Assembly: GCA_018907035.1 (NCBI GenBank)
Contig: JACCIC010000003.1
Span: 70,001 to 134,000, forward strand
Direction of reading: 5' to 3'
DNA from: Sycobia sp. Sy_11
Taxonomy: Eukaryota; Arthropoda; Insecta; Hymenoptera; Epichrysomallidae
Length of the DNA: 64,000 nucleotides
In this document: in pieces, positions 1-64,000 of the stretch
How the letters are laid out: every line of letters begins with the position of its first letter
Position numbering within the stretch: position 1 is the first letter of the stretch
Translations under genes and position numbers: made by a program
Notes under the pieces: model-generated
The model's database searches: none
Told to the model about the DNA's origin: nothing
What the model saw: only the letters and a program-made list of their open reading frames with translations

Positions 1-60
1 AATAATAACTACTGCTACCAAATAGATCTGCTTGATCTGCTACTGGTTGTTAGCACTGCG

Positions 61-115
<55 letters not shown>

Positions 116-440
116 GAGGCAAATATTGTAAATATTTACAACGTGCGAGATTTAAAATGCCTTGAATATCAATTAAAAGTATTCATGAAAAACATTTTCC
201 TATAACTTGTACCTTAAACTGAAAAGAATATTCTATCATATATCTAAGAACAATTAATGATGAAATAGTGTATTTCATTTGTAAACTTGATGTAAAAGTT
301 CATTATTTACCTCCCGAGACGTTTTACACCCGAATGAAATCTAGAAGACAATTTGTGATTTTAACGTTGAACGGTTCTGTTATTTTAATAATTGGAACGG
401 AGTTACAAATAATAATTGCCATTTCTACAAATACGTATAT
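1..440 (+). repeat. Dispersed repeat copy 1, containing an (AT)n array
   Basis: A diverged second copy lies at 5719-6085 in the same orientation. Shared blocks include the stretch before the array (GATCTGCT, then CTGCTACTGGTTGTTAGCA), the (AT)n array itself (here 62-112), and about 220 bases after it. The post-array blocks include TATTGTAAATATTTACAACG, AAAATGCCTTGAATATCAAT and GTGTATTTCATTTGT. The left end is cut by the window edge. No ORF or terminal repeat is visible, so this is a non-autonomous or unclassified repeat family. Confidence 0.75.
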
Positions 441-1435
441 ATTTTAGAAAGTTAAATAGCGACTTTTTGCTTCTCTAGCTATCAATAACAGATAATATTT
501 AGTGCGCTGTCTTGTTTTGTGGAATTAAATTAAATAATTAAAATATATTTCTAAGAATATAATATATATTCATCCTTGGATGATTCCATAGATTAAGCGA
601 TGTATAACACTGACAAACTTATCTCTTTGAGATTTTCTTTCCTCGATATGTGCAAAATATAACTTTTTAAAATTTGTAAATTCAAATCATTCGCAGAAAA
701 TAAATACTATTTGTACTTTTCGCCCTCAGTTGCCTGCTGGGCTCGTCAGTAGGACGGCAGGTAATCTATTAAAAAAAAAAAAAATTTTTACAAACAATGT
801 TAATGAAAAAGAGAAAATATCAGATGAAAAATAACAAAAAAAAATATATTAATTTTTAGATAAGTTAAGCTTCACCAATTCATCTAATATTTTTCCACCG
901 CTTTATAAATAACAGTGTACAATTGCGATTGACGAATAGTTAATATTTTCACACTATCTCTATTATAGTCAGGTGTTCTCGTGTAGTTCAAACGTGTTTA
1001 CAATTATCGCAAATTAACGATTTTCAAGAAAATGTAGTACGATCTATAAAACATGACACATGATATAATCAGAGAATCTTGTTTATCCTTACATCAGACA
1101 GGGATAATATAATTTGGCCACAGCCACATTATTAGTGGGGCAAAAAGAAATATAACTCAAGTGTTTCCAATAACGCTGGCCGGTTATTTAAATACTGATG
1201 GGAACTGTAATGGCGCCGCTTATAGCGATCCTTATGAATTTTAGAGTTAGTAGTATTGCAAGGATTTGTATCACGCTAAGTAAACATTTATCTAGAATTA
1301 GTTTAGAAGATGATAAAATATATTTAGAATCGGATACAATGTGTACTTTATCCAAAAGGCAATTTATAGATTCACGTGGTGGTCACACATTTTGAGACAC
1401 AGTTACAAATAATAATTGCCATTTCTACAAATACG
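401..1435 (+). repeat. 35-bp identical direct repeats, 1000 bp apart
   Basis: Bases 401-435 and 1401-1435 are identical, beginning AGTTACAAATAATAATTGCC and ending ACAAATACG. The sequence between them is AT-rich and has no credible gene; the 65-codon open frame at 1198-1395 has no coding character that I recognise. The pair may mark a partial copy of the repeat that starts this window, or the edges of an inserted segment. I cannot tell which. Confidence 0.6.
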
Positions 1436-2000
1436 GTATTTTATATGAAGGAAATGTTATAAAATAGTCGAACGAAATGGCCCTAGCCTAGTTAAATATA
1501 CCTTTGTAACAAGCAATTTAACTTTCGCACTAAAAAAAAGTATAGAAGACAAGGTCTGAGGATATACTGTTACGAGAACCGAACATTCAAAATTAGTAGT
1601 TTTTGAGACAGAAGAGGGGAAATCATTTGCAGCACGAGATTCGGTTTTCTTTGCAAATCTAAATATATTTTCATACATTAATTCTAAGTTTATTTACGTC
1701 GAAAAGCATGTAACATCACAAGTGAAGAGTTTACACAAGGACGTGGTAGTCTAGCGATGTCATTTAGAACAGCAGGCTCTCAAGAACGCCTTTGCACTCG
1801 ATACTTAGATCCCAAATCAATTCGCCTATAAGATTATAAAAGGACCTGGATATATGATAGTACTAAAATAATTCAAACCTTTTTCAGTTGCTTGAAGTCA
1901 ATATTTAATATTGTAAAAATACGAGATTCATTTTACAAGATATATTTTAAGATCTTTATAATTACAAATACTTCTCAAAAATTCAATGCAAACGTAATCA

Positions 2001-2148
2001 TTAACCTTTAGACTGCCGGCATTTTTGCATTATAAATTGATATTTTTGATGTGCAAAATTTATACATAAAAACACCTTATATCTCTATAGTAGTTGTCAA
2101 GGTCACAGGTGGCTCATATATGAGCCAGTCCGGCAGTCTAAAGGTTAA
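2001..2148. mobile_element. piggyBac-like MITE, 148 bp, with TTAA ends
   Basis: The two ends are perfect 19-bp inverted repeats: TTAACCTTTAGACTGCCGG at 2001-2019 and its reverse complement at 2130-2148. Both outer ends are TTAA, the target site that piggyBac-type elements duplicate, and CCTTT next to the TTAA fits piggyBac-type termini. An 18-bp perfect palindrome (TGGCTCATATATGAGCCA, 2110-2127) lies just inside the right end. There is no coding capacity, so it is a miniature non-autonomous element. The superfamily call rests on TTAA plus the terminal bases only. Confidence 0.75.
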
Positions 2149-2672
2149 ATTAAAGTAATGATTTTTAGACCTTTTTATCTAAAAGGAACAGGATAAATTG
2201 CATTACAAATGAAATACATACAAATCAAATTTAGAATTAAATATTTCATTGATTTTGTACCGAACTGGGTACGTTTCGACGGAAGTTATTCCGAAGAAAC
2301 TAAGTTTCGTAAATTAAGCTACCAATTTTTCGGTTGTTGTGAAATCTCTTTATGCAATGGGCGAAGTGTATGCTAGGAGAGCAGTAAAATACTGTCGAGC
2401 CGACCTCAGTTTTTTGTTCGTGTCGCTCTTTTTCTTATTTTTTTTTTGTTCCAAATGTTTTTGGGCAAACACCTTTTTGGCGCGTGCCACGTGTGTGTTC
2501 CGCGAGGAGCGCGGAGGGGCAAAACAAAAAAAACAAATACAGTAAACATATTCAAAAGGACGGAATTTTTCGGAATTTTCACATGTGTGATCACAATAAT
2601 AGAGGTACTCTTATAATATAATATTATCAGCCTTTATATTATATAATTTATTTCAACACTTTGTAATGTAAC

Positions 2673-2737
2673 ACGTACAGATTAAAGTTATCTGTACGTT
2701 TTATTCCGAAATTTGTGTGAGTTAAGCACAAATTTCG
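2673..2737. other. Two adjacent perfect hairpins
   Basis: The first hairpin has 10-bp arms (ACGTACAGAT at 2673-2682 and its complement at 2690-2699) with a 7-base loop. The second has 11-bp arms (CGAAATTTGTG at 2707-2717 and its complement at 2727-2737) with a 9-base loop. They sit 7 bases apart in otherwise non-coding DNA. Their function is unknown. Confidence 0.6.
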
Positions 2738-3245
2738 AAAATAGAAAAAGGAAGAGAAAAGGTGAATGGCAGAGAAAGAAAGGAAATAATGGTATAAGCT
2801 CTGAAAAATAGCGGGTGTAGAGGGAAAGGGATATTATTATTTATTATAATCATTAATTAATAATAAATTTACTTATTTATAATTAAATATAAATATAGAT
2901 TAAATGTAAAATGACAATTTCTGTTATATTCAACGTCATTCCCTCTTTCAATATTTGTTTGTAAATTAATTTATTAATAATTAATTATTAAAATTTTTTA
3001 AAAATCATCATCTGTGCTGAAAGGAGAGAGATCAAGGTAAGTTTGTTGAGCTTTCAAATAGTACCCTACGGTCCAAAAAGGTTAATTATAAATTAACTCA
3101 ATCCTTTCGGAGTATTCTCAACCAATTTGTTAACAGGGATCTCAGGGAAAATCGTACAATAATATTATTCTCAGGTACGTATTCTTGAGACACTAAGAAC
3201 CCCGTTACAGTAGTAATAAATTGCGCATTACGCGTATGAAATTAA

Positions 3246-3251
3246 TTTATT
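3246..3251 (-). terminator. Poly(A) signal of the DUF4728 gene
   Basis: AATAAA on the minus strand, about 100 bases after the TAA stop at 3353-3351. It is the first canonical hexamer downstream of the stop that I noticed, which would give a short 3' UTR. Confidence 0.5.
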
Positions 3252-3350
3252 GCTATTCAGACGTATGTAATGATGCTGTCTTTATCTTTTTGTACTAAAA
3301 TAGATTGTATAGTTGAAAACACTTAAGAAAATGTTTTAATTCTATAGTCG

Positions 3351-4897
3351 TTATGAATTAACTGGCATTGTAGAAACTGTACTGTGTGGAGTTGTAGGCC
3401 GAGATCCTGCGATCGAATGAGTTGTCGATGCATTCAAAGACTGCATAGTTCCAATCTAAATGAATAAATAAGTTGATAATTGAGTACATCATATTATAAA
3501 CAGAATCAATAAGTCTGGAGGGTGTTTTTTTAAAAAGATGTAGTAAATAAAACTATTATAGAATAATTTCTTAGTTGGTAGAAAGTAATTTCCAACTATT
3601 TAGATTAACATGCCTGTACAAAATATTTCTGATCACCCAAAGTTTTGAATCGACCAAATAAATAGCATAATACAGTAACTTTGAACAGAATATGTACGTT
3701 GTATATAAAAATTACATTATATCTTTTATATACAAACATATAATGTATGGATGAGCAACAAATATCTTTCATTTTGTGTTATTCATGAGACACAAAATAC
3801 GAACATTCCTTATTTTTATTTTCTTTTAAGGATAAACAAATTATTGAATTGAGTTCAATGAAATAACTATAAATTACTATATTTTACTTGAAAAACTTAC
3901 TCTTAGATGTGCTAGATCTTCTAATCGTGTTAAATCACTTAATTCAATGTACAGTGAATAGACAACCATCCATCCATAGACTGAAAATATGGAAAATACA
4001 ATCCAAAACAAACACATCATTATATTGTAAGCAAAAATCAAGTCATTGACAATACTAAAGAATAAAAATGCAAATAATCTAAAAAGAGTAAATATTGCAA
4101 AGCTGTAGAGCCATGGAACCATTTTCTTCTCATATTCTTTTCTAAGTGCTTTTATTAGCATAACTGACGTTACAAATATTACTAGTCCTCCAAGCATTGA
4201 AAATAGAGCAAATACAATAAGAGCATTTCGTACTGAAAATTAATTTCATATTTAAGCAATAATATTTCCTTAACTTAAACAAGTATCAAATAATTAATGC
4301 AATTAAGTTTTACCATGTGTATTTCCTACATAGACAAATTCGTAAGATATCAAATAATATCCATAATGTACTGAACCTGGTAATGCTTGTGAAAGGCAAT
4401 AAATATCAAAGACTGCAGTACAAATTGTGAAAATTGATAAGAACTGAAATTAAAAAATATTTCTTATTATTCTAGAAATGTGTATGTAAGTAAGGTACCT
4501 TTTTACAAAGTAACATCAGCAAGATAAAACTTAAACATTTTAAAAAGTATTATTACGTGTTAATTTATGAAATATAAGAAATAGAGGCGTCTTTCTCAAT
4601 CAAGTAATGATATATTATTTTGACTAATGTTATTATAAGGGAACTTTTTTAAAATTATTAATATTCTTTCTTTGATTTATATTAAATAATTCAATTTACC
4701 AATGAAAATACCGCGATCACCAAAGCTCCTCTTTGTATATCAAGCAAAACTGCATTTGTCAATAAGCGTTTTTGATACCAAGGTATCTTTACACTTCGAA
4801 CAGATCTGGATGATCTTAGATTTGCACTACTCCTAGTAGTAACATGTGAATATACAGATGGTGTGCCTATACTGGGAGACTTTTTTCCATAATTCAT
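3351..4897 (-). CDS. DUF4728 (pasiflora-type) four-pass membrane protein
   Basis: There are four coding exons: 4897-4700, 4443-4314, 4232-3901 and 3455-3351. All junctions are GT-AG (donors GTAAAT, GTAAAA and GTAAGT), phases match, and together they give 254 residues and a TAA stop. The first ~45 residues form a Ser/Arg-rich cytoplasmic tail. Four hydrophobic spans follow at about 55-80, 112-140, 148-175 and 180-205. The second external loop holds LSQALPGSVHYGYY and the last span ends YGWMVVYSLYIELSDLTRLE. The tail is Ser/Thr/Pro-rich (SRPTTPHSTVSTMP). Layout and motifs match the insect DUF4728 family (Drosophila pasiflora1/2, fire exit), in which the pasiflora proteins are needed for septate-junction and blood-brain-barrier assembly. 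The paralogue is not resolved. The bases before the ATG read as an acceptor (TTTAATTGTAG), so a non-coding 5' exon lies upstream. Confidence 0.8.
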
Positions 4898-5718
4898 GTT
4901 TGCACTTGGAAACTACAATTAAATTTTCAATGAGAAATTCCGAATAATATAAATATAATTGTTAAAAATAATACTAATTATTCTTAGTTCAGAATTAATA
5001 TTGATTTTAGAACAACTGAGTTGTACATAATAATTGATTATAATTTCTTTGTAGTACACCTTTTAATTTCTGATAGTTATAATATTAACATTAAATTATT
5101 AAGTATATTATAATCTGTCATAAGAAAAACAATTTTATGTTATAAATAAGCAAGCCAAGCAAGAATTGAAAGTGTTTTTGTACAGACACAAAGTAGGTTA
5201 GCTTACTATTAAAACTTATAAGATAAATGATTTTATAAAGTATTCCAACTTTTCAATCATTGAAAACTAAATAATTTCCTTTCTACTACTGAAACTCGTA
5301 ATTATCTAGCCATAATTGTTTGAATCTCGTGCATATAGACAATATGAGACAACACCCTACACTGTTTATTGGTAATTCATCAATGTACTTGAAAACCAGA
5401 TGAATCCTTTATGTAAGTGAATGAAACTTTTTGTTCACGGATGTTTTATTATTTTAATCGAAGTCAACTTTTAAAATTAAGAAAAACTTACCAGAAATTA
5501 ATTTCTAAATTAAAATAAAATTTAATTTATTCTTTCTAAAATATACTACGAGGAATGGACAGTAGATGACACACCTTTAATTTTGTCATAGCAGGACATA
5601 GTCACATCAGTATATAGATGGTTTTCAACTTCAGCACATATTCAGCATCAACAGCCATGAATTAAACATTAACTTAGATAGTAAAACTAACCTAGGTATT
5701 GGTTTATTCCTTAGCAAA

Positions 5719-5780
5719 GTGGTAGCAACTACTGCTGCCAGAGAGATCTGCTTTATCTGCTACTGGTTGTTAGCAATGTG

Positions 5781-5844
<64 letters not shown>

Positions 5845-6085
5845 GCGAATATTGTAAATATTTACAACGTGCGTGATTTAAAATGCCTTGAATATCAATT
5901 AAAAGTATTCGTTAAAAACATTTTCGTATATACTTTTACCTTAAAGTGAAAAGAATATTTTATCATATAAATATGAACAATTAATGCTGAAATGGTGTAT
6001 TTCATTTGTTAACCTGATGTAGAAGTTGATAATTTTACTACTGAATGAAATGTAGAAGGCAATTTGTGATTTTAAAGTTGGAGTG
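5719..6085 (+). repeat. Dispersed repeat copy 2, containing an (AT)n array
   Basis: A diverged copy of the repeat at the left edge of the window. It has the same order: GATCTGCT motif, CTGCTACTGGTTGTTAGCA, (AT)n array (5782-5841), TATTGTAAATATTTACAACG, then AAAATGCCTTGAATATCAAT and the GTGTATTTCATTTGT block. The Tyr-Ile runs of translated frames here are only the (AT)n array. Confidence 0.75.
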
Positions 6086-6097
6086 ATATAAAATAAC

Positions 6098-6098
<1 letters not shown>

Positions 6099-6158
<60 letters not shown>

Positions 6159-6199
6159 TGCGCGCGTGTGTGTGTGTGTGTGTGCGCGCGCGGGCGCGT
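6099..6199. repeat. Compound microsatellite (AT)n-(TG)n/(CG)n
   Basis: About 57 bases of TA dinucleotides (6099-6155) pass directly into alternating GC/TG pyrimidine-purine sequence (6155-6199). The whole block is alternating purine-pyrimidine and therefore prone to slippage and to non-B DNA. It lies about 680 bases upstream of the meigo-like start codon. Confidence 0.85.
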
Positions 6200-6876
6200 A
6201 TGTAATATTATAAAATATAATATAAATTTTATTTCTTTCCAACCTTAATTACAATACATTAACGTGATTTTTCGGGCCTTGTAATGTAAAATATCGTTCA
6301 ACGTTAGTGTACAAATGCAAATATTTATTTCATGATACCGGTTCGGGCGCAGACTATTTTACAAAGTAAACAATCAACTTCCAGACCAGTGATTAAATCT
6401 GATGAAATTATAATAAATAATTAATTAATTTCTCAAAATCTAGAAAATTAATTAAGGTTATTTTAATATCGTATTTTCATCAGTCTTTCAATAGACGTAT
6501 TTAGAGTTTGTTGGAACCAGGATTTAAACCGATGTTTGAACATGTTTGAACAAAGCAGAAGTGTAACTTTTTAAATCACAATAATGCTACACACACTATG
6601 CTCACATGTACATCTCATCTCTGCTTGCGCTAAACTTGTATAATTATGCTCATGAGAGTTTTATCCAGTCAGACGTGGCAACGTGGAACCAGATATGATT
6701 CCATGCGCATGCACCAAGCCGTTATATCTGCAAAGCCGTAACGTAATCGGGTACACGTATACACCGCTACACGTCAGTTTTATACGCGGTTTCATATGAT
6801 AACTGTTGAAAAGTGCCGTTCTTAGTTTTTTTTTCATATTTATGTATGTTAAAAAAAAAACATAGTTCAACTTAAA

Positions 6877-8126
6877 ATGACGCACAAAGATGCGGGAAAA
6901 TTAATATTTTGTGTTGCTGGCACATTCATATGTTACTCTTATTATGCCATCCTCCAAGAAAAGGTTACCCGGGGTGAATATGTTGACGAAAACGGCACCG
7001 AGAAATTTACTTATATGTTTGCACTTGTTTTCGTGCAATGTGTTATTAACTGTTTGTTTGCTAAAGCTCTGCTTATGACTGTGATGAAACAAGGGGAGGA
7101 CTCAACTAGGACTACTTATTATGCCACATGTTCACTGACATATATGCTGGCTATGGTATGCAGTAATATGGCATTACAATTTGTTAATTATCCAACTCAA
7201 GTAATTGGTAAAGCCGGTAAACCTATTCCAGTTATGATTCTCGGTGTACTATTAGGAGGAAAGGTAACTATATTTTCTGTCACTATATTTTCCCTTTAAA
7301 CTGAGTAAAACAATCTTGTGTTTCACTAAATTTATTGGTATTATTTTAAATAAACATGTTTTTATTTATATTTTTTATATGTATGATGATCTAATTAAAT
7401 CCTTATATTTATTAAAATTAAAAATAATAAAAATGTTTATTTAATTGATTGTAAAAAAATACATAATCACAATCAGAAAAATTAGTTAGATTTATTGTCC
7501 CTGATCAAAAAATTTTCTGATATTAAATTATATTTTTATTTCATTTGTTTCAGACATATCCTTTAAAAAAATATTGCTTTGTAACTCTTGTTGTTAGTGG
7601 AGTAGTTTTATTTATGTACAAAGATAACGTTCCTTTGAAGCAAATTGAAGGAGAGAAATTTGGACAAATGTTACTGCTACTTTCTCTGATAATGGATGGT
7701 TTGACCAGTGCAGTACAAGATAAAATGCGAGCAGAACATAAAACAAAATCTGGCCATATGATGTACAATATGAACGTCTGGTCTGTTGTTATCAGTGGTG
7801 TTGTTATTTTATTCTCTGGTGAACTTTTCAGCTTCCTCAAGTTCTTGCAAAGACACCCATTTGCTATACAGCATATAATGTTTCTATCTCTATGTGGAGC
7901 AATTGGACAGTACTTTATATTTTTAACTGTAGCTGAATTTGGTCCTTTAACATGTTCAATAGCTACAACCACAAGAAAATGTTTTACTGTCTTAGCATCA
8001 GTTTTATTCTTTGGTAATTCATTACTTCCCAGACAGTGGTTAGCTACAGTTCTTGTATTCTTAGGACTATTTTTAGATATTTTTTATGGAAAAACGAAGA
8101 CTGCTAAAAAAGACGTATCTAAGTAA
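6877..8126 (+). CDS. meigo: SLC35B1 / meigo-like ER nucleotide(-sugar) transporter
   Basis: Two exons, 6877-7263 and 7554-8126, joined in phase 0 (AAG|GTAACT ... TTGTTTCAG|ACA), give 319 residues, close to the ~322 of human SLC35B1. The chain is almost entirely hydrophobic and fits the ten-pass drug/metabolite transporter fold. Recognisable family stretches are TFICYSYYAILQEKVTRGEY near residue 16, NYPTQVIGKAGKPIPVMILG ending exon 1, DGLTSAVQDKMR, and FGPLTCSIATTTRKCFTVLA with its TTTRK motif near the C-terminus. SLC35B1 relatives act in the ER membrane (ATP/ADP exchange in vertebrates); Drosophila meigo affects ER function and neurite targeting. The Lys pair in the tail (KKDVSK) is not at the canonical -3/-4 retrieval positions. 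The ATG has a good context (AAAATGA). The ORF reading on past 7263 is intron. Confidence 0.93.
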
Positions 8127-8161
8127 TGTTATTATTATGTTTATATAATTACCTTCTGTGC

Positions 8162-8167
8162 AATAAA
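8162..8167 (+). terminator. Poly(A) signal of the meigo-like gene
   Basis: AATAAA 36 bases after the stop codon, implying a very short 3' UTR. Other hexamers occur further on in the AT-rich sequence, so alternative ends are possible. Confidence 0.55.
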
Positions 8168-11100
8168 TCTTAATATCAAGCTGTCAGCAACTATGCAATT
8201 TATATACTTTGAATTATATTTTTTTAGGATATTAGTACATTCAAAAAGCATTGATACAAAATGTTAAAATAATATTTAACTAATATATTAGTTTGTTAAC
8301 ATATTTATTGTTTTTAATTTGGTCTTCTGAACTAAATGCTAAACATGTTGAAAAGTAGTATTTTCTTACTTTTTATAAATGTTTTTCTAATAAGTTAGCT
8401 TACTAGCTACTCAAATAAATATATTTTTCGTTACTTGAATTCATAATCTTATAAAATAAGTAATATGCAAACATTTTTCATTTTTTTGTAATTAAAAACA
8501 AAAAGTATTTTAAAAATGTACTGATTAACTATATTTTAAAATATATACACAGTAATAGAAAAAAATTAAAGTATTGAAATTTTAAATACAAATCTAAAAT
8601 TTTCAATAACGTAATGTATCAGGAAATTCTAATTCACAAACTGAAAAAATATATATAAAAATAATGTAACTTATTTTTATGAATATATTTAAACTGGTTT
8701 AATTATTGTAATCCGATCGTAAAATTATAAAAGCAAATTTCAACCAATAAAAAAATTATTAAGGTGGCTTCAAGTTTCAAAACTTTTTATAATTAATAAT
8801 CATCACTAAATTTGTTAAAAATGTATGTAGGACTTTAATGTATCAATGTATCTGTACAAAAATTGTGTATAAGTAATCAATTAAATGCTATTTATAGAAC
8901 TAAATCGTAGATCGTGATTTAACAAAAATCAGTAAAAATCGATTTGGAAAGAAATGAAATGTAATTCAACCAAAATAAACATTTATAATAGATAAAAAAA
9001 ATCATCTAAGAGTAGTAGTAAGATCATCTAAGAATAGTATCATCTCTGATAGCAACTTGACAAGCTATGCCTATGCACATGTTTAATTGTGTAAATAAAT
9101 TAAAAATTGAAGTACACCCAACCTTTGGGGTTATGGGCTGGATTATATTATACAACGCAAGAGCAATCTTAATTATTGTACAGAAAATAATGTTAAAATA
9201 CTGTTTATTTAAATATATTTTTTAATATTCAGGGCGCGAAATAAAAATTTGTTGCTCTAGCCTTGGAAAGCTAACTAATATTGATACATATTACATTAGA
9301 CGTGTATAACTTTACAAAATATATCGCTCCTCGTAGATGATAGTAGAAAATTGTATTGTGCACCCTTCATATTCAAAACATTGGTATATATGACGAACGG
9401 GCTCGAAAGTATTTATGGCCTTTTGCTATCATTACTATACCACTACGCTTACGGTTCGGGCGATAAACATCTGCCTAACACTTTTTGTATTAAACAATAT
9501 TATAATTATTTTGTAAAGTAATATTCACATTTAATTTTTTTGTGATAGAAAATTATTTTTAAATAATTTTATGAACTATTTTGAATTTAAATTTTGGATA
9601 TTACATTAGTTAAAGAAATATCTTAAAACAAGTTGATATGAAATTAAGTTAATGAACAAATTTTGAGAATATATTATATAAAAAGTAATATATACAATAT
9701 TTTATAATATTTGTTAAAACACATTTTTATATGTTTGCAGTAGAATACTTTTAAAAAAGTGTTATCAATATTTAAGCCTTTAAGACATTTAACAATTGAA
9801 AAAGGAACTTAATGTATGATAATTATTAAATAAATAAAAATATTAATTTACTCATACAACGTAAGGAACTTCTTATGAAAATTAATATAATGTTACAATT
9901 CCAATAATTAATATTTGAAATATTACAATAAAATAATTTAAATAATATTTTTCTAATATCTCAACACTTTCATATCTAACAAAATTTTAAATTCTAAGAC
10001 GATATCATTAAAAATTTAAAGTTAACAATTTACAAAAATTTAATAAAAACAGTGTAAGAAACTTTAACAATGAATTTTCAATAATTTTGATCAAATGATT
10101 AAAAAATAATTGCTAGAAATGCTTTAAAAAAAAAGAACATATTTCAAAAAATATTATTTTGCAAAATAACTATGCTGGTTTAATATTAATTAAAATTTTA
10201 TTAGAAATTGCACAAAAAACTAAATTATAATAATTTAATAATGTTTTACGTTAAAACATACACTTATTAATAGGTTCCTTTTATGAACTGATGATGTTTG
10301 AAAAATATTCTGGATTGTATTTTATAGTACAATTAATTTATAAAAATTACAGACTTTATAATATGATAATATACATACTAAAATCTGGCATAATATCAAA
10401 CTCCCTGTACCTTTTTAAAATTCAAAATGAAAAATCTCAATTACATACACACATGCTACCTAATTGTACATGATGTTTAGGAACACAAAATTTAAATTGA
10501 TTGAAAACAAAGTTCTTCGTAGATTGCCTGTGCTATCTTCTTTATATTTATTTTTCGAATTTGTCTAACTATATATGAGTCAATGAAATAATCTGTCAGC
10601 TTCAATTTAATAATCGATAAAAATGAAGTACATCACTGTCATTAATCGAATGATAAAAATCAATGTTGATTGAAAAAATAGACAGTGTTTTTATATCAAA
10701 ACCAATTTATGTAAACCAATCTAATCAATTAAGAGATAATACGAGATAACGGTTGAAAATAAATGGGTAATTGAGAAAAATATTTTTTATTATAAAGTAA
10801 ATATTTTTTTTAATTGAACAAGAAAATTAGATTTTTTAAATGACTTGATCAACCTAATCTCCAGCAACATAAAAACATTTCAATCTATACATATTTATAT
10901 ACATTGTAACTTCTAAGAAGTGGGTGAAAATTGATTCATACATAGTCTTTGAGTCTTATCACAAGGCTTCATAAAACTTATTGGAAATTAAAACTTATTT
11001 ATTAAGGATCCTTTTTGTTTAAAAAAATAGTGGTTCGCTGTATAATGTATTTAGATAAATAAATTTGAATCTTATTAAGGCTATAACTCTGACAGAAAAT

Positions 11101-11936
11101 TTTTATATTACTTATTATATAACAAGTAGTTATAATGTTTAATACAATTTTGTATATAAATGAATGTGAACAAATATACTATGGTTTATAATAAATTGAA
11201 AAATGTAATATTTTTGTAAAAGTGCAAAACAAATTCATCTTATATTATATCTAGTACTTTTTTTTCATATTATTGAAGATAATTTTTAAGTACTGATAGT
11301 AGTAAATTTTTTTCTTAAATTATTATGTTATTGTTAGCTTTTCATTTTTAATAGTACTTGATGTGTGCGCTTTTTACAAAACTAAAGAACATAATTACAA
11401 TTGTAAACTATATTAAACTATTTAGTAATAGAAAAAATAACGTAGCCATGCCTATGACTATTTACCATAATTGATGTGTAACTTTTATTCAATTAGATCT
11501 ACGAATTGAAATTGACCGTTTCTTCCGTTGTAAAAAAATAATGATGATAATAAAATAATTTTTAATATTATATAAATTTGTTTTATCTTATCTCTAGTAT
11601 ATAATATTATTTACTTAGTTGGTACATCTGTATCTTTATAATTATTATTACTATAAAATAATAAAGAGACAAGGTTTGTTTGCATCGTTGATTGCATGAT
11701 CCGATTACAACAAAATATTGACAAAATAAAGTTTTGATATCGTGGAATAGTCCATGTTTTATGTTGAAATATACTTTGGTACACTTAATAACCTTGTAAA
11801 TAATTAAACTTTATCTAAAATATTTTTAGTATGGAAATACAGGAGGGTTTTCGTATCAAATTCAAGGATTCTCTTAGTAACCTAAGTTAATTTATGTTTA
11901 TCGGTGCGTTAAATCATTGTATCAAGGCTGCTAGGA

Positions 11937-12340
11937 CCAAAAATTGGTAATTTTCGAGATAGGACCAATTTTTGGCTTAACCTGGTTATTTGTTATGGAA
12001 AACAAAAATTTTACTGCAATGCAACCCCGTAATTTTATATAAATTATATATTAAAGATTTTTTGTCTCTTGCATATTTTTCGTAATAATCGTAACATCCA
12101 TATTAAACAAAAAATAATAATACCGGAATTCGTTACTCGGAACGGGTCTCGTATCGAATTCCAAGACCCGTTCGGTAATTGGTTCTTGCTTTATGTTTTG
12201 CAGTGAGCTGAATTGATTTTTCGAGGATGCCAGGTCCATTTTTGCCCAAAATAAAATAAAATTTAATATTTAACTAGATAATTTCGTTAAATAATTATAT
12301 TGTAAGGATATTTTGTCGCTTGCATTTTTTCGTAAAATTG
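11937..12340. repeat. Hairpin-rich segment bounded by a diverged direct repeat
   Basis: Two perfect stem-loops occur here: CCAAAAATTGGT at 11937-11948 with its complement at 11964-11975, and GAACGGGTCT at 12140-12149 with its complement at 12164-12173. The second is overlapped by a wider pair, GGAATTCG and CGAATTCC. A diverged direct repeat of about 45 bases recurs about 250 bases apart, with shared words such as TTTTTGTC..CTTGCAT and TTTTTCGTAA near 12058 and 12310. It may be part of an unclassified non-autonomous element; no target-site duplication could be assigned. Confidence 0.4.
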
Positions 12341-12896
12341 ATATATTCAGATGAAATGCCAGCGGAGCCTCATGTGATCCGTACCTTGTGTGATCGTATA
12401 CTTCAAAGCCTATTTCTGCTAAAGAAATAAAGAAATTAATTCCAATATTATAAAGGATTTTGATCTATACTTATTGCTCGTTGGTTTAAATAATTGCTAA
12501 GCTCTTCGCTATTTTTCCAATATTTTGTAATTTGCTTAGAAACATTTCCTTTACTAAATTTAATTACCAAATTTAATACCCTTTACTTAATTTAAATGGT
12601 GAGACTAAAACCCACAACTGTAATTGCATGTATCATTATTCGTTATATTTTCAAAATTATTCATTTCTTTATTAATATTATTTTCGAGTATTTATGATGT
12701 TAAATTTATAATATTTGCACATGAAATCCTGTTACAGATACAGAAATATAATTTTTTGAACCATGGATCCATCAGGATTATGGATGTAGCAATTAATATT
12801 CAATTTTTTTTAAATTTATCAATGTAGGACATGATCAAACTAATCAAAAAATAGGTAAAAAATCCAATCTCGGCTATGCTAAAACTTAAGGCTTAA

Positions 12897-13031
12897 TATT
12901 CACATTTGCCTAATGCTGCTGAGCTATATATACTAGGAAGATTTTTTAAACAACTTCGTCAAGAAACTGAAAGTGGTAGACCACCAGTTTTCTTACACGG
13001 TGTATGGAACGCTAAAGCCGTGAGGATATAA
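12897..13031 (+). pseudogene. Coding-like fragment of unknown family
   Basis: A 44-codon open stretch with protein-like composition inside very AT-rich DNA. It contains LRQETESGRPPVFLHGVW followed soon by a stop. It lacks a start codon and is bounded by stops. I do not recognise the family. It could be a decayed exon or a fragment of a transposon protein. Confidence 0.3.
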
Positions 13032-13538
13032 ATATACTAAAGTAACATGTTAATTTATAAACTAGGTAATAATGTTTGTATTAATTATATGCGCTGTATT
13101 AGCATTTTAGTCTATCAACCCATTTATTTTTGCAAAACAATGTATAATAATCACTTAAATGTCCTTGTTTTTAATATAAGCGTTGCTAATTGTTTATTTA
13201 TTTCTTTAAAAAATGTAATTTTTAAGTTTTATTTTTATTAAAATCTAATAGAAGTGTGAACAGTTTGAATCATTGTAAGTCTTATTATCCTTTATTATAG
13301 TTTTTAAGACAATGCATTATAAACAACTGGCACAAAAGCCTTGCACATCAAACGGGCTCACAGTATTTTTAGTAATATATATACTTTCCACTATATTACA
13401 TATGTAAAAATTTAACTTTTTTAAATATATCTTTGGAAAATTATATAAGCTTGAGAAAACAAAAAATATTTTTCGTAATTTTTTATAAAAGTTATAACAT
13501 CATAGGCAAATATCAGTCGTATAACAAACTATTACCGA

Positions 13539-13763
13539 ATGACAACGCTGATGAAAGTAGAACCTCTGGTAGAACACATGATAAATTCTCAACCTCTCAT
13601 GCACGTAACCGTCAACCCGCAAAAGGACGAAGGTGTGACCAAAGTAGCCTCGGAAGGAAACTATTCGTGAACACCATATAAACTCAGCGGACAGAAGGCG
13701 CAGAGTGCCATGCATTTAGGGCGGACGCGGCATATGATTTACTTGTCTTCATACGGTTTATAA
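13539..13763 (+). pseudogene. Coding-like frame with one in-frame TGA, unknown family
   Basis: From an ATG at 13539 the frame runs 43 codons (including HVTVNPQKDEGVTKVASEGN) to a TGA at 13668-13670. It then continues in the same frame with similar character (TPYKLSGQKAQSAMHLGRTR) to a TAA at 13761-13763. Local G+C is well above the surroundings. The TGA could be a decayed TGG. I cannot identify the protein. It lies about 500 bases after the other coding-like fragment, so both may be remnants of one retroposed or broken gene. Confidence 0.35.
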
Positions 13764-15012
13764 CAACAAAAATATATATTTGCATATCTAAGCACTGTAG
13801 ATAAAAAGGTAAAGCTTTTGCAGCCATCTGGAAGCTAAATGCGTGTCAAATATTTGATACACTTCATTAGTGCAGATGTTAATTTGCTCAAATATGAAAG
13901 GATAAGCGTAGATATAAAATTGAAGTTTTTTTGTTAGTGTGTTTCTCTTGCTTGTCCTAACCTATAATACTATATCTTGCTCCAATTTGAAAATGCCTTT
14001 ACTTTATTGTGTCGTAGGCGTTTCACACAGAAGAAGCGTGCACGTACTACAATTTTGTGAAATGACGTTAAGAGACCATAATACTAGAAGCATTAATTCT
14101 ACATGCTTCTACCACAAATCAGATTTTTCTTCTATTATTACTATTGTATATTTATAATTGTTTACATTCGCTCCAAATTACGTTACCTTTGCTATTCGAT
14201 ATGTTCATGTTTATCAGTAGCACAAGATTAAAGTGTTTTAATGGTACAACAGTGATAGTTTTGATATCAATAAAATAGAACATTCCAGGCAGTCAAAAAA
14301 GTTCAAAGGTTCTAATCATTACTGGATATAAATCCAGTCGAGTATAAAGACTAGTTTTGGGTAGTACTCGTATTTAATACCACGAGAATCGGCATCATTC
14401 TATCGATACTACAACTGCTATGCTGTCAGAAAGATGGGTAAAATAAAAAGTTGATTCGTAATAAAGTTTTTAATAAATTTATATTTTAATTGGAACAATA
14501 ATCAGGCAGAATTACTGCCTACTCCTAATATTATCTATAAATAATTGAACATGAATTAAATATTTCTTAAAATAACGTTTTTGGCTTAAGCCTGGGTTTA
14601 AGTTTCTTTCTGTTATATTAATTGAAATAATTCATCAAACGCACATTATACCGACGGATTTTAACTCTCGATTGATAGACATGCGCATTTCATTTATCTG
14701 AAATTATATTGAATAGTATTCTAAAATTGATATTATTGATATAATTAAGATGTTTAAGGATATAAATATTTCTATACTTAAAATCTTATCAATCGGTATT
14801 GACGCAAGTAACAGTGAAAATTAAATATTTTAAATCCGATTGATAAAAAATGAATGCGATTTTCATGTAAGTATCTGAAATGATTTAACACTTTAATATA
14901 CTGTACGCAAACCTCTCATTTCGTAAATAAAGCCTTTCCATACTCGGTAAGAAATGTACTATTTCGGCACTCGGGGCGCAAAATACGAGTTTCTGCAGCT
15001 GTATAGAGGGAG

Positions 15013-15119
15013 CAGAATGCTACTTTTCTTCCCTAGGGAGGAAAAGTGTTTATGATCGCTTCCCGACCAATCAGAAAGAAAGCAGAATTTTACTTTTCCT
15101 TCTTTGGGAGGAAATGTGA
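15013..15119 (+). repeat. Pair of diverged palindromic repeats
   Basis: Two related segments, each starting GCAGAAT and about 69 bases apart, contain near-palindromes. The one at 15022-15047 is a 26-bp palindrome with a single mismatched pair, centred on CCCTAGGG. The one at about 15091-15116 is a decayed version (ACTTTTCC...GGAGGAAATGT). They look like a local duplication of a hairpin-forming unit. Confidence 0.55.
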
Positions 15120-15894
15120 ACGAATGAAGCCGTATAGTCCGGTAGGATTATCATTTTTTCCGTGCCTGCGTAACATATGGCATTTACGATGTTTAGACTT
15201 ATATGCTCCACTCGACCGCGGACTCGACCTTTTTTTTGCACTTTGAGTTAGGTATGTGAGTTTTGAAAATAGAATAAGATTTATATTCTATATGAAATTT
15301 ATTATAAAAATTCCAAAAATATTATTTAAGTATTAAGAATTATCTATATCTTTTTTTTTTTAATTAGCTTGAATGTTAGATTATATTTATTATGCTATTA
15401 TTATGCTATTAAATTTTTTTAAATTTTATTTTAAGATTAGATTATCAACAAACTTATAATGTTCAATTGATTATTCTTATTTCTATTTAGAAAAGGGAGG
15501 CCCCACCACCCAACCCCCAGCGGAAGCTTTGCCCCCTGTACCCCTACCGCCCGATCCTACGTCTCTTCTTAACATACTTTATTAATTTACAAATAAGAGG
15601 AAATAATTTAATTATGAAATTAAAATAAATTGCAGGAATAACCTTAAGAGAAAAGCGATAATATTATATTTTTTTCACATTTAACGAATTACATTTTATG
15701 TTAGGACAACTTATTTCGGAGCGAGTATGATCTTGATCCCTCTAGATTATACCTGCTCGCTCTATATAAGCATGACTAACACAGGGAAGGGGGATTTGAC
15801 ATTGTTTAATTCTGTGAGTTTAACATTCAATTTTTTTGCATTTATTTGAAAAAAGAAAAAGCGCCGGTGTATCGGAAAATAGTATCTGAAACAC

Positions 15895-15942
15895 GGGAGC
15901 AAAGGCGTTTTCGGACTCGCCGAAAAAGCCTATTTTGCTCCC
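15895..15942. other. 48-base hairpin followed by a T-run
   Basis: The outer stem pairs GGGAGCAAA with TTTGCTCCC. After a 3-base bulge the inner stem pairs GGC and TTTTCGG with CCGAAAA and GCC (one G-A mismatch between them) around loop ACTCG, about 19 base pairs in all. It is followed by T-rich sequence. It is shorter than a typical miRNA precursor, and no gene ends here. Confidence 0.5.
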
Positions 15943-18900
15943 TTTTTTATTTTTTTTTTTATTTAAATAAATTTTAATTTCAAAATAATGGATTTTTTTA
16001 TTATTAAAAATTTTTTTAATAATTTTTTTATTAATAAAAAAATTTTGTTTAATTTAAAAATCATAAAAATAAGCTATATTCAATGTTAGCAAAGAATAAT
16101 CTGACTGACCCCACCGCCTTAAATTTAATGTCATTAATTTAGTATAATATATTATAGTATAAATATTGTAAGACCGATATAAATATATATTAATTTAATT
16201 CAAAACAGTCGACATAGTAAAATTTTTCATTTTTAATGCATCATTATAGTTATAGCTGTCATTATTTTATATTTTACATGTTTTATTCTATAGAATTCCC
16301 ATATAGAAGTATTTTTATAGTCCTTATATTCATATTTGACATTATTTCTTATATAAATCAAAAAATAGAAATTATAATAATTACACACATATTTATACAG
16401 TGATAAGTTGAAATAAAATTAAACATAATCAATTAAATCATTTAATACAAAGAACTCATAAAAATATGATGCTTTATTATGCACTTTATCTTGTAAAACA
16501 AGTAATTTAAAAACAATTAAATGACGAAATAAACCGTAAATTTTATTATTTTACTTATTTAGTATATCTGTCAACCCTCTTAAAACTGTTGAAGAAGTTA
16601 TATAATATAACTTAATATTTTCCATGTAATATTTATATTATTAACTATAATGGAAAAATAATTTAAAACCATAAAATTTTTATCTATAAATTTACAAATT
16701 ACTATAATTCGTGGTTACGACAAAGAGAATTCATTGATAATGATTACTGTAAAATTATAATAATTGTAATTATACGTATACTTACTAATGTATTGAACAT
16801 TTATTAGTATATAAATTTCATCAACGTTTATTATATAAATGATCAATTTCAATATTATCTGTTCTTTGTTATATCATAAATTGAATTTTTGTAGATAAAT
16901 CCCAATGTTATGATCTGAAGATTTATGAAAAAATTTAGTTAAATATAATTAATAATGAATAAAAATGATAATATAAATAACAATAAAACATAATTCACAA
17001 GGCAAATTTAACCAACGTAACAGTTGTAATAAATTTTATATTAATTTTTGTACCGTTGTCTTTCTGTGTATATATATTTAAAAGATATGTTGAACAAAAT
17101 AGGACAATATAACTTATATAACCAATTAGTTTGCTTTTCTACTAAAAGTAAGAATAAATATCAATAATTTTTACTTTATTATTTTTCGTATGCATTAAAA
17201 TTTTATTTTGACATTTTTATGGTTATATAAAGTGCTACTGCTTAAAGACTTTATCACATTCGAGTAGATCGGAGTCTGATAAATATAAATATTGCAGAAA
17301 GTACTATTGGGCATTTTCCAAATATATTTCAGACAAGAAAAAAGATTCTTACATTATTGTACATTATTTTTACAATTTCTCCTAATATTTAAATAATATG
17401 TCTAAATATTTCAGCTTGTATAATGAATAACTCTATTACCAATAATTATTACGCTTTAAACAGTCACGAATACACATATGGCAAAAATGTTTTCATATAT
17501 TTATAAATATTATGGTTGGGAATTTTAAAATAACAAAAAATTAAAAAAATTCTATATATTAGAATTTAATATGTCAATATATAAAATTGATAAAATGAAG
17601 TATTCTTGAATCTCCATTTGAATTCTTATAGTTTATAGGTCTTATTTTAATTTATAAAGTAAATAAACTATTTATAATTAATTAATTATATATACCTGTA
17701 ACGGTTCAAACAAATTATACGTAATAAATTTTTTCGATATTTTCATAACAAATAGACCTTATTTTAAATGTAAATAAGTCGTTCTAAATGAATCCTAGTG
17801 AAATTAAAATATATGTCAAAAAGCTCGTTTTGAAATTTGAACAAAACTAGTTACAAGGAATACGGTAATATAATAAGTAAAACATTTCTAGATTTTCATT
17901 TTTAGTTATTTTTCGATATACTCAATTACTCATCTTTGGATTTACCTAACATAAAAGTAAATTGCTATGATTTAATTGCGCAAAAAATAAATAATAGTAC
18001 ATTGTACAATTATGTACTTTTTGCTCAAATCAAAGACACTAAAAATTGATATTTCTCCGTAATTCTTTGTCGTAAATTGAAAAAAAGTTTAATTGATGTT
18101 TGGATAAAATCATATAATGATATACAGAAGTGCTATTCTAGAAATTAAACTGTGGTCACAGCTATCATCTTCTGGCACTAAAGTCGAATCCGAACTCAGA
18201 ACTTATGATTTATGGTTAAAAACATTATGCAATTCTAATTTTTTATCCTTTTTCATACAGACATTTTACACAATGTTAATATGCCTTTTTCATGATGTAT
18301 GAATTTATATAATTTAATTATCTTGTAGTTTATTTAACTGCTCAGGATTATATGGTTTGGATCATCATACTAACTTGCTTCTTTTTTCAAATTTTTGTTT
18401 TATTTTGCTTTGTTTTGAAAACATAGATTTTCCTAAACCTTTTCATGTTTTCATAGAGTTTAAAATAAAAAAAAAAAATAACGGTTATGACAGAACTAAA
18501 ACTTATTAAAAATTATAGCAACATATTTTTTTATGTTTAGTGGATGTCAGCATAATATGATTTTGAAAGGCAGTTCAGAAAAACGCGCATAATAACGAAA
18601 AAATGAAGGATCAAGTATAATTACTAGCAAAGTTAGATATGGAAAATCATGTAATAAATCATTGGTAATCAAAACATTGATGGCTAATTAAACAATATTA
18701 TTACGTCGAGAGTTTCAAAAGTTAAGCATTATGCAATTAATTATAACTGATGGTATGTTAAATATACTCCTATCCTACTAAAAACATCTTTCTTTACAAT
18801 TCCATTGTTGTTTATTATAACTATTGATATATAAAAACCTGAAAACATTTTTTGGTATTTAATTTACAATATACTTTTTTCATCATTCTGGTTCAAATTC

Positions 18901-20044
18901 CATTTATATTAATTTACGTATTATTTTATTTATTAATTAATTTTATATTATTTATTTATTTTACTCTTTCAGCAACACCTAATAATACGCTTTTTTAGAC
19001 TTAGTATTTCACATAATTCGATATGTATTTATACTTCGATGAAAAAAATTGCTTGGGAAATAATAATAGGATCTTCATTAATAAGTGAATCTTTATATTT
19101 AATAGATTAATTCTACTTTTCAATTCCTAATCTCTTGTGCTTAAAAATCCAGTTTTCTTGTCCCTTTTCTAAAATACGAAATTTTCTTCCAAATAACTAT
19201 ACGTACTTTTTTTATTATTTAGAAACTTAATAATCTGATATATTGATGATACATTTTGCCATAGAAAAATTCTACTAGTATAAAATTAAAAAAAAAGTTA
19301 TATTATAAAGTCCCTTTCTATAGACTAAAGAAATAACGCAGATAGAAAATATGCACAGTTTGTAAAAAAATAATGCTTATTTCTTAATGTGTAATATGAG
19401 ATGGTCTTTTAAAGGTGCCTCAATCAGATGATCGCTCATTCGTTCTCGTTGCAAGGCCAAAATCAGCATTGTATTTATATTTATTTCTGCGTAGTAAAAA
19501 TCATTTTAATATTTTATTGCTGTACATTAATTTAAATCAATGAGATATTATTTATAAAAAGTTAATAAAATATTAAGGCTTGTTTCTCTTGTAAAAAAAA
19601 TGTATATACACTTCAATTTGTATAACAAAGTGATGCATACTTAGTAAATATACAGAAAATTCTGCTTTAAAATACAGATAATGAGAGATTATATAAGAAT
19701 ATGCCAAACCAATTGAAGACTTACAAGTGTAAACCTCACTTTTTAATAATATTTTATGAATACAATTATAATTTAATATTCTTATAGGTATTTATCAAAA
19801 TAGTTTGAGTTACTCTCGTGCTTCTTATTATATATTTATTTCATATGCAATAATGCGACTTATAATGATTATAAACAATAATATTGTGGTGAAAATATTG
19901 GGAAGAGGAGTAGGTTCTCGAAAAAATGATTTATATATGTTTTATTAATTTTATTACTCGTACGGTGTCTCACAACAGTAATAGAAAAAATCCCGGCCGC
20001 TGCTCGCCGCTCGGCCTTTTAAAGCCCGCACTCTCTCCCCCCGT

Positions 20045-20440
20045 CGCTACAGAGTGGGGAGAGCGGTGAAATTTTCGGTCGAATCACAGAAACATTAGCG
20101 CGCGCATTTTGCGATCGCGCTCTTCTTGCTCGCCGCTACAGCGCGGTAAAGTTTCGGCCCTATCATATGCGGCCGTTGACGCGCGCATTATCGAAACCGC
20201 GCTCTATTCCCCCACCACGACAGAGCAGCCAAGTTTTTGGCCCTATCATCTGCGGCCATTGTCGCGCGCACTATCGAAGCCGCGCTCTGCAGGTCTACTT
20301 TGACGAAGATGAGGCGGGAAGTTTCCTTATTTTGCGCAAAGGCGAATAGCGCGCGCTCTCTTTCGCGGACAGCGTATTCTTTTTATTCTTTGCAGTGGCG
20401 AAAAGGCAAGGCGGGAAACATGCGGTTCTGAGTCAAATTT
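20045..20440. repeat. GC-rich degenerate tandem repeat, ~80-90 bp units
   Basis: An isolated GC-rich island in AT-rich DNA. A unit of the pattern GCTACAG..G.GG.AA.TTTCGG, then GCGCGCATT, then CGCGCTCT recurs at about 20045, 20134, 20216, 20300 and weakly 20365, so at least four diverged units are head to tail. Short overlapping open frames here follow from GC content and are in conflicting frames. It could be a decayed minisatellite or the repetitive end of a transposon. GC-rich but non-repetitive sequence continues to about 20600. Confidence 0.6.
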
Positions 20441-21031
20441 ATCTAGTTCCCCCTCTTTTTTTCTCGTGGCTCTCTCAACCTCTCGCGCACGTTACTACTC
20501 ACTGCCAAGCATTCTCGGGGGGTCCCCGCGCACACCTTACGACTCAAACGCGGAAGTTAGACTTCCTAGAGAGTACATTGTGCCATCAGAAAACCACTGT
20601 GTTTTCAATACATTTGGCTATACGTGTACGTAGGCCTTAACGAAACATATCGACGAAAATATAAACGTAACATATCAACCTATTTTTTGTATGATGACAC
20701 GCGAAGATATAAATATTAATTTATATCTTATTTGGGAGACGCCTATAATTAACTTGTATGAAAATTAACTTCTATAAAATCAAAAAATTAACTTGTATAA
20801 ATCTGTAGAAATAACGATATAATTTTATTAAACAATAAATTTGTATTCGGCGCGTATTAAGAAACAATCCGTTACAAATATCAATATATAATTTTGATAA
20901 TTAACTATGTTAATAAGAATACTATTTAAGGTTTACTTATTCAAAATAAATGATATAAACAAGGTAATTCAGAAAATGTTTTAAAATTTTAAATAATTTA
21001 ATAAATAGATGTTTTATTAATATCTCATTTT

Positions 21032-21034
<3 letters not shown>

Positions 21035-21075
<41 letters not shown>

Positions 21076-21232
21076 ATATCTATAACGTATAAATATAGAG
21101 ATAAATAATCCAATGAAGAAAATTATCTTTAACATATATATAATTTTAATGCAGTTGCATAAGGTTTGTAAGTAAGCTCAATGTACTGTAATATTTCTAA
21201 ACATTGAATAGGAAGTGTGTCTAAAGGTATAG

Positions 21233-21279
<47 letters not shown>
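21035..21279. repeat. Two (AT)n arrays
   Basis: Dinucleotide arrays at 21035-21071 and 21237-21279, separated by AT-rich unique sequence just left of the mariner insertion. Confidence 0.85.
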
Positions 21280-21282
<3 letters not shown>

Positions 21283-21632
21283 GACAAAATAATTTTTTGG
21301 AATACTGGATGAATAGGTTAAATATTTAAAAAACATTAACGACTTCCCAATTAACGTTCAAAAAGAACCCGAAGAACGTTTTCAGTTTCTATGTACACAG
21401 ACTCCCAGACGTAATTGATCAACATAGCAGATTGGGATCGGGAAGCGAACCTCGCGAGCATAATCACCAATGTGTATATTGAGTATTTGCGAATTGTCTT
21501 TTTTCACTGGATAACAGTTATACCCAACAGCCGCAGTCACGATACCCGGGGACTGAAAGGACAAATAATCATGATTCGTCGAACTTCTCTGGTATTGATG
21601 GGAACTGTATGAAAATCATCGCGCAGCTCCTA

Positions 21633-22922
21633 CGTAGATTGCTATTTATATTTTGAGCCTAATAATAAAAAGACAGTAATTTATTATTGAAAATGACTTT
21701 ATTGTTTTTCGAAGTATTCTCCATGATGATCAATACACTTTTGCATGCGCTCGAACCAATTTTCGTAACACTTTTTCCACTCCTATTGAGGTATCTCTAA
21801 AACATGGTTTTTGAATGCATCAACGGTTTCTTCAGGCACCAAAAGACTTTGACCACGCAATTTATTTTTGATGTGTGGAAATAAGAAGAAGTCATTGGGT
21901 GCCAAATCAGGGCTATAAGACGGATGACCCATCGATTCGATGTTTTGGATTGTTCAAAATTTGTTTGTTTGAACCGATGTGTTAGAGCTCGCATTGTCAT
22001 GATGAAGAATAATTCTTCGTTGCCAGTTGTTTTTTCGTATTTCAGAAAGCATTTGTAGCAAACAAATGATTATGTACCATTCAAAATTCACCATTTTACA
22101 TTGCTCTAACGGCACGACATCCACATGTACAGTTATTCCGAAGAAACTGGCGATCATTTGCTTCGAGGTGCTTCGAGCACGAACGACTTTTGTTGAATTG
22201 GACTTGTCTTGGAAGACCCATACAGTAGATTGCTGTTTTGTTTCGGGATCATATATATAGATCCAAGATTTGTTACCTGTGTAGATTTTATACATAGTTT
22301 TTGATGCACCGCAATTGTATTTGTTGAGCATTTTCTTGCACCAAGTAAGACGAGCATCTTTTTGAGTTTTTGTCAAATTATGCGCGATCCAACGTGAATA
22401 AATTTTTTAACACCTAAATGGTCATGCAATATCTTATTGATGTTCCTCGTACTAATACCCAAAGATGCCTCAATCTCACGATATATCATATGACGATCTT
22501 GCTTTATCAATTCGCGCACAAAATTAATGTTTTCCAGCACAACCACAGATTTTGAACGACCTCCACGGAACTTGTCCTGGAGCGAATTGCGACCACGATT
22601 AAATTCATTATACCAACGTTTCACAGTGGCCAAGGATCGGGCTTCATCGCCAAAAGGTGAAGTAAATTGATCGATGCACTCTTGTCTTGAGAAGCCACAT
22701 TGAAAGTTGTAAAAAATCATCACACGAATATTTTCATAAGTTAGTTTCATTTTTTCGCTTAGACAAAATTTTCAAGTCACTGTAAATAACACAAGTTATA
22801 CTTAAATGACAAAATATTCTGAAGAAGATTATGGTTAAAAAAGTCAAACTTTAAGTGGACACATCAAATGGCACCTGCAACACTTGGTACGCCAAAGCTC
22901 AAAATATAAATAGAAACTGTCA
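21633..22922 (-). mobile_element. mariner element, 1290 bp, inactive copy 1
   Basis: The element is flanked by TA on both sides (21631-21632 and 22923-22924), the mariner target duplication. The terminal inverted repeats are 26 bp each; their inner 17 bases (CTATTTATATTTTGAGC) are identical while the outermost bases have diverged. Size is typical of mariner. It carries one broken transposase on the minus strand (separate entry). Confidence 0.88.
21699..22750 (-). pseudogene. Broken mariner transposase (copy 1)
   Basis: The start is at 22750 (MKLTYENIRVMIFYNFQCG) and the natural stop TAA at 21701-21699 follows the usual C-terminus (GEYFEKQ). The N-terminal helix-turn-helix region (RWYNEFNRGRNSLQDKFRGG) is intact. 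The frame shifts at about 22375, at IHVG|W..HNLT, and again within about 21950-22000; there is also an in-frame stop near the C-terminus (EIPQ*EW). Of the catalytic triad, the first Asp is changed (TGNKSWIY where the family has TGDES), while the second (HHDNASS) and third (SPDLAPNDFF) remain. It is therefore non-autonomous and dead. Confidence 0.88.
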
Positions 22923-24399
22923 TACAAATATGCGTGTTGTGATTCGCAATCTGATGAACGTATTAGATGACATGTTAGACTTTACAGCATATAACACAAA
23001 AATGATTCTCAACAATATCCAATTATAGACAAATTTTTCTTCCCGATCTCAATCTACTGATGGTCTCTAAAATTGAATAAGCGAAATTTGAACTTATTCA
23101 GTAAATTTACTATAATTTATAGATAAATCAATATATATTTATTTGTACGTACTTTTTAAAATCTAAAAAATGAAACAATCACTCTGCCAAATATTAACTA
23201 AATTTCTTGATTTTTTTACACCTGTCAGTAACTTCAATACTATTGGTCAATTCAACTATCCGGCCACTAGAAGTCGACATGAATTTCTCGAATATGATCT
23301 CAAACTAACTATCATCTATCATTAATACCAGACGTTCATTTGATGTAAGACATCTAACGTTCAGGATAATATCTTTGAAATTAGAATATACTTTTTAATA
23401 AATTTTTATTCTTTTCATATATTTTTATTCATGCAATAAATAATTTTTTCCTACGTTCTTTTATTTACAATGTTCTAATTTTTTACGTATAAAGGGAGTC
23501 TACACTCATCGAAAAACCAATTGTATTCACCTTGATCAAAATGCATTGAAGATAATAAAATGTGAATAGTTTACTTTTTTTGTGCAAATGGACATGTCCA
23601 CTATTATTTTTTATTTGAAAATTCTTTATATTACATTTTCTTCGCTATTAAATCATTCTATTGATTTTCAATCTTTTTAATCTTTTAGTCACTTTCAATA
23701 TATTTTTTCGTATATAAACAAACCATGTCACAAAAAATTCAACTGAAGTTTTTTTTTTGAACTAACAAAATTATATTATTATTATTAATAGAAAAAATAC
23801 ATTAATTATTCGCCTAAAAATTAAAGTTATTATTTATTTTTACAAGTTTTATCTTTCGTACCTAATTAGCTACATAATAAAAGTTTTAATAATTTCGCTG
23901 TAAATAAATATCAAAAAGCTGATTTTTACTGTATTTGCTAATATATTAGCAATATTAATATTTTTTATCAGCATTCCTTCTTGTAATAAGCGCGACTGTT
24001 AATATAACTTTTAATATACTATTCTGATTTGATATGACTCAAAAATAACTAGAAATTTTAAATAAATAAGAGCTCTAAATATCCCCGTATGATGTTGGAC
24101 ACCTTTAACCTATCTTAACAATATTAGAGAATGAAGGAATTAAATTAAGCAAATTAAGCCATTTGCACAAAAAAGGTAAGTTATTAGTTTTTCTTTAGGA
24201 CATCCCGTATAGAAATATCTTTGATATATTAAAGTTAAATTCTAATTAATAATACCGCCGATGTCCTCACATAAATAACTTGCTAAATCTGAGTAGTATT
24301 TCCCTGTATTACATTTCCATAATATATAATTCCATAATGTATATCATTACCATAATATTCTAATGTATTGCATTATTAAAGCTAACTACCTGTATGTAC

Positions 24400-25215
24400 A
24401 AATTTAGTTTAGAATCCTTTACAGATCGAGTTAGTAATTCCTATTTATAATTGAGATCTAGTGAGGAAACCTTGATAAATTATATTGTGTATATATCCCA
24501 TACTATGTAGGATATTAGTATAGAAATATCTAACTAAATCCTAACATTTTCGACGAATTAATTAATATCTAGAGAATTCTATATAAAATCTATTCAAAAC
24601 GTTTTTATTTGAACTCGAAATTTCATTCTATTCTGTCTCATAAATAACTGAAATATGAAGTAGAATTAGTATGTAGAAAATTAAAATATAAATAATATAT
24701 CTAATACAAAGCAAAAATAAATTTAAATTAAGTACGTATACATTGCTTTGTTTCACATAAATAATTATATTCTATTTTTTGAAATATATATTTAAAATAA
24801 CATTTTAATAATTTATTTTATTTTTGAGTTTTTAAGATTTTATGTTATTTTATCTAGTATATTATACTAATTTCGTAATATTTTTTTTTTATTTAGATAT
24901 ACATATATGTGATCATAATTTTATATACATTATTATTAATTTTCCACATACTAATTTTACTTTATATTTCGATTATTTGTGAGACAAAATAAAATCAAAT
25001 TTCAAGTTGAAATAAAAACGTTTTGAACAGATTTGTAATATAATTCTTTAGATATTAATAAGCGTTACATACTAGGATTTAGTTAGATATTCCTATACTA
25101 ATATCCCGAATAGTATGGGACATGCCCAAAATATAATCGATTAAGGTTCCTCGCTAGATCTCAATTATCAATAGGGAGATCAAAATGGATCCATGAAGGA
25201 TTCTAAACTAAATTT
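24400..25215. repeat. Long inverted repeat, arms of ~280 bp
   Basis: The left arm 24400-24684 and right arm 24936-25215 are reverse complements at roughly 80% identity by eye, around a spacer of about 250 bp. Exact shared words include AAATTTAGTTTAGAATCCTT, ATAATTGAGATCTAG, AATATCTAACTAAATCCTA and TTCAAAACGTTTTTATTT. A transcript across it could form a very long hairpin. There is no ORF, no clear target-site duplication and no terminal TA or TTAA, so it could be a foldback element or an inverted duplication. Confidence 0.8.
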
Positions 25216-25429
25216 CTGCACGGAATCTAAAGCATGTTATGAAAGTGTTAGCCATTGATTTTCCAGTGACAGTAAACTCTCATTGTTAATATACTCATTC
25301 TTTCGCACATTCAGTCAGTGATCCTTAACTTTAAATAATTGGATTTTTACTTATTTTATTCTCGAAAGTTCTTTTATTAATTACGTTTAATGAGACACGA
25401 TCATATATATATATATAATTCGATCGCGT

Positions 25430-25889
25430 TCAAACTTTTATCTCCTCTACGTTAGCGCGCATTATTATTACATTATGATTATTATTATTATTAAATACAA
25501 GCGCACAGCTTATCTCTCGATTTACCGCTATACACCGTGGCGCTTGCCGCTGCCCGCACCTGCGATGATGGCACATCGACGCGCTTTACGGGCCTCTCTT
25601 TCATCGGCGGGCGTGAGTCGCGCGCGAGCCGGCAGTACGGCTATCGTCGCCTCCCACGCGCGAGCGTTAATAATTGACGCGCGTCGATGACGGCGCGCGA
25701 CATTATAACGCACCACGTAAACATACACATATACCTTAAATACGCGCCTCCAGAGAAGGAGATGGAAAGATAATTCGCCAGCTGGTATGCGCGCGTCTAT
25801 GTAGATATATACGAGCACGCGTGTATTATATATAGCTCCGGAACGAAAAAGGGGTGAGTCTCGTTGCGCGGCTCGTCCTTCGCGCACAT

Positions 25890-25931
<42 letters not shown>

Positions 25932-26157
25932 GCACGCACATATATATATATATACACATGCATATAAAATAATTTGAAAACATCGCAAAATCGGTTTACG
26001 CGCGCGCGCGCGCGCGCGGGTGCTTTTCTCCGCTGCTGCTACTGCTGCTGCTTGCTCCTGCTGACTAATTGTACAGGCGTGGTGGTCGCTCCTTTATCCC
26101 GCATCGGGGCATCGGGGAAAGGGGGCCGCTCGCGCGGATCTCCTGGATCGCGGAGCG
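25430..26157 (+). promoter_or_regulatory. CpG-rich promoter and 5' UTR of the exchanger gene
   Basis: This is the strongest CpG-rich block before the start codon of the exchanger at 26158. It includes a (CA)n array (25891-25928, running into TA repeats), a (CG)n run (25999-26018), and a CTG/CTC-rich tract just upstream of the ATG. CpG abundance in otherwise AT-rich DNA fits an unmethylated promoter. The transcription start cannot be fixed from sequence. ORFs read through this block on either strand are compositional. Confidence 0.5.
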
Positions 26158-26278
26158 ATGGACCGAGGATGCCCCGAGACCCGGGCGAGACCGACGACGG
26201 CGCTCCTGTTGCTGCTCCTCCTACTCCTCCTGACGATGGCCGCCCTGGCCGAGGCGCGCACGCTCGAGCTCGAGAAAG
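26158..26278 (+). CDS. Exchanger exon 1: start codon and signal peptide
   Basis: Forty codons plus one base. A short charged N-terminus is followed by a ten-Leu run and TMAALAEA, a typical cleavable signal peptide, then the start of the extracellular segment (RTLELEK). The donor is AAAG|GTCAGC, a weak match. Assignment to this gene rests on position, the signal peptide expected in this family, and exact phase with exon 2 across an 8.7-kb intron. cDNA would be needed to prove it. Confidence 0.65.
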
Positions 26279-26773
26279 GTCAGCGGTTTCACCCCGAGGG
26301 GGTTTTTTGTTTCTTGTTTTTTTTTTGTTTTGTTCTTTTTCTTAATGTCTCTGCATATACACAACATTCGTCGTTACATTGTTACACAATGTACCGAAAA
26401 TATTCGAGAATTTTTGGAACAACAGGTACGATTATTATTGCGGAGCGCTGTTCGTTTTTGAGGGATAGAGATGATTCTGTATTTTTTGTCTGTTTGTTTT
26501 TTTTACATACTAATGAGTAAAAGCTTCTTGTTAGACATGCGACAGAGTGAATATTTTGTCTGCTGCAACAAATGAGTATAGCACGTGCGTCGTGTGTGTG
26601 TATATATACATACAAGAATGTCCGATTTAAAGACCTATTCGTGGTAGTTTGATTATTGATAATAATGAAGAAATGCTTTACGATCCTATTTGAATTTTAC
26701 GATGTCTATTTGAGTTTTAACGTTGACACGTTTGCTCGATATATATAAAGAATAAAAATTAATACATCCGTGA

Positions 26774-26839
<66 letters not shown>

Positions 26840-29800
26840 CATACATATCTATTATTTTCAGAGCTACATTGTCAATCTATATCTATTATCTAGGAGGCCA
26901 ATGAAAGATTCTGATCTATTGGAAATACCGAAAAATATTTAATCACATATAGAAGCTCATAAATTATACTTGGACACGTTTAAAGTGCTTTATTTGATAC
27001 TTTACCGCTGCATTTTTTCATAAATAAGATTAATTTAAAATCTAACACTGCTACAATAATTATTAAATTTTGATTACTCGTAGCTTATGAACGCTTTGTC
27101 GATAAAGCAAAATTTATTTTGGATTATAATTACTGATTTTTATCTCGTATAATATACTTGATTTTTATCGTGACAATTCCAATAAATTCGTTAAGTAATT
27201 TCTCGGATTTCTTTTTAAATTTGTTTTACAAAATTTTCAAATTTCTTTTTAAACGTGGATTTACTAAAATACAGAATGTGAAAACATAATATGTAGTTCA
27301 AGGTGTTTCTCACTGTTTACGTACATTTCTTAACCTTTTTTCAATCTAATGGTATTTGACATTGGGATAGGAATCGGAAATTTTAACATTGGACTAGGAA
27401 ACGGAAATAATTTGTGACATCGAGCTTTCATTTTGTTAAGATAAAAAAAGGAAACAGATCCTACAATAATTTTTAGATGACAGAGAATATTGTTACGTAA
27501 TTTACGATTGTTTGATCAAAATTATGAAAAAATTATAAGATAAATAGATGAAACTTGACAAAAGCAAAAAATTATTAGCATAGATCGATTTTTAAAGCTT
27601 AAACGTTGCTGTTTATTTATATAACTAAATATTTTTAATCATATTTTTCCACGCTTCATTTCATTAAAAGATAATTAAATTAAATCACAATGGCATTAAT
27701 TCCGTAGTTTTTATTCATTGCGTAATTTAAATTTTTTAAATACACGAAGGAGAAATAAATACAGTATTACGAAGCAAAACACTAAAATTCCTTAGATACC
27801 GGTATAGAATAAAAACGTAATATGGAATAATCAAATTTACATATGTCAACTTATTTGTCTAACATGGATAAAAAGTAACCTTTATAGAATATTACTATCT
27901 CATACGCTTGTTGTAAGCTCATTTACAATAAACAAATTTGAAATATAGTTGATTTTTTAAAATAATTCGTTTTTAGCTTATAATAAATATTTATATACCT
28001 CTAAAATTAGTTCGATTTTTTAACAACGTGATTTTTTTAATATTTCGATATAATTATGTTGTAAGTAACTCACGTAATTTTTCAAGAAACTATATAAATC
28101 AATGAAAAATAATTATTTAACTATATAAAAAACAGTATAATATATTAAAATCGTATTTCAATACTTGATCTATACCTATATATAACTGTACTGCTATATC
28201 TTCGTGCTGTATAATATTGTGCGTTAATGAGAAAAAATGAACCAATTCCTATTTAATATTTTTTTTGCAGCGAGATAAAAAGTAACGTGGCTTCAACTAA
28301 CTCAACCAGTTGATCAATTCTGAAAAATAATATAGGATTGTTATCAAGATCATTTTAATAGTTTCACTTAATAGTACTATAAAAATAAAATTGAACTATA
28401 AATTTAAACGAAAATATAACCTCATTAGAGTTATTGTATTACATATACATCAATGCATTCGGAATAGAATATTCATCTCTAACTTTGCTTATAAATGTTT
28501 TAAAATATATAATAAATGTATATTTTATAAAATATACATTTATAAAATAAAATTATAAAATTCTTTAATCAATATTTTATTTTTAAAAAATTTAATAACC
28601 TTACATTTAATATATCTACTAAAGGTAGATTGAGAGAAAGTTAGATCACTGGCATCAATGCCCTTATCAGACAACTACAAAACGCTTTCATATATAAAAA
28701 AGAAAAATATATATAAAAGAAAAAAAATTTATATAAAAAATATATATATAAAAATATATAAAAAAAAATATATATATATAAAAGAAATATATATTATATA
28801 TATTTTATTATATATATATATATAAATATATTTTTATATATATTTATATATAATATATATAAATATATATAAAAAAATATATATAAAAGAAAAAATTCTC
28901 GTTACTGAATTTAAATATATTAATTGATAATGTAAATGAAACAAAACACGTTTACATTTATAGCCAAAACATTACTTAAATTTTTGTATAAATGTAAATA
29001 TATAAATTATAATTTAATTTTTATATTTTTCTCTTTTCACTGTATAAATATATTAGATATTTTAATTAAAGTCATAAGGGAATTGAGTATAATAAACATT
29101 TTAAGTTTCGACAATTTATTTACTCTTCTCATCAAGCTATAATTTATTGAAGGGCAGAATTAAATTTATAATTAATTTAGAAATATTTTGTACAGATAAT
29201 ATAATATCGTGCACTTTAGATTTCTTATTTTTAAACCAAAGTGATTCAAATGTTCGATAAGTGACCTATTATTATATATTATCTAATCGTACAAATTTGT
29301 AAATTAATTCTAAATTACGTATTGCAATGAAAGAGCCTGGTGACGGCGGTAAAATCAGTATTGTCGAAAGATTGAACAAATAAACATACTTAATTGTATT
29401 CTAGAGAATCATTACTTTACTTTTAAAAAATAATTTAATGATAAACTTATAGATGCATTGAAATATTTAAATCATTTTTGATTCGATAGTCGTGCAATGA
29501 TTCGTTGATTTTCTTATTTAAAATACTGCGCCTCGAATTGCAATTATTTGTTCTTTTATATAGCTTAATATGCTTGTCGGTTCAATAAATGAAATCGATT
29601 TAATAAACGATGTACACAATTGATTATTAAAATGATTTAAAAAAAAGGATGCCTTCATTTTTATACATATACATTCATGCAAATTTGTAATTGAACATTT
29701 CATGGTACATTATAGAGTACAATTAAACTAAATTTTTAACCCATATTTCATAAATAAATATACTTTGAGATATTATAAGATAATTGTAAACAACTTTATT

Positions 29801-32303
29801 ATTATATATCTTCTATATTGCAGAATTAAAGGAATAAATATTTGAATAATAATAATTACCGAGATAAAAAGAAATAATATGTTAGATTAAGTTTACACTA
29901 ATAAATTGAATAAACCCGATAATATATTTGACCTATTTTTTACAGTATCTAAAAAAGATAACCATTTTATTGATGTATCATTTGACTAATTAATAAAATT
30001 ATTTAAAACATTGTTCATAAATACACTAAATTGATAAAAATTTGTATTTTTATGAAGGTTTATAAGTACAATATAAATATTTATTTCCATAGAGCAGACA
30101 TATGTATATAATCTTTCTTATTCAGACAATAAGACAATTAGATAAGCTCGAGGATTTTTTCAGCATTAAAGATAAATCTGTGTCCTGAAATAATCCATTA
30201 TATCAGTTTTTTCAAATATGATTCACAGCCTATGAAAACTAAAATTGAAAATTTTAAAAAACTAAAGTAAAACAAAACTCATTGATCTAATACAATTGAT
30301 AAAAATACAATTGATCAAATGTAAATTTTAATAACATATATTTATAAACAGAGCAACTGCAACCAAAGTCTTGTAGATGTGAATAAGCTATGTACTTTAC
30401 TACAATTTTAAATATGCCAATAAATGACATTCTGACACTCATAGCTTAGGATATGAAAAATTATGAGATTACTAACTATCGTAGATAAAAAATACTTATC
30501 AGCCAGAAAAAAATCGTGAATAATATGAACTTTGTAATTTCCGAGCGCAATATTTGAAGTTTATTTTTAAGCAATATTTATATAAACTTTAGTATTTTAT
30601 TTCATGATTTTGTAAATTTTGAAATTTTTTTCTTCTACCTTTAGTTGATAAGCAACTGAAATGATCTTAAAAATCCTTAAACAATAAAGCACTATTTTCG
30701 AATTGTTTTTTTATAAACATATATTTTATTAGATGCATCAGAATTTCATTAGGTTGCTTGAAAAAAATATGTAGTATTTAAATTTCATTGAGTATAATGA
30801 ACAAAAACATTGTTTTCGTAATGTTTAACTTGTTCTCAACTTAGTTTTCCATCAGATAATGTTTCTAATTTGTTTTCTCCATAGTTCAATAACAATTTTC
30901 TGCAATATTATTAAAATGAAATAATCTAAATTATTCTTTAAATATTGTGTTTTCCAAAGCCAAAAAAGCCAATAGACAGAAACGAGTCTAAAGATCACCA
31001 CATTTTACTAATGAGTATAAATTTTTTTGTCCAATATTGTAATGACATATATGATCTGGCTTCTATTCGGAAACATGAAAATGAAAAAACCTATCGGATT
31101 TCATATTAGTGATTCGCAATTAAATATATAAGAATATTAAAGTGTCCGAAGAAACTAATTTGAAGAACTAATACTAATTATGATATATTATACAAATGTT
31201 TATTATAGACAAGGAAACTTCTAGCTTATATGAATTTATGAAATGGGTCATTATAAACCAGATTAAAGCTGTATTCAAGTTCCAACGGCAAACATGGTTT
31301 TCACAAATCTTACAGTAAACTCAAGGCCATTTACGAGGTAGCGCGTTCGAACAATATAGAGGTTAGAAACGAACCTGTTGAATTCTCCATCAGTCGATAA
31401 CAAGGTGTGCCGAAAAACAAGAGCGACAGATCGGTGTAAAGTTTCTTGTTAATTTAAAGTAACTTCGATTAAGTGTGATATAAGTTATAGAAAAAAAAGA
31501 ACGGTTAAAATTTTTTTTTTGTTGAGCATCAAAAACATAAACCTTGAAACTTGACCGGAACTATGCGCATACCCCTAACGAGTTGTCTGAAAAACATTGT
31601 TAACTTTTTAGAACTACTTTAGTGTTCTAACGCTTACTGTGCACACTTGATATAGTACCATATGACTTCGTATTTTCAAAGACCGTGTCTTGCTCGAAAG
31701 GAACGCAGTTCGAGTCTGTGGAAGAGGTGAAACGAAATGCAAAGGTCGCTCCTAAATGATTTAATAAAAGAAGTCTTCTGTTAAGTTTTCGTTATTGAAA
31801 ATAACGCAGAGAACAAATGTACTTAACTGAAATCTTTCTCGCTTGCTGCGAGATTAAAGATAGAGTTCTGACAAACTGATCGGTCGCTGTTACCACTTTT
31901 GAACTGTTAATCAGACAAAATTATTTAGGCGCAATAATAACGTGTATAGAAAATAACCTAATTTTACGATATAATAATTAAATAAACATAGGAATGGTTA
32001 TTAACAACTAATTACAATTAAATTTAATTGTAATAAGAATTTTCTTGTCATAGTCAATAATAATTAAATATTTAGCCACGACTATAAAGGAAACAAAACT
32101 AAGTTAATTTTTAGAAATACTTCAAAAAATATTTATGGTAACTGAAAAAGTTTGGATGCAGATGTGAGCTTGTCACTTCATGCACATATAAATATTCTCT
32201 CAGTCGCTAAAAAGCTTCTTACCCTTAGTATTACCCTCTCGGAGTTCGCAGTGAGGCGTGACGAGGAAAAATTAAAACCGATGACACTCTCTGATTGGAT
32301 TTA

Positions 32304-32339
<36 letters not shown>

Positions 32340-34671
32340 TTACTTAACATACTTTTTGATACTATTCATTGGATTGTCTATAATTAAAATACATTATACT
32401 TCTCAATCGTAGCCAGATGCTTCTGGTGGTAATTTCAGCGCAGATCAGAAAACTTGCATCTTGGAATTTTCCTACACGTAGTTGGGAAAACCACAGAACT
32501 TTGGATAGAGCTGTCGTTTTATTTATGTATATATATTATCCAAATATTGAGAAAAAGGGAAGTAAATTTATTCGGCCATTGTATTTATTTCATAATTTCT
32601 CACAATTAGTTTCACGATCTAGTTTCTCTTGCTTACTTAATTTCTCTCTTCTGTTCTCCTCAATACTTTCTCCTTATTATTCTATTCATTAATTTGATAT
32701 TTACACCCCGGTAAGAGAGAGGGAAGGGGATTTGATTGACCTATATTTATTATTTCAAGTATTTCAATTCTTTCATGCTATTTACATATAAGGTTTTGGT
32801 TAGTCGTTCCAGGTACTACACTTCCAGCATTGCTTCCGCGAAAAAGAATAAAGAATAGACCAGAATATATGAGGATGAAAGAATAGCAAATTGAAGAAAA
32901 GTATTCAACCGTCGAATAATTTTTAAAATAAAAACTCTTTTTCATAAATTTAGTCTTTTTATTTAATAGCTAATGCTCGTACTTTTTGTGCGAGATGATT
33001 TACTGAATCTTTTTATCTAATAAGTGGATCTATCTGAACTTCTAAGATAATACGCAACATTTGCACGTTTCAAACTACATAATTATTATAATTAAGAAAG
33101 AAATGGGTGAACCACGGTTTTTTTGGAAACCATATCATTATCATGATTATTGATGCCTCAAAAAATTTATTAGGTTCCTTCAAAAACAAAATAGCTACAC
33201 AATCATTAAATAAATTTTTATTTAATGATACCGCAGCGCACCGTTGTATAACTGATAGAGTTTCAGTATTATTGTTCTGTAACCTTGAAAAAAAAATGCA
33301 AATTATTCTACTGCTTGTAAATTTACTCGAAATTAATAAAGAAAACTGATAAATACCAACGAATACAGGCGCCCATAGGATACTATTTGTTGATATTACA
33401 GAATTAAGGCATGTTGGTCGGAAAGCACGTTAGAAGACGATATTAAAAATTGATTTCGAGTTGCGAAAGTTGATTTTAAAAGGGAAAAGGGTTGTGCCAT
33501 CGCGAGGGTTCATTAGAAGAAATACTATTCGTCGGGATCGAGTAGTAAAACTCACCGTCGGGGCAGAGAATTTTGTATAATAAAATCAAATTCAGTACTT
33601 AACAATTCCCTCTTTCTTATACCTCTTGCTTTCCCAGATATACATCTATACAGACTACTTATACTTCAAATGCAGTTTCAAATATAGTAGTATACTTAAC
33701 TGCGAGGTCTATTGGGTTATTTTATAAGGTTAGAAGCTTCTAATTCAAATATCCAAGGCATACATTAAGTTGAATTTTTGATTCAAACAGTTTGATCCTT
33801 TCACATTTTCGACTAATGGAATCTGGCATATTCTGTATTAGATTTTAATTTAAATTTCTATTTATACGTTATAATTATACATATGTATGTGACCTATGTT
33901 TATGGAAGGTTTGATGGAAAGATGCAATAGCCGCAAATAATCTATGTTTACATCGAAAAACATAGATTATCGCTAAACATCCAATATGAGTCGTCATGTT
34001 AACATTAAAGAACCACCAATGTTCCAATTTTGCATAAACAAACATGAGTCATATGTGATAATTGGACTTTCCCATAACAGCTTACGTAAATATGAGTTCA
34101 CTTTATGTAAAGTATATCAAGCATAAATAAAAAATTAAATTGAAATCTTCCAATTTTTATATTCACGGTTAGATAGGAATACTAGAGAGACTAAATACAT
34201 TCGAATCCTAGATTTCAATCTGTACGAATTATGTTCGAAAGCTTAGACATGATTCCCTACCCTATATATATTTTTCAAATGTCCAACTTCAGTTTGTGAA
34301 TACTGCTGACAATAATTGTTGAATTATCATATGTATAAAAATAAATACAGATGATAGTACTTTAAAAAGATCATAATAAAATATTATTAAATTAAAATTA
34401 TTTAATTCGACGATCGCAAAGAAGTATAAATGTTTTAGCTGAAATCTAAAACGTGGTAACAATTTTATTAGTAAAGAGTACATATTCTGTATATATAATC
34501 CTCTTCGCGCAGAACATCAACAGAACAGAAACAATAATTCTAGAACAAGAAAAAAACTTAATTTTCTGACATTAACAGCTTGGAGATATTATAGAAGCAG
34601 ATGAATATTGTGCAATCATGATAGCCTATCACACAACACAAAAAATCAAACTAGACAAAACTATCAAAAGC

Positions 34672-34731
<60 letters not shown>

Positions 34732-34849
34732 CATATACATGTTAGATCATTCATCCATAATTTCAGCGCGTGCAAGGTGCTGCGCGCTGAATGCTGCACA
34801 TTGCCTCAAATCCCCCACCCTTGTATTAATTATACGGCCGATAGCGATA

Positions 34850-34897
<48 letters not shown>

Positions 34898-37800
34898 TGC
34901 TTAACGATGAGCCATCCTTAATCAATTCTAAACCACGAGGTCGAATCCAACAGAGGCTGACGTCGATCCATCGGCGAGTAATGCGACGACGACAACAACG
35001 ACGACGGGGAGTGTGTTCTCCACGCCGTCGGCCGAGACCTGCCTGGCCCACTCGATCGACGACTTCCCCATCGACCTCTTCACGGCCGCGCAGCGCCGCA
35101 GCGGCGCCGTCCTCTTTCACGTCTTCTTCGGACTGTACTGCTTCCTGCTTACGGCCTACGTGTGCAACGACTACCTGCTGCCCTCCCTCGATTGCATATG
35201 CGCCGATCTAAGGATCAGCGCGGACGTCGCGGGCGCGACCTTCCTCGCCACGGCCAGCTGCTTTCCCGAGCTGTTCGTGAACGTCGTCGGCACCTTCCTG
35301 ACGGAGTCGGATCTGGGGGTCGGGACCGTGGTGGGCGGCGCGGTGTTCAACACTTTCGCCACCCCGGCCGTGGGGGCTCTGTTCGCTGCCAAGGTTGGTT
35401 GCTTCTTTCCTCTCTTTCTTTTTCAGTTCTTTTTACAATTCTGATTAAAATTTAAGAGCCTCTGTCGATATCCGGTCATATGAGTTTGTTGGTTTTGTTC
35501 TAAGTTATTTAGATGAAAAATATAAGAGATAATAAAGTTTCAATATTTTTATTACACGATTCGCGCATAAGTAATTTACTTTGTGTACAAGTATATACAT
35601 ATAAATACGAGTTTTTAAAAAAAAATTAAATCTGTATAATAGCCTATTATCTCACAATTTGTTGGAAACCAAAATGTCAAAACTAAACATTTGCTTTACG
35701 AAGAATTATAAGGAATAAACTAAATTCTTTTGTAAACTAAAAAAATGATAAATTTGTATTGACATATTGATATATCTAAATTCCTTCGAATGAAAAGAAA
35801 AACAGATGATATTATATACACGCATTCTAACATCTATTCGAATAAAATTCGTCAAAAGCTTGGTCTCACTGGACACAGTATTATATATGCTGTATACAGC
35901 GGAATTAATATTGTTTAACAGTGTAAAAGTGTAAATAAAGATCTATATAAAACAAAGAAATTTGTATCGCTTATTTCATAACAATCATGATTACACTTTT
36001 TTTAGACAAGGTTCGATGTAATAATTGAAATAACTATACAAACAATATTCATCAATAGTTTTGAATGAATTTTTATCACTTTTTTACAATTTGAATATTG
36101 TTAACATTATTATTATTAATAAAGCATAAAACTACAAAAAACAATAACAACAACAAAAATAGTAATAATAATAATAATAATATAACAATAATAAATAATT
36201 TAAAAAATAATCAAAATATAATAGTTATTTAGGTATGATTGTACTTTATAGAGTTTATTTATTTTATAATGATTATATAGTGATATACTCTACGATAATA
36301 CGTGCATGAACATCAATTTCCATATAATTTTCTAATTAATTAAAATGAAGCATATGGAAAATGAAAAATTATCGGACTCGCCCAATATATAATTAAAGAG
36401 TTCGATTTAATAAATATTTCAGGGTATACAATTAAAATGGCAAATTTTGTCACGAGATTGCGTCATTTACTCATTATCCGTGGGCACTCTGGTCCTAGTC
36501 ATGTGGGACGGCTACGTAAATTGGTACGAGTCGGCCATCCTCCTGCTGCTCTTTGCGGGCTACTTTACCCTGCTGTTCGTCAACGACAGCATCGTGAGGA
36601 GATTCAAGAAAATGTTCTCCAGATACAAAGTGAAGCCCACCGAGGTCGAGGCCAAATCAGGTGATTATCTACATGCATATGTGTATATATTTCATTGTTT
36701 ATCTGAAAATTGGATCGCGAGTAATACCGGTATACGATGCTTTTCTTTGTTCGATTAAAAATGTCGACAAACAAAAAGCACAAAACTGAGCGAAATAAAA
36801 GCATTAAAACATTTGCAGAAGATAAAGAGGTCATAAAGCATGAAAATTACATGATGCCGTTCGGAACTTACAAACCGTACTTTCACGGAGAGCTGGTGAC
36901 CGAATACAGAAACAGTTTGAGCAAAATTAAAGCGCAGAGCCAAGGAAGTGCCGAAAGCGCTCATAAACCAATCATGGAAGTGTACACCGAGCCCGGTAAG
37001 CGCGTATTGTCTTATCGCAAAACAAAAATTTAACTAGCCTGAAATAGGAAAATACTTATATTTTTTAAAAGTGCAGTAAATTATCTTCTTTTTTTTAATT
37101 TGCAATTCAAACTTTTAATTTCAAAGAAAAACGATAAACAGTTTACACTGTTTTACGTTCAAAACATTTCTTGAATTTTTAATTTAAATTCAGCAATTTT
37201 TACCGACGAGTCGGCTGATTAGAAATTATAAAAATAATTTATTTTTATCATGAATATACATATTTAAAAAGTAATTGGATTCTATATGAGCACTTTTGTC
37301 AGCGGTGTAAATTTTTGTTTTTTTTTTCAACAGTTTCATGTAAACTCACTATAGGAATCTTAGCATTAATATTGTATTATTTTACTTAAATTGATTGCAA
37401 ATAATAAATTAGTAAATAAATCAATAGCTGGATATGTATTTTTCATATAATTAGTATTCATTATTTTTTACAATATAAGCGATAATTGGTCGACCGAAAA
37501 GTCGAAGTTTACTTATAAATTATTATATAAGTGTAAAACAATATTTTAGACATTACATCTTTAAAAATTTTTTTTATGCGTACGTCCTCACTATACCGCA
37601 ATCGATAAAATACGAAATAAATTAATGAAAGGAAAGCAAATAATTTAATAGTTATAATCATATATATATATAGCAATACGATTTATCGGGCACCTAAAAC
37701 ACATCGACATACTGACAGAGAAAATATTCCAATTTCCCCGCCAGAGACGATATTCGCTTGGCCGTCCAAGAGCAGCACCCTCGAGAGGCTCTGGTTCATG

Positions 37801-39394
37801 TTCACGTGGCCCCTGAAATTCATCCTCTTCGTCAGCATACCGGACAGCCGATTCAAGCGGCTGCGCAGATTCTATCCCCTGACCTTCGTCATGTGCGTCA
37901 TCTGGATCGCCATCTCCTCCTACCTGGTCTCGTGGATGACGACCGTAGTGGGCGACACCGTCGGCATCCCGGACTCGGTCATGGGGATCACTTTCCTGTC
38001 GGCGGGCGGCAATCTCCCGGAGATGGTGTCGATCGTCATACTGTCGCGGCAAGGTCACTACACGTTTTATGTATATCACATGCTCTCTAAAATTGGATAA
38101 GTGCAATTTCGTTTGTTTTTCATTCAACTTTGTTTGATCCAACTTATCAATAAATGAATATACACTTATTTTTAAGTAATTTTTAAACTTTAGTTTGAAA
38201 ACATGGAGAGACCATTTCAAAAGATTAAGGGAATTTTCCACTTTTTCTATAGATACCAATAATTTTAGCATTCTTAGTCAGTTCTACCATCTGCCAATAG
38301 ATGGTAGCTTTTATTTTTCGAATGTTATCTGAACGTAACCATCCTCAATTGTTAATATCAAGCGTATTTTTGACATTCAATCTTTAGGTTAATATCCTTG
38401 ATGGTATACGTATATCAGTCGAAAAATGCTTTTCTGGTTTTCAGGTAATACCGAGTTTATATACAGCATGTAAGGCGACTTTTAGAAATAATTTAACTTA
38501 TATAATTTTACACTTATTATAAATATATTTTAAATATTTATTAAGTGAATTATTTTACTTATCAAATAATCAAATATATACTTCCCTTACGTAAAGGAAT
38601 CTAAACTTCTCAAATGAATCAACCTGAATTTCAAATAAATGGATATTCACTTATTCAATCTTACAGAGTATATTATATTTTTCGGGTTTTTGTATATTAT
38701 ATATAATAGATCCAACAAATGTTTTTTTAATTCGGAATGTATACCTCTGATAAGACATTCTCCCAGACATAAAGTATTTTTACACATATACAGAAAATCT
38801 GCTTTAAGGTTTCGAAAAATTCCGATCTCTCTATACAATATCTTTCTTTCACGTTCGTCAAATAATGAAAAGAAGCCATACATACAGCCATATCTACAAT
38901 TTTCCTGAATAATGTAACTTAAGGTTTATTAAGGATTTTGCTAGTAAGACGTTAATAAAAGCAAAGATGTATAAGGTTGAAAATTCCTTATTCAACTTTA
39001 ATGACTTTAATATAAAGAAACTATTCTTTTACCTTTTGTCACACAATCGAATTTTGTCTTTAAAGAATTTTGTAAAGCAGTAGTACATATGGAATAAAGT
39101 GTTTTTATGTAGAATGTAATTGAAAATAATGGATTGGCCAAAATGTTGTTATCTTAGGTTATTTTTTAGTATCAGATGAAAAAGAAGAAACTTCTATAAA
39201 ACGGAATTTACGCGGTTCTTAAAATAAATTTCAATTAATCGAAAAATATAATCTATATATTCCATTCGATTGTACATTCCATTATCATTTTCAATTTAAT
39301 GGAATGTGCATTTTAATGAATTACGTTTATAGTATATTATATAACTCCTTTGATACGCTGTTTATCGCGAACTACAGGATATATGACGATAGAC

Positions 39395-39450
<56 letters not shown>

Positions 39451-42400
39451 CCTACACGAGCTAAGCGAATACACCGCGTATTGCTCAAGCAGTGTACTTT
39501 TGACAACTATAAACCTAACGAATTTTTCACATTATATTTTTCCATAAATGCTGGATATAATAGCATAATAGCGGAAGTTTTTAGGTGTGGCTAGAATGCA
39601 TTTGTATACATCGAGTGGTTTGAATAAATTCTTATCGACAGTGTCAAATGTTTTTTTTCTACTTTTTTTCTTCTTTTCCTTGACGCGTTTACGTGCGTTT
39701 TGTTTCATAACGCACGCTTTTAAGCATATTTACCTCGAGATGTATACAATATAGCGAGGAACTGAATACTTTTTCAATTTTATTTTTAAATAATAGTTTA
39801 GAAGTAAATAATGAATGTTAAATAATAATTTTTTGTAATTCTGTGGATTTATTTTTCAATTAATTTTCTTTTTCGTTGTAATTCATAAAATATTATCTTG
39901 ACTAATTAAATAATTTATTCGAAAATAAAATGTAATAATAATTACTTATTTATAGAAGTTTTTGAAAAAGAATTTATAATATGGATGTTTTATTTATATT
40001 ATGTGAGGAATAATAAGACGTTAAAATATCTCAAAAAGTAGATCATTTGCAATAATTTTCATAAATTTTTATATAAATAAATACAGTTTTACTATGTATT
40101 TTTAATAATAAATATTTATTATTATAATAAATACATATGTGAAATATATCTTAAATTTAATAATTAGAGTTTACAGATTGTCAAGTCCATTTAGTGGATA
40201 AATGCTAAAATGCTAAAATGCTAATATGAATAATTTATAAGTAATAACAATCTTTGTTTGACTGAAAATAATATTTTCTAATAACAAAACTGTAATACAT
40301 TTAAAGTGATGCTCATTATCTTGTGAGCTTTCAAATTCTTCTTATTCTAATTTACTCCGTATATTTTCTAAGCATTTTCATAAAACGTTGTTAGTTTCTT
40401 TCAATAATAATGGCTCTGAAATTACGCTTATCTACTTATTTTAAAAGTCATTCTTTTCCAAGATGAATGTGCGAGTTTTCTACACGCATGACTTATTGAA
40501 TACCCGAATGCATGCAGTCTACAAATTTATTTATTGGTTTTGATATTAGAAAATTTAAACCAGAAACTGTCATTATCAGTGAACAAAATTTTTAGACTTT
40601 TTTTCAATATTTCTACGAAAAGTTTAATATTGTCTCGTATACGTACGAAGCTAATGTGTAAGCTTTGAAACGAATATTAATATGAGATTAGATACAAAAT
40701 CTCTCTAGTTTCATGTAAAAGAAAATAAAATCTTTTGCTTGAGTTACCTGTATGGATCTGTTAGGTCCTTCTGTAAGATAACACGAGACCTAAAAAAATC
40801 ATAAGTTTACTCTTTCAATGTAATTGTATTCATTTGTAATTGTATTCATGTAATTGTATTCATGTAATTTGCAATTAGCATTTATATCGGCTGATATTGG
40901 CAGTGTGTTTGTATTTTATAATTGTAAAATTACGTTGATTATAAATATATAGAACTAAAGAAAGCAGGACGATCATTAAATTAGGAGTTAGATTAAAATT
41001 TAAATATTATATAATTAATTTTATAACGATTTCTTTTTAGATCTATTCAATCGGTAATGATATCTTCTAATTAAGGCGTAATTAAAACCTATAATTAAAA
41101 AATTATTACAGACTTATCTAATTGAAATTTAAGATTTAAAAAAAAAAAAATTTCTATGCCAAATTAAATTGAATTTTTCAGAGCTGTTTCGTTGATAAAA
41201 TTAATTTCAATAAAAAAATATCAATTTCTAATTTAAAAAAGTTTTTGCTATTCCTTCTTGCGTAGTTAAACGTGCAAGCATATTAAAATCCGGTTAATCG
41301 CGCTACCTCCGAGATTAGATCGCCTGACATCCTACTTATGTAGGACAAAACGTACATAACAGATTGCTATCTATTTCTTTTGTAAACTAAACTGTAATTA
41401 TTGTCTTTCATTTATAAAACTTTGAAATTAGTATCATCTTCTTTTGGCGTAATTTGTTAAATTAACGCACGTTAGTTTAGAGATGTAAGGTTATAATTAT
41501 ATTCACCACAACAGTGTGATAAAGCAAAGTCACTTAATGTCACTGAAAATCAAAATCAATGCAATTATATCCGATGCTGAATAAAGTGCAAATACCATGA
41601 TGAGCTGGTACATCCATTGAAATTTTTATTGGTCTGTATCCAATAACAGATAATTATTCTTAGAGAGAAATTACTTTCATAGTATTCATATTTTTATAAA
41701 TCCTTTTATTTCATATAAACTGGCCATAAACCTTTCTTTCTATATAAAGTTTTATTTTATCGGAGCACATAAAGTATTTGAACTCTTTTTCAAGAATTTC
41801 TCGAAGTTAAATCTTATACTTGGAATTAAAAATTTGCATTTTAATTCAGTAAATATCATCTAGATAAAATTAATTTATTAAAATATAATAACCGTAATAT
41901 AATCAACTATTCGTTGAGTATACTTGCACGGTTTAAAATTGTACGTTAGTTTATATTATTTGTTTATTTTATTAATATCACAAAATTTTAAATATACATA
42001 CAGCCAGATCTTTAGTTTCATTTGGTTAAATTATTAAGAGACCATCGCCAGAAACACAAAGTATAATAACATTTTTTCTGTTGCAATGCTTTCACGGAAA
42101 ATGCTCATTTTATAATTTACTTAGCCCATTTCATTAGATAAATGAATTAAAATGATTAAAATATATGAGTATTTAAAAAAGTATACCCTTGAAATTAATG
42201 TATTATAAGTTATATTATTGATAAAACAAAGGCACCTTAATCTCTTTAGATCGTTATAAGATTCACAATGCTTTGATCTCAATTTGATTGTCCCCGTATC
42301 AGAGTTATTATATATTTTATATTTGAATAAGATGGCAAATATACCTTTACCCATCGATACTTTATTAATTGAAGGAAATTCTTCGACATTTATGTTTTGT

Positions 42401-43965
42401 TATTTTCCGTGATAGTCTACTTGAATTCCGGTATTCTTGTCGAAAAATCATAACATTTAAAGTTTACCGAGTAAGAGTATAAAATTAACATGTTTATAAT
42501 GAAAATAGCTCGATTGTAATAAACCTCGCATTCGTGCCTTTATTGAACCAAAGAGATTTGATTGAGCTATGCAAATATTAATACACACCACGTAAAAATT
42601 TGATAACACCGTTTATAAGCCTATTTCATCAGAACAATGTGACACTTGTGTTGCTTGAGTTTTTACTCATCTTTCATCTTTATCATATCTAGTTAAGAGT
42701 ACAAAGAATATTTATTCAACCAAATATTTATCTTTAAAAAAATGTTTTATTGTTTCAAAATATTGAAAACTATTATTATACAACAATCACTATAGCTTTA
42801 GTAGCATCACTATAGCTTTTGTAGCAGATTATGTAATGTTATAACTTATTTTCAAAAGAATGTATTGAAAAATATTTGTTATAAGTAGGAAAATAATTAT
42901 AAAATAATAAAATCATTAGTAAAAATTAAAAATGTCAAGGTTGATTAATTTGATTATACTGGGTGTTTAATATTAGATTATAGCTTCTTTCAAATGTATT
43001 TCGAATAAATACTAATCTAATTTTAAAAAATTACATAATGAACCAGTATTCTTAACTTACCTTCATGATTATCCTATTCATGTAAATTATTACTTTTTTA
43101 AAGATAAATAGCTCTCAATATTATTATTTTTAGAATAACAAATTAACTGAAATACTTAATTGTAGTAAAATAATTCTAATTCTTGTAAAATAAATTTTAA
43201 TATAGAATCAAATGAACTTGATGAGATAGTAAGATTACATTGAGTTCGACGAATTGTGATATAAACCATACATGATGCTAAAATTCAATAGTATTAAGGT
43301 AATCAATAAATGGTATCGATAACTTGTTTTGTTCCTCTCAAGATTACATAAAGATATCATTGATTATATAGTAAGTAGTTTTTCAATGTCAAATATAAGA
43401 TAAATTGTACGTTCATGTTATTCTTGCATTTAATTCTTTGAAACAAAGACTTAAAAGTATATACTAATTCGATTTCTAATAAAGAAAGCCAAACATTAGA
43501 GAAGCATATTTTCTAGAAAGTAAAATGTAATTACATCTAAATAATGAAATATTTATGATTTGATCTATGAAATTTAGAATATAATTTTCAATGTTAAGTA
43601 TAAGTTAAGTTGGTTTTTCATGCAAGCGAAAATCTTCCACTTTTTTTATAGGTCACGGCGATATGGCAATGAGCAATACTTTGGGCGCCAATACTCTGGA
43701 CATTCTCCTATGTCTTGGTTTACCGTGGGCAATCAAATCCTTGATGACCGGTAATCCGGTCAGCATTGTTTCTGGCGCTCTGGTTTACAGCAATCTATCC
43801 ATAATCCTGTGCGTCTTTGGATTCTACACAGTCACTGCCTGCTATCGGTTCGTTCTCAATAAGAAAGTCGGCATTGCCTGTCTCGTAATGTATGCCCTGT
43901 TTTTGGTCCTGGCTGTCATGATGGAACTCAACGTCTTTTTCTTCGTCAACCTGCCCATGTGCTGA
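26158..43965 (+). CDS. K+-dependent Na+/Ca2+ exchanger (SLC24/NCKX family), six exons
   Basis: Coding exons 26158-26278, 34954-35393, 36423-36660, 36819-36995, 37745-38053 and 43652-43965 total 1599 nt, giving 532 residues and TGA. Every junction is GT-AG and all phases agree (1,0,1,1,1). NCKX proteins exchange Na+ for Ca2+ plus K+ at the plasma or organelle membrane. Features seen: a signal peptide, a glycosylatable extracellular segment, an alpha-1 repeat (exon 2), a charged cytosolic loop (exons 3-4), and an alpha-2 repeat split between exons 5 and 6 (LGANTLDILLCLGLPW). Both alpha repeats depart from the vertebrate consensus: ATASCFPE for AAGSSxPE and SAGGNLPE for AAGTSIPD. The Asp linked in NCKX2 to K+ dependence is kept (NTLD). 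It looks closest to the NCKX3/4/5-like insect paralogues, but I cannot name the orthologue. Intron 1 (8.7 kb) and intron 5 (5.6 kb) are long. Confidence 0.9.
31649..31759 (+). pseudogene. mariner transposase C-terminal fragment inside exchanger intron 1
   Basis: Thirty-six codons match the third catalytic region of mariner transposases: DIVPYDFVFSK stands where the family has DLAPxDFFLFPK (third Asp retained), followed by SCSKGTQFESVEEVKRNA, the usual (L)KGxxFESVEEVK segment. A TGA ends the frame. The rest of the element and its terminal repeats were not found, so this is an old truncated copy, unrelated in position to the two near-complete elements. Confidence 0.6.
32307..32336. repeat. (CT)n microsatellite
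   Basis: About 30 bases of CT dinucleotides inside exchanger intron 1. Confidence 0.85.
33937..33970. other. Perfect 13-bp hairpin in exchanger intron 1
   Basis: ATAATCTATGTTT at 33937-33949 and its exact complement at 33958-33970 flank an 8-base loop. No associated gene feature is visible. Confidence 0.5.
34674..34895. repeat. Two (AT)n arrays just upstream of exchanger exon 2
   Basis: Arrays at 34674-34725 and 34854-34895. The second ends 58 bases before the acceptor of exon 2, so its length may affect recognition of the branch point and acceptor. A small GC hairpin (CAGCGCG...CGCGCTG) lies between them at about 34764-34790. Confidence 0.8.
34954..35393 (+). CDS. Exchanger exon 2: extracellular segment and alpha-1 repeat
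   Basis: The acceptor CCAACAG|AG is poor in pyrimidines but is the one that keeps phase with exon 1. The exon starts EADVDPSASNA and a seven-Thr run (with N-glycosylation sequon NAT), then AETCLAHSIDDFPIDLF, matching the CxxxxIxxFPxDxF signature before the first exchanger helix. The alpha-1 repeat reads DVAGATFLATASCFPELFVN then GVGTVVGGAVFNTFATPAVG. The catalytic Glu after Pro is kept; the normally invariant Gly-Ser-Ser just before it is Ala-Ser-Cys. Donor AAG|GTTGGT, phase 0. Very GC-rich compared with the flanks. Confidence 0.9.
36423..36660 (+). CDS. Exchanger exon 3: helices before the cytosolic loop
   Basis: Acceptor TATTTCAG|GGT in phase 0. It encodes LKWQILSRDCVIYSLSV (the family's W..L.RDxxxY region), two hydrophobic spans (VGTLVLVMW and SAILLLLFAGYFTLLFVN) and the basic start of the loop (RRFKKMFSRYKV). 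The donor TCAG|GTGATT leaves one base. The open frame beyond 36660 is intron. Confidence 0.9.
36819..36995 (+). CDS. Exchanger exon 4: cytosolic loop
   Basis: Acceptor ATTTGCAG|AA, with the split Glu codon completed by the last base of exon 3. The 59 charged residues contain FGTYKPYFHGELVTEYR and a Ser/Gln-rich stretch (SKIKAQSQGSAESA). No regulatory motif is recognised. Donor CCCG|GTAAGC. The loop is short compared with NCKX1/2. Confidence 0.88.
37745..38053 (+). CDS. Exchanger exon 5: helices and first half of alpha-2 repeat
   Basis: The acceptor TTTCCCCGCCAG|AG has a good pyrimidine tract and restores a Glu codon with exon 4. It encodes TIFAWPSKSSTLERLWFMFT, the SIPDSRFKRLRRFYPLTF stretch before the second helix bundle, WIAISSYLVSWMTTVVGDTV, and alpha-2 start GITFLSAGGNLPEMVSIVIL. 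The family's SIPD Asp is Glu here. Donor CAAG|GTCACT; if unspliced, the frame ends 15 codons into the intron at a TAA. Confidence 0.9.
39271..39449. repeat. Imperfect hairpin and (AT)n array in exchanger intron 5
   Basis: Arms of 14 bases (39271-39284 and 39297-39310, one mismatch; TGTACATTCCATTA) flank a 12-base loop. An (AT)n array follows at 39398-39449. Confidence 0.55.
40819..40866 (+). repeat. Short tandem repeat, ~15-bp unit
   Basis: The unit TGTAATTGTATTCAT occurs three times with minor spacing changes inside exchanger intron 5. Confidence 0.7.
42786..42825 (+). repeat. Tandem duplication of a 20-bp unit
   Basis: ATCACTATAGCTTTAGTAGC is followed directly by a copy with one A-to-T change. 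Confidence 0.8.
43652..43965 (+). CDS. Exchanger exon 6: second half of alpha-2 repeat and C-terminus
   Basis: Acceptor TTTTTTTATAG|GTC. It begins HGDMAMSNTLGANTLDILLC then LGLPWAIKSLM, which is the family's DMAVSxxxGSNxFD...GLPW block. The Asp of NTLD corresponds to the residue linked to K+ dependence in NCKX2. Three more hydrophobic spans follow (VSGALVYSNLSIILCVFGFY, VGIACLVMYALFLVLAVMM and a short NVFFFVNL end). It stops at TGA, position 43965, two residues after PM. Confidence 0.93.
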
Positions 43966-44111
43966 TGAACAGCAAATTAGCACAATTCGAGTGCTGAGAA
44001 ATGAAATCAAAACGCGTGTAATCTTTTTATCCTCGGATCAATCGAGCGAAAAGAGCAACATATACGCTAAATGAGCTGGTAGAATCACCAAATGATGATG
44101 AAAAATCTATG

Positions 44112-44117
44112 AATAAA
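44112..44117 (+). terminator. Poly(A) signal of the exchanger gene
   Basis: AATAAA 146 bases after the stop. More distal hexamers exist, and the moderately conserved-looking 45.0-47.6 kb stretch could be a longer 3' UTR. Confidence 0.5.
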
Positions 44118-47100
44118 AGCTGATCTACCCGCATTTGCGCTTCGGAAGTGTAAACCACTCTTTCCTTTTCTATTTCATATTATTGGATATACTGGTGAAA
44201 TTTATTGACAATATAGCTAAGCATGTGTTATATCAACGCCATGCGAATTGCCGACAATGTAAGGAAGATAAAGTAGTGCTAACTTACAAAGTTAGAAAAC
44301 GAAAGCTGTATAGACATATAAGACCTCGTCGGTCTTTCAGTGCCTTGTGTAAGAAGTGTCCTAATACGTGTGTGATATTATTTTTACTAGATTTTGTAAC
44401 GTATTGCAAAAAAAAACGAATTCTACTTATACTGTAAAAATGAGGAATATTAAATTTTAACAAAGATATTAGGTAATAGGTCATAAAGAAATTTTGTGAC
44501 CATAAATACATGAATATATATTAATCAACATATACTAGCTCCAAGAGTTCATTATGATTATATCATATGTTCTGACAGTATGCGAATCATTGAAAGAAAA
44601 GATATATTTTAGGATTAATATATAAGGCACTGATATGAAAATGGCACATCTGCGTGTAACTTAGTGACGTATAAATCACGAAATTCTGCCGTGCTTAATC
44701 CCTCTTACTTTTTTTGAGAGCGATCAATTGATTATTCGCTCATACATGCCAGAGAGATCAAAAATTGAACTTTTACAGATATGCAAGCGTGCGTGACTCG
44801 TTTAAATCCTGAAAAAATGTACATATCATGCATTCAAGATTCTATAGTCGCGAAATTCATTTTTTTATCATAGGAAACGTAATATATATATATGCATTAG
44901 ATAATGCGAATGATGATGTATAAATTAAGTTTAAAGTACCTTTTAACGTGCTAATAAATTAATTTTATTTAAAGCAGCATTTTATTCATTCTCCATATCC
45001 GATATATCTTTCCGTTTCTTAATTTATATTGTTTCAGCAAACCACTATGGAACCAGAACTTGCAACTAACACTTGGTCCCGGAAAAAGACTCGCATTTCT
45101 GTGTAAGTTTATTTGTAAAGTCGATTTATTTTTATTAACATTTTGTTGTTGCTTATTATTTATTTCTCCCATCGGCTTCGAAGCTTTTTGATAATAAAAA
45201 GGCGCATGTTGCTTTACGCCCGCGTGTAACAATGTAAAAACAATTTTTTTTTCTTCAATTTCAAATAGAGCGTTTAAAAGATCACGAACTACCTTAATTG
45301 TATTTTATATTTTATGCAATTTGAAAGGTTCTCTTATTTATTTGGCAATTATTTTTTCTTTCGAATGTACACCCCTTACTAGAATGCTCAATATTATGGA
45401 GAATTTTTTTTTAACATTTTTTTCCTTGTCATTAGTAATCTATATCGATTGATATTTCTAGAAAACTTTATGAAATATCTCATAGCTCGTGTTCTTTTTC
45501 GAATTTTATCGCTTTTGTATTTTATATTCGCCTCTCCTTTCTTTTATTTTCGTCGCTTTATATATGAAACGGATGCTTTCGCTCAATTACAATTAGGAAT
45601 CAGGAAAGAAGATTTAGATGTACAATATATAATCAGTAAAAAAGTAACTTTATGTTGGCATAATATGTTCCTCTTAGCATTTCCTCGCTCCTCGCGTACT
45701 CTTAACAATCGCCGTCTTTATAATTATATTATTTCATCGCATTATAGTAAAGATTTCTCATCGGGGCGCTGATGTTCGCACTCTCATCACATTTTCACTC
45801 TATCAGCATAATGAACAATTATGAGTTTTATCATTTCATACATAATTCGTACAAAGTTTGATTTATTCTTATTTCCTTTTATTAAAATCGCAAATTGTTA
45901 TCGTTGTAACTCTTTTTTCTTCCCAAAACTCATCGATATGTTTTAAAATTTACGTCTTACACTGAATTGTAGATCTTGTCTGCTTTGATTTTACTTATAT
46001 ATATACACGATAAGATTTCTCGCGTTAAATTAAATCTCATTGTAAAATAAGTCTTAATGGCAGACAGCGCTTACAAAATATGAAAAGTCATTAGCTGTTA
46101 ATGCAAAGTTGAAATCTGCCGGAGTATAAGCCGCGTGTCTCGCGATAAAAAGAACTAAATCGTGCTCGTCAAATAGAAGTATAAAGATATTTTTAAACGA
46201 CTTGCCGAAGAAAGCAAAAAAATCGAAAAAAGATCGTCTAAATCCAGTGTAGGCTGAGGAATTTTAAAACCCGCCAACAGAGAATTAACCACACGCATAT
46301 TTCACACGTTACAAAATCGTAAGGACAAATGCAGATTAAAACAAGAGCGATTCGTATTCGGAGGAGATATTTTATTCTTTTTTACTTACAGTATTATACG
46401 AGCTGTTATTTTTTATTTTTTTTATTTTATTTTTTTATAGTTTGTTTGTACGCCCTAAATAATCTATGTAAGATTTCGTATAGCCTAAATATGCGCCGCC
46501 GTGCATCCGTCCCTTTCGTCTCGCGTCGTATTATCGTTCTTATGGATTTAATGTATTCTGATGGTGACGCAACATACGCCCGAGGACGCATCTCGCAAGA
46601 TACTCGCGCGTGTGGACGCGTGCGCCCTGCACAACTACATGTCCGCTTAATTTTCCTACAGATTTTTCAACGGCTCTAATACATTTATGTAATTATTGTT
46701 TACGATAATCTATGCGTTGTATTTATTTTATCGATGAGGCGAAAATCTGACTGTAAGAGTGGGCAATCGCCTTCTTCGTCCGTTCATTTATTTGGCGAAT
46801 CAAAAAACCTCGAGCGTTCGTCGAAATGCAGATTACGACGAGTATGTTTATAACTAATGTAAAGTCGTAAAAACTCTTCTTTTTTTCATCGACGCGCATT
46901 CAACGTTAAAAAAATGTAATAATAAGTTCTTCTATATTTATTAATAATATTGTTGTCATTTTATTATTAGCGTTAATTTTACATAATTTTTGTTATTATC
47001 AATAGCATCGTTATTATATAATTGTTATTATTAATTATTTTATTATTATTATTTATTATTACTATTATTAATTCGCGTTCATGCGCTTTAAGTTCGCATA

Positions 47101-47743
47101 CGTCGTTTCCTAATCAACTATAAAGTGTACAATTTATGTTTGTTTATTGTTTTTCATTTTTATTAGTTCTGCTATATACCTTTCTATGATCTAATTTAAA
47201 TAATGCTTTTGCTGTCGTTATCGTTGCTTCTTCTATTATCATATAATGATCGTTACTTATTAATAGGAATATTATTATTTAAATTTAATCGCATTAAACT
47301 TGAGAAAATTTGTCGAAAATTCTTATTAGAAGAAAAAAATTTGAAAAAGTTGTATTCTGCTTGTTTTTGCATCGTTATAGAAAAAACATGGCGCCCCTCA
47401 ATCATCGAAGGACGCATCGAGAATTTCGATTCGCCGAACAAATTTTTTTTACCAATTTATTTTTTCTTAAAAAGTTTCAATAATTTTTTTTCTTCGAAAA
47501 AAACTTGTCTTCGTAGGCGAGTTTTTTTTCCTCCAGTCCTGATAGTTTAGGATCGGAATTCCGCGCCTTACATTAGAAGTGTTCAGATTGGCTTCGATGT
47601 TCCTCTGATCTGCTATTTCCTTCGTTTTTCCGTTTATTTATATACGCGTAAAAATCTAGTAAGGCTGAAAGCTTATCAGCGATCGAGATTATAAACTACT
47701 ACGAACCTGCGTAGAATCATGGCGTTTCTTTCATCTTTATTAT

Positions 47744-47803
<60 letters not shown>

Positions 47804-47902
47804 CATATAATTATAAGTTTTCACGGTACACCTCTATTACTGAGTATATCGCATGAACCACGTATGAATTATCGAGTGATCTTTTTGTTAATTTTTTTAG
47901 AA

Positions 47903-47953
<51 letters not shown>

Positions 47954-49363
47954 ATAGATATGAAAATGGTGAAAATTCTTATAATCAAATTGTAATTGCA
48001 GTAAATTTTTTTCTAATATCCAGGTAAATATCTTGTAAAATCTTGTCATTAATAACGATAAAAATAGGAAGCCACTTTCAATTCAAAGTAGATGGGCACT
48101 TGTCACCTCTCTATGCTAGCTTTGAATAAATTTTCGCAAATATTTCGTAATATGACTTATAAATATTCAAATTTATTTAAATAATTAATTATTAGCAGAA
48201 AAAAGAATCGACCTAATAGATAATACGACAGAGGACTTTGAAGCCACAATTCTTTAGAAGAGCTATATATAATTTAATAGTAATATTATAATAATATTTA
48301 TTCCATATCAAATCAAAAAACGACGAGTGTTCAAATGGGCGGAGACATGGAGCTAACAATCAATTTTTTTTAATTCAATAACTGACATTCTAACTAATTT
48401 ATGATCTATTTTTTAGCTGTTTATGAAATCTTTCTAAATAAAAAATGAAAATAAAAAAAAATCAGCGATGTTTACATCCAATCTGCATTTTTGAGTAATC
48501 AAACCTTATATTTAGAATTTTGAATTTCACGATTAAAAAAAAATCCATGAAAAATCTATCAATTGCAACTCTTTAAAAATTTCGAAGCCCCAATTTTGAT
48601 CCAATCGAGAGAGTAAACAGAGTTTACGGCGTGTCCTACTGGGGTGTTCATCGATTAAGGATTCTTTTTCTTGGCATGAAGTATATAGAAAATGATATCA
48701 TTGAAAAAAAGAAATTAAAGTTAAGGACAAAATGAGCAATGTGCAAAATGCCTGTGTCACCAGTCAGTATATAGACTCTGAACAAAATTTCAAAATCGAA
48801 GCAATTTTTTGTTTCGTTTGGTCACCCGTTTGCCTATACTTAGATTAGCTGCGGTTCGCAAGAATTAATGCACGATTTCGCGGACAAAGCATATAATATT
48901 ATGTTATTATAGTTATAAACTAATATTTCTTATGAAACTATATATAGCGTGACTAGTTATGATTTCGTAAATAAATGCCTTGTTTTGTTATTAAAAATTC
49001 TTCGCGCGACGATCAGTTAATTAATGGTTATTATGTATTACAGAGATCAATGCAAAAAATCATACTGTAGACATTTTTTTTTCATTACTATATAAATTAT
49101 TTTACATCACGTGTAATGATGAAAAAAACAGAGTAAACAATGTCATCCACTTTGTGTAGCCCTGATCCGGACTTCGTAATTGCTCGTCGGCCTCGATGCC
49201 CCATTAAGATTTCGATATTTCTTGGCCGCAGAAGTGAGTATATAATAAGTGAGTATATAACAAAAATTTGCAATCAATGTTATATTGAAGTCTATATAAA
49301 TTTATCGCAATTGATAAACAAAGGAGAGTCGCATAATCTTACTTCAAACGGCACTTTGTTCTA

Positions 49364-49408
<45 letters not shown>

Positions 49409-49480
49409 TATATCAAATACAAATGTTATATTTTCATTTATTCCATTTTATTTGCAATGTGCGCAAATTATTTAATTTAT

Positions 49481-49534
<54 letters not shown>

Positions 49535-49691
49535 ACAAGTAGTGTTCCATTCGAATGGTAATAATCATATTCATTGTTAAAAGATGGAAATGAGAACTGC
49601 TCTCGAACAGATATCCGCCTGGATAAGATCTAATCTATTATAGTCGAGAGATAATAAAATGTTTGCAACTCCGCTAAAATCCGGTAAAATA

Positions 49692-49743
<52 letters not shown>

Positions 49744-49984
49744 ATAATTGTCGCGTTTTTAACAATCGCACCAGTGGACTCCCCCGCATATCGCTTGCGT
49801 CGCTTCACCTCAGCCTATGTTTTTTTCTCGAGGTTTATTCAGAGATAAATTTTTCTTTCGATTTTTTTTCGTTTGTTTAGCGTTGCTTATATATTCGTAT
49901 ATATCTATATTATATTAAAATAAAAAAAGAATGCACTGGCCATTGGCGATTTACCTGGGCGATCTACGATCGCTCCCTTTCAGC

Positions 49985-50043
<59 letters not shown>

Positions 50044-50927
50044 AAATAATTAATTCAATAACCGCATCTTAAAATTTATTACGTTTCGATACTTATACTT
50101 CTATATTATTGTAATAGGATCGGATATCTGTATTAGTAGCATATTTATAATTTATACATTATGAATCAGTCCACCACTGTTTTTTTTATACTTATCTATC
50201 ATAAAGCTATATATATATATATATATATAAAGGTTAAACATTAAAGAGAAAATGCTTTTCCCTTATTTTTAACAATTTTTTTTCTCGCCCTTCTGTCGTG
50301 TTCATTTTGCTTTTATTTAAAAAGATTATACAATTCGCCTATTATTATACTCGTTTGAGAATATATCGTATCGTAATTATTATTCGGTGTGATTCGTAAC
50401 TATTACGTAATTATCAAATGAAGGGCTGAGTATAGTTTTAACAATATTAAGAGAATCTAAAAGCCGTTTCTTTCATTAAATGTAATTTATGCGCCTATTT
50501 TGACTAATTTACATAATCTGATCTATTATTAAAATAGTAATTTATTTAAATAGTCGTTTGGATATTACAAGGAAATTGTAAATTACTTTATTTTCTAATA
50601 TTATATTTATTTCTGAACAACTGATGAATTTTTCAGATGATAAAAAATTTTTAATAGCTGATTATCGATTACTTGTATAATTCATTTTCTCTACTCAAAA
50701 ATGTCTCTCCCTTTATGAAACAGATATACTGCTAAGTAATTTTCTCCAAATGAAAAACCGGACTTATATATATATATACATTCCGAAAGAGGGACCATGA
50801 CTCTATTAATTCTCTTCGTATATAAAATTTGACATTCTTCAAAAATGATTAATTTTATCTGCGGAATGTATAAATGAGCGTTACGTTCTAAAAGCTGCGA
50901 TCGTTTATAGTGATAAAATTTACTCGG

Positions 50928-50969
<42 letters not shown>

Positions 50970-51342
50970 AATATATATTGAAATGCGTTATAATATATAT
51001 ACCGCGTGATTCCGCCGCGCCGGTGGTTCCCGCGAGTATATAACACGACTCTGCAATATAGATTAATAATCGCTCGACGCCGCCTTAAGAGCGTTCTTTC
51101 ACAAACGTTATTTACGGAAGTGCTAAAAATTTTGTCGTCTCGCCTCGAGATTGCGCCCGCGCTGTTAAATGCGCGAGCGTACATATAATACGGATAAAGT
51201 TATTTGGCGCGACTTTCCGACGGAGATTAAACGAGCTATGCGCGCTCCGTGCGATTACTTTGTAAATCTACATTAGCTTTTTGATACGAACGGCGCGATG
51301 ATTAGATTAATTATGGATTTCGGGAGAAAATATGTTTGTGTG

Positions 51343-51405
<63 letters not shown>

Positions 51406-53300
51406 TATAGCGCTGATTTTTCATATACTTTCACGAGCAAATTATTTAATCACGAGCATCTATGTCTTTACGGGGAAAAAAATCTTCTTTTTCTTTTATA
51501 ATCCCTTGTACTCAGCCGGACATGTAATTACAATTAATACTAATTCTTTCATGTAATTTTTCAAATTAGCTATTTACCGATTTCAGAGAAAATTGATAAA
51601 TGACATAAAATTTATGGACTGCTGTAAGACTAATTCAATTTTATTGCAATAATTGTGTCAGACCATTGGATTCATTTCGCGCAAATTACTTATTATTTTT
51701 ATAATTCGTAATAATTTCGAAGTGATGTACTCATCAATATAATTAAGAGAAATATTAAGAACGAATTTGAATCTTTTCAGATTCCAAGCATTTGGGTGAG
51801 ATAAATTTTGTTACTAAAAGGTAAATTTGTGGAAAGAAAAATTGCCGAAACATTCATTATTTTCCGATCTTGTGTGACTTTCAAAATTGTGTGTCACTAT
51901 TTTTATAGTAATTTAGGCATATAACTATATACGATTCATACCACAAATAATGATAGCTACTTTAAACTATAAAAGTATAATAGTAAAATATAGAAAACTA
52001 ATGAAGTATCAATATATATATATATATATATAACCTATAGGTATGTCTAGCTTACTACAAAAATAGTTACATACAGTTTTAAATTCATATCAGGTCCAAA
52101 AATAAAGAATATTATAAAATTTAAAGAAAAAAATTGTATTTTTTTTTAAATTTTCTTTCGGTAACTTTTTTTCGTCAAAATTAGCTTTCGTCGCAAAATT
52201 CCCGACCCAAACATTTACGCATAGACAGCGTCGAACGCGATTCTTAATAATCGAAGTTGATTTATAAGCATTATTTAAAATAAATTTTTTCTCACCAACA
52301 CCGGACAAGCTGTATGTTATTAAATTTTCCAGATATACTTTCGAATATATAATATTGAACATTATTTTACCTATCCGAACGTGGGGGCTGATCGATCTCC
52401 GATCCGATTTTCAACGATTATTCGAATAAATTAAGATTCTTTTTTGTCGTATATATGTAGGTTATATATCGATAAGATTAATTTTTCGTTATCGTAGTTT
52501 TAGGAGCGATGACTAATGCAACATGGTTCGCGCCTCCACTTCAAACTAGTGAAAGGTTTGGATCGTTATTTTCATTATAGTCCTTGTTAATTTACACGCA
52601 TTTAATTTATTTCGATAACTGCTACGCCCGAGATAAAATAGCGAAAAACTCCGTTCATGATAACTATGTATATTAATTATTATTTATCATCTCGACGACA
52701 AGGATTTCATTGGCGCGCTTGCATTTTTATTGTTTATATATGTATTATCGACTATCCTCCATAGTCCAGACGGATCGGATCATTTTGGTCAAAGTCGAAA
52801 TTAAATTGCCCTCGGTATGCTCAAAGTACATTTTCAATTTACTCTATACCGCCCCGTCAAAATTTGGATTTTTTGAATTTTTTGAATTTATTCATGAGAA
52901 AATTATTGGGTGAACATGGAGTGAACTGAAATTTTTAAGCATACCAAAATCCATTCAAATTTGGCTTTTCATAAGAAATTATTTACATTTCGGTTACAAA
53001 AATCACATATGAAGAAAAAAACGCTTTTCAGTGTTCTCAGCTATTTTGAAATGCAATTATTAACATTTAAGTTCGATGCAAAAGTCAATATTAAACCAAA
53101 AACAATTTTCTAATTTTTTCGTCCAACCCTTCATTTAGGAGATTATCGCTATTTCCTGAAAAATCTCCGGAATTTTTCACTTCAGTACACAATACAACAA
53201 CGTTTCCAGAAGAAAAATCGTTAATGGTAAATCGGTACTTTATACATTTCGCACATTCCGATCATGAAGAGGAAGTGAACTACTTAAAACTTTAACCAAA
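44118..53300. other. Spacer between convergent genes; no recognisable coding gene
   Basis: Open frames of 100-116 codons (45449-45772, 46329-46679, 47203-47550) have no recognisable domain and are T-rich. 44.1-47.6 kb may include distal 3' UTR of the exchanger. 47.7-52.0 kb is dominated by (AT)n arrays, listed separately. Confidence 0.45.
47747..51398. repeat. Cluster of seven long (AT)n arrays and one (GA)n array
   Basis: (AT)n arrays of about 42-55 bases occur at 47747-47799, 47905-47949, 49365-49406, 49485-49530, 49695-49736, 49986-50037 and 51344-51398, with shorter ones near 50209 and 52012. A (GA)n array lies at 50932-50963. The flanks of the arrays are not obviously copies of each other, so this looks like independent expansions rather than one mobile family. 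Confidence 0.85.
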
Positions 53301-53415
53301 CTCATTTAATCCGACTGGACTACTACGTCCGCTGAGCACGTAAGCTTCGGTGAAGAAAGTTGAAAAGGGGGAAAGGAAAATACAAGCAAAATCCTTGCAT
53401 ATCCCTGATGATACG

Positions 53416-53417
<2 letters not shown>

Positions 53418-53448
<31 letters not shown>
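53418..53448. repeat. (CA)n microsatellite
   Basis: About 31 bases of CA dinucleotides. The frames giving Thr-His runs here are produced by the array. Confidence 0.85.
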
Positions 53449-53452
<4 letters not shown>

Positions 53453-55848
53453 TCACGATATATACCCTCGTGCCACTTCGCAATGCGACAAATTCATCCT
53501 TGCGATTGCGCGAACAATATATATTTAGCTCGTCTTTCGTCCGTATAAATTTCGTTGACCTCCGTCAGTGGATTGTTCGATCGTCGAAATTTGACCTTTG
53601 CAAAAGGCGCAGTCGGCTGATTCTCGGATCTATGAATTATCTATATTTCTATTTATATTATATATGCACGGATAAAAAAGTTACCGCGTTTACATTTATG
53701 CGGTTTAATTAAAAAATTCGCATTTTTACAAATATAAGTTACATAATACGCGTTTGCATAATATTGACATCAAATTGCTTGATTATGTGAATTTCACGAT
53801 TTTAATACAATGGCATTTCGATATAAAGCATGCAATTTGCCGTCTGTTTAAATAATTATACTGGGTTTTTGCACAAGAAACACAGATTCACCGTACCCGT
53901 AGAAGGTCTCACCGTGGAACCGAAATTTGCGTTAAAAATCCTGTAATACAACAGAATTGAGAGATATTTTTTAAAAAATACTATACACCGTTTTTTAACT
54001 AAGAAGTTTTGTTTTTTCGAATTCCCTTGAATTTTCTTCGATAACATTTTTTCTTCGAAATATTCGCCTTTTTATTTATTTAAGTTGCATGAACATTGTA
54101 TGATTTTGAAATCATTCGCTTTCTATCACTATAAAATTTTAAGCATCGTATATTAGGAAAAAACGTTAATCGAATTTTACTAGTTTATTATTTTACATAT
54201 CGAATGGTTTCAAATTAATTTATTCGAAACCGTAATATATCATATTATTTGTCTAAAGTAACTACGAATTTATATAGATTATGTAAAGAAAATATGAGAC
54301 TCATACATACTGCAAGATTTTAATCGACACTCTTCGAATATATGGCTTTTCAATAAAAAAAGTCACATGACATCATTATTGCAATTTTGGAAGTTTTAGA
54401 TTAATATATTTCAAAATTCTCAAGCGTTAATCTCACATCTGGGATCAAATTTTATTTCAGCGTAAAAAAGCCTACGAAAAACAGATTTGTTTTTTTTTTG
54501 TAAAAAAGCTTATATTAGACAATGGTGTAATTATTTTTGTTTAAAACAAAATGTTTTTCTATACGCTGCTAAATTTACTTTAAAGCACTACTTTACAATT
54601 TTCATCACGATTCATCAGGTATTTCTTATTTGAATGCAAGCTTCCCTTATTAAAAACCAATGTTTCAATGGCCATTCTTACAAGCACATTGAATGATTAT
54701 GAATAAAAAAAATGTTTAATATTTATTTAATCAAAAGTAATTTACAACTTGTAATATACATTTAATTACGTGAGAATATTATTGCTTGAAATGTATTTTT
54801 GAATCTATGGTAATTTTTATTAAACTTTTGATTCTCTAATATGCTAATTTATATAGAAAAAATCTAGCGCTGGCTTAAATCTTTATTGGTTTTTCCACTT
54901 ATGAAACTATAAGAGACGGATAAAAATGATCATTCTACACGGATTGTACAAATTTCATTTGCACAATTACCAATTTCTAGGACGTTTTCAAGAAATGAAA
55001 CTCTTTTGCTGATGGATTTTTCCAATAGAACGAAACTCGCTTGCGTGACAAATAATATTATAAAACAAATACTTTTGTAATTGTCGTTCAACGTATTTCA
55101 TTATAAATTTATATACATATTACGATTTTATAAAGTTTTTGTTTTTTCTCGTTAATGTGACGGCTTCATGTGATATGTCTGAATAATATTAATCTTTGTT
55201 CTTACTACTAAATACTTGAAAAAAAAATTTTCAGCCGATAGATATTTCGCTGTATCATCTTACGTATCAATTCGGAAATGAGAAAATAAAATAATCGAAA
55301 TAAGAACAATATAATATTATTTCGAATTTAATACTTCGAAACTTATGAAGCCAATACATAGAACCTGAATTGGCCTTAAAAATAAAAAAACAGAACCTGC
55401 TTCCAGTAAAAAGCATTGTATCTACATTTCTATACTTTACATTAGTAATCGAGAGTCCGCGAAATACGGCAAATATATGCATTTTATACAAATTTTCGCT
55501 TCTTGCGCCTATGTGTGTGTACGACTACATGGTTAAAAGCTAGAAAAAGCGGCCTTGAATTTCCCACTAATTAGCGCTCCAGCCGTCGATTCAAAAGCGA
55601 CTAATGTCAGCGGGGGCGTTAGCCTCCCCGCTGCGACGATCACCCGAGCCACCGCATCGCCCGAAGAGGCCGCGAGTGCGTCTGCCCTCGCAGTCGACGG
55701 CGAACCAGCCGGTCCAGCGCTGGGCGGCGCGCGGCCGACTGACGGCCGTGCGCAGCGACATGAGCCAGGAGGAGACGGCCGGGCGGAAGCCGCGCGAGGC
55801 CGCGGAGCCTCGCGACGGCGCGCACGGAGGATCGTCCGACATTGCTTA

Positions 55849-55998
55849 TCATTGGATCTCGCAGAAGGAGACCTTCTGCCCGGAGTCCTTGGCCTGCTCG
55901 TGATGATGATGCTGATGATCGCCGGGCGGGCCGTCGATCTCGCTCTTGGGGCTGCCAGCCAGGGAACCCCCACGGCTGCCGTGGGGGTAGAGCGACTG
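55849..55998 (-). CDS. Possible readthrough extension of the Hyperkinetic reading frame
   Basis: Directly after the TGA (56001-55999) and in the same frame, 49 codons stay open and end at a tandem TGA TAA. Counted by codon position, G+C is 69%, 45% and 82% at positions 1, 2 and 3, the periodicity of translated sequence and like the exon before it. The peptide is hydrophilic, with a PGDHQHHHHEQ His cluster, and ends KVSFCEIQ, whose last four residues fit a CaaX box (Ile at a2, Gln at X, a farnesylation-type end). The stop context is TGA-C and a 10-bp stem-loop starts 10 nt later. The alternative is an internal 3' splice site (ATGACAG|TCG, phase 0) replacing the normal C-terminus. The main caution is that two other frames are also open here because the DNA is GC-rich. 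Confidence 0.5.
   Translation of the reverse strand, partial: QSLYPHGSRGGSLAGSPKSEIDGPPGDHQHHHHEQAKDSGQKVSFCEIQ
55966..55988 (-). promoter_or_regulatory. Stem-loop 10 nt after the Hyperkinetic stop codon
   Basis: On the coding strand ACCCCCACGG, loop CAG, then CCGTGGGGGT: a perfect 10-bp, mostly G-C stem. Its first base is the 11th after the TGA. A stable 3' structure at about this spacing is a known stimulator of stop-codon readthrough in insects and other animals. That it acts so here is inference. Confidence 0.6.
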
Positions 55999-56100
55999 TC
56001 ATCTGAGCTGGAGGGTGGAAACCATCGGCGGTCGGGACGGTTTGTTCAGGAGGATCCTCTCGATCTCGGTCATCGTGGCGACAGTCAGCCGTGGTATTAG
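55999..56100 (-). CDS. Hk: Hyperkinetic last coding exon
   Basis: Acceptor TCTCACGCAG|CTA, phase 0. It encodes [33 protein letters not shown] and then TGA followed by CAG. The residues complete the last helix and C-terminal tail of the AKR domain, so the protein is complete by family standards at this stop. What follows the stop is treated as a separate entry. Confidence 0.9.
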   Translation of the reverse strand, partial: LIPRLTVATMTEIERILLNKPSRPPMVSTLQLR

Positions 56101-59100
56101 CTGCGTGAGAAAGTGAGATTTTATTTTTTGTCGTAGATACGAGTAAAAGAGAAGGGAAGCGAGAGTTAGAGCTGGAGCTCTGAGTCCTGATGACTATTGC
56201 TACATTCAAAAAGTGTTTCCAACGGGTTAAGAAATTAGATGCTTATTTTATTGTGTTTAAAGGATATTTAAGATTGAATATTGTCAAGAAATTATCATAA
56301 AATTGGTAAAGAATATTGCAAATAATTAGTATTTATTGATTACATATTTAAAAATTACAGTCCAGCAATTTTTAAAGTTTTATCCTTTATTAATTACGTA
56401 ATCATCTTAAATGTATTATTTTTCTCAACATGCGTATTTATAATGTTTCTTTGTATGAAATAATTAATTTTTTTCCTATTTCATAGTTTAGAATTCATAG
56501 ATAAAATATTTGTGTAACTTTTAGTTGCCATATTATGAAAAAAAGTTTTAATAAACGAAAGGCAAATAAAAACACTTGGCTGATCTCACCTAAGAATTTA
56601 TACTAGTATCAATAGCCGTTTCGATGATCAAACCATCATCAAGGTGTACAATAAACTTGCCAACGACCGAAGTGTTTTCCTTTGCTTTTGTTTTATTAAT
56701 ATTTTTTCATGTTTCACCAAGTGATTTGCGAGTTCTCGATCACTTATATTTGATTAAGTTCATTTTCGAATTAACAAAATTTGTTTGGAAAAAATTTAAA
56801 TTATTTGTTTTGAAAACAACTGGAAGTCACAAAGTACTTTGGAGGGTGAGCTTATTGGTGGGAAATATTGTAAATTAAGATTATACAGATGAAAAAATTG
56901 AAAACCTCACAATAACAATATACCAGCATATCTAATAAATACGATTCTATTTGAATTGTACAAATACATGTAGTTCCCTTAAAGTCCTCTTTTTGAAATA
57001 TTTATCCTGTGACTCTAAAAGTATCTATCAAAACTCAGTAAAAAACGACTCCCAGAGAAAGGTCACTACTTGAAGAAGATAAAGGATCAATTGACAAAGA
57101 TTTTTGATTAACAGTCCTTTTGCAGTCAATCGGCAGGAGCATTCAAATGAACACTTCTTCTTCGACAAATATTATTCTCTCATTAATCTCTCACTGAATT
57201 TACTGATAATTTTACCAACCGTTTCTACTTTTGTTGAAATACTACAACTGTCCACCTGCTTCAGAAAGAATTTCTCAAAATTAATATGGCAGTGTACCCA
57301 GCAAATCGCCTTGAATCATCTGTAAAGGAAGTTAGTCGAGTCACTGATCTTACAATAGATCGAACGAAAATGGATGCATTTTCTAGAAAAATGTGACTGG
57401 TACACGCTTGCAATGATGAGCTAGAGATAGCGTTAGGGTAGATTAATAGATATACCATAAAAATAGGTATCGAAATCGTAAGAAACTCAACTGAAATTTG
57501 AAAGCATTATAGAAGCTTTCAGAAGTAACAAAGATTTTGAGATATGCAGAAAGAACTTACTCGATGGTTAATATTATCATATTGTACACATCTAATTATA
57601 AAGTGGAAAAAACTTAGCCTATTTTACCACAGCGTCAGAGAGCCAAAAATATATGGCTAATGACCATCGGGAATTATGAAGTGAGTTACATCCATTCAGG
57701 ATACTCTAAGAATTATTTCTAGATATCATCGAATTGATAAGTTACAAAATATGTTTGAATTAGTGTCCGGCATTAGAAATGTAAGACATTGACTATCAAT
57801 AGCATTTGAGGCTTTGACTTCAGCACCAATTTTCCGATTATTCAGTACCTGAAATGAGAGTCTCAATTGCAAAAGTAAAAGTGCTCATGAGTAAAAAAGA
57901 AGTAAGATTTCTATGATAATAAATAGATAATTTATTTTCGCCCTTATTATATTCGCCCTTATTATATATATATATATCTAAGATTTTCATCACAAAGTAC
58001 TATAATCTATATTAACTACTAATCGATATTGATATCGCAATATGAAATGAAATTAGACGAAGGAAACAAATAATCAGGTATATACCCTTTATCTTAATTA
58101 GATAACTACTCATATAGGTTAAGAGATGACAAGGAATTAGTCTAAGAATTGGCTCTGCTTCTATACTTGGCTAGCGAAAGTTTGTTCTCGACTATTAATA
58201 CTTCTTTCTTCTCGTCTCTTATACAAACGAGGAATCAAAATTCATTGGATTCAGACAGTCCTGTAGTCTATGAAATATAACACTACCTAGCTACAACGTT
58301 AAGTGTTTATGAAGTTTTATTATCCCTATCCACAAAAAGCTGAAGAATAATTGAATAGTAGGACGTTTTCCTCTATAATGAGGAAGAAATGATGACCCCG
58401 GAGGACAGGAATGTCAAACTAGGATCGAACAAATTTAAGAAAAGAACTACATTATCAAAAGCTTTTTCCTTTAATCCATTGCAATGTGCTGGTGACGCGG
58501 CCGACCATCGTCCCTTTGTAAGTTAGGTTATAAAATGTTCAAGGTAGTGTCGTTTGCGGACCTTTTGCGCACGATTGTAGTTTAGTTTAGTTCGATAACT
58601 CTAGCTGCATATATCGTTCTGTTTCTTGTGTGTATTTTGTTTCGATCCGTTTTTCCGTACCAGACTTTGTGTGTGCGTTGGAAGTTATAGAATATTGTTG
58701 ATTTTGATCGGTCATGCGGGTATTTATCGTGTGGAGTGATCAAATTGTGTTTGTGATTATAACGAAAGAATGTGTGTGATTATAAGTTTTTATCTGCGTT
58801 TTAGTTAAAATTATTATACCTTTTTTGTCCTAAAATAAATCTATTGAGCTATAAATTGATTTTATTTATTTTTTATTTAATGTAATTAATTATTTATTAA
58901 TATTTATAAAATAAATAAATCTAATTTTTTGAGAGCTTGATTCGGTTTTTTCCTTATTCCGAAGGGATTTTTGCGCCAAATCAAATGTATCTTTTTTTTG
59001 TTGCAAAATTAGATTTTCTTATTTCTTACTCGTGGCTATTCTTTACCATCTCCCAGAATTTAGTGCTTGCACCACACATATGTAATAAGACAATCGATTG

Positions 59101-62100
59101 GAACTGATTTTATCGAAAAGGATTCCGCAAAGAGTAAATGAACAATAGAATCGATCTGGACCAAATCAATTAAAATGTATATTACAGATTATCCAACAAC
59201 AACTGGTAATTGAAATGCTTTTATCTTCAAACAATAAAGGATTCTAAAGAAAGTATTGATAAAAGCATCTAATCTATATACAAAATCTATTAATGTGCTA
59301 TCGATTTACAAGAGACAAGTCCATTAATTTTATATAGGAACTCTTGTCTTTTTTGATTGATTGATGCTATTTTAAGAACAAACTCTTTATTAAATGTTAT
59401 GCAATAGACTTTTAGTCTATTAATAGACTACTTAATTTTTTTTTCATTCTTCTGAATTTAATTAGAATACCAAAGGTTTTGATTAAGCTTTTCTGATTAA
59501 GTCTGGTACGATTTTATTATTATCTAATAGATCATAAATAGATTAGAACTGATACGTGACAACATTCGGTCTAATTTCTATCGTCCAGTTATGTAACGTC
59601 ATTAGTCTACTTTTTCATATTCTTTACATAAAAATATAATAGATTTATGAAGTCTTAATTAAAAGGATATATTAAAATAAAAACAAGATCAAATCTGCCT
59701 AATGATTATTTGAATAATTATATTACATTTACTAAATAAAATATAATTCAGCTACTTAGTTAACTTTATGTCTATTTTGACACATAATATAGCTGTAATA
59801 ATAATTAAGGAAATATTATAATTATATGATAAAGCAGTTGAATATGCTAATTTAAATTTTAATTAGTAGCATAAAAACTATAGTCTTTCTTTAATAAATA
59901 TTTAATAGAAGTTAGACGGTTTACCTGCAAACTCTGAAGACTTTCACAGAGCTGTTCAATATTAGTCGCACCGAGGAGAAGGCACTGGACACTTTCATTC
60001 TTGAGGGACCATGCGATAGCCAGCTGAGTAAACGTACAGCCAAGCCTTTCGGCGAATGCGCAAATATCGCGCACTTTCTCCGAGTACTTTCTGCTTTCCG
60101 AATCCACCGAGTTCTTCCGCCATTGTTCCTATTAAAAGATAGATTTTTTCTCGCGTTAAACAAAGTAATATCATGCGCTAATGTAGCTGATAGAAAAATA
60201 TCTGTCTTTTAGTTGTAAATCGGTAATGTTTTGATTGTTAATTATTTTATAATTGGATATATGTTCTTTTTAAAATTTATCTAAAATGAAACAAAATAAA
60301 CTAAATTAATCAATTGCTTTCTTTCTTCTCAAAAATGTTATATAAATATATAAATATATATATTTATATAATATATAAACATATGTTGTATAAATAGTAA
60401 AATTCTTGTAAAAGTAGCTCAAAAAATAGAAACTCTTGAACAGTTTTATGTAGATAGAAAATTTTGAAAAAACATTTCTATAGTTAGTTAAAGATTTTAA
60501 AATAAATTCAAACACCAATTAAAATAGTTCTTATAGTATAATTATATGCAATACCTACATAATACATATGATTTTATAGCAATCAAATATTATTAGGAGG
60601 CGAATTTAGTTGCCGACCTATTTTCACGAAAAAAGGACATTTATGATGGAAAATGGATACACGTTAGCTTAATGAAAATATTTTCCGTCATTTTCTACTA
60701 GTTTTTCCCATATTTCTGGCAATATGGCAATTTTCGCATTTCTTGAACATGTCGGAAGTGCGTATCAACGAAGTCGTGCTGCATCGATCTGAATAGGTGG
60801 TAATCAGAAGACGCTATGTCTGGCGATTACTGCGCTATGTCTGGTTGGGTGCAGCAACACTTCCCATTCGAACTCCAACAGGGTGCTTTTGACGGCTTTC
60901 GCAACATGTGGTCGAGTATTGTCGTGCAAGAGAATGACTTTGCGCATATTGTTTGCGATTGCTGATCTATGTTAGATCAATTTCTCTTGCAAATCATTCA
61001 GTTGGCGTTTGTATACCTCGGCAGTGACGGTTTCATTCGTCTTTAGCAGCTCGTAGTACAGCACACCCTGTTGGTCCCACCAAATGGACAGCAATATCTT
61101 TTGGCCGTGGATGTTCAGTTTTGATGGTGATGTGAACCGTCGTGGACGGTTGGCCTGGATCCACCCATGACTTTTTCATCATCAGTCTCGATACGCCATA
61201 TGCTGTATCGATTTAAAATGAAACTTTCGGTTAAATCGTACGGCATCCGTTTTCCTTCTTTATGAATCTTTCCCATCGCATGTAAACGTTTGCCAACTGC
61301 TCTGTCACTGACTCCTAACTTATTAGCATGTTCTTTCTGCGCTTGAGCTGAATTTTCGTACAATAATGCTTGCAATTCTGTAACTTCAAAGTTTTTCGGT
61401 TGTTCAGAATGTTCTTTGTCATTAACATCATTATATCTACTTCTAAACCGCTGAAAGCACTCTTTACATGTTGTAGGCGATCGAGCTTATTCGCCATAAC
61501 ATTCTTGAAGCAATCGATGAGTTTCTGCTACACTTTTTTCAAATTAAAAGAGTACAAAAGGACATTTCGAAAAAAAGATTTATCACGATTCATTTTTCTC
61601 TGATCAAAAAATTATAATTTTTATACAAATGATGATGCCTGTTATCTGAATATTATTGGCAAATTCCAAAACTAAAAAATTAAGTACTAGATCCGACACA
61701 TCTCACTTTTCGTACTACTTATATCGCCATCTATACGTGAAGGTCGGAAACTAAGTTCTCCTCCTAATATAATTAAATTCTGAAGAAGGAAAAAAGACTG
61801 AAAAAATTTATTTGTAAGACCTAGACATTCAAAAAATTTATTTTAACTAATTTTTATTTTTTAAATTATGCTTCTCGATTTCTTTACATCATAAAAAATG
61901 GCAAACATTACAGTAATTTCGAAATAACTTGTTATAAGAAAAGTATAACTATAGTTTATATTTTCAATTTTTACTTTTTTTAAAATTATAGACATGTAAA
62001 TACGATTAATATAATCAGCTATTGTATATTGAAAACTTTGACTAGTTTCATTTGAATTATTCAGTAAATTTATACATAAGACATTTATTTAAATGGTCAA

Positions 62101-63746
62101 GTGCCTGAATTTTCTTTTTAGGATCATATAACGGTGTATCAAGATATGTATTCTTCCAAAAAGATAGAATCCGAAATAAGAATGTTCGTTTAAATTCGAA
62201 CCCAATGTATTTGTGAAAATAAGAAATTCTATTTTGAAACTTTTATATTAAGTTCAAAAGTTTTATTGTTATAGAAGTTATTCTTTAGATAATTATTATA
62301 ATATTTGAATAAAAAAGTGCATTAAAATAATTAGCTTTTAAAATATATAATTTACAATAATGATCAATAAACTAGACATGTTTCTATCAGCACGTTTAAC
62401 ACAAATATATCTATCAAATAATTAAATATATCTTGTTCCACATTTTATCTTCTTTCTTTTACAGTCATCAAACACAAACGTGTAATTGGAAGAACGAGAT
62501 TAGACAAACCTCTTTAAAGAAGGATTGGGATTCATCCTCTGTCCAACTGAAGGACTTATTCTAGAAAGAAAATTAATACATTTTGTTGCGTTCGCGACAA
62601 CAAAATTGCGTTTCATCTACTGAAGCGGCAGCTTTTTAACACCGCTATTTTAAGAAGCTTGCATTCCGCTTTGCTGGGTAAAGCCAATCAAGGTTTGGAA
62701 AAGAGTAGTAAAAGAAACAGTACGGAGCTGCTATAGCGAGCTTTTTTTTTCATTGCACGAGAAAGCTTGACACTGTTAACTGTATACTTACTCTATACGA
62801 AGATCTAGATCTGGTGAGAACGGACATACCGCTGTCATCGCCCCTTGTGGAGATCATGCCGATCGACATCGTTGACCAGCACATCATACCAACACCTGTC
62901 AAAATTAGATTACAAAGAGAATTACTTTAAGAACTTTTCATTGTATGTTAAAAATGAAAACATTTACTATATATATTTTTAAGTTTATTTATTTAGGGTC
63001 GCATCCCCTCGAAGGTATTTGCGGCTTACTATATTTATTGAATTGATATATTAATAAATTATACGTAAAACTTTTGATGTTTGAAATTTAAATAAGACTA
63101 AATATTTATTTAAAATTGATATCGAATATGTGAATCGATGTACTCGTATAATGCGATAGCAGTAAAACTAAACATTTCTGTAAGAAATTTATAGTTTTTT
63201 ACATAAATTCCATAATTTTCAAGTCATAATATTTAAGTTTCATTTAGATAATACAGAAGAAATATTGTAAAGCTTTTGTAATTGTATTCGCTAATAATTC
63301 CTCTTCTTTTGTTTAATATATTATTAACTTTACGATAAACTACAATCACAGAACACGTATAATATTTATATAATATAAATGGTGAAAACTAGAAATTCAT
63401 ATCGTAACTTATACATTCATAATGAAAAGTCTATTTTAAAATGCGGCAAAGGAAAAGCCAAGTTCTAGTTCCGAAATTTATTCATACAATGTCGGATATA
63501 GCCTCTTTTTCATCGCTACTATATTAAATGAAATCTTACCGATTTTATTATACAATTCCGGCATGTAAAGTTCAGGCTTGTCCCTATAAAAAAGATGATA
63601 TTCAGCTTGCTCCACGATTGGCGTGACGCAATTAAATTGTCGACAGTTCGAGTAGGCTTCCATAATTTCGACGGGCGACCATCTCGAGGTGCCCCAGTAC
63701 ATAGCCCACCCTTTGCTTATGACGTAATTCATTGCGCGTACAATTT
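55999..63746 (-). CDS. Hk: Kv channel beta subunit (Hyperkinetic), 3' part of gene
   Basis: Five coding exons are visible: 63746-63540, 62895-62792, 62560-62510, 60128-59925 and 56100-55999. They give 222 residues, with all phases consistent; the N-terminal half of the gene lies beyond the right edge. The protein is an aldo-keto-reductase-fold subunit that binds NADP(H) and the cytosolic face of Shaker-type K+ channels. Seen: [80 protein letters not shown] and the C-terminal [12 protein letters not shown]. The short Ser/Thr-rich insert with SWTEDE is a mark of the insect Hk branch. The Trp-Ser-Pro-Leu cofactor stretch of mammalian Kv-beta reads CWSTM here. The gene is convergent with the exchanger. 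Introns are 0.2-3.8 kb and one carries a mariner. Confidence 0.92.
59925..60128 (-). CDS. Hk: Hyperkinetic exon with cofactor-binding C-terminal region
   Basis: Acceptor TTTTAATAG|GAA, donor TTGCAG|GTAAAC, both phase 0, 68 codons. It starts [20 protein letters not shown] and covers [15 protein letters not shown] and [14 protein letters not shown]. The Gln and Glu of EQLCES match NADP-contacting positions of Kv-beta2 (EQLIEN), while the following Asn is Ser here. Confidence 0.9.
60593..61767 (-). mobile_element. mariner element, ~1175 bp, decayed copy 2 in a Hyperkinetic intron
   Basis: It is flanked by TA (60591-60592 and 61768-61769). The terminal inverted repeats are about 27 bp, starting TTAGGAGG and ending TTCCGACCT or TGCCGACCT, with about four mismatches. 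It is shorter than a full mariner because of internal deletions. It belongs to a different lineage from the copy at 21.6 kb: the termini and transposase are dissimilar. Confidence 0.85.
60640..61593 (-). pseudogene. Decayed mariner transposase (copy 2)
   Basis: The likely start is at 61593 (MNRDKSFF). Recognisable pieces in order are [40 protein letters not shown], a remnant of the first catalytic region (TDDEK) with an adjacent deletion before [26 protein letters not shown] with the second Asp, and [11 protein letters not shown] with the third. It is broken by at least two frameshifts, an in-frame TAA near the N-terminus, and a small duplication (CAGACATAGCG twice) before the third catalytic Asp. 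It is not functional. Confidence 0.85.
62510..62560 (-). CDS. Hk: Hyperkinetic 17-codon micro-exon
   Basis: Acceptor TTTCTTTCTAG|AAT, donor AAAGAG|GTTTGT, both phase 0. It encodes [17 protein letters not shown]. Because it is 51 bases and phase 0 on both sides, it could be skipped without changing the frame. Confidence 0.85.
62792..62895 (-). CDS. Hk: Hyperkinetic exon with cofactor-loop region
   Basis: Acceptor TTTTGACAG|GTG, donor TATAGA|GTAAGT. It encodes [20 protein letters not shown] then a Ser/Arg-rich segment (LTRSRSSYR). The GVG.M.W start and following small-residue stretch occupy the place of GVGxxxWSPLxxG in Kv-beta. The Ser/Arg stretch is insect-specific and could be a regulated loop. 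Confidence 0.88.
63540..63746 (-). CDS. Hk: Hyperkinetic exon with AKR core
   Basis: Acceptor TTCTTCCGCAG|AA in phase 1; the first codon is shared with an exon beyond the window edge or in its last 250 bases. It encodes [55 protein letters not shown] and LPELYHK-like MPELYNKI. These are the strongest Kv-beta signatures in the window. Donor ATCG|GTAAGA. Confidence 0.93.
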
Positions 63747-64000
63747 CTGCGGAAGAAAAAATTAGAAATTCATGTTATTGTTAATCATTTCTTCAGTTGC
63801 GATTTGCAATAGATTACTCCGTCTCGACGACATTATCCTTTCCAATCTTGGAGTTTAAAAAGTACCGTTGTTCAAACAGTATTTGATTTTCTTTAAGATT
63901 TTATGCCAGAACCATAATTTTTAATTTGGAATATAATTTAAAAAAAATCTCGGTCTCAGCATTTTATTCCAGGCATACGATAATCGCTTATGTTCTCAAC

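Follow-up and report, generated by a model that had tools for sequence, protein, structure and literature searches.

A coding tail behind the first stop codon of Hyperkinetic (Hk) is, with near certainty, conserved among insects, and translational readthrough of that stop, a UGA, is very probably the route by which the tail is made. Taken as a whole, we regard it as moderately likely that readthrough of the Hk UGA produces the tail and that farnesylation of its C-x-I-Q end would tether a fraction of Kv-beta to membranes; once readthrough is granted, lipidation becomes the likely use of the tail. These assignments rest on sequence comparison and begin with the gene contained in the window, that is, the whole stretch of 64 kb that was analysed.

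The Hyperkinetic gene and the context of its first stop

Five Hk exons on the minus strand form one continuous frame when joined: exons a (63540..63746), b (62792..62895), c (62510..62560) and d (59925..60128), and exon e up to the first stop (56002..56100). All five are placed by the joined reading frame, which is complemented by a Kv-beta match in exon a, by a match to the aldo-keto reductase family in exon d and, for the end of exon e, by 106 relatives that in a protein comparison terminate exactly at the equivalent position. The joined protein matches rat Kv-beta-2 with an E value of 3.6e-57 and contains the aldo-keto reductase core of Kv-beta type, so that its main product is an ordinary Kv-beta core as in other Kv-beta/Hyperkinetic (AKR6) subunits. 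Its highest identity to a named relative is 80% over 189 residues (the chalcid wasp Eretmocerus hayati, P0089), and other named hymenopteran Kv-beta proteins share 72–79% identity with it over about 221 residues; a chalcid is therefore a more probable host than an ant. By sequence, the minus-strand gene is Hyperkinetic, and the five-exon frame and the rat match bear out the sequence-only reading, which had given it this name. The intron between exons c and d harbors mariner-like transposase remnants in several frames (60672–61527, minus strand), which were recognized by eye and gave no Pfam match for 61118–61486; a further mariner-like remnant in several frames (21954–22771, minus strand) matches the Mos1 HTH domain. 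Elsewhere, the window holds exons of a sodium/calcium exchanger (Na_Ca_ex; 34932–43965, plus strand) and of a UAA-family nucleotide-sugar transporter (6853–8126, plus strand).

The Hk frame is closed by a UGA at 55999..56001 (minus strand), which is followed by CAG UCG and thereby lies in the leaky UGA-C context that had been described for it. The same frame then remains open for 49 codons (55852..55998, minus strand) and ends at a tandem stop, UGA UAA (55846..55851, minus strand; UGA at 55849–55851, UAA at 55846–55848), exactly as proposed. Translation up to this tandem stop would leave CEIQ as the C-terminus, the codons of which occupy 55852..55863, with FCEIQ reading from 55866. The G+C content of 69/45/82% at codon positions 1/2/3 of the tail could be reproduced, and a spread across codon positions as wide as this arises in 3 of 5000 base shuffles. 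We dropped open length as evidence because other frames, on either strand, also run open through the same GC-rich block, as the sequence-only reading had itself cautioned, and because the 85 codons beyond the UGA-UAA are open too without clear periodicity or relatives. This further in-frame stretch (55591–55845, minus strand) shows a G+C content of 65/74/79, equally wide spreads occur in 589 of 5000 shuffles, and it has no match among the 253 proteins collected.

Downstream of the stop, the RNA is predicted to fold into a structure that spans 55940..55995 (minus strand) and that is supported by folding as well as by synonymous-codon controls. At its center lies the stem-loop announced by the sequence-only reading, a hairpin at 55966–55988 that starts 10 nt after the stop and consists of 10 pairs (8 G-C and 2 A-U) around a loop of 3 nt. 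This is the sole perfect hairpin in the window with 10 or more base pairs, a loop of 3–8 nt and at least 50% G+C; the same scan without the composition limit returns 1150 matches, overlapping ones counted. For the first 60 nt after the stop, in which an outer 7-bp helix encloses the inner hairpin, the predicted folding energy is −32.7 kcal/mol, a value reached by 7 of 1000 synonymous-codon permutations, by none of 1000 GC3-matched synonymous versions and by 1 of 1000 dinucleotide shuffles. In these three controls, respectively, 10, 1 and 1 of 1000 sequences form a stem of at least 10 pairs. Over 182 nt around the stop the excess is weaker, with 6 of 200 shuffles folding as well. The stem is known from the window sequence alone, and scans of viral and genome contig collections yielded no DNA of a relative. 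A stem-loop close to the 3' side of the stop is also found in Drosophila dfr/vvl, where it was reported to enhance readthrough both in cells and in vivo (PMC13170385). The two cases differ in that the dfr stop is UAG and that the inner hairpin of the window falls below the 35-nt criterion given there, while the enclosing fold comprises about 56 nt. In the description of readthrough by Jungreis 2016, such RNA structures may come and go while readthrough persists (PMC5100048).

Conservation of the tail among insects

The relatives considered here (P0002–P0253) are the matches of three protein searches, all queries of which contained FCEIQ: tails bearing this motif are therefore favored among the matches, and the stop and the box may look better conserved than they are. 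Moreover, the open reading frames of the relatives were called with genetic code 4, in which UGA is read as W, so that only UGA-type stops are visible. In 56 rows a W directly follows the Hk core and is succeeded by more sequence. We take this W to stand for UGA because in five pairs an identical relative stops exactly there: P0002 and isoform X4 of Apis mellifera (P0023, RefSeq) are identical over 102 residues, at the end of which P0023 stops, and the pairs P0095/P0201, P0003/P0199, P0141/P0205 and P0157/P0171 are identical up to the stop over 93, 89, 47 and 42 residues. Three rows (P0250, P0252 and P0241) end immediately past CEIQ, which is what a second W that likewise stands for a stop would produce. 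Among the 59 named proteins in one of the searches, 50 end exactly at the first stop and a 51st, P0033, in which one residue is changed, terminates there too. The only one of the 59 that carries the tail is P0055 from Anopheles culicifacies, whose gene model omits the stop together with the adjoining codons; with P0102 from Clunio marinus it makes up the tail carriers known by name, both of which are gene models without the stops.

The remaining carriers were assigned to taxa by the residues preceding the stop. Bees are represented by P0002 and P0150–P0153, which match Apis P0023 without a difference over at least 24 residues, and ants by P0147–P0149 (32 or 33 of 33 residues shared with Camponotus and other formicines) as well as P0059 and P0060 (33/33 with Linepithema and others). 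The tails P0156 and P0157 are termite-like (33/33 with Zootermopsis P0035), P0155 and P0160 are beetle-like (29/33 with Zophobas and 24/25 with several beetles, respectively), and P0164 is aphid-like (23/24 with aphid P0198); P0165, P0166 and P0168 may be crustacean. In 14 of 18 other rows (P0175, P0177, P0180, P0182, P0196, P0213, P0214, P0222, P0223, P0225, P0226, P0228, P0233 and P0237) GLISHG or GLVSHG takes the place of the stop, and at least one lineage consequently lacks the arrangement of stop plus tail. There, the frame seems to run on into another exon, which would correspond to a different Kv-beta C-terminus and no readthrough design.

Conservation as protein was assessed with profiles built from the extension only, for which 37 tails were chosen rather than every available one, with the window, P0073 and P0208 deliberately excluded. 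Among the 2030 six-frame ORFs of the window, the tail ranks first with 8 hymenopteran tails as profile (E 4.1e-11; best other ORF 0.33), with 29 tails from other orders (E 3.2e-5; best other ORF 0.024) and with 17 dipteran tails (E 1.2e-4; best other ORF 0.23). Thirty-one proteins align with the window along the entire tail. Of 42 unique tails, 40 open with Q directly past the stop, the residue that UGA-CAR predicts, and 37 open with Q-S or Q-T. Within Hymenoptera, similarity breaks off at the second stop, which constitutes an internal negative control. The behavior of the sequence beyond the UGA, on which the sequence-only reading had wanted its proposal judged, thus speaks in favor of readthrough at the protein level: a second ORF in the readthrough frame is conserved as protein between species and kept between insect orders, which together with the named proteins ending at the stop supports the proposal.

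In Trichogramma (P0087), the corresponding exon is modelled in shifted frames. Among its first 18 positions, 17 agree with the readthrough frame of the window (next-best register: 8), and the following four do not; of 14 positions examined at the other end, the last 12 agree with this frame. The two conserved ends lie in different frames of the model, which is ambiguous between a modelled intron and a real indel in the intervening part. A structure prediction for P0055 from Anopheles, based on 15 sequences, was poor (mean pLDDT 49.1), and low confidence in the tail is accordingly uninformative.

The CaaX-type end and the second stop

In the window, a Cys is located four residues from the predicted free C-terminus, with CEIQ preceding UGA UAA. 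Of 45 unique tails, 41 close with C-x-(I/L/V)-(Q/L), which abuts the following stop or the end of the ORF; as a background rate, 3 of the 2030 window ORFs have such an end, the tail itself among these. The boxes comprise CEIQ (27), CTIQ (3), CSIQ, CVLQ and CIIL (2 each) as well as CGIQ, CNIQ, CSLQ, CTVL and CRIQ (1 each). The four tails devoid of a box were left out of the column counts: P0224 and P0236 have 5 and 10 residues before their ORF ends, and in P0178 and P0209 the next W is internal, with CKMQ or CRMQ before the following W. Across the 41 tails plus the window, Phe-Cys is invariant (42/42), a2 is always aliphatic (I 38, L 3, V 1) and X is Q in 39 and L in 3 cases, so that an aliphatic a2 and a permitted X are found in all 42. 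At a1, eight different residues occur, with Glu in 28 of the 42, window included.

How well such an end would serve a prenyltransferase can be gauged from known substrates. In PMC7674641, RAP2A (CNIQ) and PDE6A (CCIQ) figure as farnesylated proteins, and the entry for PTP4A1 (CCIQ) reads 15C/20C. A yeast screen of all CXXX sequences describes farnesyltransferase as tolerant at a1, with charge excluded at a2 and Q favorable at X, but its Ras data contain two negative patterns for a1, one of which is E (PMC10320760). The authors of PrePS state that a negative charge at a1 or a2 is apparently incompatible and that small flexible residues precede the Cys (PMC1175975). These predictor preferences, no negative a1 and a small flexible residue before the Cys, are contravened by Glu in 28 of 42 and by Phe in 42 of 42 sequences, and because Glu at a1 and Phe before the Cys break them we call CEIQ CaaX-type and not a proven member of the class. 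Judged from its residues, CEIQ behind Phe is on paper an imperfect prenylation substrate; several boxes of relatives fit better. That Phe never varies here hints at some further constraint besides prenylation.

In other insects, sequence continues past a second stop: the residue after the second W is again Q in 26 of 49 rows. A dipteran second tail is shared by 57 proteins (query included), 19 of which span both stops, with P0099 covering the second only; in midges it measures about 290 residues. In Phlebotomus (P0140, P0145), this second tail is annotated as a separate uncharacterised protein. Fly second tails (P0003, P0091–P0146) abound in basophilic-kinase-type sites, namely RRNSS, RRSSTSD and RRPSTSDLLRKARERKGSE, and the end RNRRxSMAF/Y. 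A shorter second tail is common to the beetle-like rows P0242–P0249; in beetle-like sequences (P0155, P0160, P0167, P0242–P0249) it follows the pattern QKVTEFVKTRK...SYSPEEGPKCTTE...SPVQVW. The first tail of P0160 and P0167 looks interrupted by an intron. No Pfam family was found for the tails of P0003 and P0245. The sequences of flies and beetle-like insects suggest a two-step readthrough. Extending this to a two-stop switch throughout insects is tentative and, on balance, doubtful: the form ending at the first UGA would be cytosolic, reading it would give a lipid-anchored form, and reading the second UGA, in flies, beetle-like and termite-like insects, would bury the box, thereby assigning three addresses to three Kv-betas.

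Proposed mechanism, alternatives and biological meaning

In the mechanism that we propose, ribosomes would decode the UGA at some rate by means of a near-cognate tRNA, aided by its context and perhaps by the stem. Farnesyltransferase would then accept the C-x-I-Q box exposed at the end of the tail, and the lipidated minority form would hold at a membrane the Kv-beta ring, which is otherwise soluble. Where ribosomes stop at the UGA, the ordinary cytosolic subunit would result: one mRNA could in this manner serve two locations. Readthrough may also be real without F-C-x-I-Q being prenylated, in which case the motif would act as a docking motif or another cysteine-based site that changes the partners of Kv-beta. 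The invariant Phe and the commonest a1 residue, Glu, are both atypical of prenylation substrates and would suit such a role, as would the retention of CEIQ in flies and beetle-like insects despite a conserved tail beyond the second stop. However, the box varies by CaaX rules, with a2 aliphatic, X being Q or L and a1 free; it is moreover placed at the stop, and the window seals it with two stops. We consider this alternative possible, yet rather unlikely.

Alternatives to readthrough itself appear more remote. Alternative splicing might bypass the UGA and so give access to the tail, for example if the CAG after the UGA acted as an acceptor and kept the frame of exon d. Exon e indeed begins at a codon boundary, so that exon d joined after UGA-CAG stays in frame, and in the gene models for Anopheles culicifacies and Clunio the stop is bypassed; the bypassed pieces in both fly models, however, look like gene-predictor artefacts. 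With 50 of the 59 named proteins terminating at the stop and a single one carrying the tail, a splice isoform is disfavored, and further points oppose it: The codons immediately past the stop are conserved, midge P0003 contains exons d and e as one open stretch, and in P0002 exon d is joined to exon e with stop and tail retained. Unlike P0150, which has other sequence before exon e, P0002 therefore looks like a spliced mRNA that holds both. Altogether, splicing is improbable as the source of the tail. Still less probable is A-to-I editing of the UGA to UGG (Trp) in some mRNAs. RNA editing is common in insect nervous-system transcripts, and every visible relative has UGA at this position, which is, however, an effect of how the relatives were found; the edited A would follow a G, the least favored neighbor for ADAR. 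Among papers linking Hyperkinetic with RNA editing in Drosophila, judged by titles and the beginnings of abstracts, no claim of editing at the Hyperkinetic stop was found. Selenocysteine insertion and a chance open frame in a GC-rich 3' UTR have between them a negligible probability, even though the stop is a UGA and the GC-rich block is open in several frames. We rejected the former because no SECIS element was present among Rfam matches up to E 5 over 55000–56500 and because honey bee and Nasonia have lost selenoproteins and the capacity to make them, as reported in PMC2500217. The latter was rejected on the grounds that the tail-only profiles place the window tail first of 2030 ORFs; the lack of any match for the open stretch past UGA-UAA likewise speaks against chance.

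Readthrough with a lipidated tail would have partial counterparts in described systems. Syx17 of Drosophila is a membrane protein. Its readthrough extension is, like that of Hk, predicted to be farnesylated (Dunn 2013, Table 2, PMC3840789), but this nearest published case is one in silico prediction in one species, whereas Hk is a soluble protein whose box has persisted across insect orders. In the reports on peroxisomal LDHB, MDH1 and others (PMC4359377, PMC5100048), a minority extension likewise ends in a short address signal that redirects a soluble enzyme-type protein; in contrast, Hk is a channel subunit, and its address would be a membrane, predicted from the CaaX-type box, instead of the peroxisome. 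An in-frame second ORF conserved as protein past a leaky stop, as found for Hk, is reported by Jungreis 2016, where double readthrough is described as well; different is that Apis and Tribolium appear there without abundant readthrough, whereas here bees and beetle-like insects have the Hk case (PMC5100048). Neither Hyperkinetic nor potassium channel, sought by these full names, is mentioned in the main text of that article, and its supplementary lists may contain an earlier prediction for fly or mosquito Hk. Titles and the beginnings of abstracts gave no report of Hk readthrough or of a C-terminally extended or prenylated Kv-beta. New over the sequence-only reading are the CaaX-type end, the depth of conservation and the suggested second readthrough step in other insects.

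As a channel subunit, Hk plays an important part in insect excitability and sleep. If the proposed reading is true, this subunit has an unannotated form that has been kept across insect orders and whose likely job is legible from its end, and readthrough would here, in a deeply conserved instance, turn a soluble protein into a membrane one. Should the two-stop reading hold as well, the second stop would be a lipidation switch and one mRNA would account for three forms. Hk would, moreover, provide a clear example of readthrough in bees and beetles, in which the single-genome test reported in PMC5100048 saw none that was abundant.
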